Below are positions 1 to 64,000 of a stretch of DNA of 64,000 bases, piece by piece. Each line of letters opens with the position of its first letter. The first letter of the stretch is position 1. This stretch comes from Desulfospira joergensenii DSM 10085 (lineage in GTDB: Bacteria > Desulfobacterota > Desulfobacteria > Desulfobacterales > Desulfobacteraceae): NCBI RefSeq assembly GCF_000420085.1, contig NZ_ATUG01000002.1, forward strand, positions 868,001 to 932,000, given 5' to 3'. The translations under genes were made by a program, and so were the position numbers. The notes under the pieces were generated by a model, which saw nothing but the letters and a program-made list of their open reading frames with translations, searched no databases and had not been told where the DNA came from.

Positions 1-688
1 GGGCAGTTTCCGGCCAGTCGCCCGGGCGGGGAAGGACAGCCTCGCTATAGGCATGGAGAACCGGGATATCCTGCCCCGTACCGGTCTTTAGAAAATTAAA
101 TTTTTTCAATGGCCCCAGGCCGATGTCCCTGCGGAACTCTTTGATATACTTTCCGAGAAAGATCCCGGTCAGGGAGGTGATGATCTGATAGCTCAGGCGA
201 TTGTACCATCCACCCAGCTTCAGGTCCGGCAGCGCGAGAAAAGGGCGCTCAGATGTGGGTACAAACATGGGAATCGGGGTTGCCAGGGCGCATCCTATCC
301 CCAGTTTCTCTGCGATATGGGGGGCAGCACCGGCTTTGGGATGGTATAGGATGAAGTCGGGCCTGGCCTTTTCTGCAGCTTCCCAGGTTTCCCGCAGCAG
401 GGCTTTTTGCAGGGACTGGGTCTGTTTGGCCAGTTTTATATTCTGCTTTACCACATCAAAGATATTTGTGGTGTTCTCCAGGAGATCCTTTCCCTGATCC
501 GTATCGACGATCGACAGCAGTCCGTCTCCCAGGTATCCGTATTCAAGTCCATTGGCGGCAACAAATTCCCGGAAGCGTTCGCTCGTGGCAAGGGTCACAC
601 GATGTCCGGCATCTTCCAGCCCTTTTCCCAGAGCCACATAGGGCTGGACATCCCCGCGGGATCCATAGGTTGCGATGAATATTCTCAT
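1..688 (-). CDS. Glycosyltransferase, GT1/GT28 (sterol-glucosyltransferase-like), 3' end off window
   Basis: The minus-strand frame from the ATG at 688 stays open to the window edge, giving about 229 N-terminal residues. It opens MRIFIATYGSRGDVQPYVAL, the nucleotide-sugar glycosyltransferase signature of the GT28-type N-terminal Rossmann domain shared by sterol glucosyltransferases, rhamnosyltransferases and macrolide glycosyltransferases. The conserved GSRGDVQP loop and the following GLEDAGHRVTLAT are visible. The C-terminal donor-binding half is missing, so sugar donor and acceptor cannot be told. It probably glycosylates a lipid or secondary metabolite at the cytoplasmic face of the membrane. 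The start has only a weak purine-rich upstream stretch but fits the family N-terminus exactly. Downstream partners lie outside the window. Confidence 0.85.
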   Translation of the reverse strand, partial: MRIFIATYGSRGDVQPYVALGKGLEDAGHRVTLATSERFREFVAANGLEYGYLGDGLLSIVDTDQGKDLLENTTNIFDVVKQNIKLAKQTQSLQKALLRETWEAAEKARPDFILYHPKAGAAPHIAEKLGIGCALATPIPMFVPTSERPFLALPDLKLGGWYNRLSYQIITSLTGIFLGKYIKEFRRDIGLGPLKKFNFLKTGTGQDIPVLHAYSEAVLPRPGDWPETA

Positions 689-763
689 ATCTTCTGCATA
701 ATAAATAGATTCACAGCCTCTCCGCTCATGATCATTGGCTGTACCTGTGTGCAAGAACCCAGT

Positions 764-1435
764 TTAGTCGGATTTTTTCTTGCCGGCTTTCATTTTTACG
801 TACCAGTCTTCTTTGCCGTATAGCTTATCTGAACATTCAGGGCACATGCCGTGGGTCATGGATGCTTCGGAGTGATTCTCAATATAGGTCTCCAGGTAAT
901 TCCAGTTTCCCTGGTCATCCCGGATTTTTTTACAATAGCTGCATATGGGCAGAATCCCTTTAAGGGTCTTTATTTCATCCATTGCCTGTTTCAGTTCCTG
1001 GTTCATTTTGGCCAGGTCTTGGTTCTTCTCCTTCAGATCCTTTTGGGATTGATACAGCAGGATATGGGTTTTCACCCGGGTCAGCACTTCTGACTGTTCA
1101 AAGGGTTTGGTGATGTAGTCCACTCCGCCGGTTTCAAAGGCAAGGACTTTGTTTTCCGTATCATCCAGGGCGCTTAAGAAGATGACGGGGACATCTTTGA
1201 TTTGCTCCATCTGTTTGAGCTTGCGGCAGACGGTGAATCCGTCAAGGCCGCCGGGCATCATGATGTCTAGAAGGATGAGATCCGGGACCAGGGTTTCGGC
1301 TGCCTGGAGGGCGGTACGGCCGTTGGTGATGGGGCGGACTTTATATCCCTGGGCAGAGAGCATCTGTCTTAATACACTCAGGTTGTTGGGTTCATCGTCT
1401 ACGATCAAGATATTGGCGAACTCAGGGCTGCTCAT
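764..1435 (-). CDS. Response regulator: receiver domain, coiled coil, C-terminal CxxC/CxxC domain
   Basis: This 223-residue cytosolic protein has a CheY-like receiver at about residues 8-125, with acidic pocket DD13-14, phospho-acceptor D57 in LILLDIMMPG and K110 in YITKPF. A Gln/Lys-rich helical linker (about 126-160) follows, then a small domain with two Cys pairs (C165-x2-C168 and C198-x2-C201) that could bind a metal. There is no DNA-binding, GGDEF or HD domain, so the output is unknown. I chose the ATG at 1435 because AAGGAG lies nine bases upstream; a longer in-frame start at 1495 would sit deep inside the neighbouring gene. It overlaps the end of the upstream hybrid kinase gene by 14 bases, so the two are co-translated and the kinase is the likely phosphodonor. 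Confidence 0.85.
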   Translation of the reverse strand: MSSPEFANILIVDDEPNNLSVLRQMLSAQGYKVRPITNGRTALQAAETLVPDLILLDIMMPGGLDGFTVCRKLKQMEQIKDVPVIFLSALDDTENKVLAFETGGVDYITKPFEQSEVLTRVKTHILLYQSQKDLKEKNQDLAKMNQELKQAMDEIKTLKGILPICSYCKKIRDDQGNWNYLETYIENHSEASMTHGMCPECSDKLYGKEDWYVKMKAGKKKSD

Positions 1436-4400
1436 TTCTGATGCTCCTTTTTTCGAAAAGTGCCTGCAGGGTTTCGAACTGGTATACTTTGGCACAGGCC
1501 GATAACCGGTTCCCCAGTTCAGGATCCGCAGTATGGATTTTTTCGATGGCGGAAAGGGTCATTTCATAGTCAAATGAAAATACAGCCTGCTCCAACCGGG
1601 TGGTGATGTCCCCGGGAATCCGATCCAGCAGCACAGGTCCCCACGGTTCCTCTTTTCCCCTTTCTCTGCCTTTGGTCGGCGGTTCCGGGTCTGTCTCTTC
1701 CGGAGAGACAAAGGCTGCACCAAGGTGGCGGGTCATTTTTTTTAACACCTCCTGCCGGTCTGCGGGCTTGGCCACAAAATCGTCACACCCCGCTTCCATG
1801 CAGGCAATCCGGTCTTCTTCAAAGGCGGATGCGGAGATGCCGATAATTTTCAGGCCGGGGTCTTGCTTTTGCCGGATTCGGCGGGTGGCCGCAAGTCCGT
1901 CCATCCCCTCCATCTGAATATCCATCCATACCAGATGGGGCCGCCAGTCATGGATAATCTCAAAGGCTGTTTCTGCACAGGGGGCTCCTTTTACCAAAAA
2001 ACCGGCTTTGTCCAGGATGGAGGTCAGCAGCATTCTGTTGTTGTCTGAATCATCCACAACCAGAATCCGGTACCGGGGCTGGTCCGGTGCCAGAACCCGG
2101 TGATGGTATCGGCCGGCCCTGTCCGTCCCGGGCCCGTCAAACCGGCCGGCCCTGTCTTCTTTTTGGATTTCAATGGTAAAGGAAAAGCCGGAACCCTCAC
2201 CGGTTTCACTGTCAAGGACGATGGTTCCCCCCATCATTTCCACCAGGGTCTGGCAGATGGACAGGCCCAGACCGGTGCCTCCGGGGGCCTGGCTGTCATG
2301 GCCGGCCTGCATAAAGGGTTTGAAAATTTTGTCCCTGTATTCCGGAGCAATCCCCTTTCCCGTATCCCGGACCGCAAAGCAAAGGCTGGATCTGTCCGGG
2401 GGGGCGAAAGGAGAACCAGAGGCCACGCTGACGGTAACCCCCCCTTTTTCGGTGTTTTTTATGCCGTTCACAATCAGATTGACCAGGACCTGCCGCAGCC
2501 TGGCCTTGTCCGCCCGGATAACCCCGGGCAGGCCCGGTGCAAGGCGGAACTTCAGGTAGAGGCCCTTTTCATCTGCCATGGCCCGGAGCATATCATCGAT
2601 ATGGGCCATGAAATCCGTAAGGCTGAATACGGATGCTTTGAGTACAATCCGGCCGGCCTCTATCTTTGACATGTCCAGGATATCGCTGATCAGGGAAAGC
2701 AGGTGTTCTCCGCTGCTGTTTATGATTCTCAGGTTTTCTTTCTGGGTCGGGTCCAGGCCCTTGTCGTCCGCCATGATCTGTGAAAATCCCAGGATGGCGT
2801 TCAGCGGGGTCCTCAGTTCATGGCTCATATTGGCAAGGAAGATGCTTTTGGACCTGTTGGCCGCTTCGGCCTGGTCCCTAGCCGCTTCAAGGTCATTGGC
2901 CATCCGCCTCAGGCGGCGGTTCCAATAAAGAACCAGCAGCAGAAACACAAGGCCTCCGCTTCCGAGTTTCCACATCATTGAATAATCCGGCTGATATTCA
3001 AAGGTGACACTGGCCCATTTGCTGTATATATTGTTTTGTTCTTCTGTGGAAATGCCGGCCATGGCCTTTTGCAGCAGGTCCCGCAGTACCGGGTTCTCTT
3101 TGCTGCACCCCAGGGCCACCTCCAGGTGATACGGGGTTCCGCCCGACACTTTCAGGGTGGTAAATCCCTCCCGTCCAATCACGTGTCCGGCGGCTGCCAG
3201 GCTGCCCACAAAGGCAAAGGCCTCCTTTCCCGCCACGGCCAGGAGTCCGTCTTTGACCCGGTTAACCTTTAAAATCCGGATGCCGGGATGGGCCGATGAA
3301 AGCTGTCCATGAAAGGGCCTGCCGGTCACCACGGCCACGGTTTTATTTTCTAAAAATGCCGGACTGCTGACATAGGGCACATCTTCACGGGTCACAATCA
3401 CGATGGGAAAGCTCAGATAGGGATCGGTAAAGATCAGTCCTTTTCGATCCTGTCCGGCCGGAAAAATCCCGGTGAGAAAATCGATTTGACCGGCCTGGAC
3501 CGCCCGGGGTACATCGGACCAGTTTTCCGAAGCCACAGGCTCCACTTTCACCCCCAGCTTTTGGCCGACGATCTCAAGGTAGTCCTCTGCCATGCCGCTC
3601 ATCTTATTGTTCCGGTTCAAATATGTGACCGGTGGCCAATCCGGATCAAAGCCCATCCGAAGTACGGGATGGGAGGCCAGAAACGAACGCTCCGATTCGT
3701 TGAGCACCAGGGTTCCGGGCTGTTTGTTGAATTCCAGCCACTTGAGGTGAAGGGCCTGTTTTTCCCCCTGGGTGATGGCATCCATGCCCCTCTGGATGAT
3801 CTGCAAAAGCATGGGCCAGTCTTTTCGGATCCCGATATAGAGCAGGGGCGATTCCACCCGGCCCCCAAGATCGGTCTCTCCTGCAATTTTCAGATTCGGC
3901 ACCAGATGCCGGTTAATGACAAAATTGGTCTCTGCCATGGATCCGAGATAGGCGTCTGCCCTGCCGTAGGAGACCTGCCGGAGTCCTTCTGCCGCACTTT
4001 CCACCTCTAGGACCTCAATTCCGGGGTAATGGGCCTTTACCTGTTCCGTGCTGGCAAATCCTTTGATGCCCGTCAGGATTCGTCCCTTGAGGGTTTCAAT
4101 GCTGCTGATGTCCTGCCTGTCCTGATGGATGACCAGGATATAGGGGGTATCGATATAAGACGTTGTAAAAAGAAAATGTTTTTTTCTTTCTTCGGTTTTC
4201 CAGATGGCCGGAAAAACATCTATCCGGCGCTGGATTCCCATATTCAATAGTTCGTCCCAGCGAAAACCGTTGATATACTCCAGCTTCAACCCGGTTTTTT
4301 CGGCGATGATATTCAACAGGTCAATGGAATATCCCTTTGCTTTGCCGTCTTCAGCGTAGTCAAAGGGTGTCCAGTCCATTTCGTTTGCCACCCGGACCAT

Positions 4401-4535
4401 TGGGTGCTCTTTGATAAACACCTTTTCAGCCTCGGTGAGATTGATCTGTGCCGCAGCGCCTGAAAAGGGGAAGATCAATAAAAACCAGGCAATGATGATC
4501 ATTGCTTTTAAATGATCTGTCGAGTGGCGCTGCAT
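1422..4535 (-). CDS. Hybrid histidine kinase with two periplasmic solute-binding domains (BvgS/EvgS-like)
   Basis: This 1037-residue membrane sensor kinase has a hydrophobic N-terminus (about 10-28), then two tandem SBP_bac_3 (Venus-flytrap) domains at about 40-270 and 285-510. A membrane helix (about 525-540) and a coiled coil follow. The HisKA dimerisation domain has H572 in FLANMSHELRTPLNA, then comes a HATPase_c domain with the GTGLGLSI G-box, and a receiver near 810-925 (acceptor Asp in LVWMDIQMEG). The C-terminal 100 residues are helical and resemble the degenerate tail of such hybrids, with no clear Hpt histidine. The layout matches the BvgS/EvgS class, in which the flytrap domains sense small ligands. 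A GGAGG motif sits 12 bases before the ATG. The overlapping downstream response regulator is the likely partner. The ligand is unknown. Confidence 0.9.
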   Translation of the reverse strand: MQRHSTDHLKAMIIIAWFLLIFPFSGAAAQINLTEAEKVFIKEHPMVRVANEMDWTPFDYAEDGKAKGYSIDLLNIIAEKTGLKLEYINGFRWDELLNMGIQRRIDVFPAIWKTEERKKHFLFTTSYIDTPYILVIHQDRQDISSIETLKGRILTGIKGFASTEQVKAHYPGIEVLEVESAAEGLRQVSYGRADAYLGSMAETNFVINRHLVPNLKIAGETDLGGRVESPLLYIGIRKDWPMLLQIIQRGMDAITQGEKQALHLKWLEFNKQPGTLVLNESERSFLASHPVLRMGFDPDWPPVTYLNRNNKMSGMAEDYLEIVGQKLGVKVEPVASENWSDVPRAVQAGQIDFLTGIFPAGQDRKGLIFTDPYLSFPIVIVTREDVPYVSSPAFLENKTVAVVTGRPFHGQLSSAHPGIRILKVNRVKDGLLAVAGKEAFAFVGSLAAAGHVIGREGFTTLKVSGGTPYHLEVALGCSKENPVLRDLLQKAMAGISTEEQNNIYSKWASVTFEYQPDYSMMWKLGSGGLVFLLLVLYWNRRLRRMANDLEAARDQAEAANRSKSIFLANMSHELRTPLNAILGFSQIMADDKGLDPTQKENLRIINSSGEHLLSLISDILDMSKIEAGRIVLKASVFSLTDFMAHIDDMLRAMADEKGLYLKFRLAPGLPGVIRADKARLRQVLVNLIVNGIKNTEKGGVTVSVASGSPFAPPDRSSLCFAVRDTGKGIAPEYRDKIFKPFMQAGHDSQAPGGTGLGLSICQTLVEMMGGTIVLDSETGEGSGFSFTIEIQKEDRAGRFDGPGTDRAGRYHHRVLAPDQPRYRILVVDDSDNNRMLLTSILDKAGFLVKGAPCAETAFEIIHDWRPHLVWMDIQMEGMDGLAATRRIRQKQDPGLKIIGISASAFEEDRIACMEAGCDDFVAKPADRQEVLKKMTRHLGAAFVSPEETDPEPPTKGRERGKEEPWGPVLLDRIPGDITTRLEQAVFSFDYEMTLSAIEKIHTADPELGNRLSACAKVYQFETLQALFEKRSIRNEQP

Positions 4536-4632
4536 GGGTCGGTTAATCCTCCATCGGCGGTTAAAAAGGTATCATCTCACCTTCTCTGGAAAACTGCAAG
4601 CCGGTATGGATCATAGACCCGGGCGGGCCCTG

Positions 4633-4700
4633 TTTTTATAGCCGTTTTCAAAATAAAATCCCGGTTACCGTCCCGAGGAGCAAAGATTACCTGCTCATTC
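4633..4700. repeat. Dispersed repeat, copy A (partner at 50949-51016)
   Basis: These 68 bases align without gaps to 50949-51016. Counting by eye gives about 52 identical positions of 68, including the shared cores TTTTTATAGC, CTCATTC and GAGGAGCAA. Both copies are intergenic. No open frame is conserved between them. It may be a remnant of a small mobile repeat or a conserved RNA element; function unknown. Confidence 0.6.
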
Positions 4701-4725
4701 AATCACCGGGCAAAGTTTCAAAACA

Positions 4726-4753
4726 GGGTCGTCCTTCCCAAGAAGGACGACCC
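4726..4753 (-). terminator. Hairpin terminator after the chemoreceptor gene
   Basis: A perfect 11-bp stem (GGGTCGTCCTT / AAGGACGACCC) with a 6-base loop lies about 70 bases past the stop of the minus-strand chemoreceptor gene. Read on the minus strand it is followed by TGTTTTG, a modest U tract. It probably ends the chemoreceptor transcript before the hybrid-kinase gene. Confidence 0.65.
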
Positions 4754-4822
4754 CGTGCCGTTGCCTCTCTTTTCGCTAAACCGGTTGAGAACCGCAACCA
4801 TATGACCCTTTTCGGGTCGAAA

Positions 4823-7201
4823 TTAAATCTTAAACCGTCCGACCAATTCGCTGAGATTTACGGCCAGTTGAGACAGGCCTTCTGCGCTATCTTTAACCCT
4901 GCTGCTGCCGGAGTTGATCTGGGCTGCGGCCTCGCTGACTTCGGCAATCTCACTGGTCACACTGAGGGCTGCCGTATTGGCCTGGTTTACATTCCCGTTG
5001 ACTTCTTCAACTCCCTGGGCCGCCTGGCTGACACTATTGGCTATTTCAAGGGTGGAGGAGGATTGCTCTTCCATTGCGGCAGCAACCCCGCTGACAATCT
5101 CATCAATCTCATTGATCACACCCACAACGGTTTCAATCACGTTTACGGATTCTGCCGTTGTGGCCTGAACATTGGCAATCTTGGTATTGATTTCACTGGT
5201 AGCCTGGGCTGTCTGCTGGGCAAGCTCTTTTATTTCACCGGCCACAACGGCAAATCCTTTCCCGGCCTCTCCTGCCCGGGCCGCTTCAATGGTGGCATTC
5301 AGAGCCAGCAAGTTTGTCTGTTCAGATATATCGGCTATGGTTTCTGTTACCTTGTTGATCTCAGCCGCAGCCTTTCCAAGATCATCAACCTTTGATAACA
5401 CTTCCTTTGCCTTGGATACCGCATTTTGGGTGGTCGTATTTCCCCGGGTCATATTATCTGTGATTTCCTGGATGGTCGCCCGCATCTCTTCAATGGCCGC
5501 AACAATGGTTTGAATATTTGCGGTGGTCTGCTCGGATGCCGCTGCCACATCGGTCATGTTTGTACTCATCTCCTCGGCGGCAGATGCAACGCGGGTGGAT
5601 CTGTTCGCCGTCTGATCCGAATTTGAAGCAATCTGTTTGGAGACGGAAGATAATTGATCGGATGATCCTGAAAGGGTATCGACGCCGGATGAAATTTCCC
5701 GGATCATGGACTGGAGTTTCTCAATAAAGAGATTGATCCACTGGGCCAGTTCTCCCACTTCATCCTTGGAAGCTACATTCAGGCGCTTTGTTAAATCCCC
5801 TTCCCCTTCTGCAATATCCTTGATCATTTCATTGGTTTCCCGGATGGGGTTCAGGATGGAACGTACAAGAAAAAACGCCAGAGCCATGCCAAATACAGCC
5901 CCTGAAATGACAAACACAAGAATAATGGAGTTGGCGGTTTTCTCTGTAGACGTCATGTTTTGACTGATCCCGGAAGAAACCTGCTGCATCTTTGTCATCC
6001 CGTCCTTGAGACTTTTTGTCGCAGCACTCGAGCTGAACTGGGCCTTTTCCATGTTATCGGAATAGGATTCCCAGCTTTTCATATAGGCTTCGGCTGCTTC
6101 TTTGATCCCGGGTGTTGCCTTTTCGGCAGCAATGATCTCCGAGAGAAAGTCCAGGGTTTGCTGACTTCCGGCATTAAACATCATGTGATAGAGGCTGGCC
6201 AGTCTGGCGTGAATCATTGTTTTTTCCAAGGTGTTCAATTGTTCGATACCTTTGAAACCCTGGGAAACAATCTTGTTCATTTCCTGGCTGGCCTTGTCGA
6301 TATCCTCCAGATAAATACCGGCACATATGATCATATCCCAGGGCTTAAAATACCGGGCCATGGTTACCTTGGGAAAGAGAGAGTCTCCTTTTCCCGGCTT
6401 TGTCCAATAGTACTCCGTTGTGGAAGACCCTTTTTCCAGGGCGTTTTTAACAAGTTCAACCATAAAGGTTTTTCCGGTTTTTTTGTCTTGTATTTTGCTG
6501 AAATCCATGCCTTCCAGTTCTGCTTTGGCACCGTGGGCAATAAGGGTATAATTTTTCTGGACCACGAAAAAATAATTATCCCCGTTAAAATGCAGATTTC
6601 GAATTGTCTCCAAAGTTTCTTTTCTGGTTTTTCCCGCAGAATGATTGAACTTTATGACATTAAGGCCGAGTTCCAGTATGTCGCTTACATTTTTATACGA
6701 ATAATCCTTAAGGAATTTTTCACTGGCCGACATGATCCCATGGTGGATTTCGGTGCTTTCCGATTCAATATTCCGGCCGAAAATTTCGCTCATCTCAGCC
6801 GAAAATTTTTTAAGATTTTCCAACAGAGCCTTGTTGTTCTCGTGGGTGTCTTTCAGCCCGGACAAGAGTTTGTCATAGGCCTGTATGTTTTGTTCAAGGT
6901 TGTCAAAGGTGGCTGAATCCACACTTGACTCTCCCAGGGTCTTCATCTCCTGACTTACCGAATTAAAAGTTTCACGGATCGCGGTATAATCGTCAAGGTT
7001 GCCGGTCCGCCTGTATTTTTCCTGGTGAATTAAAATATTTTCCATGCCTTTTTCGATTCCCAGAACTTTCGAATGAAGGTGGACCACCGTCATTACCCTG
7101 TTCAAAGAATAAAAGCCTGTAATGCCTACAATCACAGCAATGGAAAGAATGGCGCCCACTCCTCCGATCAATTTTGTTCTGATTCGCAAATTTTTAAACA
7201 T
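4823..7201 (-). CDS. Methyl-accepting chemotaxis protein with Cache-type sensor domain
   Basis: This 792-residue membrane chemoreceptor has a first membrane helix at about 10-30 and a long periplasmic region of about 400 residues. The region contains a Cache-like segment ([16 protein letters not shown] through [15 protein letters not shown]) inside helical parts. A second membrane helix lies near 425-447, followed by HAMP (about 448-500) and the coiled-coil signalling domain. The hairpin tip [19 protein letters not shown] is canonical and would contact CheA/CheW. I see no obvious C-terminal CheR-docking pentapeptide. A strong GGGGAAAGGG lies directly upstream of the ATG. Cache domains typically bind small organic acids or amino acids directly; this ligand cannot be told. 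The gene is a single transcription unit closed by a hairpin. Confidence 0.92.
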
Positions 7202-7703
7202 ACCCTTTCCCCATTTATTGACCCCTTTTTTCGATTTCTTCCCGGTTTCCTTTGGATTTCATTTCCCCCGGATTCTACTTCAGGCGATTCGGAATTGTCT
7301 GTAATTTTAATTCATCCTAAGTTCTGCCGGATACAGCAATCAAATTCACATTCATTCCCCTCTTCCCCTGTCAGCTCTCCTCTTTACAGATCAAAAATGA
7401 AAATCTCCCAGGAGCACTTGCAGGGTGCTGTATTAATTGCTTTATAAGTAAAAGTCAAATGGTTTATGGCGTTTGGTTTCAATGATCCGGGGTTCCAGGA
7501 ATCCTCATAACGTTTAATATTTATCGCCGATTTTTTCCCCTGTCCGCGGCTTTTTCCCTGGTCTGCGGAAAAATCGAGTACAAAATCAAAGGGATATCGA
7601 GTGGTTTTACATTCCATGGAAAAAGTGGTAGGGAATCAGTTGAGAGGCCTGCTCTGCCCTGCCGAGTCAAAGCGGAAAAAACCTGAGCCCGGGGATATGG
7701 ATC
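7202..7703. other. Divergent intergenic region, no gene seen
   Basis: These 502 bases separate the chemoreceptor (minus) from the receiver-kinase (plus) and must hold both promoters. I find no convincing sigma-70 or sigma-54 promoter. A weak AGCAC/GTGCT inverted repeat lies near 7415. A 77-codon minus-strand frame at 7384-7617 has no recognisable family, no good ribosome-binding site and unusual composition, so I do not call it a gene. Confidence 0.5.
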
Positions 7704-9245
7704 ATGAAAGATGGACCTGCCTGGAAAATCGTTTTAATTGATGATGAAGAAGATATCAGGGATGTGGTATCCATTGTCCTTGAAGATCAGGGATTTTCTG
7801 TGGCAGCCGCGGAAAACGGCGAAAAAGGCCTTGCCCTGTGCCGGACCCTGTCTCCCCAGATCGTGATCACGGACATCCGGATGCCGGGCATGGACGGTAT
7901 CCAGGTGCTTCAGACTCTTAAAGAAGAAATTGAGGATATCGAGGTCATCGTGGTGACGGCCTTCGGGGAAATTGAGATCGCAGTCCGGGCCCTTCAGCTG
8001 GATGCATCGGATTTCATCACCAAGCCCATTGACGAAGGAGCCCTTTTTGTGGCCCTGGACCGGGCCCAAAAAAGATATACCTCACAAAAAGCCCTCAAGG
8101 ACTATACCGGTTTCCTGGAAAGGGAAAAGGCAAAGACCGCCGAGGAATTGATCCGGATCTATTCTTTTCAGAAGAATCTCATTGAAAATTCCATGGACGG
8201 CATCCTGGCATGCAATGAGACGGGTCAGGTGGTCACCTTTAACCGGCAGATGGAAAAGATGCTGGGGTATAAAAAAGAGGAGATCAAGGGCCGGCGTTTT
8301 TTTCCGGAACTCTTTGAGGAAAATGGGGATCAGGCCCTGAAAAAGGCCATGGCCGGGCCTGAATTCGGAGGAGAGAACCGGCTTTTTTTATACGAAACCC
8401 TGCTGAAAACCAAGGCCGGCAGAACCATCCCGGTCCAGGTGTCGGCCGCAGTTCTGGAGGAGAGGGAGGAAGAAAGAGGCTGGGTGTGTTTTTTCCGGGA
8501 TCTGCGGCAGATCCGGAAACTGGAACGGGAGCTTTCAGACCAGGCCGGTATCCTCCACCAGGATAAGATGATGTCCCTGGGCCGGCTTTCCGCCAGTGTG
8601 GTCCATGAAATCAACAATCCCCTGTTCGGGGTTCTTAACTATGTGCGGCTCATGATCCGGATCCTGAACCGGGGCCCCCTTGAATCCGGCGACGCTGAAA
8701 AGTTCATGCGGTATCTTGCCCTTGTCGAAAAAGAGACGGAGCGGTGCTCCACCATTATTTCAAGCCTTTTGAAATTTTCCCGGAAATCAGAGCCCCGGTT
8801 CGGGGAAGTTGACCTGAACGGATTGCTGGACAAGTGCATCCTGCTCAGCCGGCATAAACTTGAACTGAGCGGGATCGAGCAGGTTTCCCGGATAGACGAG
8901 GGGCTTCCCGTGATCCAGGGGGATTCAAACCAGCTCCAGCAGTGCCTGATCAACCTGATATTCAACGCAGTGGACGCCATGCCCCGGGGCGGCACCCTGA
9001 CCCTGTCCTGCTCCCATGATCCCCGGGAGAAAAGGGTGAATCTCGGGGTCCGGGATACCGGGGCCGGGATTAAAAAAGAGGACCTGCCCCATATCTTTGA
9101 ACCCTTTTTTACCACCAAAAAGGAAGGATACGGCGTGGGCCTGGGGCTTTCAACGGTTTCCGGGATTATCGAGCATCACAGGGGGAGTGTTTCGGTGGAA
9201 AGCCGGCCCGGCCATACCCTCTTTACCATCGGGTTGCCGGTATGA
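7704..9245 (+). CDS. Cytosolic receiver-PAS-histidine kinase
   Basis: This 513-residue soluble protein has a receiver at about 8-122 (DD13-14, D57 in VITDIRMPGMDG, K107 in FITKPID), a short coiled coil and a PAS domain (about 155-270). The HisKA box has H301 in SASVVHEINNPLFG, and a HATPase_c domain carries GVGLGLSTVSGIIEHH. There are no membrane segments, so it reads a cytosolic signal or is itself controlled through its N-terminal receiver. Its stop overlaps the start of the sigma-54 activator by four bases (ATGA), so translation is coupled. The natural target of H301 is the activator's receiver, which is closely similar to this protein's own. The Shine-Dalgarno is weak. It is the first gene of the redox-signalling locus. 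Confidence 0.9.
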   Translation: MKDGPAWKIVLIDDEEDIRDVVSIVLEDQGFSVAAAENGEKGLALCRTLSPQIVITDIRMPGMDGIQVLQTLKEEIEDIEVIVVTAFGEIEIAVRALQLDASDFITKPIDEGALFVALDRAQKRYTSQKALKDYTGFLEREKAKTAEELIRIYSFQKNLIENSMDGILACNETGQVVTFNRQMEKMLGYKKEEIKGRRFFPELFEENGDQALKKAMAGPEFGGENRLFLYETLLKTKAGRTIPVQVSAAVLEEREEERGWVCFFRDLRQIRKLERELSDQAGILHQDKMMSLGRLSASVVHEINNPLFGVLNYVRLMIRILNRGPLESGDAEKFMRYLALVEKETERCSTIISSLLKFSRKSEPRFGEVDLNGLLDKCILLSRHKLELSGIEQVSRIDEGLPVIQGDSNQLQQCLINLIFNAVDAMPRGGTLTLSCSHDPREKRVNLGVRDTGAGIKKEDLPHIFEPFFTTKKEGYGVGLGLSTVSGIIEHHRGSVSVESRPGHTLFTIGLPV

Positions 9246-11782
9246 TTGAGAAAAAGGCCATTCAATCCATTGACTGGAAGATCCTTGTCATCGATGATGA
9301 GGAGGATATCCGCCAGGTGATTTCCATTGTGCTTTCCGATGCAGGGTTTGAGGTTTCAACGGCCAGCGACGGTGAGACCGGTATCCAAATCGCCGGGGAG
9401 TGGTCTCCCCAGATCGTTCTGACAGACATCCGGATGCCCAAAATGGACGGGATCCAGGTGCTGGAAATTTTAAAAAAAGAGTGTCCGGATACAGAGGTGA
9501 TCGTCCTGACCGCCTTTGGAGAGATGGAACAGGCGGTCCGGGCCCTGGATCTGGATGCCTCGGATTATATTACCAAGCCGGTGAGCGACGATGTGCTTTT
9601 CATCGCTTTGAAACGGGCCCAGCACCGGTATCTGTCCCGGCGGCAGAGCCGGGCCTATGAATTGGAAAATAGTGCCAAAAAACTCCAAAAGGGGGTTTCC
9701 TCCGGCAGCACCGGTACGGTCGCCCGGGACCTTGTCCAGGGGGCCATTGACGGAGCCCTGGCCTGTGATGAAAATGAAACCATCATCTCCATAAATCATA
9801 TTATGGCCCGGATGCTGGGACGGTCCGAACAGGAGATCGTCAACCGGATGCAGCTGGCCGATATATTTTCCCCGGACCGGAAACAGAAACTGGAAAAGGT
9901 TTTGTATCACAAGGATTACGGTTGGGAAAAGAGGATCTCCCTCCATGAAACCAGCATCCTGGACCCCTCCGGTAACAGCATCCCGGTACAGATGTCCGTG
10001 AGCCTTTTAACGGACAACGGGAATAAACTGGGGATGATCTGTTTTTTCCGGGACCTGAGAAAGCAGATGATTCTCTGTGATCAATGGGTGGAGATGCTGG
10101 ATCAGATCAATATCGGCGCCTTTACCATTGATGCCGGCCGGCATATCACGGCCTTTAATGCCAGTGTCCAGGCCATGACCGGCCTCAAGGAGTCTGATGT
10201 GCTGGGCAAGGACTGCCGGGAGGTCTTTTCCAATATCCACTGCCATGCCAGGTGCCCCTTTCATGTGGAGAGTGAACAGGGAGATGATGAGCTCTGTGTG
10301 GAAATCAGGGACCAGGAAGATGCAAAGCATCTGATCACCCGTCTTTCAACCCCCCTTTACGGTCCGGGAAACAGGGTTACGGGCTGCGTGACCATTCTCC
10401 AGGACCATGCCGCCCTGGCAGATTTGATCAACCGGGTCAACACCAAGGAACGAAGTCTGAAGACGGTATTGGACAACCTGGATATCGGTATATTCACCGT
10501 GAACCGGGGCGGGTATACCACTTTTTTCAATACAGCCGCAGAACTGATCTCCGGATACAACCGCCGCCAGGTTCTGGGAAGGCCCTGTTCGGTTATTTTC
10601 GGGGAGGCCAACACCACTGAACCGGAGCGGTTAAGGGAATCCATGACCCTGGGGGAATCCAGGGTTAATAACGAGGCTGAGATCGTCACCCCCCAGGGGG
10701 AAATCGTCCCTGTACGGGCAAATTATATCCCCCTGCACAGCGACCAGGGAAAGATCATCGGCTGCATCGCCACCCTCCAGGACCTGACCCTGTCCCATCA
10801 GTATAAGCAGGTGGTCAACAACCGGTATACCTTTCATTCCATGATCGGTAAAGATCCCCTGATGCAGAAGATATTCAAGACCGTTGAGGTGGTGGCCAAA
10901 ACCGATGCCACCATTCTGATAGAGGGGGATACCGGTACCGGAAAAGACCTTCTGGCAAAGATCGTCCATTCGGCCAGCAAGCGGGCTGATAAACCCCTGG
11001 TCAAGGTCAATTGCGCGGCTCTGCCGGAAAACCTCCTGGAGTCGGAGCTTTTCGGCTATGTCAAAGGCGCTTTTACCGGGGCGGACAGGGACAAGCCCGG
11101 CCGGTTCCAGGAGGCAGACCAGGGAACCATTTTTTTGGATGAAATCGGTGACCTTCCCCTCTCCCTCCAGGCCAAATTCCTCCGGGTCCTGGAGGACAAG
11201 GAGTTCTATCCCCTGGGCAGCCGGAAGACCCGGAAAGTGGATGTCCGCATCATCTCGGCCACCAACCAGGGTTTGGAAAACCAGGTAAAGGCCCGTCGAT
11301 TCCGTCAGGATCTCTTTTACCGCCTCAACGTCATGCATCTGGAACTGCCTCCCCTGAACCAAAGAAGGGACGATATCCCCTTGATCATCCGCCATATCTT
11401 AAGAAAACTCTGCAGCGCCAGGGCCATCCCCTCCCATGAGATTTCAAAGACGGCCATGCACATGCTCTTGAATTACGATTATCCCGGCAATGTAAGGGAA
11501 CTTCAGAATATTCTGGAACATGCCCTGATCGTATGCCAGGAAAACATCATCGAACCGGACCACCTCCCCCTCTCCCTGCAGAACCGGTTTCAACGGACCT
11601 CTGATGAAAAGGCCGGTGAGACCGTGCCCCGGTCCAGGGATCTGAATTCCGGGGACCGGGAGGCGATTTTAAAGATGCTGCGACGGTACGGCTGGCATAA
11701 GACCAAAACTGCCAAAGCCCTGGGCATGGACCGGACCACGCTCTGGCGGAAGATGAAAGCCCTGGGCATTCAACCCCGGTAA
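9242..11782 (+). CDS. Sigma-54-dependent response regulator (receiver, PAS repeats, AAA+, Fis-type HTH)
   Basis: This 846-residue enhancer-binding protein has a receiver at about 13-130 (acceptor D62 in VLTDIRMPKMDG) and three PAS-like segments (about 160-280, 285-400 and 405-525); the second has a Cys-rich IHCHARCPF stretch. The AAA+ domain (about 535-770) has Walker A GDTGTGKD near 562, GAFTGA near 610 for sigma-54 contact, and Walker B IFLDEIGDLP. The C-terminal Fis helix-turn-helix (TKTAKALGMDRTTLWRKMK) reaches the last residue. It would open sigma-54 promoters on phosphorylation or PAS ligand binding. A likely target lies immediately downstream: inverted repeats at 11804-11916 and a -24/-12 element at 11998. 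It is translationally coupled to the upstream kinase. Confidence 0.93.
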   Translation: MIEKKAIQSIDWKILVIDDEEDIRQVISIVLSDAGFEVSTASDGETGIQIAGEWSPQIVLTDIRMPKMDGIQVLEILKKECPDTEVIVLTAFGEMEQAVRALDLDASDYITKPVSDDVLFIALKRAQHRYLSRRQSRAYELENSAKKLQKGVSSGSTGTVARDLVQGAIDGALACDENETIISINHIMARMLGRSEQEIVNRMQLADIFSPDRKQKLEKVLYHKDYGWEKRISLHETSILDPSGNSIPVQMSVSLLTDNGNKLGMICFFRDLRKQMILCDQWVEMLDQINIGAFTIDAGRHITAFNASVQAMTGLKESDVLGKDCREVFSNIHCHARCPFHVESEQGDDELCVEIRDQEDAKHLITRLSTPLYGPGNRVTGCVTILQDHAALADLINRVNTKERSLKTVLDNLDIGIFTVNRGGYTTFFNTAAELISGYNRRQVLGRPCSVIFGEANTTEPERLRESMTLGESRVNNEAEIVTPQGEIVPVRANYIPLHSDQGKIIGCIATLQDLTLSHQYKQVVNNRYTFHSMIGKDPLMQKIFKTVEVVAKTDATILIEGDTGTGKDLLAKIVHSASKRADKPLVKVNCAALPENLLESELFGYVKGAFTGADRDKPGRFQEADQGTIFLDEIGDLPLSLQAKFLRVLEDKEFYPLGSRKTRKVDVRIISATNQGLENQVKARRFRQDLFYRLNVMHLELPPLNQRRDDIPLIIRHILRKLCSARAIPSHEISKTAMHMLLNYDYPGNVRELQNILEHALIVCQENIIEPDHLPLSLQNRFQRTSDEKAGETVPRSRDLNSGDREAILKMLRRYGWHKTKTAKALGMDRTTLWRKMKALGIQPR

Positions 11783-11803
11783 AATCCCCTGCCGATAATT
11801 TTC

Positions 11804-11817
11804 GCAACAAATGTTGC
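11804..11817. promoter_or_regulatory. Inverted repeat GCAACA-AA-TGTTGC (candidate activator site 1)
   Basis: Perfect 6-bp arms with a 2-base spacer lie 22 bases after the activator's stop and about 190 bases upstream of the candidate sigma-54 promoter. The half-site GCAACA recurs in site 2, which suggests one dimeric protein reads both. The adjacent Fis-type activator is the natural candidate. Confidence 0.5.
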
Positions 11818-11854
11818 ATGGATCGATTTTGATGCGTAATTTTAATTTTATTAT

Positions 11855-11880
11855 TATTATTTCAAATAGTTGAAATAATA
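11855..11880. promoter_or_regulatory. Perfect 11-bp inverted repeat, AT-rich
   Basis: TATTATTTCAA and TTGAAATAATA flank a 4-base ATAG spacer, midway between the two GCAAC-type sites. It lacks a U tract and strong GC pairs. An operator or a DNA-bending site is therefore more likely than a terminator, although it could weakly end the upstream transcript. Confidence 0.45.
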
Positions 11881-11891
11881 TTTATCTCCAC

Positions 11892-11916
11892 ATATGTTGC
11901 ATGATTTGCAACATAT
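11892..11916. promoter_or_regulatory. Inverted repeat ATATGTTGC-N7-GCAACATAT (candidate activator site 2)
   Basis: Perfect 9-bp arms surround a 7-base spacer, centred about 95 bases upstream of the candidate -24/-12 promoter. It shares the GCAACA/TGTTGC half-site with 11804-11817, in opposite half-site order. Such palindromes 80-200 bases upstream are typical of sigma-54 enhancer-binding-protein sites. Confidence 0.55.
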
Positions 11917-11997
11917 CGTTTGAACCCACCCTTCTCTTTCAAAATAGTTTTCGTATAACAAATTGATATAATAGAATAATCCGTATTTTTCGTCGGA

Positions 11998-12013
11998 TGG
12001 TATACTTAGTGCA
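11998..12013 (+). promoter_or_regulatory. Sigma-54 (-24/-12) promoter candidate
   Basis: TGGTATACTTAGTGCA has the invariant GG and GC exactly 10 bases apart, as in the consensus TGGCACG-N4-TTGCA. Transcription would begin near 12025, about 50 bases before the TTG start of the lone receiver gene. The preceding gene encodes a sigma-54 activator, and two related palindromes lie upstream. This promoter probably drives the whole Hdr-like operon. Confidence 0.6.
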
Positions 12014-12075
12014 ATTATCTTAGCCGGACAGAAGAACGGACGTACCGGGGATGAACACGGATCAAGGGGAGCACA

Positions 12076-12504
12076 TTGGTTAAGAAGGAAAAAAGGCCCA
12101 AGATACTGGTGGTGGACGATGATCCGGATATGCGGATTTTTTTTTCAGCCCTTCTCAAAACCGGCGGGTTTCACCCCATTGTTGCCGGAAACGGAAAAGA
12201 GGGACTGGACAAGGTCAAGAAAGAAAATCCCGCCTTCATCATCATTGACGTGCCCATGCCGGACAACGGCGGCATGCAGATGTACCGGTGTCTGAAGCAG
12301 GATAAAACCCTTTGCTGCATCCCCGTCATCATGGTGTCCACCATTGACCAGCAGACCTTCACCCACTACCAGAAGACAAAGGGAGTCCGCCTGGGTCATG
12401 ATATCAGCGGTCCGGAAGCCTTCCTGGAAAAGCCGCCGGAAGCGGCAGAGGTCCTCGACCTGATAAGGGAAACCCTGACAAGGAGTATGTCCCCAAATGG
12501 ATAA
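12076..12504 (+). CDS. Stand-alone receiver-domain protein (CheY-like)
   Basis: These 142 residues are a single receiver domain with acidic residues D14-D16, acceptor D58 in FIIIDVPMPDN and K119 in FLEKPPE. It has an extra loop before the lysine (about 95-115) and no output domain. The start is TTG at 12076, preceded by AAGGGGAG at short spacing. A 10-codon frame starting at ATG 12051 ends at 12083, across this start, and could couple translation. The gene overlaps the next one by eight bases and is the first cistron behind the sigma-54 promoter candidate. It may shuttle phosphoryl groups between the local kinases and the receiver inside the tandem HdrA, or bind the redox complex itself; that role is inferred. 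Confidence 0.85.
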   Translation: MVKKEKRPKILVVDDDPDMRIFFSALLKTGGFHPIVAGNGKEGLDKVKKENPAFIIIDVPMPDNGGMQMYRCLKQDKTLCCIPVIMVSTIDQQTFTHYQKTKGVRLGHDISGPEAFLEKPPEAAEVLDLIRETLTRSMSPNG

Positions 12505-14860
12505 AATCTCAAAAAATCAAGAACAGACCGATCAAGACCGGATCAGTCCATTATTGGCAAAGCCTTTAAACGGCGTCGATCCGGATTTTCACCGGGAAAT
12601 CTCCCGGTTCGGGGCACAGGATATGGAGATCTGCATGCAGTGCGGGAACTGCAGTGCATCCTGCCCCCTGTCCCAGGGGGATGACACCTTCCCGAGAAAA
12701 GTATACCGCTACATTCAACTGGGGTTAAAGGACAAGCTCCTGGCCTCCCCGGTGCCCTGGCTCTGCTATTATTGCGGGGAGTGCAATAAGGACTGCCCCA
12801 GGGGGGCGGAACCGGCGGAAACCATGATGGCTGCCCGGCGCTGGCTGACCAGCCAGTACGACTGGACAGGACTTGCAAAGCGGCTCTACCTTTCCGAGGC
12901 ATGGGAAATGGGTGCCTTAGGGCTGCTGGCCCTGGGGATTATTCTGCTCTTTGTCTTTTTCCACGGTCCCATTATCACGGACCGGGTGGCGGTCAATACC
13001 TTTGCCCCGGTCATGTGGATCGAGATCGGGGATCTGACCATGGCCGCTGTTTTGACCCTTTTTCTGCTTTCCAATGCATTCAGGATGTACCGGTTTATCA
13101 TGGCAGGCACAAAGATACCGATCCATCTCTATTTTACAGAGGCAAAATCCTTTTTGATTCACTTTGCCACCCAGAAACGGTGGAGAAAATGCGGTGAGGA
13201 CAAAACCCGGTGGGTCAAGCATTTTATCCTGGTGACGGGATATATGACCATGATGACCCTGATCATCGTTTTCATCCGCTGGTTCCAGGTGGATGACAGC
13301 TCCTGGCATTTCTCCAGTCTTTTCGGCTACTATGCCACAGGGGTCCTGCTCTATCTGACCGTGGACATGTTCATGAGCCGCCTGAAAAAGAAAGAGGATC
13401 TTCACCGGTTTTCCCAGTCCACGGACTGGCTTTTCCTGGTGCTTCTCTTTTTCACCACCCTGACCGGGATCCTCATGCACCTGGTCCGGCTGGCCGGCTG
13501 GCCCATGGGCACCTATGTCATGTACGTCATCCACCTTGCCATTGCCGTGCCCATGCTGGTCATTGAGGTGCCCTTTGGGAAGTGGTCCCATCTCTTTTAC
13601 CGGCCCCTGGCCATCTTTCTCACCCGGGTCCGGGAAAAGGCCGACCGGGAAAGCCCGGTCAAAGCAGAGACCGTGGAAAAGGCCCTGGATCAGACCTTTA
13701 TGGAGTGCATGCAGTGCGGCACCTGTTCCGGGGTCTGTCCCTTGGGCCGGATTCTTTCCTTCAGCCCCAGAAATATCCTGCGCCGCATTACCCGGGACAC
13801 GGCCACCCTGGAGACCGTTGACCGCCCGGCCTGGCAGTGCCTGACCTGTGCCGCATGCACAAGCGCCTGCCCCAGGGGAATCGATATCATTGAGGTCATG
13901 AAGACTGTCCGCCAGTTCACCCTCAAGGAAAAGGGTCGGCCGGAACATGCAGAACCGGTGCTGAACAGTCTCCGCCGGCAGGGAAATCCCTGGAACGGTT
14001 CATCGGAAGGGCGTATGGCCTGGGCGGGAGATCTGGACATCCCGGCCTTTAAACCGGGACTTGAGTATTGTCTTTTCTCCTGCTGCACCACAGCCTATGC
14101 CAGGGGCGGGGGGCCGGCGGATAAAACCGCCGAGGCCGCCCGCATGCTGGTCCGGCTCCTGGCAGGCACCGGCATTTCCCTGGGCACCCTGGGGGCGGAC
14201 CAGGTCTGCTGCGGTGATCCGGCATCGGCCCTGGGAGATGAGTCCCTGTTCTCGGAACTGAAGAAAAAGAACAGCCGCCTGTTTTTAAACAACAGGGTTG
14301 AAAAGATTCTGACCCTTTCCCCCCACTGCTTTCATACGCTTGGCCGTTTTTATCCCCAGCTAAAGGGCAGGGTGGCCATTGAGCATTATGTTGAACTTCT
14401 TGACCGGCTCATCACAGCCAAACGGATTCTTCCCTTCCGGGAACTGGACCGGGTCGTCACCTATCACGATCCCTGCTACCTGGGACGGCACAGCGGGATC
14501 TTCGAACCCCCCCGCAGGATTTTAAAGGCGATCCCGGGGCTCACCCTGGTCGAGATGCCCGGCAACCGGGAAAAAAGCATGTGCTGCGGGGGCGGGGGAG
14601 GCAATGCCTTTGTCTCCTGTCCCCGGGAGGAATCCCTCGGAATTCAGCGGGTGGGGGAGGCATTGGCATCCGGGGCGGATATTCTGGCCACGGCGTGTCC
14701 CTTCTGCATCCGCATGCTCAATGATGCCGTTCAGGAACTTCAGGCCGGCAATCTTCTGGAGGTCATGGATGTGGCCCAGCTCCTATATAAGTCCGCAGGA
14801 ATCAAACCGGGTATAAAAGCCACTGCAGAAACCAAGGCAGTGATGCATCAGGAGGACTAA
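12497..14860 (+). CDS. Membrane Fe-S protein: HdrC-like, six-helix cytochrome-b-like, Fe-S and two CCG domains
   Basis: This 787-residue protein has four parts. First come two N-terminal 4Fe-4S motifs (C47-x2-C-x2-C-x3-CP57 and C90-x2-C-x2-C-x3-CP100). About six membrane helices follow between residues 130 and 370, resembling the QmoC/HdrE/NarI-type quinone-reactive module. A second 4Fe-4S pair (CMQCGTCSGVCPL near 402 and CLTCAACTSACPRG) comes next. Last are two CCG-type cysteine domains (SCCTTAYA...VCCGDP, then CCGGGGGNAF and ACPFC) as in HdrB/HdrD, where they bind the non-cubane catalytic cluster. It joins HdrC, HdrE and HdrD functions in one chain and probably links a membrane quinone to a thiol/disulfide or redox partner. 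AAGGAG precedes the ATG; the stop lies two bases before the HdrA start. Substrate unknown. Confidence 0.85.
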   Translation: MDKISKNQEQTDQDRISPLLAKPLNGVDPDFHREISRFGAQDMEICMQCGNCSASCPLSQGDDTFPRKVYRYIQLGLKDKLLASPVPWLCYYCGECNKDCPRGAEPAETMMAARRWLTSQYDWTGLAKRLYLSEAWEMGALGLLALGIILLFVFFHGPIITDRVAVNTFAPVMWIEIGDLTMAAVLTLFLLSNAFRMYRFIMAGTKIPIHLYFTEAKSFLIHFATQKRWRKCGEDKTRWVKHFILVTGYMTMMTLIIVFIRWFQVDDSSWHFSSLFGYYATGVLLYLTVDMFMSRLKKKEDLHRFSQSTDWLFLVLLFFTTLTGILMHLVRLAGWPMGTYVMYVIHLAIAVPMLVIEVPFGKWSHLFYRPLAIFLTRVREKADRESPVKAETVEKALDQTFMECMQCGTCSGVCPLGRILSFSPRNILRRITRDTATLETVDRPAWQCLTCAACTSACPRGIDIIEVMKTVRQFTLKEKGRPEHAEPVLNSLRRQGNPWNGSSEGRMAWAGDLDIPAFKPGLEYCLFSCCTTAYARGGGPADKTAEAARMLVRLLAGTGISLGTLGADQVCCGDPASALGDESLFSELKKKNSRLFLNNRVEKILTLSPHCFHTLGRFYPQLKGRVAIEHYVELLDRLITAKRILPFRELDRVVTYHDPCYLGRHSGIFEPPRRILKAIPGLTLVEMPGNREKSMCCGGGGGNAFVSCPREESLGIQRVGEALASGADILATACPFCIRMLNDAVQELQAGNLLEVMDVAQLLYKSAGIKPGIKATAETKAVMHQED

Positions 14861-14861
14861 G

Positions 14862-17800
14862 ATGGCTGAGAGAATCGGATTTTATATTTGCCACTGCGGG
14901 ATCAATATCGCATACCGTGTCAGGGTGGAGGAGGTGGCCCAGTATATCTCCACCCTGCCCAATGTGAAGGTTTCCCGGGATTATCTTTTCATGTGTTCCG
15001 ATCCGGGCCAAGAGCTTATTGAAAAAGATATCAAGGCCCATGATCTGACCCGGGTCATTGTGGCATCCTGCTCCCCGAGGATGCACGAGAAAACCTTCCG
15101 CCAGGCCTGTCAGAGGGCCGGGCTCAATCCTTTTAAGGCCTTTCACATGGTCAGCGTCCGGGAACAGGTCTCCTGGGTGACCGAAGACGAGGACGAGGCC
15201 ACCCAAAAGGCAAAGATCCTGGCTAGTGCCGGGGTGGCCCGGGTGATCCACCAGCAGGCCCTTACCCCGGCCACCTTTCCGGTCTGTACCAATACCCTGG
15301 TGGTGGGGGGGGGGATCGCCGGTATGCAGGCTTCCCTCGACATTGCCAGCGCCGGGTTCACGGCCTTTCTGGTGGAGCGGCAGCCCACCATCGGCGGCCA
15401 TATGCTCCAGTATGACAAGACCTTTCCCACATTGGACTGTGCCGCCTGCATCGGCACCCCCAAGATGGTGTCCGTGGGCCAGGAGCCCAATATCGAACTG
15501 CTGTCCCATAGTGAAATTGTTGATGTCAGCGGTTTCATCGGCAATTTCAAGGTAGAGGTCAATAAAAAGGCCCGGCACGTGGAAGACAACTGCACCGGAT
15601 GCGGGGAGTGTGAAAAGGTCTGCCCGGTGACCATGGCCAATGAATGGGATGTGGGAACCAAACTTCGGAAGGCCATATACCGGCCCTTTCCCCAGGCCGT
15701 GCCCATTACCTATTGCATTGACAAATTTGACCGGGCCCCCTGCGTCAATACCTGCCCGGCCGGCACCAATGTCCAGGGATACGTGGCCCTGGTTAAGGTG
15801 GGGGAGTATGAGAAAGCCCTGAAGCTGATCATGGAAAAAATCCCTTTGCCCGGCACCCTGGGCCGGGTCTGCCCGGCCCCCTGCGAGACGGCCTGCCGCA
15901 GGGCCGATGTGGACAGCCCGGTGGCCATCCGGGAACTGAAACGCTTTGCCGCAGACCAGGTGGATCATGGGACTCTTTCCATCCCGGATATTGAGGAGAA
16001 ATCCCAGAAGATCGCCATTGTGGGATCCGGCCCCGCCGGACTGACCGCGGCCTATTACCTGCGCCTGAAGGGATACCAGATCACCCTCTTTGAAGCCCTG
16101 GATCACCTGGGCGGCATGCTCCGGGTGGGGATCCCGGATTACCGCCTGCCCCAGGAGATCCTGGACAGGGAAATCGGCTATATCCTCAGGCACGGCATTG
16201 AGGTGAGGACCGGCAGGCGACTGGGTTTGGATTTTAGCCTGGACGACCTTGAGACCGAGGGCTTCTCCGCCGTTTTCCTGGGTCCGGGCGCCCACCTCTC
16301 CCTGCAATTGCAGATCCCCGGGGAAGAGAACAGCACCGGGGTTGTGGATGCCGTTGAGCTGCTGCACCGGATCAACCTGGGGGAACGGACCGCCCCGGGC
16401 ACCCGGGCCGCAGTCATCGGCGGGGGCAATGTGGCCATTGATGCGGCAAGGTCTGTGAAGCGCCTGGGTGCTGAAAAGGTGGTGGTGGTCTACCGGAGAT
16501 CGGAACAGGAAATGCCGGCCTATGAAGAAGAGATAGAGGGGGCCAGGGAGGAAGACATTGAGTTTTTATTTCTGACCGCCCCTGTGGCTGTCCAGGCGGA
16601 AAACGGCAAGGTGACAGGACTTGAATGCATTGAAACGGAACTGGGGCCGGCCGATGAGAGCGGCCGAAGGAGGCCGGTTCCCAAGGAAGGATCCGAGTTT
16701 GTCATCTCCTGTGATACGGTGATTCCGGCCATCGGCCAGAAAATCGATACGGTTTTTGCAGACAAGGCCCCCGGTCTGGAGCTCACCGCCGGAAACCGGG
16801 TCCGGGTCAATCCCATCACCTTTCAGACCAGCCTGCCCCATGTGTTTGCGGCCGGGGATGCCGTGACAGGACCCGCCACGGTCATTGAAGCCGTGGCCGC
16901 TGGCCATAAGGCCGTGGCCTCCATTGAATGCTTTCTGGAAGGCCGGGACATTGAGGCATTGGAAGAAGAAGCGTACCAGGCCCCGGCTCCGGGAAATGAG
17001 TGGAAAAAGATCCCGGATAAAACCGAGGCCGTTCCCAGGGCGGTTGCCGACCTTCTGGATCCGATCCAGCGGGCCGTCACCTTTGACGAGGTGGATCAGA
17101 ACTTTAACGAGGCCGCTGCCCAAACCGAGGCTGCCCGGTGCGTCGACTGCGGAGGGTGCTGCGAATGCCGGCTCTGCGTGGACGCCTGTGAGGCAAAGGC
17201 CGTGAACCATGAAATGAGGGATGTCACCGAGACCATAGAGGTGGGGTCCATTATCGTGGCCACGGGGTTTGATCCCCTGGATCCCTCTCCCATGGAACAG
17301 TACGGGTACGGAAGGCTGGCCAATGTCTTTACCAATCTGGAGTTTGAACGCCTCTCCAATGCCACGGGCCCCACCTCCGGGAAGCTGCTCAAACGGGACC
17401 CCCATGACCGGCTCAAGTTCACGGAGCCGCCCAAAAGCGTTGCCATTCTTCACTGCATCGGCAGCCGGGACATCAACTTCCATGAGTACTGCTCAAGAAC
17501 CTGCTGCATGTATGCCCTCAAGTATGCCCATCTGCTCAAGGACAAATGCGGCCATGATACCCAGGTGTACAACTTCTACATCGACATGCGCTGTTTCGGC
17601 AAAGGGTATGAAGAATTTTATCAGCGGGTCCAGGGCGAGGGTGTCCGCATGATCCGAGGCAAGGCCGCAAGGGTGGAGGAGAACAACGGCATGCTCCAGG
17701 TCTTTGCCGAGGACACCCTCTCCGGCAGCATGGTGAATATATCCGTTGAAATGGTCATCCTGTGTACGGCAATGGAACCCAGGGCCGATGTCAATTCCGT

Positions 17801-18242
17801 GGCCCGCACCTTTGGCATTGCCACCGGCGGCGACGGTTTCTTCCTGGAACAGCATCCCAAGCTGGAACCGGTGTCCACCGCTTCCGCCGGGGTCTTCCTG
17901 GCCGGTGCCTGCCAGGGGCCCAAGGATATCCCGGATACGGTGGCCCAGGCAAAGGGGGCTGCGGCCGAAGCCCTGGCCCTGAGCAGCAAGGGAGAGGTTT
18001 CCGTGGCACCCATGATCTCCTTTATCGATCCGGATGTCTGCGTGGGATGCCAGATCTGCATCGGGCTGTGCCCCTATTCGGCCATTGAGTTTAATGACCG
18101 GCTCCAGGTCAGCGAGGTCAACGAGGCGGTATGCAAGGGTTGCGGGTCCTGCTCGGGCTATTGCCCCAGCGGCGCGGCCAAGGTAAAGCATTTTACGGAT
18201 AAACAGGTGTTTTCTGAAATTGACGGACTGCTGGCCGGGTAA
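14862..18242 (+). CDS. hdrA: HdrA-type flavoprotein with inserted GltD/NfnB-like NAD(P)H oxidoreductase module
   Basis: This 1126-residue cytosolic iron-sulfur flavoprotein begins with the HdrA N-terminal domain (YICHCGINI, VASCSPRMHE), then the FAD motif VVGGGIAGMQASLD (about 147-160) and a Cys motif C193-x2-C196. A 4Fe-4S site lies at 244-254. Residues about 285-715 form a complete GltD-like unit: CVNTCPAGTNVQGY and CPAPCETACRR cluster ligands, the FAD motif IVGSGPAGLTAAYYL, and the pyridine-nucleotide motif VIGGGNVAIDAARS. HdrA then resumes (RCVDCGGCCECRLCVDAC, IIVATGFDP, CSRTCCMYALK), ending in two 4Fe-4S motifs at about 1060-1105. The NADPH module could replace separate FlxAB-type subunits. 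GGAGGA lies five bases before the start. It is probably the bifurcating subunit of the complex encoded here. Confidence 0.9.
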   Translation: MAERIGFYICHCGINIAYRVRVEEVAQYISTLPNVKVSRDYLFMCSDPGQELIEKDIKAHDLTRVIVASCSPRMHEKTFRQACQRAGLNPFKAFHMVSVREQVSWVTEDEDEATQKAKILASAGVARVIHQQALTPATFPVCTNTLVVGGGIAGMQASLDIASAGFTAFLVERQPTIGGHMLQYDKTFPTLDCAACIGTPKMVSVGQEPNIELLSHSEIVDVSGFIGNFKVEVNKKARHVEDNCTGCGECEKVCPVTMANEWDVGTKLRKAIYRPFPQAVPITYCIDKFDRAPCVNTCPAGTNVQGYVALVKVGEYEKALKLIMEKIPLPGTLGRVCPAPCETACRRADVDSPVAIRELKRFAADQVDHGTLSIPDIEEKSQKIAIVGSGPAGLTAAYYLRLKGYQITLFEALDHLGGMLRVGIPDYRLPQEILDREIGYILRHGIEVRTGRRLGLDFSLDDLETEGFSAVFLGPGAHLSLQLQIPGEENSTGVVDAVELLHRINLGERTAPGTRAAVIGGGNVAIDAARSVKRLGAEKVVVVYRRSEQEMPAYEEEIEGAREEDIEFLFLTAPVAVQAENGKVTGLECIETELGPADESGRRRPVPKEGSEFVISCDTVIPAIGQKIDTVFADKAPGLELTAGNRVRVNPITFQTSLPHVFAAGDAVTGPATVIEAVAAGHKAVASIECFLEGRDIEALEEEAYQAPAPGNEWKKIPDKTEAVPRAVADLLDPIQRAVTFDEVDQNFNEAAAQTEAARCVDCGGCCECRLCVDACEAKAVNHEMRDVTETIEVGSIIVATGFDPLDPSPMEQYGYGRLANVFTNLEFERLSNATGPTSGKLLKRDPHDRLKFTEPPKSVAILHCIGSRDINFHEYCSRTCCMYALKYAHLLKDKCGHDTQVYNFYIDMRCFGKGYEEFYQRVQGEGVRMIRGKAARVEENNGMLQVFAEDTLSGSMVNISVEMVILCTAMEPRADVNSVARTFGIATGGDGFFLEQHPKLEPVSTASAGVFLAGACQGPKDIPDTVAQAKGAAAEALALSSKGEVSVAPMISFIDPDVCVGCQICIGLCPYSAIEFNDRLQVSEVNEAVCKGCGSCSGYCPSGAAKVKHFTDKQVFSEIDGLLAG

Positions 18243-18291
18243 GGGACAGCAGGAGATCTTTTAATCTGGAATCCCCAGGGGAGGTAGGATC

Positions 18292-18714
18292 ATGGAAGAG
18301 TTCGAACCCACGATTATCGCGTTTTTTTGTAATTGGTGCACCTATACGGCGGCGGACCTGGCAGGCACCTCCCGTCTGTCCTATCCGCCCAATATCAAGA
18401 TCGTGAGGATGATGTGTACAGGCATGGTGGATCCCAAGTACATTATAAAAGCCCTTCTCCAGGGGGCGGACGGCGTTCTGGTGAGCGGATGCCACCCCGG
18501 GGACTGCCATTATATCAACGGGAACTTCAAGGCCAGGCGAAGGATCAAACTATTGAAGGCGGTTCTTGATCCGTTCGGCCTGGAAAAGGAACGGGTCCGG
18601 CTCACCTGGATCGGGGCCAGCGACGGCCACAAGCTGTCCGAGACCATCAACGAGATGGTGGCCCAGGTCAAGGCCCTGGGGCCCATAGAAACCAAAAAGA
18701 CCATGGTCATTTAA
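18292..18714 (+). CDS. MvhD/FlxD-like iron-sulfur subunit
   Basis: These 140 residues match the MvhD family (delta subunit of methyl-viologen-reducing hydrogenase, also found as FlxD). This small 2Fe-2S protein hands electrons to HdrA. Conserved cysteines are visible in FFCNWCTYTAAD, RMMCTGMVDP and SGCHPGDCHY. No hydrogenase large or small subunit lies nearby, so electrons should come from the FrhB-like flavoprotein or the NADPH module rather than from hydrogen. GGGAGG precedes the ATG. It sits between the two HdrA genes in one operon, 17 bases upstream of the next gene. Confidence 0.9.
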   Translation: MEEFEPTIIAFFCNWCTYTAADLAGTSRLSYPPNIKIVRMMCTGMVDPKYIIKALLQGADGVLVSGCHPGDCHYINGNFKARRRIKLLKAVLDPFGLEKERVRLTWIGASDGHKLSETINEMVAQVKALGPIETKKTMVI

Positions 18715-18730
18715 CCTTTGGAGGATTGAC

Positions 18731-19885
18731 ATGCCGGTTTATTCAAATATCGAGGTAAAGGACAGGGACCTTGGGGCGGCTCTGAAAAATTTTCTGAAAA
18801 GCCTGCTTGAATCGGATGCCGTGGACGCATTGCTCGTCCCCTGGCATCTTCCCCAGGATCACCATATCATGCCCACCCTGATAACGGATCCAAAAAGCCT
18901 GGACGGGGCAGACCTCCTTTCCCCCTGTTTTCCCTTAAACGGAGCCAAACTTGCCTCCAGGCTGACCAAAAGGCCGTCGGGCAAGAAGCTGGGCCTGGTG
19001 ATGCGGCCCTGTGAAATCCGTGCCTTTGTTGAACTGGTCAAGCTGAAACAAGGATCCCTGGACGAGGTGGTGATCATCGGTACGGACTGCCTGGGTGCAT
19101 TTACCAATGCCGATTTCGAAAAATTTTCAGCCAATGTACCGGAAAACTCCAGCCAGGTGTTTTATGAGGGGATGCTCAATAATAAAACAGAAGGATTTCA
19201 AGGACTTGAACCGGCCCCTGCCTGCACGGCCTGCGAACATCCGATTCCTGAAAATGCAGATATCATCCTTGGGCTGTACGGAACAGACCCCGCCACCGGG
19301 GTGGCTGTTGAAGCGGCAACACCCAAGGGGGAAACATTGTTCCAGACCCTTGGCCTGAAAACCGGATCCCAGCCCCCGGGACGGAGCCAGGCGATTGAGG
19401 CATTGGTTTCAGACCGGATCAGACTCCGGGATGAAATGTTTGAAAGGGTTGGTGAACAGACCGGCAGCATTGAAAAACTCTCCCGATATCTTTCCGGCTG
19501 CGTCAACTGCTACAACTGCCGGGTGGCCTGCCCGGTCTGCTATTGCAAGGAATGCGTATTTGTCACGGATGTATTTGACCATGATCCCTTTCAATACCTG
19601 CAATGGGCGGGAAACCGGGGCAAGCTGAAAATGCCGTCGGACACGGATTTTTTCCATCTTACCCGAATGGCCCATATCGGCCTGACCTGCGTGGGATGCG
19701 GCCAGTGCTCCAATGCCTGCCCCAATGATATCCCGCTCATGGAACTTTTCAGAAGCGTTGCCCACAGAAGCCAGGAAGCATTTAACTACCAGGCCGGCCG
19801 GCGGATGGATGAGCCCATTCCCTTTTCAATATTTGAAAACAAGGAATATGAGGATGTGGTGGGACTTGCATCAAACGAGTCGTAA
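18731..19885 (+). CDS. FrhB/FdhB-like Fe-S flavoprotein (F420 hydrogenase/dehydrogenase beta-family)
   Basis: These 384 residues contain the FrhB-family core motif GLVMRPCEIRAFVELVKLK (about 95-113) and IIGTDCLGAF. Members use FAD and Fe-S clusters to exchange electrons with F420, NAD(P)H or ferredoxin. The C-terminal part holds CVNCYNCRVACPVCYCKEC and CVGCGQCSNACPND, so two or more 4Fe-4S clusters. No membrane segment is seen. A GGAGG sits seven bases before the ATG. It is flanked by MvhD-like and tandem HdrA genes, 18 bases from the latter, so it is a likely input or output subunit for that complex. The actual carrier cannot be told; formate- and hydrogen-activating subunits are absent here. 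Confidence 0.8.
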   Translation: MPVYSNIEVKDRDLGAALKNFLKSLLESDAVDALLVPWHLPQDHHIMPTLITDPKSLDGADLLSPCFPLNGAKLASRLTKRPSGKKLGLVMRPCEIRAFVELVKLKQGSLDEVVIIGTDCLGAFTNADFEKFSANVPENSSQVFYEGMLNNKTEGFQGLEPAPACTACEHPIPENADIILGLYGTDPATGVAVEAATPKGETLFQTLGLKTGSQPPGRSQAIEALVSDRIRLRDEMFERVGEQTGSIEKLSRYLSGCVNCYNCRVACPVCYCKECVFVTDVFDHDPFQYLQWAGNRGKLKMPSDTDFFHLTRMAHIGLTCVGCGQCSNACPNDIPLMELFRSVAHRSQEAFNYQAGRRMDEPIPFSIFENKEYEDVVGLASNES

Positions 19886-19903
19886 TTTCAGGAGGAGATC
19901 ACC

Positions 19904-22900
19904 ATGAGGAAAAAAATCGGAACCGCCATGGTCCTGGGGGCCGGGATCAGCGGAATTCGCACCGCCCTTGATCTGGCTGAATTCGGGTACCGGGTCACCC
20001 TTGTGGACAAGGCGCCCCATATGGGCGGGATCTTAAGCCAGCTGGACTACCAGTTTCCCAATGACGGATGCGGCATGTGCAAGATGCTTCCCCTGGTGGA
20101 CCGGGATGCCGCTTCCAATTTCTGCCTGCGCAGGGGTCTTTTCCATGAAAATATCGACATTGTCCTGGGCGCGACCCTTAAATCCCTTGCCGGGGAACCG
20201 GGAAATTTTGAGGTTGTCCTGGAGCAGAAGCCCACAGGGGTGGATCCTGATCTATGCATCGGCTGCGAAGCCTGCACCCAGGTCTGCCCGGTGGAGGTGG
20301 CGGACAGCTTCAATTTAGGGCTTGCCAGCCGAAAGGCCATTTACCTGCCCGTTCCCCACAATATTCCCAACACCTATGCCATTGATTTTCCCAATTGCAC
20401 CCGGTGCGGGGAGTGTGTTCAGGCCTGTCCCACGGGAGCCATTCGCCTTCCCGAAGAAAGACGGAAAAATTTTCATATCCTGGTGGTGGACGACGAACTG
20501 ATTGTCCGGGACTCCCTAAAAGAGTGGCTGGCAGACGAAGGCTTTTCCGTGGACATGGCCGAGTCAGGAGAGAAGGCCCTTGGGATGCTTGGGGAAAAGG
20601 AATTTCATCTCATGCTCACGGACATTAAAATGCCGGGCATGGACGGGGTGGAGCTTTTAAAAGAGGCAAGGGGTCTGTATCCGGACCTGACCATTGTCAT
20701 GATGACCGCATATGCCACGGTGGAAACAGCGGTTTCCGCCATGAAGCAGGGAGCCCTGGACTACCTGTTAAAGCCCTTTGACCCCCAGACATTCACTCCC
20801 AGGATCCTGGAGATCTACCAGACCCTTGACGTGGTGGAGGAAAAGGAACTGAGGGTCAACGCCCTGGTGTTGAGTACGGGCACCCAGTACTTTGACCCCA
20901 AAGACTCCACAAATACCTTTGGATACGGAGTTTACCCGGACGTGGTCACGGCAAGGGAATTTGAACGTATCCTGAGCGGTACCGGCCCCAGCCAGGGACA
21001 ATTGCTGCGCCAGTCAGACCAGAAGGAAGTAAAAAAAATTGCCTGGTTCCAATGCGTGGGGTCCAGGGATCTTCAGACGGATTCGGATTTCTGTTCCTCG
21101 GTCTGCTGCATGCATGCCCTTAAGGAGGCCCGCCTGGTCAAGGAAAAATTCGGCCCGGACGTGGAAACCACTATTTTCTATATGGATCTGAGGACCTTTG
21201 GAAAGTCCTTTTTTCAATACCAGCAGGAAGCGCAGATGGATTACGGCATTCAATTTGAAAAAAGCCGGGTCCATTCCGTGATTGAAAACCGGGAAAAGGG
21301 CGGCCTCCAGGTCCGGTACCTGGACCCGGCCGGCCGGCGTCAAGAGGCCCGGTACGATATGATCGTGCTGTCCACCGGGCAGCGACCTTCTGCCGGTACG
21401 GCCCGTCTGGCCGATATCGCCGGACTTTCCCTTAATCCCTGGGGGTTTCTGGAGTCCCTGCCCTTTTCCGGGGGGCGGTCCAATGTCGAGGGGATATTCC
21501 TGGGTGGATCCGCCACCGGCCTGAAGGACATCGGGGAATCTGTGATTGAGGCAGGTTCTGCCGCCCTTTGTGCCTCCCGGTTTATCCATTCTTCAGGGGG
21601 CAGCCTGTCAGAGGAAAGCGAAGCCCTGCCAGTTTACAGGAATGTGGCCCGGGAGCTGCCCCGGATTCTGGTCATGGCCTGTACCTGCGGAGGCGAAAAA
21701 TGCCCGGACCCGGCCGCTCTGGAAAAGGAACTGACCACAGATCCGGCAGTCAAGGAAGTGGTGTTCCTGGACAAGGCCTGCACCCGACAGGGCTGGGAAG
21801 AACTTATATCCGTGGCTGTGGAAAGTGATGCCAACCGCATCCTCATCGGGGCCTGTCTTCCCTATGCCTTTACCTCCAAGGTCAAGGACCTTGCCGTGAA
21901 AAAAGGACTCCACCCCGGCCTCATTGATCTGGTGGATATCCGTTCCCCTGGTTCTTCCGGGCCGGATGAATCCCGTCCGGACCTGAAGACGGCTGAAATC
22001 CTGAAAACCGGGTTTTCCCGGCTCAAACGCCTGGATCCGCCGGACCCGCCCGTGGCATCCTCCGTTCAAAAGGCCCTGGTTGTGGGTGGTGGTATCGGCG
22101 GCATGACCGCCGCCCTGGCCGTCGCCGACCACGGGTTTGAAGTGGATCTTATTGAAAAGGAGGCCGCCCTGGGGGGCAATCTGACCTGGCTTCAGAAGAC
22201 CATTGACGGCCAGGATATCCCCTTGCTTTTGGAACAGACCCTGGAAAAAATTGAAAATCATCCCCGGATCAGCGTTCATCCCCATACCCTGGTGGCTGAC
22301 TCTCTGGGCTGTGCCGGTCATTTCATTACCACCCTGGAGGGCAGGGAGGACAAGAGTCTGACGACCCTCACCCACGGGGCCGTCATCCTGGCAACCGGGG
22401 GAAAAGCGCCTTCCACCAACTCGTTTGCATACGGGCAGGGTCCCGGGATCCTTACCCATAAGGAATTGGAGCAGGGCCTTGCCGAGGGAAGCCTCAAGCC
22501 CGAAGAGATCTCCTCCGTGGTCATGATCCAATGTGTGGATTCAAGGGATGCGGAGACAAAAAACTATTGCAGCCGTATCTGCTGCACTTCCACATTGAAA
22601 CACGCCCTGGACCTGAAAGAGGCAAACCCGGATATGGCCGTCTATGTGTTTTACAGGGACATGATGGCCTATGGATTTTTTGAGACCTATTATACCCGGG
22701 CAAGACAGGCCGGGGTCCTCTTTATCCGGTATGATCCGGACCGCCGGCCCGAGGTTTCGGCAGATCCTTCCCAGGTGGTGGTGAAGGCCTTTGAACCTGT
22801 CATCGGCCGGGATATTGAGATCAGTGCAGACCTGCTGGTGCTGGCCACGGGCGTATCCCCAGTGCTGCCGGAAAACCTGGTGAAAAGTTTCGGGGCCGGG

Positions 22901-23314
22901 ATAGATTCATTTGGATTTTTCGAGGCAGCCGAGTCCAAATGGCGGCCCGTGGACTCCCTCAAGGAAGGGGTGTTTGCCTGCGGTCTCTGCCATTCCCCCA
23001 GGAATATTGCGGAAACCGTTGCCAGCGCTCAGAGTGCGGCCCAGCGGGCACTGCGCCTTCTGGGGGACTCCAGGATCCGTACCGGATCCCTGGTCTCCCG
23101 GGTGCGTCACAGCCTGTGCAGTCTCTGCCAGCGCTGCATCGACACCTGCCCCTACGGGGCCCGGACCCTGGATCCCGACGGCAGGCAGATAAACGTCAAC
23201 CCGGTCATGTGCCAGGGATGCGGGGACTGTGCCACGGTCTGCCCCAACAATGCCTCGGTTCTGGCCGGGTTCAAGGATGAGCAGGTCTTTGATCTGATGG
23301 ATTCCTTTTTTTAG
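19904..23314 (+). CDS. hdrA: Tandem HdrA-HdrA flavoprotein with an inserted receiver (CheY-like) domain
   Basis: This 1136-residue cytosolic protein contains two HdrA units. Unit 1 has FAD motif LGAGISGIRTALDL (11-24), C56-x2-C59, and 4Fe-4S sites at 118-128 and 165-175. Residues about 189-305 are a full receiver: ILVVDDE with D196/D197, LMLTDIKMPGMDG with acceptor D240, T268 in MMTAY and K290 in LLKPFD. HdrA sequence then resumes at about 318 (NALVLSTGTQYFDP) through CSSVCCMHALKEA. Unit 2 (about 587-1136) repeats the HdrA N-terminal domain, FAD motif VVGGGIGGMTAAL (726-738), CSRICCTSTLKHA and a terminal pair of 4Fe-4S motifs (CSLCQRCIDTCP, CQGCGDCATVCP). It should carry two FADs and several clusters. 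All key receiver residues are intact, so phosphorylation could gate electron flow. AGGAGG precedes the start; a receiver-kinase gene follows 20 bases downstream. Confidence 0.92.
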   Translation: MRKKIGTAMVLGAGISGIRTALDLAEFGYRVTLVDKAPHMGGILSQLDYQFPNDGCGMCKMLPLVDRDAASNFCLRRGLFHENIDIVLGATLKSLAGEPGNFEVVLEQKPTGVDPDLCIGCEACTQVCPVEVADSFNLGLASRKAIYLPVPHNIPNTYAIDFPNCTRCGECVQACPTGAIRLPEERRKNFHILVVDDELIVRDSLKEWLADEGFSVDMAESGEKALGMLGEKEFHLMLTDIKMPGMDGVELLKEARGLYPDLTIVMMTAYATVETAVSAMKQGALDYLLKPFDPQTFTPRILEIYQTLDVVEEKELRVNALVLSTGTQYFDPKDSTNTFGYGVYPDVVTAREFERILSGTGPSQGQLLRQSDQKEVKKIAWFQCVGSRDLQTDSDFCSSVCCMHALKEARLVKEKFGPDVETTIFYMDLRTFGKSFFQYQQEAQMDYGIQFEKSRVHSVIENREKGGLQVRYLDPAGRRQEARYDMIVLSTGQRPSAGTARLADIAGLSLNPWGFLESLPFSGGRSNVEGIFLGGSATGLKDIGESVIEAGSAALCASRFIHSSGGSLSEESEALPVYRNVARELPRILVMACTCGGEKCPDPAALEKELTTDPAVKEVVFLDKACTRQGWEELISVAVESDANRILIGACLPYAFTSKVKDLAVKKGLHPGLIDLVDIRSPGSSGPDESRPDLKTAEILKTGFSRLKRLDPPDPPVASSVQKALVVGGGIGGMTAALAVADHGFEVDLIEKEAALGGNLTWLQKTIDGQDIPLLLEQTLEKIENHPRISVHPHTLVADSLGCAGHFITTLEGREDKSLTTLTHGAVILATGGKAPSTNSFAYGQGPGILTHKELEQGLAEGSLKPEEISSVVMIQCVDSRDAETKNYCSRICCTSTLKHALDLKEANPDMAVYVFYRDMMAYGFFETYYTRARQAGVLFIRYDPDRRPEVSADPSQVVVKAFEPVIGRDIEISADLLVLATGVSPVLPENLVKSFGAGIDSFGFFEAAESKWRPVDSLKEGVFACGLCHSPRNIAETVASAQSAAQRALRLLGDSRIRTGSLVSRVRHSLCSLCQRCIDTCPYGARTLDPDGRQINVNPVMCQGCGDCATVCPNNASVLAGFKDEQVFDLMDSFF

Positions 23315-23334
23315 GCAAAAAGAGAGAAAACCCC

Positions 23335-24483
23335 ATGGAACAGAAAAGAATGACCGCACAGGATTTAAATCAGATCCTCATCGTGGATGATGAAGAAGAT
23401 ATCCGGGATGTGCTTGCCATTTCCCTGGCCGACATGGGGTATGAGGTCCTGGAGGCGGAAAACGGCGAAGCGGCCATGGCCCTGTTCCGGGAAAAAAATC
23501 CCATGATCGTGCTCACGGATATCAAGATGCCGGGAATGGACGGCATTGAGATCCTGAAAAAGATCAAATCTGAAAATCCCTATGCCCAGGTGATCATGAT
23601 CACAGGACACGGGGACACGGATATCGCCATCAGGAGCCTCAAGCATGAAGCCATTGATTTCATCACAAAGCCCATCAGCGGTCAGGCCCTGGAGATCTCC
23701 CTGAAACGGGCCAGGGAAAAGATCATCACCCGCCGGCAGCTGAACGCCTACACGGAAAGCCTGGAGGAGTTGATCCGGGAAAAGACCATGCTCCAGGACA
23801 ACCTGGCAAACCTGGGGGTGATGATCGGGTCCATCTCCCACAGTGTAAAGGGACTGCTTACCAAACTGGACGGCGCCCTTTACCTGATCGACTCGGCCCT
23901 GAAAAAAGAGGATCCGGATCAGCTGGCAGACGGTATGGACATCCTCAAACAGACCATTGACCGGATCAAAAAGATGATCTTTGATATCCTCTACTATTCA
24001 AAGGAACGGGAATTAAAGATCGAATCCATTGACCTGGTAAAATTTGCCAATGATGTGGCAGATACCTGTGAACCCAAGGCCGCACCCAATAAAGTCCGGA
24101 TCGAACGGGACTTTGAAGATGGGGCCGGCAGGTTCAAAGCAGACCCTGAACACATGCGGGCAGCCCTGATCAATATCCTTGACAATGCCGTGGATGCCTG
24201 CATAGAGGACAGATCGGAAAAGGATCATTCCATAGAGTTCCGGGCGGCCAAGGACAAGGAAGAGATCGTCTTTGAGATCCGGGACAACGGCATTGGTATG
24301 GATCCCGAGACCCGGGAAAAGGTCTTTAACCTGTTTTTTTCATCCAAGCAGAACAAGGGAACCGGGTTCGGCCTTTTTATCACCAAGAATATCATCCGGC
24401 AGCACGGAGGCAGTATCCATTTAAAATCCGCAAAGGGCAAGGGCACCTGCATCCATATCAGGGTCCCCCTCTGTCCTGCCTGA
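23335..24483 (+). CDS. Cytosolic receiver-histidine kinase (REC-HisKA-HATPase)
   Basis: These 382 residues have an N-terminal receiver (DD18-19, D62 in VLTDIKMPGMDG, K112 in FITKPIS), a helical linker, and a dimerisation region with the putative phospho-accepting H169 in IGSISHSVKGLL. A HATPase_c domain follows (ILDNAVDAC, FEIRDNGIGMD, GTGFGLFITKNII). The H-box lacks the usual acidic residue after His and the Pro, so it is divergent though recognisable. No membrane or PAS segment is present. It lies 20 bases after the receiver-containing HdrA and is probably the last gene of that operon, a natural candidate to phosphorylate that receiver or to sense the complex. Its 3' end overlaps the convergent sensor kinase by 26 bases. 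Confidence 0.88.
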   Translation: MEQKRMTAQDLNQILIVDDEEDIRDVLAISLADMGYEVLEAENGEAAMALFREKNPMIVLTDIKMPGMDGIEILKKIKSENPYAQVIMITGHGDTDIAIRSLKHEAIDFITKPISGQALEISLKRAREKIITRRQLNAYTESLEELIREKTMLQDNLANLGVMIGSISHSVKGLLTKLDGALYLIDSALKKEDPDQLADGMDILKQTIDRIKKMIFDILYYSKERELKIESIDLVKFANDVADTCEPKAAPNKVRIERDFEDGAGRFKADPEHMRAALINILDNAVDACIEDRSEKDHSIEFRAAKDKEEIVFEIRDNGIGMDPETREKVFNLFFSSKQNKGTGFGLFITKNIIRQHGGSIHLKSAKGKGTCIHIRVPLCPA

Positions 24484-26764
24484 AAAGTCCGTTCTCCTTT
24501 CTGGAAAAGGGGAAACGGATGGTAAAGCAGGTCCCTCTGGTTTCAGTATCCATGGAGACTCCGATATCGCCCTTGCACTCCTTGATAATTCCGTAGCTGA
24601 TGGAAAGCCCGATTCCTGTACCCTTTCCCACTTCCTTGGTGGTGAAAAAGGGCTCGAATATCTTTTCCCGGATGGCGTCACTGATTCCGATGCCCGTATC
24701 AATCACTTTTACGATTACATGTTCTTTTCCTGCCAGGGTCTGGAGGATGATTTTTTCATTATCTATTTTTCCGCCAATTTTTTGGTTCTTTTCCTCGATG
24801 GCATCCCTTGCATTGACCAGAAGATTGATGAACACCTGTTCCAGGCGGCCCGGATCCGCCGTGACTTCCGGGATGTTTTCCATTACCTGCCAGACCACCT
24901 CAATTCCCCTCACCTTGAGCTGCTGGCTGAAGATGTCATGGGCCCTTTTTAAAATCTCGTTCACGTTGACCGGTTCAAAGTTGATGTCGGATTTCCGGGC
25001 AAAATGACGCATGTGCTCGATGATCTTTGAGGCCCGGTCCACATTGGTGTTGATCTTTGACAAAAGCTTTTGGTGGATTTCTTCTTCGAGTTTTTCCTCC
25101 TGCCGGATTTTTTTCAGGATAAAATCACTGGCCGTCTTGATCACGGAAAGGGGCTGGTTCAGCTCATGGGCAATGCCCGTGGACATCTCCCCCAGGGTGG
25201 CCATTTTCCCGGCCTGGATCAGGTCCTGCTCAGTTTCCAGCCGTTTGGTGATGTCGCTGGTGGTGACCAGCAGTACTTTTTTATCGCTGAACTCCGAAGG
25301 GGATATCCAGATATCCACAAACAGGGTTTTTCCCTCTTTGTTTTTCTGTCTGACCTGGTTTAAGATCGACGAGGTCTTTATCAGCCGTTTCATCTGGTCT
25401 TTTTCTTCTTCCATGAAAAAGTCTGTAAGGGATCTTCCAAGGATCTCCTCTTTTTGAAATCCGTAGACAGACTCCACACTCTGGTTACAGTCGATCAAGT
25501 CCAGGGAGTCTTTATCCAGGACAAAAACCGGATTGGGGATGTTGTTGAATATGGACTGGTATTTTTTCTCGGAAGCCTCCAGCTGTTTTTCCAGCTTTTT
25601 TCTCTGGGTGATGTTCAGGCTCATTTCAATGGCGGACACCACTTCGCCTTTGGCGTTTTTGATGGGAGAGGTGATAAAGATCCAATAATGCCGGGTACCG
25701 TCTTTTCCAATGCCCGATTCTTCCCCGGAATGGGACTTTCCGTCCTGGAAAGTCTTTTCAACCGGGCAGTTGTCACATTTTAGGTCCCTTCCCTTGTAGG
25801 CCTGAAAACAGTGGGAGCCGGGTTGGGGATCAAAACTCTCCAGAAACTGCCGGTTGTACCGCAGCAATTTGAAATTTCTGTCCTGGACACTGATCATGCA
25901 GGGGGCATCGTCAAAAAGGGTTCTGTACTCATCCCGCTGGGCATGGAGTTCGTTCTGGTGGATGCGGATCTGGCGGCCCATACTGTTTATGGCTTCGGCC
26001 AGCTGCCCCAGTTCATCTTTCTGGCCCAGGTCGACCTCGTTTTCAAATTCTCCTCCGGCAATGCGGACCGTGCCCTGGATCAGTTTCTGGATGGGAACGT
26101 GGATAAACCGGTGGACAAAGAGAAAGATGATGATGGACATGACCAGAAATCCCATTATTGCCAGGCTGATGATGCCGTTCTTTGCATTCTTGATGGCTTT
26201 ATCCGGTATTTCAAGGGAAACCACCACATCCAGGGCACCCAGTATCTTCTTGTTCGGGGGATGAAAATGACAGCTTTCAGTGGAACATCCCGGTTCATTG
26301 TAAATGGGGGTGATAATCCCCAGGAGGCGGTAGCCTTCGGTCGATCTGAAAATCCGGATCCTCTGCTCCAGGTCGAGATGGATCAGGGGAGGATCGGTTC
26401 TATGGCAGATATCGCAGGCCTCGTCTTTGATCAGGGTCTGTTTATGCTTCTCCATGGGAATATTGGAAAAGGTGATTTCCCCGGCTTTATTGTAGATGTG
26501 GATCTTTTCAATGGCCTGCTGCTTTCCGATATTCTGAATGATCTGGGTGATGTCGTCCCTGGAGTTGAGGGTCATGGCATAGTGGGTTCCCAGCCGGATG
26601 GTTTCCGTGAGCCGGTTGGTATCCGTGATGATATGCTTCATCAGCTTCTGGTTCTGAAAGTTGATGTTGAAATAGGCCCAGGCGGCAATGATCAGCAACA
26701 GGGGAAAGCCGATGAATATAATCAGTTTGGAAACGATATTCATGCGAAGTATTGCCTTTCCCAT
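24458..26764 (-). CDS. Membrane sensor histidine kinase with CxxCH/Cx4CH outer domain and two PAS domains
   Basis: This 768-residue kinase has a membrane helix at 14-33 and an outer domain of about 165 residues holding C117-x2-C-H121 and C160-x4-C-H166, followed by HFHPP. CxxCH is the covalent c-haem attachment motif, and similar sensor domains occur in deltaproteobacterial kinases and chemoreceptors, so redox or gas sensing through haem c is plausible. A second helix (197-217), HAMP (218-270) and two PAS domains (about 280-400 with CDNCP, and 410-515) follow. The HisKA box is STGIAHELNQPLSVIK, and HATPase_c ends at GTGIGLSISYGII. It is convergent with, and overlaps, the receiver-kinase ending the Hdr operon. 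No cognate regulator is adjacent, so one of the local receivers may be its target. An ATG eight codons in is an alternative start. Confidence 0.88.
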   Translation of the reverse strand: MGKAILRMNIVSKLIIFIGFPLLLIIAAWAYFNINFQNQKLMKHIITDTNRLTETIRLGTHYAMTLNSRDDITQIIQNIGKQQAIEKIHIYNKAGEITFSNIPMEKHKQTLIKDEACDICHRTDPPLIHLDLEQRIRIFRSTEGYRLLGIITPIYNEPGCSTESCHFHPPNKKILGALDVVVSLEIPDKAIKNAKNGIISLAIMGFLVMSIIIFLFVHRFIHVPIQKLIQGTVRIAGGEFENEVDLGQKDELGQLAEAINSMGRQIRIHQNELHAQRDEYRTLFDDAPCMISVQDRNFKLLRYNRQFLESFDPQPGSHCFQAYKGRDLKCDNCPVEKTFQDGKSHSGEESGIGKDGTRHYWIFITSPIKNAKGEVVSAIEMSLNITQRKKLEKQLEASEKKYQSIFNNIPNPVFVLDKDSLDLIDCNQSVESVYGFQKEEILGRSLTDFFMEEEKDQMKRLIKTSSILNQVRQKNKEGKTLFVDIWISPSEFSDKKVLLVTTSDITKRLETEQDLIQAGKMATLGEMSTGIAHELNQPLSVIKTASDFILKKIRQEEKLEEEIHQKLLSKINTNVDRASKIIEHMRHFARKSDINFEPVNVNEILKRAHDIFSQQLKVRGIEVVWQVMENIPEVTADPGRLEQVFINLLVNARDAIEEKNQKIGGKIDNEKIILQTLAGKEHVIVKVIDTGIGISDAIREKIFEPFFTTKEVGKGTGIGLSISYGIIKECKGDIGVSMDTETRGTCFTIRFPFSRKENGLFRQDRGGP

Positions 26765-26951
26765 TGCCCGGTCCTGTCACTTGAAAGTGGTAAAATGGCG
26801 AAACCTTTATTCATAACTATAACAAATTTTATGATATTTGGACAATTCAGAATCAAATTTTTATCCTTGCTGCCATAAACTTCGGCCGGGTGCAACCAAA
26901 GGGCTGGGACTGTAAAATCGCATCAGGCGTAACGACAAGCGAAAGTTTTTA

Positions 26952-26978
26952 TTGACAATGATCCGCATTCTATTTAAT
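26952..26978 (+). promoter_or_regulatory. Sigma-70-like promoter for the outer-membrane protein gene
   Basis: A perfect TTGACA at 26952-26957 is followed after 15 bases by TTTAAT (26973-26978); TAATTT with 17-base spacing is the alternative -10. It lies about 55 bases upstream of the ATG at 27032, which has a strong AAAGGAG site. Confidence 0.45.
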
Positions 26979-27031
26979 TTTGCCAATCGGTATTGCAGCG
27001 CTGATAATCCAGACTTGAAAGGAGAATAAAG

Positions 27032-27673
27032 ATGATTCGAAAATTGATTTTGACGATTGCAATGGCTTTATGTGTGATGATGACGATGGGGACCGCGACG
27101 GCAGGCGAGGGATATTATCTTGGTGTCCAGAGCGGAATGACCTGGGTGGAAGATACAAATACCTCCGGGACGTCGGGAGAAATGGATTCCGGCTACGCTG
27201 TCGGCATTACCGGTGGGTATGATTTCGGGATGTTCCGTGTGGAAGCTGAGGGGAGCTACCGGGAAAATGATATTGATAAGATTGTGATTTTTGGAAATCC
27301 CACCACCTGCGGTGGGGATATCAGTTCAACATCGCTGATGTTCAACGGGTACGTTGAGTTTGAAAACAAAACACAGATCACACCCTATGTCGGGGCCGGC
27401 CTCGGTATTAACCGCATTGAGCATAAGGGCTATGCAAAATACGGGGGAGGCACCACGGTCAATTTTGACACCAGTGAAACCGTCTTTGCCTGGTCAGTGA
27501 CGGCCGGGCTGGCCTGGAATCTGTCCGACACCCTTGCCCTGGATCTTTCCTACAGATATCTGACCTCACAGGACGTGGATACGGCCGGGACCTCCAACTG
27601 GGGATTCACCAGCCGGGGACAGATTGACTATGAAGTGCAGAATATCCTGATCGGGCTGCGCTGGTATTTTTAA
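27032..27673 (+). CDS. Outer-membrane beta-barrel protein (OmpA/Opacity-like barrel)
   Basis: These 213 residues begin with a classical signal peptide (about 1-25, cleavage near ATAG/EGYY). Alternating amphipathic strands typical of a small eight-stranded barrel follow: YYLGVQSGMTWVED, YAVGITGGYDFGMFRVE, TPYVGAGLGINRIE, FAWSVTAGLAWNLS, LALDLSYRYL. The protein ends NILIGLRWYF, with the terminal aromatic residue recognised by the BAM machinery. One Cys is present (TTCGG). No periplasmic OmpA-like peptidoglycan domain follows. Function unknown; probably structural or adhesion-type. It is monocistronic with its own promoter and terminator. Strong Shine-Dalgarno GAAAGGAGA. Confidence 0.88.
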   Translation: MIRKLILTIAMALCVMMTMGTATAGEGYYLGVQSGMTWVEDTNTSGTSGEMDSGYAVGITGGYDFGMFRVEAEGSYRENDIDKIVIFGNPTTCGGDISSTSLMFNGYVEFENKTQITPYVGAGLGINRIEHKGYAKYGGGTTVNFDTSETVFAWSVTAGLAWNLSDTLALDLSYRYLTSQDVDTAGTSNWGFTSRGQIDYEVQNILIGLRWYF

Positions 27674-27732
27674 ACAACCCCATTCGCACAAAAAAAGCCC
27701 TGATCCGATTTTCCGGACAGAGTGAAGAATAA

Positions 27733-27764
27733 GGCCGGGTTTAGAACCTCCCGGTCTTTTTTTT
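27733..27764 (+). terminator. Rho-independent terminator after the barrel protein
   Basis: GGCCGGG and CCCGGTC form a 7-bp stem (one G-U) with a 10-base loop, followed by an eight-T run. It lies 60 bases past the barrel-protein stop. Confidence 0.8.
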
Positions 27765-27842
27765 ATGAAAGGAGCAGGAATTTTTAGGCTTCGGATTCAG
27801 TCTGCAAGATCAATCCATGCCCGGCGAAAAGAGATAAACGGT

Positions 27843-28328
27843 TTATTTTAAATTCATTGCCGCCATGATGAGTTGTTCAAGGGTCTGTCTGGATTTGGAT
27901 GCTCCGGCCTCTTTTTTGATGTTTCTCAGCAGCTGCCTCAGTCTCTGGCGCTCAAGCCCCGGGAATTCATTCAATACTGTTTCCATCTCCGCCTGATCAT
28001 CGGCCAGCAGCCTGTCTATCCGCATCTGGATCTCTTTTTTTATGTCAAATTCAACGGGAACACCGGTTTCAGCCTGCAGCAGGGCCAGGCGGACGGACTC
28101 CGGATTTACATCCCGCATCAGGACGCCGATGAACTGCCGGTGCCGCCGGCCGGCAACATTGGACGTAATGGATTTTCCCTCTATAAGGGCGGTCCTGAGT
28201 TTTTCCGGAATTTTAATCCGCTTCAATTGCTGGACAGACAATTTGGAAAGTTCCAGTCCGAGCCTTTGAAGCTCTTCTGCCTCTTTTTTCTTCTCTGTCC
28301 TGCTTTTATGCTGAATCTCGTCTTCCAT
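27843..28328 (-). CDS. darP: DarP/YjgA-like (DUF615) ribosome-associated protein
   Basis: This 161-residue, highly charged helical protein has the DUF615 hallmarks: SRTEKKKEAEELQRLGLELSKL near the N-terminus, IPEKLRTALIEGK, GRRHRQFIGVLMRD around residues 60-73, and a C-terminal helical half ending ESLEQLI-like (TLEQLIMAAMNLK). The family binds 50S ribosomal precursors and aids late large-subunit assembly in E. coli; the length fits (about 160-185). The gene stands alone, convergent with the barrel-protein gene, and carries no signal or membrane segment. Confidence 0.85.
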   Translation of the reverse strand: MEDEIQHKSRTEKKKEAEELQRLGLELSKLSVQQLKRIKIPEKLRTALIEGKSITSNVAGRRHRQFIGVLMRDVNPESVRLALLQAETGVPVEFDIKKEIQMRIDRLLADDQAEMETVLNEFPGLERQRLRQLLRNIKKEAGASKSRQTLEQLIMAAMNLK

Positions 28329-28643
28329 GGTTTCTGTCCGCCGCTGATAAGGACCTGAATCATCAGGTTGAAAATCAAACTTTTATACGCGATGCCCCTT
28401 ATCCTTGTCAATAGAACCGGAAAGGAGGCCGGCCTGGGCAGGGCGCAACTCCGCAGGATTCCCGATTCCTGCAGCCTCTTTTATGCTGTTCCGGAAAAGG
28501 AGAAAACTGGCCTTGGTTCAGACAAATCTTTTTTTCAGCTCCATTGATCCAAGAATTGCCGGCTGAAACAGTTTGGGCATAACCGTTCTCCCATAATGGT
28601 TCGCGAATGGAGTTTCTTATTTCAGGAACGGCGGGGTACCGGT
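28329..28643. other. Intergenic stretch, no gene seen
   Basis: These 315 bases lie between two minus-strand genes and should hold the darP-like promoter. I see no open frame of note, no clear promoter and no strong hairpin. Short GGATTC/GATTCC repeats near 28460 are not convincing. Confidence 0.4.
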
Positions 28644-28832
28644 TTATTTTTTTAGAACCGGGGGAAGATATTCCACCCAGGTTCCCTTGTCATTTCGACG
28701 ATCATCACCACTTCTGCAATCCGGATCAGATCGTTTTTCAATTCCGGTATATTTCGATGTGTTGAGTCTGCGGCGATCCACACCGGAACGTCTTTCTTCC
28801 TGGACTCGACGTTCTTTCTTTTTTCCCACCAT
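28644..28832 (-). CDS. Small Arg-rich protein, family unknown
   Basis: This 62-residue, very basic protein contains two related motifs, ERRSGVDRRR and RSGDDRRN, of the kind seen scattered in short deltaproteobacterial proteins. I choose the ATG at 28832 because AAGGAGG ends five bases before it; ATGs at 28835 and 28850 are in frame, but the latter lies before that site. It has one Cys and no membrane segment. Basic charge suggests nucleic-acid or anionic-surface binding, but there is no recognised function. It stands alone and ends near the darP-like promoter. Confidence 0.55.
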   Translation of the reverse strand: MVGKKKERRVQEERRSGVDRRRLNTSKYTGIEKRSDPDCRSGDDRRNDKGTWVEYLPPVLKK

Positions 28833-28885
28833 CATACCCTCCTTCATCATAATCGGGGTATCTTTTAGGAAGTGCTATCAGAAAT

Positions 28886-28938
28886 ATAGGATTAAACCCG
28901 GCCCTGTCAAATATGTAAATAGATTAAACTCGGCCCTG
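28886..28938. repeat. Imperfect direct repeat, two 20-base units
   Basis: ATAGGATTAAACCCGGCCCT (from 28886) recurs as ATAGATTAAACTCGGCCCTG (28919-28938), 33 bases apart. It lies just upstream of the small Arg-rich gene (minus strand) and at the edge of the AT-rich accessory segment. It could be a double operator or a leftover of an insertion. Confidence 0.5.
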
Positions 28939-29110
28939 AATTTTGCTCAAAATATTTGAGCCGGATGATGTCTGTGATCATTTCAGATCCTCAAGAATTG
29001 TGCTTCGAATAAAAATAATACTTAACTGTCAGATTTAAAACCGACTAACCAATAACGAAAGAAGTCAACGACGGTTTAATCGAGGGGCCGAGTCACCAAA
29101 GATAGACAAA

Positions 29111-29386
29111 GTGCTCAGTATTTTTTATCCGAATTCCCAGTGCACTTATACCATTAGTGCGCATCTGGGAAGGTGGGTATATTTTAAGAGTCTCTATAGA
29201 TCAGGTCGATTCAGTCTATGTTCATGTTTCTGGTTGCATTTTTTTATCCAGAGTGATTATTTCAGTCTAAGTGATAATACGCTCTCAATAAAGGATCTTC
29301 CTTTTCAGTCGTTTATCACCCAGATTTTCATGATATGCGGTTATTATCTTGGAATGATATGCGCCATCCGCATATCAGGCAGCTAA
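29111..29386 (+). CDS. Doubtful small hydrophobic open frame
   Basis: 91 codons, rich in Phe, Ser and Tyr, with one hydrophobic stretch near the C-terminus (FITQIFMICGYYLGMICAI). No family is recognised and no Shine-Dalgarno is evident. Its only support is that its stop falls in a CTAA motif just before an attC-like structure, as cassette genes often do. It may well be non-coding. Confidence 0.15.
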   Translation: MLSIFYPNSQCTYTISAHLGRWVYFKSLYRSGRFSLCSCFWLHFFIQSDYFSLSDNTLSIKDLPFQSFITQIFMICGYYLGMICAIRISGS

Positions 29387-29426
29387 ACGAAATCGTTCAA
29401 TTACTTGTTAGTTTCAGGAAGCAATC

Positions 29427-30191
29427 ATGATAGATTTTGGGAAAGCATATAATTTAGCAGACATTATAGAGGCTGCTCATGAGGCTGAGCGAAAGTTTGA
29501 AGCCCAAGTTTGGTTCAGAGGACAATCTGAATATAAATGGCAGTTGAAGCCAAGTGTACATAGAAGGCATCCGATCCTTGAAGCTCAGTTTCTTCACCAT
29601 TTTCGTCTCCGAGCTCCTTCAATGGCGACCTGTCCAAACCATGAAGATCACATTTCATGGTTGCCTTTAATGCAACATTATGGTCTCCCTACTCGCCTGT
29701 TAGATTGGACAGAATCTGCCATGATAGCTGCCTATTTTGGTCTTCCTAAAATAGAAAAAGGTATAGATGGTGCCATATACATGCTTGCGCCTGGTAAACT
29801 GAATCAAAATAGCATCGGAGACATTATCCCTTTTTTAGTAGATGAGCGCGTTAAAAAATATATTAAAGATGCATTTACCGGAGAAAGTAATCCAGACAAT
29901 AATCAAACAATATCTGTCCTGGCTCCTCGTACAGATAAACGAATGGCTGTCCAGCTTGGCAATTATACAATTCACGGAACTCGGGAACCTCTTGAAGACA
30001 ACCCAATGTCATCTACATTTTTAGGCAAAATAATTATCCCCCATTCAGCACGGGATAAAATAAAATCAGATTTGTCAGTTGCAGGCATACGCCGTTCAAA
30101 CTTATTCCCGGATCTTGAAAATCTCGCTAAAGAAGTTTCAGAAATTATTGCCTTTGGCCCTAATGGAGAAGATTTGGATGCAAAAAAATAA
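29427..30191 (+). CDS. FRG-domain protein
   Basis: 254 residues. The FRG signature is clear: AQVWFRGQSEYKWQLKPSVHR (about 33-53) and, later, WLPLMQHYGLPTRLLDWTES (about 77-96) with AAYFGL. The FRG family (named for its F-R-G motif) is widespread in bacteria and phages, often in accessory or defence-related loci, and biochemically uncharacterised. The C-terminal half includes a conserved Arg/Lys-rich stretch and ends with FGPNGEDLDAKK. GGAA lies near the ATG. Codon use is strongly AT-rich compared with the core genes, pointing to horizontal acquisition. It lies upstream of a nuclease-like gene in the same direction, separated by 83 bases that contain an attC-like motif. Confidence 0.85.
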   Translation: MIDFGKAYNLADIIEAAHEAERKFEAQVWFRGQSEYKWQLKPSVHRRHPILEAQFLHHFRLRAPSMATCPNHEDHISWLPLMQHYGLPTRLLDWTESAMIAAYFGLPKIEKGIDGAIYMLAPGKLNQNSIGDIIPFLVDERVKKYIKDAFTGESNPDNNQTISVLAPRTDKRMAVQLGNYTIHGTREPLEDNPMSSTFLGKIIIPHSARDKIKSDLSVAGIRRSNLFPDLENLAKEVSEIIAFGPNGEDLDAKK

Positions 30192-30193
30192 AA

Positions 30194-30230
30194 ACTAACA
30201 TTGCTGTTGCAGTGGACGGCTCGTTATAAA
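30194..30230. other. Weak attC-like element after the FRG gene
   Basis: CTAACATTGC starts a few bases after the FRG stop, and CTCGTTATA closes the element about 25 bases later, with TAAC/GTTA outer arms and an inner CTG/CAG pairing. It resembles the R''/R' cores of a short integron cassette site but fits the consensus poorly. It is listed because better examples lie at 33468 and 34042. Confidence 0.25.
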
Positions 30231-30274
30231 TCAATGATACAAAATCGTAAAAAAAACGAGGGCTACATTAAATC

Positions 30275-31582
30275 ATGGTAAAGGTTAAGAAAATGAAAAT
30301 AGCCGCTTATGGTTTTGAGATAAAGGGTTTTCAGATACCTGATGGTCATATTATTGAAAATGATAAAACGAAAGTAAGCTTTCTCCCTATAAGTACTGAA
30401 GAAACTCTTGATTCATATACTGGTGTCATCCTTCCAAGTGGCATTTTTGAATCATTTGAAGAACGATCAAGCTATATAGATGGCAGGTATGTAAATGTAC
30501 ATTGCAAACGCGACACCCTATTACAAAGAGAACGTGAAATTATTAATTTGGTTAATAAAGGCGGCTGGATATGTTGTTTGGTCGATAGCATAGTTGATGA
30601 AGTGCCTAACGGAGGTTACAGTAAAAAAAGCTGTGACGACACGGATATGGTCAAAAAACTCCTAAATTCATTTGATATCAAAAGGAGTGTTTTTAAAGGT
30701 ACTGCACTTGTAAAATCTACGAATGACGCTTTTAAGAAATATATTGACAGATATGGTGTCGCAAAAACTATCCTAAAAATACCCTATAGAGAAAATTATG
30801 ATAAAAAAATTTTGGCCAAATCAGGCGAGGCTATCGTCGGGATAGATCTTCTTGGTAACTTTCTTTTTCTTCCATTCCATACAACAAATTATTCACAAAA
30901 AAACTGTGAAGAATTACTTCTGGAGCTTATCAGTGCGATATCAGATTATTTGCAAAAACGAATTCAGGAAATTCCTGAGTGGGTGAGTGAATTTGAATTT
31001 CAGGAAGAGGATAGGCTAAAGGAAAAAATTAATTCACTTATGAAAGATATTACAAACATCCAGAAGGAATTAAAGCAGTACAGAAATTATAAAGGAATAC
31101 TAACACAGTCAGGAGACACATTAAAAGATACCGTTGTCGATTTGCTCAGATCATTTTTTGCTCTCAACGTTACTGATGTTGAAGATTTTAAAGAAGATGC
31201 AATGATAAGAGACAACGAAGGAAAAGCAATTGTCATAGTGGAGATCAAGGGGACAAAAGGTGGAATTAAAAGAAAGTATATCAACCAATTAGATTCAAAC
31301 AGAGAAAGAGCAGGCCTTGATCCGTCAACTCCTGGATTGCTCATCATTAATGATCAAATGAGCGTGGAAAATGTTTCTGAAAGAAGAGAAACATCTGTGG
31401 CTGAAGAGCAAGTAAATCACTCTAAAAACATGAATGTAATATTATTAAGAACCGTTGACCTCCTTTTTGTTGTTCGCAAATTTGAAAATATTGAGAACAA
31501 AAGAGATGAATTTCTTAAATTATGCTCGGAGGGAGGGGGCCGTCTTACTTTCGACGATGAATCATCAATGATTCTAAAATAG
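30275..31582 (+). CDS. Unknown protein with C-terminal PD-(D/E)xK nuclease-like segment
   Basis: 435 residues, AT-rich codons. The N-terminal half (about 1-240) is an alpha/beta region without a family I recognise; GVILPSGIFESF and GGWICCLVDSIVDE look like a Rossmann-type core. A coiled coil (about 235-275) follows. The C-terminal part has FKEDAMIRDNEGKAIVIVEIKGTKGG with a following Gln (YINQLDSNRERAG). This fits the D-x(n)-E-x-K and Q pattern of restriction-endonuclease-like folds, here resembling predicted nucleases of defence loci. Next to an FRG protein it could be the effector of an antiphage module, but this is inference. A GAGGG lies about 13 bases upstream of the ATG. An IS1182-type element is inserted just behind its stop. 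Confidence 0.7.
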   Translation: MVKVKKMKIAAYGFEIKGFQIPDGHIIENDKTKVSFLPISTEETLDSYTGVILPSGIFESFEERSSYIDGRYVNVHCKRDTLLQREREIINLVNKGGWICCLVDSIVDEVPNGGYSKKSCDDTDMVKKLLNSFDIKRSVFKGTALVKSTNDAFKKYIDRYGVAKTILKIPYRENYDKKILAKSGEAIVGIDLLGNFLFLPFHTTNYSQKNCEELLLELISAISDYLQKRIQEIPEWVSEFEFQEEDRLKEKINSLMKDITNIQKELKQYRNYKGILTQSGDTLKDTVVDLLRSFFALNVTDVEDFKEDAMIRDNEGKAIVIVEIKGTKGGIKRKYINQLDSNRERAGLDPSTPGLLIINDQMSVENVSERRETSVAEEQVNHSKNMNVILLRTVDLLFVVRKFENIENKRDEFLKLCSEGGGRLTFDDESSMILK

Positions 31583-31589
31583 TACTTGT

Positions 31590-33412
31590 TTAATTCTGGG
31601 AAAAATACCTAAGTAAAACTCAACAAGCCAAATGCACACGGACAAGCCGGTGATTTGGAAAGTTGAAGCTGTAGAAAAAGGTTGAAAACACTGGAGATTC
31701 TTATCGTTTTGTGCTAGATTTTTCTTTAAAACAAATAGAAAAACCGCAGACCAAACAAGAGTAAAAAATGGCCAAATATAAAGACTATTCATACGATCAA
31801 GGTGTTTTCCTTCCGGTCTATTTTGACAGACAGATCCTTCCGGGCACATTCGAATATACCCTCAGTCATTTGATTGACAATGAACTGGATTTGAGTGTTT
31901 TCGACAAACGGTATAAAAACGATGATACCGGGGCTCCTGCCTATGATACCAGGATCCTTTTAAAAATAATTCTTTATGCTTATTCAAGGGGGATCACATC
32001 CAGCCGGAAAATCTCCCAATGCTGCGAAGAAAACATTATCTTCATGGCCCTGTCCGCTCATACAAGACCTCATTTCACGACCATCGCTGATTTTGTTTCC
32101 AGCCAGGATGAAGAGGCTGTCGCTCTGTTTCAAGAAATCATCCTTATCTGCGATGAGATGAACCTGATCGGCAGGGAAATGTTTGCTGTGGACGGCTGTA
32201 AGCTGCCTTCCAATGCCTCAAAGGAATGGAGCGGCACCAAGGCCGATTTTAAGAAAAAAGCCCTTAAACTTGAAAAAGCCATAGAACATATCATTGAAAA
32301 GCACCGGCAAATCGATGACATTGAAGAGAAAAACAATATCATCGAGTCCGATGCAAAGTATATGGCAACGCTTCAAAAGCAGATTAAAAAGATCCGTGAA
32401 TGGGTAAACGACAATGATGATAAACCGGGTGCCGGTGGCAAACCCATAAAGTCCAACATCACTGATAACGATTCTGCCAAAATGAAATCATCAAAGGGTT
32501 ATATCCAGGGATACAACGGCCTGGCCATGGTGGACAGCAAACATCAAGTGATTGTGGGTGCCGAAGCCTATGGAAAAGGGCCAGAACAGGATTTGTTGAA
32601 ACCGATGATTGAATCCACAAAGGGCAATCTGGAAGATAGTGTTTTTGAAAAGACCCTTTTGACAGCAGACAGCGGATTTCACACCAAGGACAATATGGAT
32701 ATGCTGGCTAAAGAAGGGATTGACGCCTATGTGGCCGATAACCGGTTCCGCAAACGAGATCCCCGGTTTAAAGATAATGACCGCTACAAAGAAAGGCATC
32801 GTAAAGAGATCGCAGGAAAACGGAAAAAATCCCAATTGTATTCAAAAGAAGACTTCTATTTTGATCCTGATTTTAAATTTTGCATGTGTCCGGCCGGAAA
32901 GCGGCTTTACCGAAGTGGCAGAGGTTTCGATACCCAGGGCAATTTTGTAACGCGATTCAAGGCGCCTAAATCCGCTTGCGGCCCTTGTAAGCTCAGATCA
33001 AAATGCCTTCGTCATCCAGACAGATCTCCCAAGAGATCGGTGGCATATTTTCATAGCGGGACAAAGAACAAAGATGCCCCGGACACAGCCACGGAAAGGA
33101 TGAAACAAAAAATCGACTCCGCCTTGGGTCGGATGATTTATTCCAAGCGGCTCGGGACAGTAGAACCGGTGTTTGGCCATATTCGGCATACGATAAAGTT
33201 GGACAGGTTCACTATGAGAGGGAAAATCAAGGTTAATTGTCAATGGCTGCTGTTCTGCGCTTTGCATAATTTGAAAAAGATACATCGGTATGGTTCGATC
33301 CCAGCCACATAAAGGAAGGGCATGGGGGAACAGATCTCTCTTTATCAGAGGCTGATATTGCGGTCTTAAGAGACAGTTACAATAGCGTAATCGATTTTAA
33401 CGACAGAATTAA
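31590..33412 (+). mobile_element. IS1182-family insertion sequence (ends tentative)
   Basis: The intact transposase gene at 31768-33312 is flanked by TTAATTCTG (31590-31598) and its inverted copy CAGAATTAA (33404-33412). The sequence just inside (AAAAAT and AAAAT) is also similar. These nine bases are the best terminal-repeat candidates I can find and give an element of 1823 bp, reasonable for the family. I cannot recognise a target duplication, so the exact ends are uncertain. Confidence 0.55.
31768..33312 (+). CDS. IS1182-family transposase (DDE)
   Basis: 514 residues, full length and uninterrupted. The N-terminal DUF772-type helical domain (about 30-120, FEYTLSHLIDNELDLSVFD, DTRILLKIILYAYSRGI) precedes a DDE catalytic core. 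The core carries Asp in MFAVDGCKLPSNAS, Asp in LLTADSGFHT and Glu in LGTVEPVFGHIRHT. A charged coiled coil (about 150-215) and a Cys-rich insert (CMCPAGKRL, CGPCKLRSKCLRH) are typical of this family. Its codon use is closer to the core genome than to the flanking AT-rich genes, so it probably jumped in after those genes arrived. It lies directly after the nuclease-like gene without disrupting it. Confidence 0.93.
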   Translation: MAKYKDYSYDQGVFLPVYFDRQILPGTFEYTLSHLIDNELDLSVFDKRYKNDDTGAPAYDTRILLKIILYAYSRGITSSRKISQCCEENIIFMALSAHTRPHFTTIADFVSSQDEEAVALFQEIILICDEMNLIGREMFAVDGCKLPSNASKEWSGTKADFKKKALKLEKAIEHIIEKHRQIDDIEEKNNIIESDAKYMATLQKQIKKIREWVNDNDDKPGAGGKPIKSNITDNDSAKMKSSKGYIQGYNGLAMVDSKHQVIVGAEAYGKGPEQDLLKPMIESTKGNLEDSVFEKTLLTADSGFHTKDNMDMLAKEGIDAYVADNRFRKRDPRFKDNDRYKERHRKEIAGKRKKSQLYSKEDFYFDPDFKFCMCPAGKRLYRSGRGFDTQGNFVTRFKAPKSACGPCKLRSKCLRHPDRSPKRSVAYFHSGTKNKDAPDTATERMKQKIDSALGRMIYSKRLGTVEPVFGHIRHTIKLDRFTMRGKIKVNCQWLLFCALHNLKKIHRYGSIPAT

Positions 33413-33467
33413 CATAGAATAATAAAAAACAAGAGGCTGAGAATAATTTCATAGCGGCAAATGACTA

Positions 33468-33506
33468 CCGCCTAAAAATGACTTATTCTACAGACTCGTT
33501 AGGCGG
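33468..33506. other. attC-like cassette site (CCGCCTAA...TTAGGCGG)
   Basis: A perfect 8-bp inverted repeat spans 39 bases, and its right arm contains CGTTAGGC, the classical core site (G^TTAGGC) where integron cassettes are cut. The HEPN-like gene starts 25 bases after this core. It is short for an attC and its left core reads GCCTAAA rather than GCCTAAC. Confidence 0.45.
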
Positions 33507-33522
33507 ATGCAGAACTGAGATT

Positions 33523-34047
33523 ATGGAAAACGAAGAGAAAATTTATCAGCGCATTGGTGAATTCGCAGTGTCATTTCAATGGATAGAAAACAAGCTTCGT
33601 GAAATCGGATGGTTTATTATTGATCCAGAGCGGAAAGAATGGCCTCCTACGCAGTTACGTAACTTAAGCAACTATGACTTGGTAAATAAGGTCCATTCTC
33701 TTTTCATTGAGGCGTTGCCCAAATGCAATTTAGATTCAGAAATAGAGTTAGACTTTAAGGGCTCATTTGATGCATGTGTTAAAAGTCTTCATGAGTTAAG
33801 GAAAAATAGAAATAGAATACTCCACTCTGCGTTTATCGAGTTAAAGGCTGGTGGCGAAGTGCAAGCGATTCTCAGGTCTGACCCAAAGCTTGAGGTAGAT
33901 GGGGAAACTGGAGAGTTAGTTTTCAATCAAGAGTACTTAGAGCCAGGTTCATTTGATCGAGAAATGCGACAAATGGCAGAGATTTCAATCTTTTTAAACC
34001 GTGCTAATCTCCAGTTAATACACAGATACCCAAATGGTGGCACCTAA
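33523..34047 (+). CDS. HEPN-like protein of unknown function
   Basis: 174 residues from the ATG at 33523 (MENEEKIYQRIGEF); an upstream in-frame ATG at 33478 lies inside the attC-like site and is unlikely. The protein is mostly helical. LRKNRNRILHSAFIEL (about 103-118 of this start) contains an R-N-x3-H motif like the Rx4-6H catalytic motif of HEPN ribonucleases and toxins. No antitoxin or nucleotidyltransferase partner is adjacent. Its stop codon overlaps the next attC-like element, and a GTTAGGC core lies just before its start. The arrangement is that of a single-gene integron cassette of about 590 bp. Codons are AT-rich. Confidence 0.65.
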   Translation: MENEEKIYQRIGEFAVSFQWIENKLREIGWFIIDPERKEWPPTQLRNLSNYDLVNKVHSLFIEALPKCNLDSEIELDFKGSFDACVKSLHELRKNRNRILHSAFIELKAGGEVQAILRSDPKLEVDGETGELVFNQEYLEPGSFDREMRQMAEISIFLNRANLQLIHRYPNGGT

Positions 34048-34094
34048 CAAACAGCGCAAGCGAGACAAATTTTCCGTTGCGCTGGGCGTTATGA
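34042..34094. other. attC-like cassette site after the HEPN-like gene
   Basis: ACCTAAC (34042-34048, fits RYYYAAC) overlaps the gene's stop codon, and GGCGTTATGA closes the element (core GTTATGA at 34088). Between them CAGCGCAA (34052-34059) and TTGCGCTG (34077-34084) form a perfect 8-bp stem. Layout, length (53 bases) and the TAACAAAC...GGCGTTATG pattern are those of integron cassette sites. Confidence 0.55.
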
Positions 34095-34528
34095 AAGATC
34101 GGCAGTTTTAAAAATTGTAAGGAATCGGAAACCCCACACTCTGTCTATCAGTCAACCCTTTTATAAAAGTGAGCACTTCTGGCTATAGTCCTGCCTTTTG
34201 AGATTTCAATAAAGGGAGTGGACTTTCCCTGTACTTCCGCTTTTTTTTAAATCTTCAAATCAGCGAGCAATATTACGTGTATCCTGGGGTTTTCGATTCC
34301 TACCGATTTAAATTTTTTAGTAGACCACACTAATGGTATTTTTCCGGATATCTTTCGGTTGATTGTCGGAAAGCAATAACAGAAGTAGCCAGCGACACGA
34401 ATCACAGGTGTTATGGTGGTGAAATAATAAAATGTTCAGGTGAGTATCAGTTTTTTCTTGATCGTGATTTCCAAATTGGTGGACATTATGCTGAATCATT
34501 CCGTATAAGATTCACAATAAAACATTCA
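34095..34528. other. AT-rich stretch before the acetyltransferase, no gene seen
   Basis: About 430 bases follow the attC-like site. Frames are short and show no family or good ribosome-binding site. A T8 run near 34241 is not preceded by a strong hairpin. If the cassette model is right, this could be a decayed or non-coding part of the next cassette. Confidence 0.35.
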
Positions 34529-34540
34529 ATGGGGATGAAA

Positions 34541-34957
34541 ATGGATATAATCTATAGCGAAAAACCGAATCAAGACGATAGAAACTATCTTGATGACAAA
34601 CTGATGGGATTTAATGGGGATAAAATCAAAGGTTATGCTTTTAACAACTTTCTGTACAAGGTCACGGACGATTCTGGTTCAATAATTGCTGGTATAGATT
34701 GTATTTTTGGCGGTGGATGGCTTGAAGTAATCAGTTTGTGGGTGTCAGATAATCATAGGGGAAAAAATATTGGAGAAAAATTGTTGTTGAAAGCCGAGAA
34801 AATGGCAATTAAAAGAGGTTGTCATAGCTCATACCTTTACACTTACAGTTTTCAAGCTCCAGAATTCTATCAGAACTATGGATACGAAATCTTTGGCGTT
34901 TTAGATAATTATTACGAATGTCATTCCAAAATCTATTTGAAAAAGAAGCTGGGTTGA
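34541..34957 (+). CDS. GNAT-family N-acetyltransferase
   Basis: 138 residues from the ATG at 34541, chosen because GGGGA ends five bases upstream; the ATG at 34529 overlaps that motif. The GNAT core is visible: beta strands ending LEVISLWVSDNHRGKNIGEKLL (the acetyl-CoA pyrophosphate loop, R/Q-x-x-G-x-G/A type, here RGKNIG) and the C-terminal FYQNYGYEIFGVL. Substrate unknown; such small stand-alone GNATs are common cassette cargo and may act on antibiotics, polyamines or protein termini. Codons are AT-rich. A palindrome TTCGATT-T-AATCGAA follows directly after the stop. Confidence 0.82.
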   Translation: MDIIYSEKPNQDDRNYLDDKLMGFNGDKIKGYAFNNFLYKVTDDSGSIIAGIDCIFGGGWLEVISLWVSDNHRGKNIGEKLLLKAEKMAIKRGCHSSYLYTYSFQAPEFYQNYGYEIFGVLDNYYECHSKIYLKKKLG

Positions 34958-35378
34958 TTCGATTTAATCGAATTATTTGATGTAGAGCGTGTTTCAAAAT
35001 TGTTTATCATTAATTAAAAAAATCATTGAGTTTACAGCCAAAGAATCAAGATTATGCCCTGTACAATTTTCTAGGATTCCTGGCCGGAAGACCGTTGACT
35101 TCATGGTATCATCTCTCGTAAAAATGATCTTGAAAATAGCGTTCAATTACAAAAGAAATGTTAAGAGCTTTCTAAAATTTAACAAAAATTGCATAATTTT
35201 TAACAATCGAAATGGTCCACAATTCGAAATGGATCTGCAAGTCCGGACTGATTTTATGGTATCCGGGAATGAGGGTAGAAAGTAGGGTGGGAAAGGCCGC
35301 GGAAGGGACGGATCTATATGCGTCCCCTCCGCGACAGAGTAGGGTCTTTGGTTCCTAAATAAGGTTCAGCCGGGGAAA
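34958..35378. other. Return from AT-rich segment to core genome
   Basis: 421 bases. They contain the palindrome at 34958-34972, a weak 98-codon plus-strand frame (34989-35285, no family, no Shine-Dalgarno, not called) and, at the right end, the strong hairpin at 35299-35334. Base composition shifts back to GC-rich near 35280, so the right edge of the acquired segment is probably there. Confidence 0.4.
35299..35334 (-). terminator. GC-rich hairpin after proline dehydrogenase
   Basis: CGCGGAAGGGACG and CGTCCCCTCCGCG form a 13-bp stem with one A/C mismatch and a 10-base loop, 45 bases past the stop of the minus-strand gene. No U tract follows on the minus strand, so it may act as a 3' stabiliser or a Rho-assisted terminator. 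Confidence 0.5.
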
Positions 35379-36290
35379 TTATCCCTTCTGAAAAAAAGCC
35401 TTGACCACATGGCTGACCATATTGGGGTTTTCCTTGAGGCGCCGGGTGGAGTATCCGAACCAGTGCTTTCCGTAGGGCACGTATACCCGGACCCGGTGGC
35501 CCTGCCTTACCAGTTTCCTGCGCTGTTTCGGGGTAACGCCGTAGAGCATCTGGAACTCGTACCGTTCCCTGGGCAGGTCGTATTTTTTGATCAGGTCAAG
35601 GGCTCCCTGGATCACGGGCTTGTCATGGGTGGCAATGGCCGCATAAACCCCGTTTTTCATCATGAATTCAAGATCTTCAAGGTAGTGGGTGTTGATTTCA
35701 TGGTAGTCCTGATAGGCGATTTCCGGGGGTTCCACATAAATCCCCTTGCACAGCCTGAAGTTCAGGTCAATGGTGTCGGTTTTCAGGTCGAGCATGGACT
35801 CCATGTCCGAAAGGGTCCGCCTGAGATAGGCCTGGAGCACCAGCCCGATATTGTCGGGAAACTCTTGTTTGATTCTCCGGAACAGCTTGATGGACATGTC
35901 CACACAGGGGGAGTCTTCCATGTCGATACGGATGAAATTGTTGAATGAGGCTGCGGTTGCCACGATTTCCCGGATATATTCATAGCAGATTTCCTCATCC
36001 AGGAGCAGGCCGAACATGGTGGGTTTGACCGAGTAGTTCCCGTGGATGTCCTGGTTTTCAATTTCCCGGATCAGATGGATGTACTCGTCCCGGTTGACCT
36101 TTGCCTGGTCCATGTTTTCAATGAACTCGCCCAGGATGTCGATGGTGACCATGGTCTGTTCCCGGTTCAGGGCCCGGGACGCGGCAACAGCGTCTTCCAC
36201 GGACTCTCCGGCAATATAAGTTTTCGAAACCTGCCATACCAGTTTCTCCGGCATGTGGGGCAGGATCCGGCTGATGATTTTGCTTATCAT
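35379..36290 (-). CDS. Proline dehydrogenase (monofunctional)
   Basis: 303 residues forming the ProDH TIM barrel. Visible motifs are FNNFIRIDMEDSPCVDMSIKLF, VLQAYLRRT, RLCKGIYVEPPEIAYQ (FAD and substrate contacts), IATHDKP and YEFQMLYGV. The C-terminus has the substrate-contact pattern VRVYVPYGKHWFGYSTRRLKENP. It oxidises proline to pyrroline-5-carboxylate with FAD and passes electrons to the quinone pool at the membrane. Length matches the monofunctional Bacillus/Thermus type; no P5C dehydrogenase domain or gene is present nearby. It is not co-transcribed tightly with metF upstream, as there is a 94-base gap. Confidence 0.92.
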   Translation of the reverse strand: MISKIISRILPHMPEKLVWQVSKTYIAGESVEDAVAASRALNREQTMVTIDILGEFIENMDQAKVNRDEYIHLIREIENQDIHGNYSVKPTMFGLLLDEEICYEYIREIVATAASFNNFIRIDMEDSPCVDMSIKLFRRIKQEFPDNIGLVLQAYLRRTLSDMESMLDLKTDTIDLNFRLCKGIYVEPPEIAYQDYHEINTHYLEDLEFMMKNGVYAAIATHDKPVIQGALDLIKKYDLPRERYEFQMLYGVTPKQRRKLVRQGHRVRVYVPYGKHWFGYSTRRLKENPNMVSHVVKAFFQKG

Positions 36291-36384
36291 GATCTCTCCA
36301 TGTATTCAGTTTTTCAATGGTTAAACCATTACAGGAATAATCCTGTTTTGTCAAGAAAAATGTCCCCCGTTCCAGGGGGGATTT

Positions 36385-37209
36385 TCAGGAATTCAGGATC
36401 TGGTTTAAAATTTCAAACCGGTCAAAGGGAGGCATGATACAGGCCCCGGAAAACAGGGCCCGGGAAAGCTCCAGCATCTCCCGGGCCTGGGCAACCCCGT
36501 GGGCCAGGGGATCTTCCGCCCTCTCCATCTCCTCCCGTAAATTTTCAGGCACAACAATGCCGGATACCTTCTCGTGGAGGAACCGGGCATGGCGGGGGGA
36601 GAGCAAGGGGAGAATTCCCATGAGAACCGGGATGTCCAGATGGGCCGTTCCTTCACGGATCTTCCGGGCGGTTTTTTCATCGTAGACGGGCTGGGTCACG
36701 ATGAACCGGCATCCGGCCTCGGCTTTTTTCTCCAGACGTTGAATTTCACGGTCAAGACCGTTGACCTCGGGTCTGTAATCCAGGACCCCTCCGGTGCAAA
36801 AACCGGCTTCCCCGGCCATGGACATGAGCTGGAACACGTTCACATCGGCCACAAAGGATGCGGGTTCCAAAGATTTTTTGCCCGAAGGGTCTCCGGTGAC
36901 GCAGATGACGGCTTCTATTCCCAGGGCCCGGGCTCCGGCAAGTTCGCTGAGAAGTCCCAGCCGGTTATGGTCCCTGACGGTCAGGTGGAGGATGGCCGGT
37001 TTGCCCGTGGCCTCCCGGACCAGCCGGGAAAAGACCATGGCCGACATCCTGGGCCTGGCCACGGGGTTGGATGCCACGCTGAAGGCGTGGAAGGGGAGAT
37101 CGGCCACTTTCCTGATTTTATGTAAAAGGTCCCTGGAATCATGGCCGGCCGGGGGCACCACCTCAATGGTGATGAGAAAGTCGTTTTTCGAAGCAAAGGG
37201 AAAAGGCAT
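36385..37209 (-). CDS. metF: Methylenetetrahydrofolate reductase family protein
   Basis: 274 residues of an FAD-binding TIM barrel. Evidence: LITIEVVPPAG at the N-terminus, HAFSVASNPVARPRMS, ILHLTVRDHNRLGL, AVICVTGDPSG, FIVTQPVYD and PVLMGILPL. It interconverts methylene- and methyl-tetrahydrofolate. In complete-oxidising sulfate reducers this step can run oxidatively in the reversed Wood-Ljungdahl pathway, though it may equally serve methionine synthesis. I take the ATG at 37209 because AGGAGA lies eight bases upstream; a start at 37272 would add an unconserved hydrophobic leader. No MetV partner or other folate gene is adjacent. Confidence 0.88.
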   Translation of the reverse strand: MPFPFASKNDFLITIEVVPPAGHDSRDLLHKIRKVADLPFHAFSVASNPVARPRMSAMVFSRLVREATGKPAILHLTVRDHNRLGLLSELAGARALGIEAVICVTGDPSGKKSLEPASFVADVNVFQLMSMAGEAGFCTGGVLDYRPEVNGLDREIQRLEKKAEAGCRFIVTQPVYDEKTARKIREGTAHLDIPVLMGILPLLSPRHARFLHEKVSGIVVPENLREEMERAEDPLAHGVAQAREMLELSRALFSGACIMPPFDRFEILNQILNS

Positions 37210-37396
37210 GATCCGTTCTCCTGATCTGATGGACGTATAAAAGAAAATAATACCCGGAAAGAAGAAAGGCAAATAAATCTTGTGTTTATTTCAGGGCCGC
37301 CCGGATAATTAATCTTTGATTAAGGGGTTTTCTTATTGTATCCTGCATTTCATATCCCGGTGTATTTGACATGAAACTGCGAAAGGAGATCAAGCG

Positions 37397-39052
37397 ATGA
37401 GCCAAGAGACTGGTAACACCCTATCGGCAGAGGACAGATCAAAGTACAGCACCCTGAACAAAGAGAATATTGATTTTCTCATGGAGCGGTATAACCGGGT
37501 GAACCGGTTGGTGATCGGAGATATGATCCGGCGCAGTGCCTACCATTACCCGGACAAGAAAGCCCTGATCTTCGGTGAGAAAGTTCTGACCTATGCTGAG
37601 CTGGAGGCTGAGAGCAACCGGGTGGCCAATGCGCTCACCGACCTTGGGGTCAAAAAATACGACCGGGTGGCGATCCTGGCCCACAACACCGTCCACCATG
37701 TCCTGACCTGGCTGGGATGCTGCAAGATCGGTGCGGTCTATCTGGCCATCAATTACCTGTTAAAGGGAAAGGACGTGACCTATTGCATTGATCACTCCGA
37801 AAGTAAGGTCTTTATCGTGGAAGATGCATTGTACGGACTGGTGGACCAGGTGCTCGGCGATATGAGATCTGTTCAGGATTTCCTCTGGTCCGACGATGTG
37901 GAAGGCAAGGCACCTCCGGAGGACCGGTTTACAGATTTTCAATCCTGGTACAAGACCTTTCCCGCAACTGAACCCGATGTGATGCTTCGGATAGAGGATC
38001 CCTGTCAGATGACCTATACCAGCGGGACCGAATCCCTGCCCAAGGGAGTCATCATCAGCAATCAGGCCCTCATTGCCCAGTATATGGGCGCCGTCATCGA
38101 CGGGTGTTACAGCAGTGACGACGTCAATGTCAATGCCCTTCCCATCTACCACTGCGCCCAGCGGGATGTCTTTATGAACCCTGTGTTCTGGCTGGGGGGA
38201 ACCAATATCCTCATGGCTCCGGAAATCGATAAGATCCTCAAGACCATTGACCAATACCGGGCATCCATGTTTTTTGCCCCGCCCACGGTCTGGATCGGAC
38301 TTTTAAGGCATCCGGACTTTGATAAGTATGACCTTTCCTGTCTGAAGAAATGCTATTACGGGGCCTCCATCATGCCGGTGGAGGTATTAAAGGAGATCCT
38401 GGAACGCCTCCCCGGTGCCGGGGTTTACAATTATTACGGCCAGACCGAGCTTGCGCCCTACCACACCATTTTAAAGGCAAAAGATGCCGTGGACAAGCTG
38501 GGGTCGGCAGGAATGGGCGGGCTGAACATGGAGACCCGGCTGGAAAATCATCTTGGCCGGGCCGTGACCACCCCGGGGGATCCCGGCGAGATCTGCGGCA
38601 GGGGACCCCATGCCATGACCATGTACTTTAAAGAGCCGGAAAAGACCGAAGAAGCCATGAAAGGCGGCTGGTTCCATTCCGGAGACATCGGAATCGCCGA
38701 TCCGGACCGGTATATCTCCGTGGTGGACCGGAAAAAGGACATGATCAAGACCGGCGGGGAAAACGTATCCACCCGGGAAGTGGAAGAGGCCGTATACCTG
38801 GACAAACGGGTGGAGGAGGTCGCGGTCATCGGCCTGAACCACCCCAAATGGGTGGAAGCCGTGGCCGCGGTGGTGGTTCCCCGGAAAGGGGAGACCGTTT
38901 CCGAGGAAGAGATCATTTCCCTTTGCCGGGAACACCTTGCCCCGTTCAAGGTGCCCAAAAAGGTGATCCTGGTGGATGCCCTTCCCAAAACTCCCACGGG
39001 AAAGATCCTGAAGCGGAATATGCGGGAGGAGTATAAGAAAATCTTCTCCTGA
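37397..39052 (+). CDS. AMP-dependent acyl-CoA synthetase (fatty-acid CoA ligase-like)
   Basis: 551 residues of the ANL superfamily. The AMP loop is MTYTSGTESLPKGVIIS (about 209-225). Other motifs are YNYYGQTE (A5 region), WFHSGDIGIADPDRYISVVDRKKDMIKTGGENVS (A7-A8, given here as GWFHSGDIG and DRKKDMIKTGGEN) and the C-terminal catalytic lysine in PKTPTGKILKRN. It activates a carboxylic acid to its CoA thioester with ATP. Similarity in layout is to medium/long-chain and crotonobetaine-type ligases; the acid cannot be told. GAAAGGAGA lies eight bases before the ATG. It is monocistronic, convergent with the liv operon, with a shared bidirectional terminator behind it. Confidence 0.92.
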   Translation: MSQETGNTLSAEDRSKYSTLNKENIDFLMERYNRVNRLVIGDMIRRSAYHYPDKKALIFGEKVLTYAELEAESNRVANALTDLGVKKYDRVAILAHNTVHHVLTWLGCCKIGAVYLAINYLLKGKDVTYCIDHSESKVFIVEDALYGLVDQVLGDMRSVQDFLWSDDVEGKAPPEDRFTDFQSWYKTFPATEPDVMLRIEDPCQMTYTSGTESLPKGVIISNQALIAQYMGAVIDGCYSSDDVNVNALPIYHCAQRDVFMNPVFWLGGTNILMAPEIDKILKTIDQYRASMFFAPPTVWIGLLRHPDFDKYDLSCLKKCYYGASIMPVEVLKEILERLPGAGVYNYYGQTELAPYHTILKAKDAVDKLGSAGMGGLNMETRLENHLGRAVTTPGDPGEICGRGPHAMTMYFKEPEKTEEAMKGGWFHSGDIGIADPDRYISVVDRKKDMIKTGGENVSTREVEEAVYLDKRVEEVAVIGLNHPKWVEAVAAVVVPRKGETVSEEEIISLCREHLAPFKVPKKVILVDALPKTPTGKILKRNMREEYKKIFS

Positions 39053-39092
39053 TCTTCACCCTCCCCGGATGCGGGAAAGGATTTGATAAAAG

Positions 39093-39126
39093 AAAAGCCG
39101 GCAGGAGTTCCCTCCGGCCGGCTTTT
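39093..39126. terminator. Bidirectional rho-independent terminator
   Basis: AAAAGCCGGC and GCCGGCTTTT form a perfect 10-bp stem with a 14-base loop. The T run on one strand mirrors the A run on the other. It sits between the convergent acyl-CoA synthetase and livF genes and can end both transcripts. Confidence 0.88.
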
Positions 39127-39148
39127 GCCTCTTGTATATGACAGGGAC

Positions 39149-39856
39149 CTACATGCCCAGGTAGGCTTTTTTCACGGCTTCGTCGGCCAGAAGATTGGCT
39201 CCGGTATCGGTCATGGTGATGGTCCCGGTTTCCATGACATAGCCCCGGTCGGCCACCTTAAGGGCCAGGTTGGCGTTCTGTTCCACCAGAAAAATGGTGA
39301 CCCCGTCTTCCTTGTTAACCTTGCGGATGATGTCAAAGATCTGCTTGACGATGATGGGGGCCAGACCCAGGGAGGGCTCGTCCAGGAGAAGGAGCTTGGG
39401 CTTGCTCATGATGGCCCGGGAGATGGCCAGCATCTGCTGTTCTCCTCCGCTCAGGGTACCTCCCTGCTGGTTCCGCCGCTCGGCAAGAATGGGGAAAAGC
39501 TCAAATACATGGTTAAGATCCTGTTTGATTTGGGTTTTGTCCTTGCGCAGAAAGGTCCCCATGTCCAGGTTCTCCGTGACCGTGAGATAGGGAAAAATCC
39601 TCCGTCCTTCAGGAACCTGGCTGATGCCTAAGGCCGCAATTTTATCCGGGGGCAGGCCCGTGATGTCCCGGCCCTGGAATTCAATGGTGCCGCTGGCAGG
39701 CGGGACAATTCCGCAGAGGGTCATGAGGGTGGTGGATTTGCCGGCGCCGTTGGCGCCGATAAGGGTGATGATCTCCCCCTCTTTTACATCCATGTCGATA
39801 TTTTTAAGGGCCTGGATATTCCCGTAAAAGGTCTGTATGTTTCTGAGTTTAAGCAT
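39149..39856 (-). CDS. livF: Branched-chain amino-acid ABC transporter ATPase
   Basis: 235 residues, LivF type. Walker A GANGAGKST (about 34-42), signature LSGGEQQMLAISRA, Walker B LLLLDEPSLGLAP and the H-loop-like FLVEQN are present. With LivG it powers the LivH/LivM permease at the inner membrane. The ATG at 39856 overlaps the end of livG by eight bases, so the last two cistrons are translationally coupled. It is the final gene of the operon before the bidirectional terminator. Confidence 0.95.
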   Translation of the reverse strand: MLKLRNIQTFYGNIQALKNIDMDVKEGEIITLIGANGAGKSTTLMTLCGIVPPASGTIEFQGRDITGLPPDKIAALGISQVPEGRRIFPYLTVTENLDMGTFLRKDKTQIKQDLNHVFELFPILAERRNQQGGTLSGGEQQMLAISRAIMSKPKLLLLDEPSLGLAPIIVKQIFDIIRKVNKEDGVTIFLVEQNANLALKVADRGYVMETGTITMTDTGANLLADEAVKKAYLGM

Positions 39857-40643
39857 CGATGTCCTCTCCCAGGTAAGCTTTGATCACCACCGGATTGTTT
39901 CTGATGTCTTCAGGGGTTCCCTCTCCGATTTTCTTGCCGTAGTCCACCACAAAGATATTTTCGGAAAGGCTCATGACCAGTTTCATGTCATGCTCGATGA
40001 GAAGGATGCTGATCTTTTCCTCGTCCCGGATCTTAAGGATGAGTTCGTCCAGCTGCTGGGTTTCCTTGGGGTTCATACCGGCGGCCGGTTCGTCCAGGAG
40101 CAGGAGAAAGGGATCCGTGGCCAGGGCCCTGGCGATCTCCAGGCGGCGCTGGGCACCATAGGGGAGGTTCAGGGCCAGTTCGTCCACATAGGCTTCAAGA
40201 CCGATTTTCTCCAGAATCCTGTAGCTTTTATCCACGATGAACTGCTCTTCTTCCCTTGTCCGGGTCCCGCGGAAAAGGGCTCCCAGGATTCCCTCCCGGG
40301 TCACGGGGTGGCAGCCGATCATGACGTTTTCCAGCACGGTCATGGAGGAAAAGAGCCGGATATTCTGAAAGGTCCTGGCAAGTCCCTTCCGGGTCACCAG
40401 GTTGGGTTTCAGGCCGTTGATCCGCTTGGTCGAGCCCTCTGTCCCGTCGGGGCGGATCAGCACATCCCCCTTGGTGGGGGTGTATATTCCGGTGATGCAG
40501 TTAAAGAAGGTGGTTTTGCCCGCACCATTGGGGCCGATCAAGGCGGCGATCTCCCCTTTGTTAATGGTGAGGTTGAGGGTGTCAATGGCCTTCAGCCCTC
40601 CGAATTTCATGGTCAGGTTATTTACTTCTAGTATCGGTTTCAT
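39849..40643 (-). CDS. livG: Branched-chain amino-acid ABC transporter ATPase
   Basis: 264 residues, LivG type. Walker A GPNGAGKTTFFN, the ARTFQNIRLF Q-loop motif typical of LivG, the insertion PFLLLLDEPAAGMNPKE with Walker B, and ILLIEHDMKLVMSL are visible. The C-terminal extension GTPEDIRNNPVVIKAYLGE is characteristic of LivG versus LivF. It lies three bases after livM and overlaps livF. Confidence 0.95.
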   Translation of the reverse strand: MKPILEVNNLTMKFGGLKAIDTLNLTINKGEIAALIGPNGAGKTTFFNCITGIYTPTKGDVLIRPDGTEGSTKRINGLKPNLVTRKGLARTFQNIRLFSSMTVLENVMIGCHPVTREGILGALFRGTRTREEEQFIVDKSYRILEKIGLEAYVDELALNLPYGAQRRLEIARALATDPFLLLLDEPAAGMNPKETQQLDELILKIRDEEKISILLIEHDMKLVMSLSENIFVVDYGKKIGEGTPEDIRNNPVVIKAYLGEDIDA

Positions 40644-40646
40644 GGT

Positions 40647-41849
40647 TTAGTTATGGTTCGCCTTAAACTTATAGGTTTTTCTCACATTTTCAATCATGCC
40701 GCCGGGTTTGAACACCATCATCAGGACCAGGACGGCCCCGAAGCAGATCATCCTGAATTCGGAAAAGGCCCGGAGATACTCGGGCAGCAGGATCAGCAGC
40801 AAGGCACCTGAAATGACACCGGTGATGGATCCCATGCCCCCCAGGACAACGGTGCACAGGATGATGACCGATTCCCAGATGGTAAAACTGGCCGGGTTGA
40901 TAAAGGTTGTTTTTGCGGCAAAGACCACCCCGCCCATGCCTGCCCAGGTTGCGCCCAGGGCAAAGGCCCTGAGTTTGGTCTTGGCCTTGTCGATTCCCAT
41001 GGACTGGCAGGCGATTTCATCGTCCTTAAGGGCGATCCAGGCCCTGCCGATCCTGGAGTTTTCCAGCCGGTTGATAAAGAAGATGGTGAAGATGACCAGG
41101 CCCACGATGATATAGAAAAGATAAACCGTGCTGGCCTGGAGGGACATGTCAAGACCGAAAAAGCCTGGCTTGGGAATATTGGCAATTCCGGCAGGGCCGT
41201 TAGAAAATTCGCTCCAGTTTTCCAGCACCAGCCGGATGATCTCCCCGAACCCCAGGGTGACAATGGCCAGGTAATCCCCCCGCAGGCGGAGTACGGGATA
41301 GCCCAGGAGGATGCCGAAAATGGCTGAAAGGATACCGCCAAGGGGCAGCGCCAGCCAGAAGGAAAGTCCGTAGTGGGCGTTGAGCAGGGCATAGGAATAC
41401 GCCCCCACGGCAAAAAAGGCCACATAGCCCAGGTCCAGGAGTCCGGCAAGGCCGATGACGATATTGAGGCCCAGGCCCAGCATGACATAGATCAGGGCCG
41501 ATATCATGATGTTGGTCTGGTACATGGAAAAGAGATGGGGAAAGATCAGGGTTGCGATGCCCAGAACCGCCCATAGGGCAGCCATCCGTTTTTTGTCGGC
41601 AAAGATGCGCTGGAAAAGGGCGGGTTTATCTGATTTTTCCTTTTTACCCCCCTGCTCCTTTTTTCTGAGCAGATACCGCCATAGAAAGGAGAGAATAAAG
41701 AATGCCACACCGATAAAGAGCATGTTCCACCACCGCCACTCAATGGTTTTGGTGACCGTGTTGACCCGGATCACCATCAGGGGAAAGGTAAGAAACATGA
41801 ACCAGATGGCGGCCAGGCTTGATTTTTTACACTCGTCTGCAAAATTCAT
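40647..41849 (-). CDS. livM: Branched-chain amino-acid ABC transporter permease
   Basis: This 400-residue polytopic protein has about ten hydrophobic segments and the LivM signatures GLAGLLDLGYVAFFAVGAY, LRLRGDYLAIVTLGFGEI and RAFALGATWAGMGGVVFA. The N-terminal 90 residues (two helices and a Lys-rich KKEQGGKKEKSDK loop) exceed the minimal permease, as in proteobacterial LivM. It forms the translocation path with LivH. It lies between livH and livG with short gaps (23 and 3 bases). Confidence 0.95.
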   Translation of the reverse strand: MNFADECKKSSLAAIWFMFLTFPLMVIRVNTVTKTIEWRWWNMLFIGVAFFILSFLWRYLLRKKEQGGKKEKSDKPALFQRIFADKKRMAALWAVLGIATLIFPHLFSMYQTNIMISALIYVMLGLGLNIVIGLAGLLDLGYVAFFAVGAYSYALLNAHYGLSFWLALPLGGILSAIFGILLGYPVLRLRGDYLAIVTLGFGEIIRLVLENWSEFSNGPAGIANIPKPGFFGLDMSLQASTVYLFYIIVGLVIFTIFFINRLENSRIGRAWIALKDDEIACQSMGIDKAKTKLRAFALGATWAGMGGVVFAAKTTFINPASFTIWESVIILCTVVLGGMGSITGVISGALLLILLPEYLRAFSEFRMICFGAVLVLMMVFKPGGMIENVRKTYKFKANHN

Positions 41850-41872
41850 AATAAAATATCTTTTTTACACAA

Positions 41873-42781
41873 TTAAACTTTTTGGGTTTCAGATCTTCCA
41901 AGGATTCCGGAGGGCCTGAAAATCAGGATCAGAACCAGGAACAAAAAGGCAAACACGTCTTCATAGTCACTGGAGATATATCCCGTGAAAAAGCTCTCGG
42001 TCCAGCCCAGGACCAGAGAGCCGAGAACCGCACCGGGGATGCTTCCGATGCCCCCCAGAACTGCGGCTACAAAGGCCTTGATTCCTGCAATAAAGCCCAT
42101 GTAAAAGTTGATCTGTCCGATGTGGGATGCGATGAGCAATCCGCCGATGGCGGCCGTGGCCGAACCCAGGACAAAGGTTATGGATATGATCCGGTTGACG
42201 TTGATGCCCAGAAGGGCTGCCATGGTGCTGTCCTGGGAGGTGGCCCGCATGGCCTTGCCCACTGTGGTGAACTTGATCAGAAAGGTCAGCAGAATCATGA
42301 CGATGACCGTGGTGATCAGGATGACCAGCTCCGGAGAGGTGATAATATGGGAATAGGGTTCCCAGAATTCAAAATCCGGAATCAGGCTGGGAAAAGGCAG
42401 AAAATCCGAGGTCTGGGCCAGCAGGACATAGTTCTGCAGAAAAAGGGACATGCCGATGGCCGAAATCAGGGCGGACAGCCGGGGAGCGTTCCGAAGGGGT
42501 TTGTAGGCGATCTTTTCCATGGTGTATCCGTAACAGCAGGAATAAAGAATGGCCGCACTGGCAGCGATGATGACCACGGCCAGCTGGGGAAGCCCCGTCA
42601 TGGTCAAAACGCTGGACACGATCAGCCCGGTAAAGGCCCCGATCATGTATATTTCTCCATGGGCAAAATTGATCAGCTGGATGATTCCGTAGACCATGGT
42701 ATATCCCAGCGCTATCAGGGCATAGATGCTGCCCCGGGTCAATCCCCCTAAAAAAAGTTCTAAAAAAAAATCAAACTCCAT
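41873..42781 (-). CDS. livH: Branched-chain amino-acid ABC transporter permease
   Basis: This 302-residue polytopic protein has LivH signatures GLTRGSIYALIALGYTMVYG, INFAHGEIYMIGAFTG, AMRATSQDSTMAALLGINV and the C-terminal AAVLGGIGSIPGAVLGSLVLGW. It pairs with LivM. A hairpin terminator-like element separates it from livK, so it may be made at a lower level than the binding protein. Confidence 0.95.
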   Translation of the reverse strand: MEFDFFLELFLGGLTRGSIYALIALGYTMVYGIIQLINFAHGEIYMIGAFTGLIVSSVLTMTGLPQLAVVIIAASAAILYSCCYGYTMEKIAYKPLRNAPRLSALISAIGMSLFLQNYVLLAQTSDFLPFPSLIPDFEFWEPYSHIITSPELVILITTVIVMILLTFLIKFTTVGKAMRATSQDSTMAALLGINVNRIISITFVLGSATAAIGGLLIASHIGQINFYMGFIAGIKAFVAAVLGGIGSIPGAVLGSLVLGWTESFFTGYISSDYEDVFAFLFLVLILIFRPSGILGRSETQKV

Positions 42782-42835
42782 ATCAACCTGCTTTAAGTAA
42801 TAGGGTCAGGGAAGGATCTTCCGCTGACAAAAAAC

Positions 42836-42860
42836 AGGGGCAGGTGTATTGCCTGCCCCT
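42836..42860 (-). terminator. Attenuator/terminator between livK and livH
   Basis: AGGGGCAGG and CCTGCCCCT form a 9-bp stem with a 7-base loop. On the minus strand it is followed by TGTTTTTTG. It lies 31 bases past the livK stop and 55 before livH, where partial termination would give more binding protein than permease. Confidence 0.75.
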
Positions 42861-42891
42861 TATGATTCTTATCGCACCTGTAAAGGCGTGC

Positions 42892-44004
42892 TTATTGTTG
42901 TTCTACGAATTTGCCGTCGGCAACCTTGTAAACCGCAAAGCCGATACCGGTTGCATCCCCGTTTTGGTCAAAGCTGATTTTTCCCAAAGGCGTTTCCACA
43001 TATTCGGTTTTCAGGGCCTTCACAACGGCGTCGTAATCGGTTGAACCTGCTTTTTCAATGGCATTGAGAAGGGCCAGGGCCGCTGAATAGGCAGCATCAA
43101 AAAAGGCACCCGGATCAGCTCCGTATTCTTTCTGATGTTCTTCCTTTGCCATCTTGGCCATGGGGTTGGAGGAGATATCCATGGGACCTGTGGCATAAAC
43201 ACCCTCGGCATATTTTCCGGCCACCTTGATAAAGGTGTCGTCTTTTACACCGTCGGCACCCATGAACACAGTTTTCATTTTTTTCTTGCGCATCAGGGTG
43301 ACGATTTTGGAAGCCTCGGGATGGTAGCCGCCCCAGACAACCAGTTCCGGTTTTTTACGACGGACCTTTGTTACGATGGCGGAATAGTCAACCGCGCCCG
43401 GGGTGACGCCTTCAAACAGGACAACCTCTACTCCTGCATCCTTAAAGTAATTTCTGGCCAGTTCCGCCTGGCCTTTGCCGTAGTCCCCCTTGTCGTGGAG
43501 GATGGCAACGGTTTTCACCTTCAGGACTTCAGTGGCAAACTTGACCTGGAGCTGGGCCTGCTTGGCATCATGGGGAATGGTTCTGAAAAAGTTGGGATAT
43601 TCGCCGGACAGGGTCAGGTCAGGGTTGGTTGCCGACGGAGACATGGCAACGATTTTTGCATCTTTGTAAAATCCCAGGGCCGCCTTGGTGGCGCCGGAGC
43701 AGATATGTCCGAGAACAACATCGGCACCTTCTGAAACCAGTTTGGTGGCTGTATTGCCCGCCACTTCAGGTTTGCACACATCGTCTTCAATCAAGAGTTC
43801 GACCTGTTTGCCCAGGACACCGCCCTTGGCGTTGATTTTTTTGACCACCAGTTCTGCTGCCTTGACAGACGGAATGCCGTAAGAGGCGAGATCGCCGCTG
43901 TGGGCCCCGGCCACACCCAGTTTAATGGTGTCGGCAAACCCCGGTGCTGCGAAAACCATCATGGACAAGACTGCAACAGCAAAAATACCAAAAATTTTTT
44001 TCAT
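42892..44004 (-). CDS. livK: Periplasmic amino-acid-binding protein of the Liv transporter
   Basis: 370 residues with a signal peptide (1-24, FAAPGFA/DTIKLG) and a LivJ/LivK-type Peripla_BP_6 fold: IKLGVAGAHSGDLASYGIPSV, VLGHICSGATKAALG, NFFRTIPHDAKQAQ, VAILHDKGDYGKGQAELA, FMGADGVKDDTF. It captures a branched-chain or related amino acid and delivers it to LivHM. AAAAAGGGGAG lies just before the ATG. It is first in the operon, downstream of a pair of direct repeats that may be operator sites. Confidence 0.94.
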   Translation of the reverse strand: MKKIFGIFAVAVLSMMVFAAPGFADTIKLGVAGAHSGDLASYGIPSVKAAELVVKKINAKGGVLGKQVELLIEDDVCKPEVAGNTATKLVSEGADVVLGHICSGATKAALGFYKDAKIVAMSPSATNPDLTLSGEYPNFFRTIPHDAKQAQLQVKFATEVLKVKTVAILHDKGDYGKGQAELARNYFKDAGVEVVLFEGVTPGAVDYSAIVTKVRRKKPELVVWGGYHPEASKIVTLMRKKKMKTVFMGADGVKDDTFIKVAGKYAEGVYATGPMDISSNPMAKMAKEEHQKEYGADPGAFFDAAYSAALALLNAIEKAGSTDYDAVVKALKTEYVETPLGKISFDQNGDATGIGFAVYKVADGKFVEQQ

Positions 44005-44030
44005 GCTTTACTCCCCTTTTTAAAATTAAA

Positions 44031-44073
44031 TCAGTTGAATCAAATCCCGTCCAACCGCTAAATTCAGTTGAAT
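44031..44073. promoter_or_regulatory. Direct repeat upstream of livK (candidate operator)
   Basis: TCAGTTGAAT occurs perfectly at 44031-44040 and 44064-44073, a 33-base period (about three DNA turns), within 70 bases of the livK start. A related TTCAACC lies at about 44093. Repeats on one face of the helix suggest a dimeric or multimeric regulator. A possible -10 TATAGT on the minus strand lies near 44095. Confidence 0.5.
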
Positions 44074-44181
44074 TAACTTTTTTTCAACCACTATAGTATT
44101 AACAACCCAGTAAAATTAATTTGATAAAAAATCGAATAAATATAAGAAGAAAGCGGCTCAGAGTCAAGGAAAAATAGAGGA

Positions 44182-45558
44182 TCAGGAGGCCAGTTTTTCA
44201 AAATGACAGGTGAAATGTCTGAGAAAAGGGGACTGGTAGGTAATCCTGTACCCCGGAATTTTCCCCCTGTTTTTCCACACCTCTTCAATGATCTCCCCAA
44301 GATAGTCAAAATGGCTCTGGGTGTACACCCTCCTGGGAAAAGCCAGTCTGACCAGTTCAAGGGGAGCCGGGTGTTCCCGTCCCTGGTCGTCAAAACGGCC
44401 GAACATGACACTGCCCAGTTCCACTCCCCTGACCCCGCCTTCCAGGTAGAGGGCGTTAATCACGCCGATGCCGGGATAGTGGAGAACCGGCAGGTCGGGG
44501 AGCATTTTCCTGGCGTCAAGGAACACGGCATGGCCGCCGGCCGGCCGGACAATGGGGACCCCCATATCAACGAGTTTTTGGCTCAGGTAGCGGACCGTGG
44601 CCTGTCTATAGACCTGGTAATCGTACTCAAGGGCCTCCATGAGGCCCACGGAAATGGCCTCAAGGTCCCGGCCGGCCAGTCCTCCGTATGTGGGAAACCC
44701 CTCCCGGATGATGAGAAGGTTTTTAAACTTTTCCGCCCATTCGTCGTTATTACAGATGAGGAATCCGCCGATATTAGCCAGCCCGTCCTTTTTGCAGCTC
44801 ATGGTGGCCCCGTCGGCAAGGGAGAACATCTCCCGGGATATCTCCAATAAACTTTTTCCGGCATACCCCTTTTCCCTTTCATGGATAAAATAGGCATTTT
44901 CCGCGAACCGGCAGGCATCGATGATCAGGGGGATGGCGTGCCGGTCCAGGACCTCCTTGACCGCCCGGATATTGGCCATGGAAACGGGCTGGCCTCCCCC
45001 GGAGTTGTTGGTCACCGTGATCATGGCAAAGGGGATTCGCTCCCTGCCGTACCCGGCAATGCACTGCTCCAGCTTTTCAATATCCATATTCCCCTTGAAC
45101 GGGGACTGGTCTGCCGTGTCCAGGCCCTGTTCACAGAGCAGGTTCTCGGCGATGCCGCCCACATATTCAATATTGGCCCTTGTGGTATCAAAGTGGGAGT
45201 TGTTGGGAATGACATCTCCTTTTTTGATCAGGGTCTGGGTCAGAATGGCCTCGGCGGCCCGTCCCTGGTGGGTGGGCAGCACATGACGGATTCCGGTGAT
45301 GCTTTGGACCGTGGATTCAAAATGCTTCCAGGACCTGGATCCGGCATAGGACTCATCCCCGAGCATCATGGCGGCCCACTGCCGGGTGGACATGGCCCCG
45401 GTTCCCGAGTCCGTGAGCAGGTCAATGCAGCAGTCTTCGGCATCCAGGAGAAACACGTTTTCATGGGCCTTTTCCAGGGCCTTTTCCCTTTCCTTCCGGG
45501 AAATGATCTTGATGGGCTCCGTGGTTTTGATGCGGAAAGGCTCGATGATGGTCTTCAT
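44182..45558 (-). CDS. Tryptophanase / tyrosine phenol-lyase family PLP enzyme
   Basis: 458 residues of the beta-eliminating lyase family. LLTDSGTGAMSTRQWAAMM, GDESYAGSRS, PTHQGRAAE, NNSGGGQPVSMANIRAV, CRFAENAYFI and the PLP-lysine segment TMSCKKDGLANIGGFL are clear. General layout is nearer tyrosine phenol-lyase (AGRDLEAISVGL, GGHAVFLDARKML). But the position equivalent to the phenol-binding Arg of tyrosine phenol-lyase is Leu in GVELGSVMFGR, as in tryptophanases, so indole release from tryptophan is more likely. It follows the MalY-type gene by 16 bases in the same operon, suggesting amino-acid fermentation or sulfur release. Assignment from remembered family residues. Confidence 0.88.
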   Translation of the reverse strand: MKTIIEPFRIKTTEPIKIISRKEREKALEKAHENVFLLDAEDCCIDLLTDSGTGAMSTRQWAAMMLGDESYAGSRSWKHFESTVQSITGIRHVLPTHQGRAAEAILTQTLIKKGDVIPNNSHFDTTRANIEYVGGIAENLLCEQGLDTADQSPFKGNMDIEKLEQCIAGYGRERIPFAMITVTNNSGGGQPVSMANIRAVKEVLDRHAIPLIIDACRFAENAYFIHEREKGYAGKSLLEISREMFSLADGATMSCKKDGLANIGGFLICNNDEWAEKFKNLLIIREGFPTYGGLAGRDLEAISVGLMEALEYDYQVYRQATVRYLSQKLVDMGVPIVRPAGGHAVFLDARKMLPDLPVLHYPGIGVINALYLEGGVRGVELGSVMFGRFDDQGREHPAPLELVRLAFPRRVYTQSHFDYLGEIIEEVWKNRGKIPGYRITYQSPFLRHFTCHFEKLAS

Positions 45559-45574
45559 TCAGACCTCCTCATTT

Positions 45575-46717
45575 TTAGATGGTTTTCAATGCCCTTTCCA
45601 TCCGGTTTAATCCCTCTACAAGGGTTGACCGGGGGCAGCCGAAGTTGAGCCGGACAAATCCCTCTTTGCCGAAGAATTTTCCGTCGGAAAGGCCCACGCC
45701 GTTGTCTTCAAAAAATTTTACCGGGTCATCCAGACCGGTATCTCTGACATCGATCCAGGCAAGATAGGTGGCCTTAACGGGGTTGATGCGGCAGCCCGGC
45801 ATTTGGCCCACCCTTTCCATGACCATGTCCCGGTTTCCCCTCAGATATGCAATCAATTGTTCCAGCCAGTCGTCGCACTCTTCATAAGCCGCCCGGGCAG
45901 CGGCAAACCCCATGAGGTTTACATCCGGTACAAGACCCTTGAGGGCCGACCGGAACCTGTCCCTTAAAATTGGATCTTCAATCACCACAAAGGAGCAGCC
46001 GAGTCCTGGGATGTTAAAGGTCTTGGAAGGGGCCATGAGGGTGACGGTCCTTGCCCCGGCCTCCGGAGAGACCGATGCCGTGGGAATATGAACGTTTTCA
46101 GGGTCCAGGACAAAGTCACTGTGGATTTCATCGGAGCAGAGGATGACTTTGTATTGGGTGCACAGTTCCGTAAGTTCCAGGATCTCTTCCCGGGTGAAAA
46201 GGGTGGAGCAGGGGTTGTAGGGACTGCAGAATAAAAACAGGGCCGCCCCCTCTTGAAAGGTGCGTTCAAGCCCCGGGAAATCGAGGGTAGACCTGTTTTG
46301 GATCTCCGTCATGGGCAGGGTGACCAGGTCTTTGCCGCAGGAATCAGATACGGAGAGAAAAGGCGGATAGATCGGGGTGGTGGTGACGATTCTCTCCTGA
46401 CGGGTTCCAAAGGCCCTGCATGCTCCGTTCAGGGCGGAGACCACACCCGGAGTCCATAGGATGGATTCCGGTTCAACCTGCCAGCCGTACAGCCGCATAA
46501 GCCTTTTTGTGACGATTCCGGATAAGGTATCCGGCACATGGGTATAGCCCAGTATCCCGTGGGAGATCACCTGCTCAAGAGCCTTCAGGACGGGGGGGGG
46601 TGCTTTGAAATCCATGTCCGCCACCCACATGGGCAGGATGTCTCTGTCCTGGTATTTTCCCCACTTCATGGAGTGGGTATTGTTCCGGTCAATGATTTCG
46701 TCAAAATTGTAGTTCAT
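45575..46717 (-). CDS. MalY/PatB-type PLP-dependent C-S lyase or aminotransferase
   Basis: 380 residues, fold-type I. NTHSMKWGKYQDRDILPMWVADMDF near the N-terminus (typical PatB/MalY start), GYTHVPDTL, WTPGVVSALNGACRAF, FCSPYNPCS, LCSDEIHSDF, and the PLP-lysine in LMAPSKTFNIPGLGCSF are visible. The family cleaves cystathionine or cysteine (beta-lyase) and some members act as aminotransferases. The start at 46717 has AAGGA seven bases upstream; an ATG at 46753 would add 12 unconserved residues. It is the first gene of a two-gene unit with the tryptophanase-type enzyme, so both may produce pyruvate and ammonia from amino acids. Confidence 0.9.
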   Translation of the reverse strand: MNYNFDEIIDRNNTHSMKWGKYQDRDILPMWVADMDFKAPPPVLKALEQVISHGILGYTHVPDTLSGIVTKRLMRLYGWQVEPESILWTPGVVSALNGACRAFGTRQERIVTTTPIYPPFLSVSDSCGKDLVTLPMTEIQNRSTLDFPGLERTFQEGAALFLFCSPYNPCSTLFTREEILELTELCTQYKVILCSDEIHSDFVLDPENVHIPTASVSPEAGARTVTLMAPSKTFNIPGLGCSFVVIEDPILRDRFRSALKGLVPDVNLMGFAAARAAYEECDDWLEQLIAYLRGNRDMVMERVGQMPGCRINPVKATYLAWIDVRDTGLDDPVKFFEDNGVGLSDGKFFGKEGFVRLNFGCPRSTLVEGLNRMERALKTI

Positions 46718-46952
46718 GGTGAGTTCCTTTTCAGCTGGAGTCGAAGACAGCATGGGATGGATGAGTTGGTATACTGGCCCCTGGCCAGGGAATGAAAGAG
46801 TATTGCAAAAAATGGATTGAATATCAATCCAATGTTTTGTTAGTCTGGCATGAGTTGGGCATGATTTCCAAAAATTGCGTTGTAAGTGTCGAGATAAAAT
46901 AGTATTTTTTAAAGGGGTAGAGGATCAATCCAAGAAAAAGGTAAAAAATAGT

Positions 46953-49097
46953 ATGAGCCTATTTTCGCTAAAACTAAAGCAGAAGTTTCTGGGGGTCATT
47001 GTTCTGGTCGTTCTGATCGTTATGGTGGTGTCTTCCCTGGTGGTTTCCTATGTCACCTATAAACAGAATATCCATTCAGCCAACGACTCCGTTGCCAAGG
47101 GCCTTGCCATGGTCAAACTGAAAATTTCGGAACTGGAGGAAGATCTGATCCGGAAAACCGACCAGATGAATTCCTTGTTCAAGGTCAACGAAAACCTGAA
47201 GTTCCTGGCAGATTTCAAAAAAGAGTACGATCTGGGAATGACGGAACCCGCTTTTGTGGAGCTGGCCACCGCTCTTTTCACCACCGCTTCTTCCAATCAT
47301 ATCCAGAAGATGGCGGTCTACGACTCTGCCGGAGAGCTGGCCGCCTTTTTTCAGCAGCAAAAGGACGGCAAACTCCTGGTGGGATATTATTACGTTAACC
47401 CTGAAAAAGCATTTAAATATACCCTTGTGGAGAGTAACGTAGACCTGAAAAAAAGCGACTGGGAATCGGGAACCTCTGTTGCAAACCTGGAATTTCAGGT
47501 CTCCCGTTCCGGCATGATGGAGGCAAAAGACCTCAAGGAAGGCAGTTCCAAAGCGTCCATCATCAGGGAAGGCAGCCGCCTGGCCTTGGCCATTCTGGCT
47601 CCGGTGATGATGGAGGATTACAACAAGGAAACCGACAAGATGGAACCCAGGGTATTCGGATTCGCCGTTGTTTTAAAGTCCCTTGACCAGGCCTTTGTGG
47701 AGCAGACTTCCAAATTGACGGGCATGGGGGTGAACCTGTTTGCCGGAGACAAGTTTTCCCTGGGAACCGTTCCTGTAAACAAAAATCTCAACGAAGATAC
47801 CTTTGGAAAATCCGGACAGGGGGAATGGAGCCTGGAAGGACAGGAACCCCTGCTGGGGACGATTCAGATTGGCCAGGAAAGTTATCTTGAGGGCCTGATA
47901 CCGATTTTTGAGAACAATTCTCCTGCCGGAGCCATCATGCTGCTGACTTCAAACCGGACCGTAACAGACAACACCCTCCAGGTTTTTTATACCCTGGTGA
48001 TTGTTTTTCTCTGCTGTATTGTTCTGATCATTCCTCTGGCCCTTTTCTTTGCCGGAACCCTGGTGAAATCCATTCTCAAGGTGACCTTCACCCTCAAGGA
48101 CGTGGCAGAGGGGGAGGGGGACCTGACCAAACGGATCGAAATCCGGTCAAAGGATGAAATCGGGGAACTGGCCCAGTGGTTTAATCTTTTTATAGAAAGA
48201 CTCCAGACCATGATATCCGATATCTCAAAGAGCCTGGAAGTCCTGTCCGGATCTGTACGGGAGGCCAAGGAGGAGTCCGGCCAGATTTCCCGGCAGTCCG
48301 GCGGAATGGTTGAGATTACCCAGAAAGTCACCTCTGCCACCGGCAGGATGAGTTCCGAAGTATCTTCCATTGCCGGCGTCATGGGCGAGGCTGCCGACAA
48401 CCTGGACATCGTGGCCTCTTCCACCGAAGAGATGACGGCCACCATCAACGAGATTGCCAGGAACGCGGAAACGGCAAGGTCCATGAGCCTTGAAACGGGT
48501 CAAAGCATAGAGTCTGCCTCGGACAGGGTGAACCAGCTGGGCAAAGAGGCCGGCGAAATCGACGCCTTTACCGAGCTGATCAACGAGATCTCGGAACAGA
48601 CCAACCTCCTTGCCCTCAATGCCACCATTGAAGCGGCCCGGGCCGGGGAAGCCGGCAAGGGGTTTGCCGTGGTGGCCGGGGAGATAAAGGAACTGGCCCG
48701 GCAGACCGCATCCGCCACCCAGGATATCAAGGAAAAGATAGAGAATATCAAATTGTCCTCGGGCTCCACCCAGGAGGAGATGACCCGGATAGCCAAGAGT
48801 TTCGGGGAGATGAACGACCTGGTAAACGATATTGCCTCGGCCATTGAAGAACAGTCGGTCACCACCAAGGAGATCGCAGACAATACCTCAACCGTTGCAT
48901 CGGGCATCAGCAACGTTAACTCCACCATCGCCAATTTTGACGGACTGACCACGGATATTGCCGGAGACATGGAAAATGTGAACCGGGTCAGCGACGAGAT
49001 GTCCGGGCATTGCCGCAATATTAACGGCGGTGCAGAAAAAATGACGTTTCAGACAGGGAAACTGGCAGACCTGGTCAAGAAGTTTGTCATTGAATAA
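46953..49097 (+). CDS. Methyl-accepting chemotaxis protein
   Basis: 714 residues. First membrane helix about 13-38 ([20 protein letters not shown]), then a periplasmic domain of about 310 residues with Cache-like features ([41 protein letters not shown]). A second helix (about 350-375), HAMP ([33 protein letters not shown]) and a signalling domain with tip [19 protein letters not shown] follow. I prefer the ATG at 46953, directly before the membrane helix; a start at 46875 would add a charged leader, and the Shine-Dalgarno is weak in either case. HAMP is nearly the same as in the receptor at 4823-7201. Ligand unknown. Confidence 0.9.
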
Positions 49098-49125
49098 TGA
49101 AATTCAGCAATTGAAGAGGAATTGA

Positions 49126-50907
49126 ATGGCTTTGACCGCAGATGATAAGCTGGGAAAAGTGCGGGAATTGATGACGACCCATGAAATCGCCGCCCTGGTG
49201 ATTACCAGTTCCGATCCCCATCAGAGTGAATATCTGGCAGGCCACTGGCAGGCAAGGCAGTGGCTGAGCGGGTTCACCGGATCGGCAGGGACCGTCCTGG
49301 TGACCCCGGATCAGGCCCTGCTGTGGACGGATTTCAGGTATTGGATCCAGGCCCGGGCCCAGATCCGGGATTCCGAATTCCGGCTGGTCAAGCTCGGGGA
49401 GCCGGATGTCCCCCAGGTGGAGCAATGGCTTTTTGAAAATCTGGACCCGGGGGACCGGGTGGCCATGGATGGAAATGTGGTTTCCCTGGCCCAGATCCGG
49501 AAAGTTAAAAAAAAACTGGATGCCGGTAATATCCGGCTGGTAACGGATCTGGATCTGATCCGGGACGCCTGGCCGGACCGGCCCCTGCCGCCGAAAACCC
49601 GGGCCTGGGACTTTTCAACGGTCTATGCCGGAAAATCAAGGCAGGACAAGCTCGGGGAGATCCGAAAGGCCATGGCCGGATACGGAGCGGACCGGCATCT
49701 GATGACCGCCCTGGACGATATTGCCTGGACCTATAATCTCAGGGGAGAGGATATCCGGTCAAACCCGGTGAATCTGGCCTTTTCCATCATCGGTCCTGAA
49801 GAGGCTCTCCTGTTCATGGACCCGGCCAAGGTGGACAAGGATCTCGCGGCCCAACTGGCCGGGGAGGGGATTGATCTTCGTCCCTATGGAGATGTGGCCG
49901 GGGCCCTGAAGGGGATCCCGGACGGTCAGGGGATCTTGCTCGACCCTGAAAATACGGCCTTTTCCCTTTTTAATGCCGTGAATTCCAATTGCCGGATTAT
50001 TGAAAAAACCGGACCGGCCCAGGAACTCAAGGCAATAAAAAATGAGATCGAAATCCGCCATACCCGGGAAACAGCGGTCAAGGACGGGTTGGCCGTGACC
50101 AATTTTCTGTTCTGGCTGGAACATTGGGACGGCCCGGTAAGCGAAATTTCTGCAGCGGAAAAACTCCGTGAATTCCGGCAGGAACAGCCTGATTTTCAGG
50201 ATATCAGTTTTTCATCCATCATGGCCCAGGGAGAACACTCCGCCATCTGCCACTATTCAGCGGACAAAGAGAGTGATGTCCCTGTCACGGATAAGGGGAT
50301 GTTTCTTACGGATTCCGGGGGAAATTATCTTACCGGCACCACGGACATCACCCGGACCCTCCATATGGGCACCCCTTCGGCCCGGGAAATCCAGGATTAT
50401 ACCCTGGTTCTCAAGGGCCATATTTCCGTGGCAACGGCTCTGTTTCCCCGGGGGACAAAGGGGTTTCAGATCGATACCCTGGCCCGCCAGTTTCTCTGGA
50501 AGCAGGGCATGAACTTCGGCCACGGCACCGGCCACGGGGTCGGATTTTTTCTCTCCGTCCACGAGGGTCCGGCAAGGATCAGCCCCCATCCCGTGGATGT
50601 GGAGCTCAAACCGGGCATGGTGCTGACCAATGAGCCCGGCCTTTACCGGGAGGGCCAATACGGGATCCGCCTCGAAAACATGGTCCTGGTCCGGGATTCC
50701 CATGAGACCGAGTTCGGCAGGTTTCTCAAATTCGAAAATCTGACCCTCTGCCATTTTGAGGCAAAGCTCATGGATAAGGAACGGCTCACCCGGGAGGAGA
50801 TTGACTGGGTGAACATCTACCATGAAAATGTATATGAAAAATTAAGTCCCGGATTACAACCGGAAGTCAGGGAGTGGCTGAAGGGCAAGACCCTGAAAAT
50901 AAATTAG
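49126..50907 (+). CDS. Xaa-Pro aminopeptidase (aminopeptidase P, M24B)
   Basis: 593 residues, matching the long three-domain form. Two creatinase-N domains (about 1-140 and 145-310) are followed by the pita-bread M24 domain. Metal ligands are visible: Asp in FLTDSGG, Asp in GTTDITRT, His in GHGTGHGVGFF, Glu in NEPGLYREG and Glu in IRLENMVLV. It removes N-terminal residues preceding proline in cytosolic peptides. A short C-terminal domain (FENLTLCHFEAKLMDKERLT) is typical of the long form. GAAGAGGA lies about five bases before the ATG. It follows the chemoreceptor by 28 bases and may be co-transcribed. Confidence 0.93.
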   Translation: MALTADDKLGKVRELMTTHEIAALVITSSDPHQSEYLAGHWQARQWLSGFTGSAGTVLVTPDQALLWTDFRYWIQARAQIRDSEFRLVKLGEPDVPQVEQWLFENLDPGDRVAMDGNVVSLAQIRKVKKKLDAGNIRLVTDLDLIRDAWPDRPLPPKTRAWDFSTVYAGKSRQDKLGEIRKAMAGYGADRHLMTALDDIAWTYNLRGEDIRSNPVNLAFSIIGPEEALLFMDPAKVDKDLAAQLAGEGIDLRPYGDVAGALKGIPDGQGILLDPENTAFSLFNAVNSNCRIIEKTGPAQELKAIKNEIEIRHTRETAVKDGLAVTNFLFWLEHWDGPVSEISAAEKLREFRQEQPDFQDISFSSIMAQGEHSAICHYSADKESDVPVTDKGMFLTDSGGNYLTGTTDITRTLHMGTPSAREIQDYTLVLKGHISVATALFPRGTKGFQIDTLARQFLWKQGMNFGHGTGHGVGFFLSVHEGPARISPHPVDVELKPGMVLTNEPGLYREGQYGIRLENMVLVRDSHETEFGRFLKFENLTLCHFEAKLMDKERLTREEIDWVNIYHENVYEKLSPGLQPEVREWLKGKTLKIN

Positions 50908-51275
50908 ATTTTAGAATCTGGATTTGCGGATGGCCTTTCAGGCCGCTATTTTTATAGCTGTTCTCAAAACAAAATTTCAATTACCGCCGGGAGGAGCAAC
51001 GCTTTTGCGCTCATTCTCGAAAATCATCCATGATTTTCTCCGAGGAGGGATCCCTTCTCCTGCAGCGTCCTGCCGCCCGAAGGGATCCAATCCGCGAAAA
51101 CCTTCACTCCTCCCTATCCTGCAACAGGGTCCAAATATAAGATAAAAATAAAGGAATTTGAGAACATCTATAGATTGGTGTCCGGCAGGGCATCCTTCAA
51201 TCTAAAATCATCCTTCAAAAATCAAAAGTCTCCCTTGCGGAGGCCAGGGAGAAGGAGAAAGGCAAGGATCTGGAA
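50908..51275. other. Convergent intergenic region with dispersed repeat
   Basis: 368 bases between convergent genes. They hold the repeat copy at 50949-51016, a GGATCCCTTC/GAAGGGATCC inverted repeat around 51047-51090, and no gene. I see no classical U-tract terminator. Confidence 0.45.
50949..51016. repeat. Dispersed repeat, copy B (partner at 4633-4700)
   Basis: Gapless alignment with the copy at 4633 gives about three identical bases in four over 68 positions. This copy is followed by AATCAT/ATGATT-type inverted pairs not seen at the other site. Same orientation as copy A. Confidence 0.6.
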
Positions 51276-51860
51276 TTATAGGGGGTTTTTCCGGTCGGCC
51301 CATTTGGAAACTCTTGGGGCCTCATAGGTCATGAACTTCTGGATAAGTTGTTCAGGATCTCTTTCCACAATCAGCATGGGCCGATGGGCTTCCATGATGA
51401 ACCCCTCTGCCGTTGCAAGATCCAGAAAAGACTTCAGATGGTCGTAATACCCAAGGACATTGAGCAGCCCGCAGGGTTTGCGGTGAAATCCGAGTTGGGT
51501 CCAGGTCAGGACTTCAAGGAGTTCCTCCAGGGTTCCCAGACCGCCGGGAAGGGCGATGAATCCGTCGGAGAGTTTCGCCATCAGGGCCTTTCTTTCATGC
51601 ATGGATCCGACGATTTTCAATTCGGTAAGTCCGGGGTGGGACACCTCTTTGTCCACCAGGGCCTGGGGCATGACCCCGATGACCCTTCCCCCTCCCGCAA
51701 GCATGGTATCGGCAATGATGCCCATGATGCCCACACCGGCTCCCCCGTATACCAGGTCAAACCCCTGTTTCAGGAACTCCCGGGCCAGGGCTGCGGCGGC
51801 CCGGCCGTATTCAGGCCGGAGACCCGGGTTGGAACCGCAGTAAACACAGAGGGTCTTCAT
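51276..51860 (-). CDS. LOG-family (TIGR00730) Rossmann protein
   Basis: 194 residues with VYCGSNPG at the N-terminus, VYGGAGVGIMG, and the signature ALPGGLGTLEELLEVLTWTQLG (PGGxGTxxE). Family members are nucleoside 5'-monophosphate phosphoribohydrolases (cytokinin-activating LOG or purine-nucleotide N-glycosidases such as PpnN relatives). In bacteria they likely trim nucleotides. The ATG overlaps the stop of the upstream hydrolase gene by four bases, so the two are co-translated. Confidence 0.9.
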   Translation of the reverse strand: MKTLCVYCGSNPGLRPEYGRAAAALAREFLKQGFDLVYGGAGVGIMGIIADTMLAGGGRVIGVMPQALVDKEVSHPGLTELKIVGSMHERKALMAKLSDGFIALPGGLGTLEELLEVLTWTQLGFHRKPCGLLNVLGYYDHLKSFLDLATAEGFIMEAHRPMLIVERDPEQLIQKFMTYEAPRVSKWADRKNPL

Positions 51861-52534
51861 CCAAACTCCTTTTTGATCCAGGTCAGGCAGGTTAGGATCA
51901 CGGATTCGTGAATATCCTGCCCGGTCCGGGGATCTGATTTGGGCAGTTTGAATGAATGATCCCCTCCCTGGATGATTTCCAGGGTATGGGATGAACTCAT
52001 ATCTTTCAGTACCGGTCTGAGCAGATCAAGATCACAGAAGGGATCCCGGGTCCCTTCCACAAAGAGCATGGGAACCTGAATCTCCTTCAGGGGGGCGTCC
52101 CGCAGCTGTTCTTTCCGGCCCGGGGCATGGAGGGGGTAGCCCAGAAAAATCAGGCCGTCCGGCTGGAGAAGTCCCTGGGCAGACGCCTGGGCCGCCATCC
52201 TTGCCCCCAGAGATTTTCCAGCCGCGATGAGTTGATTACAATGGGTCCGGGACCGGATAAAATCTGCAGCCCGGCACCAGGCACGGATGAGCCTGTGTTC
52301 CGGGTCCGGACTCTTTTTGCCTTTTTCCCGGTAGGGGAAATTAAATCTCAGGCAGGAATATCCCCGGGCAGACAAACCCTCGGCCCCGGCCGCCAGCAGG
52401 GCATGGTTCATATCGTTGGCGGCCCCGTGGGCAAAAACCACACCGATTCCCCTGTCCGGCTCTTTTGCCAGGGAGAGTATCCCGGAGATCTTTTCCCCGG
52501 AATCCAGATCAATGGAGATCTTTTCAGAATCCAT
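51857..52534 (-). CDS. Small alpha/beta hydrolase (KANL3/Tex30-like)
   Basis: 225 residues. VVFAHGAANDMNH forms the oxyanion region, AAGKSLGARMAAQ the G-x-S-x-G nucleophile elbow, and FVEGTRDPFCDL and GGDHSFKLP supply the acid and His (Ser, Asp, His). This pattern is the small hydrolase family often annotated alpha/beta-hydrolase or dienelactone hydrolase-like, of unknown substrate. It lies between proC and the LOG-family gene in one minus-strand run, six bases after proC. Confidence 0.88.
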   Translation of the reverse strand: MDSEKISIDLDSGEKISGILSLAKEPDRGIGVVFAHGAANDMNHALLAAGAEGLSARGYSCLRFNFPYREKGKKSPDPEHRLIRAWCRAADFIRSRTHCNQLIAAGKSLGARMAAQASAQGLLQPDGLIFLGYPLHAPGRKEQLRDAPLKEIQVPMLFVEGTRDPFCDLDLLRPVLKDMSSSHTLEIIQGGDHSFKLPKSDPRTGQDIHESVILTCLTWIKKEFG

Positions 52535-52539
52535 TGAAC

Positions 52540-53397
52540 TTATTTTCCGTTTGTATGGTTGGCGATAAAGTCCTTGACCATCATATCCCCCAATTCCTTT
52601 GACCGTTTGGTGGCCGACTCCACGGCATTGATCAGGGTGGTGCGGAGCCCCCCCTGCTCAAGGGTGTGAATGCCTGCGATGGCTGTGCCGCCCGGGGAGG
52701 CCACACGGTCTTTGAGCTGTCCCGGGTGTTCCCCGGATTCCATGAGGAGCTTGGCCGCTCCCAGGACGGTCTGGGTGGACAGAAACAGGGCGTTTTTTCT
52801 GGACAGTCCCATTTTAACCCCTGCATCGGCCATGGCGTCCACAATGGTGAAGATATAGGCCGGGCCGGATCCGCTCAGGCCCGTGAATGCGTCCATGAGA
52901 ACGTTTTCCTCGATAAACACGGTCTTGCCCACGGAATCAAAGATGGCCCTGGCCATTTCCACGTCGTTTTCAAGGACAAACTCGCCGGCGGCAATGGCTG
53001 TGGCGCTCTCTTTAACAAAGGCGCAGATATTGGGCATGACCCGGATCAGCCTGAGTTCTTTGCCCAGGCCGGCGGCAATGGCCGCCAGGGGCACGCCTGC
53101 TGCAATGGAGATGATCAGTTTGGACATGTCCAAAGCCTCTGCCGTCTTGTTGAGCACGGCACCCAGGATCTGGGGTTTGGTAGCATAAACAATGATATCC
53201 GAGGTTTTGGCCACCTCGATATTATCCGTGGTAACGGATATGCCGTATTTGTTTTTGACCTGATCCAATTGTTCCCGGTCAATGTCGGAACAGATGATAT
53301 CTTCGGGCCGGGCCGCTTTAGACAGGACCAGGCCGCTGATCAGGGCCTCTCCCATGTTTCCGCCACCGATGAACCCGATTTTTTTATCCGTCAGCAT
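52540..53397 (-). CDS. proC: Pyrroline-5-carboxylate reductase
   Basis: 285 residues. The NAD(P)-binding GFIGGGNMGEALISGL is at the N-terminus. VYATKPQ, SIAAGVPLA, RVMPNICAFVKESA and the C-terminal GLSGSGPAYIFTIVDAM with ASPGGTAIAGIHTLEQGGLR (family signature) are clear. It reduces pyrroline-5-carboxylate to proline. The ATG at 53397 has AAGGAG nine bases upstream; the alternative TTG at 53406 would sit too close. It heads the proC-hydrolase-LOG unit. Confidence 0.95.
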   Translation of the reverse strand: MLTDKKIGFIGGGNMGEALISGLVLSKAARPEDIICSDIDREQLDQVKNKYGISVTTDNIEVAKTSDIIVYATKPQILGAVLNKTAEALDMSKLIISIAAGVPLAAIAAGLGKELRLIRVMPNICAFVKESATAIAAGEFVLENDVEMARAIFDSVGKTVFIEENVLMDAFTGLSGSGPAYIFTIVDAMADAGVKMGLSRKNALFLSTQTVLGAAKLLMESGEHPGQLKDRVASPGGTAIAGIHTLEQGGLRTTLINAVESATKRSKELGDMMVKDFIANHTNGK

Positions 53398-53473
53398 GGG
53401 TTTCAACTCCTTGTTGAGTATTAAAAGAAGGATTCATATTAAGGCCATGGGCAAAAAAGTGTCAAGACCTAAA

Positions 53474-54094
53474 TCATAAAGCCAGACTGGCCAGGGCCCA
53501 GACGCCGAAGAGGATCAGGACAATACCGGTGATGCGGTTTGTCTTTTCCTGGATGTTCCGGGAAAGCCGGGTCCCGAGTCTTGCCGTTCCAAAGGTCAGG
53601 AGGATCCACCAGAGGGCCGACCCTGTAAACACCCCGGCAACCAGGATGGCTGAGGCGGTATACCCGTTATCCGAAGCGGCCAGGCCCAGTCCGGCGAATA
53701 TGGCCATGAAAGCCATGATGGTCATGGGGTTGGTCAGGGTAAGGACCAGGGCCGACAGATAGGACATGGGATATCCCTTGAAATCCGAATCCGTTCCCTC
53801 TTTGCTCCCGGTCCCGGGCTTCAGGGCCTGCCATCCCAGAAAACAGAGAAACAGGCCCCCGATGGTGTGAAGTTCCGTTTTCATGTTTAAAAGGAATCCC
53901 GTGATAAAGGTGAGGCCGAATCCGGCCACAAATCCGTAAAAGGCATCGGCCGTGGCCGCGCCCAGGCCGGTGACCAGCCCGGCCGCAGGTCCCCGGGCCA
54001 GGCTCCTCTTGATGCATAAAAGCCCGATGGGGCCGATGGGTGCTGCAATGGAGAACCCGATGACAATGCCCTTGATTAGGTACTTGATTTCCAT
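53474..54094 (-). CDS. LysE-family amino-acid exporter
   Basis: 206 residues with six hydrophobic segments. It begins IKGIVIGFSIAAPIGPIGLLCIKRSLARG, the LysE/RhtB N-terminal signature, and has GLGAATADAFYGFVAGFG and LTLTNPMTIMAFMAIFAGLG. It exports an amino acid by proton exchange at the inner membrane. It is divergent from an Lrp-type regulator gene, the usual pairing in which the regulator senses the exported amino acid. The substrate cannot be told. Confidence 0.92.
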   Translation of the reverse strand: MEIKYLIKGIVIGFSIAAPIGPIGLLCIKRSLARGPAAGLVTGLGAATADAFYGFVAGFGLTFITGFLLNMKTELHTIGGLFLCFLGWQALKPGTGSKEGTDSDFKGYPMSYLSALVLTLTNPMTIMAFMAIFAGLGLAASDNGYTASAILVAGVFTGSALWWILLTFGTARLGTRLSRNIQEKTNRITGIVLILFGVWALASLAL

Positions 54095-54244
54095 GTATGA
54101 TCCTCAATGTCAATTTCAAAAATGGCGGGTTTTGGGGCGGCCATTTGATTTTGCGTTCTATTTTATCGGATTTCAGCCGGGCAGGTACATGGGGAAATCC
54201 TGGTTTTGCGTTGGAAAAACATTAAAATTTAAGGCTGGCCAGAC

Positions 54245-54694
54245 ATGGACTTTAAATTTCAAATTGTATTGGACTCCCTGGGAAAAGCCATTCTCCGGGA
54301 GCTTGAGGCAAATGCCAGGATCAGCTTCAGTGATTTGGGTCGGAAAGTGGGGCTGTCCAGCCCGGCCGTTACCGAGAGGGTGAGGAAGATGGAAGAGGCC
54401 GGAATCATCAAGGGATACCATGCGGTCATTGACCTGCCTCCCAGGAAGGAAAGCATCACCGCCTTTATCCGGCTGACCACGCTTCCGGAACGATATGCCC
54501 GGGTAAAAACCTTTCTGGAAAACCGGCCTGAAATTCTGGAATGCCACCATGTCAGCGGTGAGGAATCTTTCATGATCAAGGTTCTTGTCCCTTCGGTTCA
54601 GGATCTGGAAAAAATTGTTGAAAACCTGAGCCCCTTCGGCCAGACCCGGACATCTATTGTCCTTTCCTCCCCCCTGGTCAGATCCGGCCCCTGA
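54245..54694 (+). CDS. Lrp/AsnC-family transcriptional regulator
   Basis: 149 residues. The N-terminal winged HTH (LGKAILRELEANARISFSDLGRKVGLSSPAVTERVRKME, with IIKGYHAVID) precedes the RAM ligand-binding domain (ITAFIRLTT, ILECHHVSGEESFMIKVLV). It binds DNA as dimers or octamers and responds to an amino acid. Divergent from the LysE-type exporter with 150 bases between, it probably controls that gene and itself. AAGGCTGG lies before the ATG. Confidence 0.92.
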   Translation: MDFKFQIVLDSLGKAILRELEANARISFSDLGRKVGLSSPAVTERVRKMEEAGIIKGYHAVIDLPPRKESITAFIRLTTLPERYARVKTFLENRPEILECHHVSGEESFMIKVLVPSVQDLEKIVENLSPFGQTRTSIVLSSPLVRSGP

Positions 54695-54892
54695 CCGGAC
54701 CTGACCAATAAAATTTCCAGGAAATTACCGGCTCCCCTTCCACCGTCTTGACTATTCCCCGGGCAGTCCTATTTTATTCGTATGGCATGATTCTGTGAGG
54801 TCAGGCTAATTGTTTTAGCGAAATACCCTGGCCTGTGAGTCTCTATATAAAAACGGCAAGGCAGCCATGCCTTGAAAATAAAAGGTGATGAT

Positions 54893-55123
54893 ATGGAAAA
54901 ATTTCAATGCGTAACCTGTGGGAAAATCTCGTCAAACAGGGGGGAGATCTGTAATGCCGGTTCTGACATCGGTTCGGTTTTTGTCTGCAGCGACTGCAGC
55001 AAAAGAAGCAGCCGGGCAGAAGATATCTGCAACCCCGTTGAAATGACCCCCTCCTTTTACTGCGGGAAATGCGGAAACTCTGCCGTTGAAGAAGGTGCCC
55101 TGTGCGATCCTCTTAAACTTTAA
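54893..55123 (+). CDS. Cys-rich miniprotein with three C-x2-C-x10-C repeats
   Basis: 76 residues from the ATG at 54893 (AAAGGTG seven bases upstream). Cysteines fall at 6, 9, 20; 32, 35, 46; and 57, 60, 71, giving three units of exactly C-x2-C-x10-C-[N/D], spaced 26 and 25 residues. This is a zinc-ribbon- or rubredoxin-knuckle-like repeat that could bind metal or Fe-S. I do not recognise a family. The 5' leader has a CAAGGCA/TGCCTTG hairpin (54857-54874) just before the ribosome site, which may affect translation. It stands alone between lrp and the patatin-like gene. Confidence 0.75.
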   Translation: MEKFQCVTCGKISSNRGEICNAGSDIGSVFVCSDCSKRSSRAEDICNPVEMTPSFYCGKCGNSAVEEGALCDPLKL

Positions 55124-55323
55124 AACCACTCTAATATTGTCTTTTGGCCCGATTTTTTCGCTGCAGGAAAATTTTAATTCTTAAAGATGCCCATATGCGT
55201 ATCCAGAATCCATTTCTTTTCCCCTGTCCAAATGATTTTTCCTGGACAGGGGAGACACAATCCTTTACAACTTGTCCGTAACGTGGTCTCTGTTGTGTAT
55301 TGGATGGTCTGGGGGAAAGTTCA

Positions 55324-56397
55324 GTGTCTGAAAATCTCATTGTTCTGGCCGGGAAATCGGCCTATCGTCATATCCGGGAAAAGGGGCTGGACCCGTCAGA
55401 TATCGATCTGGTTCTCGGGGCGTCCGGGGCGGCCAAGTGGCTGGCCATTTACGGACTCGATTCCGTTCTTTTTTCCCATTGGTTTAGAAACAGGAAAACT
55501 CCGCTGCATCTGTTCGGCACCTCCATCGGGGCATGGAAATTTGCCGCAGCTGCCCGGTCTGAACCGGAGATGGGATTTGCCAGTCTCAAGGATGCCTATA
55601 TCCACCAATACTACAACGGAGATGTGACCCCTGCCAAGGTGTCCCGGGAATCCCGGCGGATCATGGACCTGTTTCTGACGGAAAAGACTGTTGACCAGGC
55701 TCTGTCACATCCCTTCTTGAGGATGGGGTTTTCCGCGGTCCGGTGTAAACATCTCATGGCGTCTGAATCCAATCTTCTCCAGGCCCTGGGCATGTTGTCC
55801 GCCTTTGATCTGAATCTTCTGTCCAGGAAGCTCCAGAGATTCTGCTATGAAAGAACCCTGTTCCATGATCCCCGGTACAATCCCCAAGTCATGGAATTAA
55901 ACGATTACCCCACCCAGAGGGTTGCCTTGGACAAAAACAATTTTTCAAAGGCCCTTCTGGCTTCAGGCTCCATTCCCATGGTCATGAAAGGGGTAAAGGA
56001 TATCCCGGATGCGCCCAGGGGAGTGTACCGGGACGGCGGGCTGTTGGACTACCATCCGGCCGTTCCCCTGGGACCGGATCAAAAAGGATTTATCCTCTAC
56101 CCCCATTTTTATCCTGAAATCACGCCCGGGTGGTTTGACAAGAAATTTCCCAGGCGCCGGGTCAAGGGAGGGCTGGCCGACCGGTTCATCCTGCTGGCCC
56201 CTTCGCCCGAGTTCGTCGCCACTCTGCCCTTTGCCAGAATCCCGGACCGCCGGGATTTTGTCCGGCTCAAGGGCCAGGATGAGGTCAGGGTCAAAGCCTG
56301 GACCCGCGCTGCGGACATGAGCTATGCCCTGGGGGATGAATTCATGGAAAGTGTTCAAACCGGTTCCATCCGGGACCGGGTCAGGATGATCGCCTAG
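55324..56397 (+). CDS. Patatin-like phospholipase/acylhydrolase
   Basis: 357 residues from the GTG at 55324, preceded by GGGGGAAA; an ATG at 55300 would add eight residues. The Ser-Asp dyad is visible: HLFGTSIGAWKFAAAA (G-x-S-x-G, about 60-75) and GVYRDGGLLDYHP (DGG, about 235-247). The oxyanion loop region is VLGASGAAKWLA. The protein is cytosolic or peripheral with no signal peptide. It probably hydrolyses acyl esters of lipids; the native substrate is unknown. The family form with the long C-terminal SPEFVATLPFARIPDRRDF segment is common in proteobacteria. It precedes the pst operon by 160 bases but seems separate. Confidence 0.82.
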   Translation: MSENLIVLAGKSAYRHIREKGLDPSDIDLVLGASGAAKWLAIYGLDSVLFSHWFRNRKTPLHLFGTSIGAWKFAAAARSEPEMGFASLKDAYIHQYYNGDVTPAKVSRESRRIMDLFLTEKTVDQALSHPFLRMGFSAVRCKHLMASESNLLQALGMLSAFDLNLLSRKLQRFCYERTLFHDPRYNPQVMELNDYPTQRVALDKNNFSKALLASGSIPMVMKGVKDIPDAPRGVYRDGGLLDYHPAVPLGPDQKGFILYPHFYPEITPGWFDKKFPRRRVKGGLADRFILLAPSPEFVATLPFARIPDRRDFVRLKGQDEVRVKAWTRAADMSYALGDEFMESVQTGSIRDRVRMIA

Positions 56398-56560
56398 ATT
56401 CTCAGTATAGGAATATTAAATTCATTTCTTAATTCAAATTAGAATAATCAATTTGAAAAGTTTCAGGACCTTCATCTATTAAAGATGTAAGTGCGCCAAT
56501 TCTGCAGGATCTCCGGAAGCAATGTGCGTTCCACAAACCAGATGATATAAAGGAGAAAAA

Positions 56561-57388
56561 ATGAATAGAACAATGAAATTGGTCCTGATATTTGTATTGT
56601 CCCTGTTGACGGCGGGATTCTGTTCTGCATCGGGGCTGGATGGATTTAAGGGGGAAAAGGGCGTTTTAAGAATTTCAGGGGGAACCGCCCATATCCCCGT
56701 GATGAAAGAGGCGGCCAAGAGAATCATGGCCTCTAATTCCGATATCCAGATCACCATTGCCGGTGGAGGGTCCGGTGCCGGCATCAAGCAGGTGGGGGAA
56801 GGTCTTGTGGATATCGGCAATTCCGGGAGAAAACCCAGTGAGGCTGAAGTGGGAAAATACGGCCTGTCCATGTACAAGTGGGCCGTTGACGGGGTGGCAC
56901 CCATTGTGAATCCTAAAAATCCGGTAAAAGAATTGCTGGGAAAACAACTGAGGGACATCTTCTCAGGAAAAATCAGCAATTGGAAGGATCTTGGGGGCGA
57001 GGACCGGTCCATCAACCTCTATACCCGTGACAAATCCAGCGGCACCCGGTCTGTCTTCTGGAAAAAGGCTCTGAAAAAGGGGGATATCTCAGGGAAGGCC
57101 AATTTCGTGGCCTCCAACGGGGCAATGAAATCCGCCGTGAACAACGATCCCTATGCCATCGGTTATATGTCCGTGGGGTATATTGACGAAAGCGTCACCC
57201 CTGTTGCCCTGGACGGAGTGACCCCGAACCTTGATACGGTTAGGAGTGGAAAATACAAGGTGGCCCGGGGCCTTTACAGCAATACCCGGGGGGAGGCTTC
57301 AGGACTTGCCAAAAAATTCATCGACTTCCTGCTCAGCCCCCAGGGCCAGGAGATCGCTGCTGAAAAAGGCTTTATCCCCGTTAATTGA
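56561..57388 (+). CDS. pstS: Phosphate-binding protein of the Pst transporter
   Basis: 275 residues. Signal peptide 1-24 (LLTAGFCSA/SGLDG), then the phosphate-binding PBP-like fold: LRISGGTAHIPVMKEAAKR, AGGGSGAGIKQVGEGLVDIGNSGR, LYTRDKSSGTRSVFWKKAL (phosphate ligands) and SDGYMSVGY-like AIGYMSVGYID. It binds orthophosphate in the periplasm for PstCA. AAAGGAG lies before the ATG. I do not see a PHO box upstream. It overlaps pstC by one base (TGATG). Confidence 0.93.
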   Translation: MNRTMKLVLIFVLSLLTAGFCSASGLDGFKGEKGVLRISGGTAHIPVMKEAAKRIMASNSDIQITIAGGGSGAGIKQVGEGLVDIGNSGRKPSEAEVGKYGLSMYKWAVDGVAPIVNPKNPVKELLGKQLRDIFSGKISNWKDLGGEDRSINLYTRDKSSGTRSVFWKKALKKGDISGKANFVASNGAMKSAVNNDPYAIGYMSVGYIDESVTPVALDGVTPNLDTVRSGKYKVARGLYSNTRGEASGLAKKFIDFLLSPQGQEIAAEKGFIPVN

Positions 57389-58230
57389 TGGGGCTAAGGG
57401 ACAGGATTCTGCGGTCCGTATTTTTATGGGCCGCTGTTTTAAGCTCTTTTGCGACCCTATCCGTATTCGGGTTTGTCGCCTTTCTGAGCCTGCCCGTGAT
57501 GGAAAACGGGATGCTCGGGGAGATCCTGACCGGACCGTGGTCGCCTGACCATGGGCAATTCGGCATCTTCCCCATGATCATGGGCACCCTTTATATTGCT
57601 TCTCTGAGTTTGGTCATTGCCTTTCCCCTGAGTCTGGGCTGTTCCTTTTTTATCGAAATCGTCCGTCCCTCGGGGCCTGGAAAATTGGTAAAGAAAATGG
57701 TCCAGCTCATGACCGCCGTTCCAACGGTAATTTACGGATTTGTGGGGGTGTTCCTCCTGGTTCCCCTGGTACGGACGATTTTTTCCTACGGGTCCGGGAT
57801 GTGCATTTTATCGGCCTCTCTCATGCTGGGTTTTTTAATTTCCCCGACCATGATCCTTTTCTTTTCCCAGAGTTTCGCCCGGGTTCCCAAGTCTTATCTG
57901 GATGCCGTGGATGCCCTGGGAGGAAGCCCCTTTCAGAAACTGATCCATGTGATCCTTCCCCAGGCCTGGCCCGGCATATTGACCGGGCTTATCCTGGCCT
58001 TTGGCCGGGCCATGGGGGATACCCTGATTGCCCTGATGATCAGCGGAAACTCCGTGGCTGCCCCTGGATCCCTTCTGGATTCGGCCCGGGCCCTCACCGC
58101 CCATATTGCCCTGGTCATTGCCGCGGATTTTGAGAGCGTGGAATTTACCACCATATTTGTCTCCGGCTCCATTCTTTACATGATTACGGGAATCGGGATT
58201 CTCCTGGCCCGGACCGGGAAGGCATCATGA
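57388..58230 (+). CDS. pstC: Phosphate ABC transporter permease PstC
   Basis: 280 residues with six hydrophobic segments. The BPD_transp_1 EAA-type loop DAVDALGGSPFQKLIHVILPQAWPGI is clear, with AVPTVIYGFVGVF and ILAFGRAMGDTLIALMISG typical of PstC. I take the ATG at 57388 (TGATG overlap with pstS); a TTG three bases earlier is possible. It overlaps pstA by four bases (ATGA). Confidence 0.92.
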   Translation: MGLRDRILRSVFLWAAVLSSFATLSVFGFVAFLSLPVMENGMLGEILTGPWSPDHGQFGIFPMIMGTLYIASLSLVIAFPLSLGCSFFIEIVRPSGPGKLVKKMVQLMTAVPTVIYGFVGVFLLVPLVRTIFSYGSGMCILSASLMLGFLISPTMILFFSQSFARVPKSYLDAVDALGGSPFQKLIHVILPQAWPGILTGLILAFGRAMGDTLIALMISGNSVAAPGSLLDSARALTAHIALVIAADFESVEFTTIFVSGSILYMITGIGILLARTGKAS

Positions 58231-59114
58231 CAGGGGAACGGTTTGCCGACAAACTGCTCTCCCTGTTCTCCTGGGGCTGTGCAATCCTGCTTTTCGGGGG
58301 ACTGGCAACCATAATCGGTTTTCTGATCCTCAGGGGATACAGGGCCCTCAACCTGGAACTCATCTTCGCCGATACCCGGGTCATGGATGCCCTGCTGCTG
58401 AAACGCCAGGTATTCGGTGGGCTTTTCCCGGCCATGGCCGGGACCCTTTTTCTGATTCTCCTGGCCATGGGATTTGCCCTGCCCACAGGGCTGGCTTCGG
58501 GGATTTTTCTGGCAGAGTATGCCCCGCCCCGGCTTAAAGCCTTTCTCGGACTGGTCTTTGACATCCTTGCCGGCATCCCTTCCATTGTGGTGGGATTGTT
58601 CGGATTCTCCATCACCGTATTCCTCCACCATTTTTTCTCCAGCCGGATCTATCCCTGTCTCTTGATCGCCTCCCTGTCCCTCTCATTTCTGGTCCTGCCC
58701 TATATTATCCGGACCACCCAGGTCGCCCTTGAAAGCCTTCCCCTGCAGCTCAGGCTGACGGCTCCCAGCCTGGGGGCCACCCAGCTTGAAAACATTTTCC
58801 ATGTTCTTTTGCCCGCCTCCCTCTCGGACATCATTTCAGGGGTCGTCCTTGCCATTGGACGGTGCGCCGAGGACACGGCCGTGATCATGCTGACCGGGGT
58901 GGTGGCCACGGCAGGGGTGCCCGGATCAATTTTTTCAAGTTTTGAAGCCCTGCCTTTTTATATCTACTATACGGCATCGGAGTATGCAGATCAGAATGAA
59001 CTGATCAAAGGGTATGGTGCGGCCCTCATTCTCCTGGCCATCTGTGCCGGGCTTTTTGCCCTGTCCCACTGGATCAAGAACCGGCTTGCTTTTCGGGCCG
59101 GGTTCAGGCATTAA
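58227..59114 (+). CDS. pstA: Phosphate ABC transporter permease PstA
   Basis: 295 residues, six hydrophobic segments. FPAMAGTLFLILLAMGFALPTGLASGIFLAEYAP, AGIPSIVVGLFGFS, SLGATQLENIFHVLLPASLSDIISGVVLAIGRCAEDTAVIMLTG show the PstA loop. It forms the channel with PstC. Six bases separate it from pstB. Confidence 0.92.
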   Translation: MTGERFADKLLSLFSWGCAILLFGGLATIIGFLILRGYRALNLELIFADTRVMDALLLKRQVFGGLFPAMAGTLFLILLAMGFALPTGLASGIFLAEYAPPRLKAFLGLVFDILAGIPSIVVGLFGFSITVFLHHFFSSRIYPCLLIASLSLSFLVLPYIIRTTQVALESLPLQLRLTAPSLGATQLENIFHVLLPASLSDIISGVVLAIGRCAEDTAVIMLTGVVATAGVPGSIFSSFEALPFYIYYTASEYADQNELIKGYGAALILLAICAGLFALSHWIKNRLAFRAGFRH

Positions 59115-59120
59115 AGTCAA

Positions 59121-59822
59121 ATGGCCAATGAAACCATAATAAAGATACGGGATCTTAGGTTTTTCTATAAAACCCTGCCCGTTCTGGAAGGCATCCATGC
59201 GGATATTGCGGCAAATGCCGTGACCTCCATATCCGGTCCTTCGGGCCAGGGGAAATCCAGTTTTCTCATGGTCCTGAACCGGCTCTGGGAATCCGTTGAA
59301 GGGGCAGGGGTCAAGGGGCAGGTGAGTATCGATCTGGGAAAAGGATTTGAAGATATCTATGCCGACGATATGTCCCTTTCCCGGCTGCGCAGAAAGGTGG
59401 GCATGGTGTTCCAGGTGCCCAATCCCCTGCCCATGAGTATCTTTAAGAATATTGCATTCCCCCTGAAGCTGATCGGAGAAAAGAATCCGGGCGTCATCTC
59501 CCAAAAGGTCCGGACCGCGCTTGAACAGGCATTCCTCTGGGATGAGGTAAAAGACAGGCTTTCGGAAGATGCTGAAAAACTTTCCGGCGGCCAGCAGCAG
59601 CGGCTCTGCATTGCCCGCTCCCTGGTGCTTCAGCCCCGGGTTCTGCTCCTGGATGAACCCACCTCCTCCCTGGATGAAACCTCGGTCCGGGTCATTGAAG
59701 ATCTTCTTCTGGAGTTAAAAAGCAGATGCACCATTATCCTGGTCTCCCATTACATGGACCAGGTGAAACGGATCGCCGACCACCGGCTGGTCCTGTCCCA
59801 CAGAAAATTGAAAAAATTATGA
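59121..59822 (+). CDS. pstB: Phosphate ABC transporter ATPase PstB
   Basis: 233 residues. Walker A GPSGQGKSSF, PstB-like Q-loop region VGMVFQVPNPLPMSIFKNIAFPLKL, signature LSGGQQQRLCIARSLVLQP, Walker B VLLLDEPTSSLDE and the switch His in LVSHYMDQ. It lacks the extended PstB C-terminus and is a little short, but order and motifs are clear. No phoU, phoB or phoR follows; the next gene is asd. Confidence 0.9.
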   Translation: MANETIIKIRDLRFFYKTLPVLEGIHADIAANAVTSISGPSGQGKSSFLMVLNRLWESVEGAGVKGQVSIDLGKGFEDIYADDMSLSRLRRKVGMVFQVPNPLPMSIFKNIAFPLKLIGEKNPGVISQKVRTALEQAFLWDEVKDRLSEDAEKLSGGQQQRLCIARSLVLQPRVLLLDEPTSSLDETSVRVIEDLLLELKSRCTIILVSHYMDQVKRIADHRLVLSHRKLKKL

Positions 59823-59927
59823 GCTTTTTTGATAAGGCCCTAGATTTCCTTGACAACCCCCTGGTATATTTTTAAGAAAAAGGATATAGGATAGAGTTTA
59901 AAAAATTATTTCCAAAAGGATTGAACA

Positions 59928-61034
59928 ATGAAAAGAGTAGGACTGGTCGGATGGCGGGGGATGGTGGGCTCGGTGCTCATGGAACGGATGACGGCGGAAG
60001 AAGATTTTAAAAAATTCACCCCCCTGTTCTTTACCACCTCCCAGGCCGGCCAGAAAGCACCCGATGTGGGCGTGGAGGCCCCTCCCCTCGTGGATGCCCA
60101 TGATGTGGACGCCCTGATGGAGATGGACATCATCGTGTCCTGCCAGGGGGGGGGCTATACCGAGGCTGTCCGTCCCAGGCTTGAGGCAAACCAGTGGAAG
60201 GGATATTGGATTGATGCCGCATCTACCCTGAGAATGGATGAAAACAGCATTATTGTCCTGGATCCTGTGAACCTGAAGATAATCGAAGAGGGACTGGCCC
60301 GGGGAATTAAAAATTATATCGGCGGAAACTGTACGGTTTCCCTCATGCTCATGGCCCTGGGCGGGCTGTTTGAGAATGACGTTGTAGAATGGCTGACCTC
60401 CATGACCTACCAGGCTGCTTCCGGGGCAGGGGCCAAAAACATGGAAGAGCTGGTCGCCCAGATGCGGGCCATCGGAGAGGCCTCTTCAGATCTCCTGGAT
60501 AACCCGGCCTCAGCCATTCTGGATCTTGACCGGACCGTGACCTCTGCCTTGCGCTCCCCGGATTTTCCCGTTGACAACTGGGGCGTGCCCCTGGGGGCCA
60601 GCCTGATTCCCTGGATCGACCGGGCCATGGACAACGGTCAGACCCGGGAGGAGTGGAAAGGGTTTGTGGAGACCAACAAGATCCTGGGAAGGTCGGATCG
60701 TCCCGTTCCCATAGACGGCCAGTGTATCCGTATCGGCTCCATGCGCTGCCACAGCCAGGCCTTTACCATCAAACTGAAAAAAGAGATCCCCCTGGATGAG
60801 ATCAACTCCATGCTGGCCGAAAACAACGACTGGGTCAAACTCATCCCCAACCTGAAGGAAAACTCGGTCCGGGAACTGACCCCGGCAGCCGTAACCGGAA
60901 CCCTCGCCGTCCCGGTGGGCCGGGTCAGGAAGATGACCCTGGGAGACCAATTCCTCACCGCTTTTTCCGTGGGAGACCAGCTGCTCTGGGGGGCGGCCGA
61001 ACCGCTAAGGAGGGTGTTGAACATTATCCTATAA
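59928..61034 (+). CDS. asd: Aspartate-semialdehyde dehydrogenase
   Basis: 368 residues, the gamma-proteobacterial-type long form. NADP-binding [18 protein letters not shown] at the N-terminus, active-site Cys in [14 protein letters not shown] (about 134), the catalytic and substrate region [15 protein letters not shown], and the active-site His in [13 protein letters not shown] are visible. It makes aspartate semialdehyde for lysine, threonine, methionine and diaminopimelate synthesis. AAAGGA lies seven bases before the ATG. It is monocistronic, closed by a hairpin terminator at 61072. Confidence 0.95.
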
Positions 61035-61071
61035 GGGGCAGTGTTCAAAACCAAAACAGGGAAAAAGAGTT

Positions 61072-61101
61072 CAGCCCATGCTGTCCGGGCTGTTTCTTTT
61101 T
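61072..61101 (+). terminator. Rho-independent terminator after asd
   Basis: CAGCCC and GGGCTG form a 6-bp stem with a 9-base loop followed by TTTCTTTTTATAT, 37 bases past the asd stop. Confidence 0.72.
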
Positions 61102-61178
61102 ATATGAAAATGGATGCCGGTTCAGGGTATCGCCGGGTAAAACATAGTTCTGATAACATTAAAAAGGGAGAAGAAGGG

Positions 61179-61664
61179 ATGACAAAAAGCTCCAGATTGA
61201 TTTTGACTGTTCTGCTGATCGGGTTGGGGATTCACGGGTCTTGTGCCTGGGCCGAAGGGAGTTCGCCCGAAGCCGTTGCAAAGAAGTTTACCAAGGCCTA
61301 TTTCATGCTGGATAATTCTATGGCCGGCTATCTCAGTGAAGATGCCCGGGTGGATGAAGAAGACAGGGACGCGGTGGAGGTCTATCTCAGAATCAAAGAG
61401 GTTGAGGCCGAGAATCGGGGATACGGCAGGAATTACCTGAGGATGCTTCCCCTTCTCATCAAGACCGAGGTAAAGGAGATGGACGATTCTTCCGCCTCTG
61501 TGAAGCTGGATGCGGTGATGATCCGGAGCATCAATCCCCTTTACAGAATCGTGGGATATATCTTCTGCCTGCTCCAGGAACATGAGGTCGAAACCGTCAT
61601 CAATTTGATCAAGGAAGACGGGGAGTGGAAGATCGGTCCGGGCGCCTTTGATATGCCGGTGTAA
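61179..61664 (+). CDS. Exported protein of unknown function
   Basis: 161 residues from the ATG at 61179, chosen for the GGGAGAAGAAGGG ribosome site and because a signal peptide starts there (SSRLILTVLLIGLGIHGSCAWA/EGSS). A start at 61041 would lie inside the asd terminator. The mature part looks like an NTF2-like or DUF4878-type fold: SPEAVAKKFTKAYFMLDNSMAGYLSEDA at the start, then ASVKLDAVMIRSINPLYRIVGYIF and EVETVINLIKEDGEWKIG at the end, as in many secreted lumazine-bind/NTF2 proteins. Role unknown. A hairpin closes the unit. Confidence 0.75.
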   Translation: MTKSSRLILTVLLIGLGIHGSCAWAEGSSPEAVAKKFTKAYFMLDNSMAGYLSEDARVDEEDRDAVEVYLRIKEVEAENRGYGRNYLRMLPLLIKTEVKEMDDSSASVKLDAVMIRSINPLYRIVGYIFCLLQEHEVETVINLIKEDGEWKIGPGAFDMPV

Positions 61665-61675
61665 GAATTCCATGC

Positions 61676-61705
61676 AATGGGTTGCCCTTCTGCCGGCAAC
61701 CCATT
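61676..61705 (+). terminator. Hairpin after the exported protein
   Basis: AATGGGTTGCC and GGCAACCCATT form a perfect 11-bp stem with an 8-base loop, 12 bases past the stop. The following CCATCTTCGGTTTTA has only a delayed T run. Confidence 0.65.
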
Positions 61706-61790
61706 CCATCTTCGGTTTTATACTCCCAGGCTTGCGCCGGATGTCACGGTTTTCCCCCGGCCTGGCCCGGGAGGTCCCCGGGCTTAATTC

Positions 61791-61820
61791 TTGACAAGCC
61801 TCGGTCTCTTCCTTTATCAT
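61791..61820 (+). promoter_or_regulatory. Sigma-70-like promoter for the HD-GYP regulator
   Basis: TTGACA (61791-61796), 18-base spacer, TATCAT (61815-61820). One mismatch to the -10 consensus and none to the -35. It lies about 110 bases upstream of the ATG. Confidence 0.6.
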
Positions 61821-61933
61821 TATCCATATAAATCCTAAAAATTTCGTCCTAGGCCCGGCATCTGGTATTGATGCGAATCCGGGTGGCCGGCAGGACATCG
61901 CCAAGACTCAATATCGCCTAAAACGGAGATATC

Positions 61934-63499
61934 ATGGAAACCAATGATCTGTTATTCAAACCTGAAGAGACCTCTTTTACCGAAGATCCCGGGAAGTCCG
62001 GAGAATGTCTGTGGAAACTCCTCATTGTGGATGATGAACCGGATATTCACAGAACCACCAAATTTGTCTTAAAGGATTTTCAATTCGATGGGGCCGGCCT
62101 GGAATTTATATCCGCCTTTTCCGGGGCCGAGGCTGTGGAACTTATGAGATCCAACGGGGATATTGCCGTGGTCCTTCTGGACGTGGTCATGGAAACCAGC
62201 CATGCCGGGCTTGACTGTGCCCGGGAGATCAGGGAAACCCTGAAAAACAGGATGGTCAGAATCATCCTCCGCACCGGACAGCCCGGTGAGGCCCCGGAGC
62301 GCCGGGTCATCATAGATTATGATATCAATGACTATAAACATAAGACCGAACTTACGGCCCAGCGCCTGTTCACGGCCGTATATACCGGGATCCGGTCTTA
62401 CCGGGACATGGTATCCATTGAAAAGAACCGGCAGGGACTCAAATATATCATTGAAGCATCCGGGGATTTTTTCAAGCAGCAGTCCGTTAAAAAACTGGCC
62501 AAGGGGGTCCTGACCCAGATCGCGGCCCTGTTTCGCCTCCAGAATTCTTTTTTCCTGAGCAGCCAGGGATTTACCCTGACCCGGGATGCAGAGGGCGAAC
62601 TGGAACTCATCGCCGCCACCGGTCAATATGAAAAGGGAAGAGAGGATGAGATCCTCTTCCGCATCACACCGGAACTCAAAGACCAGCTCAGCCGGGTCAC
62701 GGAAGAAAAGAAATCCGCTTATTTCGGGGACGACTATATCGGATATTTTCCCACACAGACGGACAAGCACCATATCCTTTACATGGAAAACTGCGGCAGG
62801 GAGCAGAGTCAGAACTACCGGGACCTGCTGGATCTGTTTGCCTATAACGTGGGCGTTGCCTTTGACAATACCTATTTGAATCGGGAGGTCCTGAATACCC
62901 AGCAGGAGGTCATCCATCTCCTGGGAGAAATCGTTGAAAACCGGTCAAAGGAAACCGCCTTCCACGTGGTCCGGGTGGCTGAAATCATCGGAGTTCTGGG
63001 AGAGGCCGTGGGTCTGCCTCCCGGCGAAAGGGAATTGATCAAGTCCGCTTCTCCCATGCACGACGTGGGCAAGATCGCCATACCCGATGTCATCCTGCTC
63101 AAGCCGGGAAGACTGACCCCCGAGGAAATTGAAATTATGAAGAGCCATACCGTTATCGGTTTCAAGATCCTCAGCAGTTCCAACCGGAAGCTTCTCAAGA
63201 CGGCCGCCACCATTGCCCACAGCCACCATGAACGCTGGGACGGAAACGGCTACCCCCTTGGGTTGAAGGAAGATGCCATTCCCCTGGCCGGCCGCCTGAC
63301 CTGTATCGCCGATGTCTTTGATGCCTTGAGCAGCAGCCGGGTCTATAAACCGGCCTGGTCCATGGAACGGGTCCTTGACTTTCTCAAGGAAAACAGGGGC
63401 TCTATATTTGATCCGAACCTGGTGGATGTGTTCATGGAAAATAAGGAAAGGATATATAAAATTAGAGAACAATATACAGCAGAAGCTTGCCCTGCCTGA
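61934..63499 (+). CDS. Response regulator with DUF3369 and HD-GYP domain (c-di-GMP phosphodiesterase)
   Basis: 521 residues. Receiver about 28-150 (LLIVDDEPDIH, acceptor Asp in VVLLDVVMET), DUF3369 (about 170-300, GLKYIIEASGDFFKQQS) and HD-GYP (about 315-510). In the last, SPMHDVGKIAIPD carries the HD metal ligands, HSHHERWDGNGYPLGL the HxxHER and GYP motif, and CIADVFDAL the late Asp. All catalytic residues look intact, so hydrolysis of cyclic di-GMP is expected, controlled by receiver phosphorylation. The receiver lacks the usual MPGMDG loop, as is common for the DUF3369 type. No kinase is adjacent. GAGA precedes the ATG. Confidence 0.93.
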   Translation: METNDLLFKPEETSFTEDPGKSGECLWKLLIVDDEPDIHRTTKFVLKDFQFDGAGLEFISAFSGAEAVELMRSNGDIAVVLLDVVMETSHAGLDCAREIRETLKNRMVRIILRTGQPGEAPERRVIIDYDINDYKHKTELTAQRLFTAVYTGIRSYRDMVSIEKNRQGLKYIIEASGDFFKQQSVKKLAKGVLTQIAALFRLQNSFFLSSQGFTLTRDAEGELELIAATGQYEKGREDEILFRITPELKDQLSRVTEEKKSAYFGDDYIGYFPTQTDKHHILYMENCGREQSQNYRDLLDLFAYNVGVAFDNTYLNREVLNTQQEVIHLLGEIVENRSKETAFHVVRVAEIIGVLGEAVGLPPGERELIKSASPMHDVGKIAIPDVILLKPGRLTPEEIEIMKSHTVIGFKILSSSNRKLLKTAATIAHSHHERWDGNGYPLGLKEDAIPLAGRLTCIADVFDALSSSRVYKPAWSMERVLDFLKENRGSIFDPNLVDVFMENKERIYKIREQYTAEACPA

Positions 63500-63680
63500 A
63501 ATAATTTTGGACAGGCTGCGGCCCTTTGTTTGCCCGGACTTAAAAATCCCTTTGTAATTTTTTGAATATAATGAGACAATACCCCCTGCTCGTGTTGACG
63601 GAACAATTCGTGCTAGGTCGATTGTCCGTAACCGCCATGGGAAACGGTTTTCTGGAACATTTTTTACAGAGGGGAGTATC

Positions 63681-64000
63681 ATGAAAATACTGGTTGCCTA
63701 CGATAAAAACACCTCATTTGCCAATGTCCTTGATACGGCCGTGAAAAGGGCTGCCCAGGATAATGCCTATGTATATCTGGTCAGAACCTGTTCCGAAGAC
63801 GCCAAGGCCGATGAAATCGCCGAGCTGGATCACCGCCTCAATGAGATGATGGTCGAGGTTTTCAACAAGCAGGGCATCCAGGGCGAAACCCATATTCTGA
63901 TCCGGGGATTGACACCGGGGGAAGATGTGGTCTCCTTTGCCGCGGAAAAGAACGTGGATGAGATCATCATCGGTATCAAGAAAAGATCCAGGGTGGGAAA
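63681..64000 (+). CDS. Universal stress protein (UspA family), 3' end off window
   Basis: The frame from the ATG at 63681 (GAGGGGAG 5' of it) is open to the window end, about 106 residues. MKILVAYDKNTSFANVLDTA and the later ETHILIRGLTPGEDVVSFAAEKNVDEIIIGIKKRS match the UspA fold, with the beta-strand/loop that precedes the G-x2-G-x9-GS nucleotide motif. That motif would start just at the cut (KKRSRVGK), so ATP binding cannot be judged. Confidence 0.85.
   Translation, partial: MKILVAYDKNTSFANVLDTAVKRAAQDNAYVYLVRTCSEDAKADEIAELDHRLNEMMVEVFNKQGIQGETHILIRGLTPGEDVVSFAAEKNVDEIIIGIKKRSRVG

What the first reader, a model, noticed from the sequence alone, without database searches (positions are those of the whole stretch)
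19904..23314. A complete receiver domain inserted inside a tandem HdrA flavoprotein
Residues about 189-305 (20468-20818) of this 1136-residue double HdrA form an intact CheY-like receiver: D196/D197, D240, T268 and K290 are all present. It sits between the second 4Fe-4S motif and the next FAD-domain strand of the first HdrA unit. The same chain holds a second full HdrA. Direct phospho-control of an electron-bifurcating flavoprotein would join two-component signalling to energy metabolism without transcription. I know of no described HdrA regulated this way, but I cannot search.
Basis: partly seen in the sequence, partly recalled or inferred. Interest (0 to 1): 0.92.

Follow-up and report, generated by a model that had tools for sequence, protein, structure and literature searches.

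The report
Signal-receiver domain built into electron-splitting flavoprotein
A sulfate-reducer-type bacterium and dozens of its relatives carry an intact two-component signal-receiver domain inside a core electron-transfer flavoprotein (HdrA), usually beside dedicated sensor kinases, which suggests that signalling could throttle energy metabolism directly; nobody appears to have described or tested this.

Summary
Residues 191-309 of the 1136-residue HdrA-like protein (19904-23314) form a complete CheY/NtrC-type receiver, placed where solved HdrA has only four residues, directly after the inserted 2[4Fe-4S] ferredoxin. It is a family trait: 85 of 241 sampled genomes of the class carry the same architecture. 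Of 72 aligned receivers, all keep D196, D197, T268, Y287 and K290, and 71 keep D240. The gene lies in a conserved operon (NAD(P)H-type HdrA fusion, MvhD, FrhB-like, HdrBC or HdrF) with up to three histidine kinases. The most constant is a membrane kinase with invariant periplasmic c-heme motifs (in the window 24458-26764, minus strand), a likelier partner than the REC-kinase at 23335. Orthologous operons without the receiver usually lack the kinases. One lineage with no such heme kinase in its genome has a degenerate receiver. Relatives of the receiver sit inside tandem Usp proteins beside the same kinases. Best reading: a phosphorylatable control insert on a redox complex. Phosphotransfer and effect on electron flow are untested. 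The second HdrA unit is not a full copy; it lacks the ferredoxin insert. New variant of a known kind.

The parts
19904..23314 (+). Tandem HdrA-like flavoprotein with internal receiver (1136 aa)
   Evidence: ORF; Pfam; HdrA fold: model residues 5-565 on 8rwn_A Z 29.8, rmsd 1.7 A over 421; 584-1136 on 7bkd_A Z 32.5, rmsd 3.2 A over 550
20474..20830 (+). Receiver domain, residues 191-309; D240 codon 20621-20623
   Evidence: Pfam 103.6 bits, AF2 topology, 72 aligned receivers
20234..20449 (+). Inserted 2[4Fe-4S] ferredoxin of HdrA unit 1, residues about 111-182, immediately before the receiver
   Evidence: Pfam Fer4; alignment to HdrA 5odc; cysteines invariant in 52 homologues
24458..26764 (-). 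Membrane sensor kinase (type C4): periplasmic Cache-like domain with CxxCH and Cx4CH motifs, HAMP, two PAS, HisKA, HATPase_c
   Evidence: Pfam; heme motifs invariant in 30 aligned homologues; AF2 + Foldseek hit WalK and heme sensor GSU0935; linked to receiver-HdrA in 38 of 53 loci
23335..24483 (+). Receiver-histidine kinase (REC 14-120, H-box around ISHSVKG, HATPase_c 270-379)
   Evidence: Pfam; orthologue in 30 of 53 receiver-HdrA loci
7704..9245 (+). REC-PAS-HisKA-HATPase kinase
   Evidence: Pfam; homologues sit beside Usp-receiver-Usp genes
9242..11782 (+). NtrC-type sigma-54 activator with REC and PAS domains
   Evidence: Pfam
12076..12504 (+). Stand-alone divergent receiver (142 aa)
   Evidence: Pfam Response_reg 55.2 bits, profile positions 1-83; conserved in the operon
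12497..14860 (+). HdrF-like membrane subunit (QmoC-like + HdrC/HdrB-like)
   Evidence: NCBIfam below cut-off: QmoC 220 bits, HdrC; Pfam Fer4 and CCG
14862..18242 (+). GltD/NAD(P)H-oxidoreductase-HdrA fusion (HdrL-like)
   Evidence: Pfam and NCBIfam
18292..18714 (+). MvhD/FlpD
   Evidence: PF02662, 183 bits
18731..19885 (+). FrhB/FdhB-C-like iron-sulfur protein
   Evidence: PF04432 and Fer4; gene upstream of receiver-HdrA in most relatives

Best explanation
The insert is a working response-regulator receiver that makes part of an Hdr-type electron-transfer complex directly responsive to a two-component system. Shown by computation: an intact, strongly conserved receiver fold grafted behind the ferredoxin insert of HdrA unit 1, within a conserved operon that also encodes an NAD(P)H-type HdrA, MvhD, HdrBC or HdrF and, in most relatives, a c-heme sensor kinase, a receiver-kinase and/or a REC-PAS kinase. 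Inferred: the heme kinase (or the receiver-kinase or REC-PAS kinase) phosphorylates D240. Inferred: phosphorylation moves the T268/Y287 switch and the alpha4-beta5-alpha5 face, which changes the position of the neighbouring ferredoxin arm or the docking of a partner and so alters electron flow to or from low-potential carriers. The signal would be the redox state, or a gas, at the periplasmic heme; the NtrC-type regulator would act on transcription in parallel.
For: Fold and insertion site. Catalytic residues in 72 receivers: D196, D197, E198, T268, Y287, K290 in 72 of 72, D240 in 71 of 72. Linked kinases in 43 of 53 receiver-containing loci of 12 kb or more against 2 of 16 receiver-less orthologous operons (Fisher p 1e-6, not corrected for kinship); both exceptions carry a stand-alone receiver gene near the kinase. 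The window's nearest receiver-less relatives (L115, L120) fall beside it inside receiver-bearing proteins (support 0.99), so the receiver was lost there, and their operon lacks the heme kinase and receiver-kinase. L146/L147 have a degenerate receiver (D197P, T268A, K290H) and no such heme kinase anywhere in their genomes. In Desulfotignum-type genomes the ferredoxin insert is gone but the receiver stays intact, so it is not a passenger of the ferredoxin. The same receiver clade inside tandem Usp proteins, without any Hdr gene nearby, sits beside the same kinase types (L141, L142). Solved HdrA conformers differ strongly on the same model (8rvy 3.4 A against 8rvu 8.1 A; 7bkd 3.2 A against 7bkb 7.9 A), so HdrA has large domain motion to act on.
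Against: No biochemistry. No inter-domain error estimate or complex model was available, so docking of the receiver is not established. The heme-kinase family also occurs elsewhere in genomes without receiver-HdrA (G008, G022, G009, G029, G077, G193), next to Tmc-like redox genes in several of them (Tmc likeness recalled, not tested), so it is not dedicated to HdrA. Ten of 53 receiver-bearing loci show no kinase of the three types nearby. Bifurcation by this tandem HdrA is assumed from homology.
Confidence: 0.5

Rival explanations
1. Reverse direction: the Hdr complex is the sensor. The receiver in HdrA exchanges phosphate with the kinases at a rate set by the flavin/Fe-S redox state, so it reports electron pressure to the NtrC regulator through the phosphorelay.
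For: The operon holds several receivers and kinases and an NtrC-type activator, as a relay would need. Putting the receiver next to the redox cofactors would suit sensing.
Against: The heme kinase already carries its own periplasmic sensor. The closest relatives of the receiver sit inside Usp proteins, which have no redox cofactor known to me. Where NtrC remains but the receiver is lost (L115, L120), the kinases next to HdrA are gone.
Confidence: 0.2
2. Docking or localisation: the receiver recruits the complex to a partner (kinase, Usp, membrane subunit) by phosphorylation-dependent binding, without changing catalysis.
For: Many single-domain receivers act by binding (established knowledge). 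The HdrA body superposes undisturbed on both sides of the receiver (8rwn, 1.7 A over 421 residues).
Against: No partner identified. The position directly behind the ferredoxin insert favours an effect on electron flow, though weakly.
Confidence: 0.18
3. Structural passenger: the domain is a stable spacer without signalling function.
For: Degenerate receivers exist in one lineage (L146, L147) and some orthologues do without it.
Against: Near-total conservation of the phosphorylation site in 72 sequences, retention when the ferredoxin insert is lost, and linkage to kinases.
Confidence: 0.07

Closest known systems
HdrA of HdrABC-MvhAGD and related methanogen complexes (5odc, 8rvu, 7bkb)
   Same: Thioredoxin-reductase-like FAD domain with ferredoxin insert, N-terminal domain and C-terminal ferredoxin all present across the tandem protein; MvhD and HdrBC/HdrF genes adjacent
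   Different: Tandem with complementary domain content; 129-residue receiver after the ferredoxin insert; kinases in the operon; scores below the NCBIfam HdrA and HdrA2 cut-offs
HdrA/HdrL/HdrF sets of Desulfobacterium autotrophicum HRM2 and Desulfococcus multivorans (PMC2702500, PMC5109826)
   Same: HdrL-type fusion + MvhD + HdrF or HdrBC gene sets; the HRM2 figure legend lists response-regulator, kinase and CheY-like genes near hdr loci
   Different: The passages read describe no receiver inside an HdrA; figures and supplements could not be read
NtrC-family receiver domains and response regulators with enzymatic output
   Same: Receiver fold and all catalytic residues; nearest sequence models are AtoC, ZraR, FixJ, NtrC
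   Different: Inserted inside a redox flavoprotein instead of preceding a DNA-binding or cyclic-nucleotide output domain
sCache_heme / Tll0287-like c-heme sensors (PMC12889525; GSU0935, 3b42)
   Same: Periplasmic Cache-like fold with a CxxCH helix inserted between strands, followed by HAMP
   Different: A second invariant Cx4CH motif; Pfam Mcp40H-20_sensor stays below its cut-off (at best 25.8 against 27)
Usp-receiver-Usp proteins of the same lineages (L030, L102, L105)
   Same: Same receiver clade, 67-73% identical to the window's receiver, same kinase types next door
   Different: Host protein is a tandem universal stress protein; no flavin or Fe-S domain

Membership tests
CheY/NtrC-type receiver (Response_reg, PF00072) | Profile match above curated cut-off | tested here: met
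   103.6 bits against 30.2
CheY/NtrC-type receiver (Response_reg, PF00072) | Acidic pair, phospho-acceptor Asp, Thr/Ser and Lys | tested here: met
   D196/D197, D240, T268, K290; conserved in 72 (D240 in 71) of 72 aligned receivers
CheY/NtrC-type receiver (Response_reg, PF00072) | (beta-alpha)5 fold | tested here: met
   (Z 22.2 to 3crn)
CheY/NtrC-type receiver (Response_reg, PF00072) | Phosphorylation by a histidine kinase | not testable with these tools
   Needs purified proteins
HdrA | TrxR-like FAD domain with inserted 2[4Fe-4S] ferredoxin | tested here: met
   Unit 1: alignment to 5odc 145-517 around the insert, 8rwn Z 29.8
HdrA | N-terminal domain and C-terminal ferredoxin | tested here: met
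   Present in the unit 2 half: 584-799 to 5odc 2-222, 1005-1136 to 517-650
HdrA | NCBIfam cut-offs (HdrA 1400, HdrA2 1100 bits) | tested here: not met
   540 and 653 bits: HdrA-like, not a canonical HdrA by NCBI's rule
HdrA | Electron bifurcation with ferredoxin | not testable with these tools
   Inferred from homology only
sCache_heme sensor kinase (for the gene at 24458-26764) | Cache-type fold with covalent c-heme motif CxxCH | tested here: inconclusive
   CxxCH invariant in 30 sequences; Foldseek hits WalK and GSU0935; Pfam match below cut-off; heme binding untested

The most novel reading that the evidence does not exclude
A redox-sensing (c-heme) phosphorelay gates an electron-bifurcating flavoenzyme complex directly, through a receiver inserted beside its ferredoxin arm. 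The same receiver module also serves as an internal switch of tandem Usp proteins: a transplantable phospho-switch cassette for energy metabolism.
Probability: 0.4. Interest if true: 0.9.

Novelty: new variant of a known kind. Interest (0 to 1): 0.75.

Why it matters
Electron bifurcation is normally thought of as controlled by substrate levels, redox poise and gene expression (general knowledge). A phospho-receiver built into an Hdr flavoprotein, kept intact across a large group of mostly sulfate-reducing bacteria and tied to a heme-sensor kinase, would be a direct, fast, non-transcriptional control on the low-potential electron budget of these organisms. It makes a question testable: can a two-component signal change the direction or coupling of an Hdr complex within seconds? 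The receiver-less, ferredoxin-less and degenerate relatives are natural controls.

Tried and rejected
Assembly artefact or chance fusion: rejected. Pseudo-receiver: rejected for the window protein; a true pseudo-receiver exists in L146/L147. The kinase at 23335 as sole partner: rejected as the default, because heme kinases are more constant neighbours (38 against 30 of 53 loci) and loci L056, L060, L079 carry only a soluble version of that kinase of about 385 residues. Strict genome-level pairing of heme kinase and receiver-HdrA: rejected, since genomes without receiver-HdrA also have the kinase; only operon-level linkage holds. A first automatic classification of receiver presence by regular expression mislabelled several loci and was replaced by BLAST against the receiver; L039, still listed there as receiver-less, is a receiver-bearing gene split by a frameshift. 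A sigma-54 -24/-12 site near the operon: none found with one mismatch. Literature on HdrA + receiver: nothing beyond hdr loci with regulators nearby; the D. toluolica Tol2 genome paper was not found here and the Pereira 2011 review is not held. Position of the receiver relative to FAD/Fe-S in space: not obtained, no coordinates or error matrix were available. VIA-align rows cover mainly residues 189-310 and 720-1059, so absence of other folds there means nothing.

Full report
CHECK OF THE OBSERVATION. The ORF 19904-23314 encodes 1136 residues without interruption. Pfam places Response_reg at 192-298 with 103.6 bits. An AlphaFold2 model built on an alignment of 52 sequences (pLDDT 86, pTM 0.86) shows five alternating strands and helices at 191-309, which superpose on solved receivers at 1.1-1.8 A. 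D196/D197, D240, T268, Y287 and K290 occupy the canonical places. Sequence alignment to HdrA of Methanothermococcus (5odc) gives four blocks: 7-185 to 145-313, 315-515 to 318-517, 584-799 to 2-222 and 1005-1136 to 517-650. The receiver therefore replaces four residues just behind the inserted ferredoxin, and the HdrA body on both sides is undisturbed (8rwn, 421 residues at 1.7 A). The protein is a tandem with shared-out domains: unit 1 has FAD domain, ferredoxin insert and receiver; unit 2 has N-terminal domain, FAD domain and C-terminal ferredoxin. 'A second full HdrA' is thus slightly overstated.

HOW WIDE. The full span ferredoxin-receiver-HdrA matches in 85 of 241 genomes sampled from the class (my count from the match table), plus four with an ORF of about 970 residues in which the ferredoxin insert is missing and the receiver kept (compare). 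In a sample of 395 genomes of the phylum 14 match; two of these have degenerate receivers. Named carriers are mostly Desulfobacterales, Desulfobacteraceae and Syntrophobacteraceae assemblies, including a complete Desulfonema magnum chromosome.

CONSTRAINT ON THE RECEIVER. In 72 aligned HdrA receivers D196, D197, E198, T268, Y287, K290 and P291 are invariant and D240 is present in 71. Seven Usp-borne receivers of the same clade keep every one of these residues.

THE OPERON. Clustering of ORFs in about 70 loci gives a repeated order: divergent stand-alone receiver, (HdrF-like), NAD(P)H-type HdrA fusion, MvhD, FrhB-like, receiver-HdrA, (HdrC, HdrB), membrane kinase 'C4', receiver-kinase; often preceded by a REC-PAS kinase and an NtrC-type activator. 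The window has HdrF in place of HdrBC, and its C4 kinase is inverted (24458-26764, minus). C4 has a periplasmic Cache-like domain with invariant CxxCH and Cx4CH motifs in 30 sequences, HAMP, two PAS and a kinase core; its model resembles WalK and the heme sensor GSU0935. A preprint on c-heme Cache sensors reports NO binding for a HAMP-linked member and redox-like behaviour for a stand-alone one (PMC12889525). The input could therefore be redox or gas; this is inference.

NATURAL EXPERIMENTS. Orthologous operons with HdrA lacking the receiver exist. One of the three kinase types lies in the locus in 43 of 53 receiver-bearing loci and in 2 of 16 receiver-less ones; both exceptions (L116, L118) have a stand-alone receiver gene in the stretch before C4. 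Loci are related by descent, so the p value is only a guide. In a tree of the HdrA body without the insert the receiver-less pair L115/L120 is sister to the window protein with support 0.99, well inside receiver-bearing sequences: a secondary loss, with the C4 and receiver-kinase genes absent from the operon while the NtrC gene remains. The deeper history (one gain and several losses, or several gains) is not resolved because the root is weakly supported. L146/L147 hold a degenerate receiver (D197P, T268A, K290H), none of the operon kinases and no C4 match in the whole genome. Desulfotignum-type sequences lost the ferredoxin insert but kept an intact receiver. Against strict pairing: several receiver-less genomes do have C4 kinases elsewhere, near genes that look like a Tmc redox complex (the Tmc reading is from memory and gene sizes only).

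A MOVABLE RECEIVER. Receivers inserted between two Usp domains (Pfam) are 67-73% identical to the window's receiver and nest inside the HdrA receivers in the tree (support for the joint clade 0.81). They lie next to REC-PAS and C4-type kinases both inside the Hdr operon (L144) and, in closed genomes, without any Hdr gene nearby (L141, L142). One reading is that the same kinases address both host proteins.

MECHANISM. Shown: intact receiver, placement, constraint, linkage. Inferred: phosphorylation of D240 by an operon kinase; a switch through T268/Y287; movement or docking of the neighbouring ferredoxin arm. Solved HdrA takes different states: the same model fits one Elp-Hdr state at 3.4 A and the other at 8.1 A. 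I give 0.85 that the receiver is phosphorylated in cells, 0.7 that the donor is among the three linked kinase types, and 0.55 that the effect is on electron flow or complex conformation; about 0.5 for the explanation as stated, since these steps are not independent.

KNOWN OR NEW. No text found describes an HdrA with an internal receiver. HdrA, receivers and heme Cache kinases are each known; the combination and the implied direct control are new. The protein does not reach NCBI's HdrA or HdrA2 cut-offs and should be called HdrA-like.

Noticed in passing
L030:946-2343; L102; L105; L141; L142; L144: Usp-receiver-Usp proteins: a receiver inserted between two universal-stress-protein domains, closely related to the HdrA receiver and next to the same kinase types, in some closed genomes without any Hdr gene nearby.
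   Followed up: partly
L146:8041-11586 and L147:8698-12234 (both read after reverse-complementing the locus): HdrA with a degenerate receiver (D197P, T268A, K290H) in a separate family of the phylum; these genomes have no match to the heme kinase.
   Followed up: partly
L125 (10516-13464), L126 (9327-12212), L106, L107, L109: Receiver directly occupies the ferredoxin-insert slot: the 2[4Fe-4S] insert of HdrA unit 1 is missing while the receiver is intact.
   Followed up: partly
L152, L153, L154, L155, L156: The heme kinase + receiver-kinase pair (receiver-kinase divergent in some) also follows genes resembling a Tmc-type membrane redox complex (CCG protein, small membrane protein, small CxxCH protein), suggesting a general signalling module of respiratory complexes.
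   Followed up: partly
window 24458-26764 (-), motifs at residues 117-121 and 160-166: Periplasmic sensor with a canonical CxxCH and an unusual Cx4CH heme motif, both invariant in 30 homologues; possibly a di-heme Cache sensor.
   Followed up: partly
window 12076-12504: Stand-alone divergent receiver, conserved near the start of the operon, with Ser in place of the switch Thr and a long stretch before the Lys; role unknown.
   Followed up: no
G000 genome: The genome has at least 150 receiver domains and ten further HdrA-like matches; no other HdrA with a receiver showed up in the searches done.
   Followed up: no
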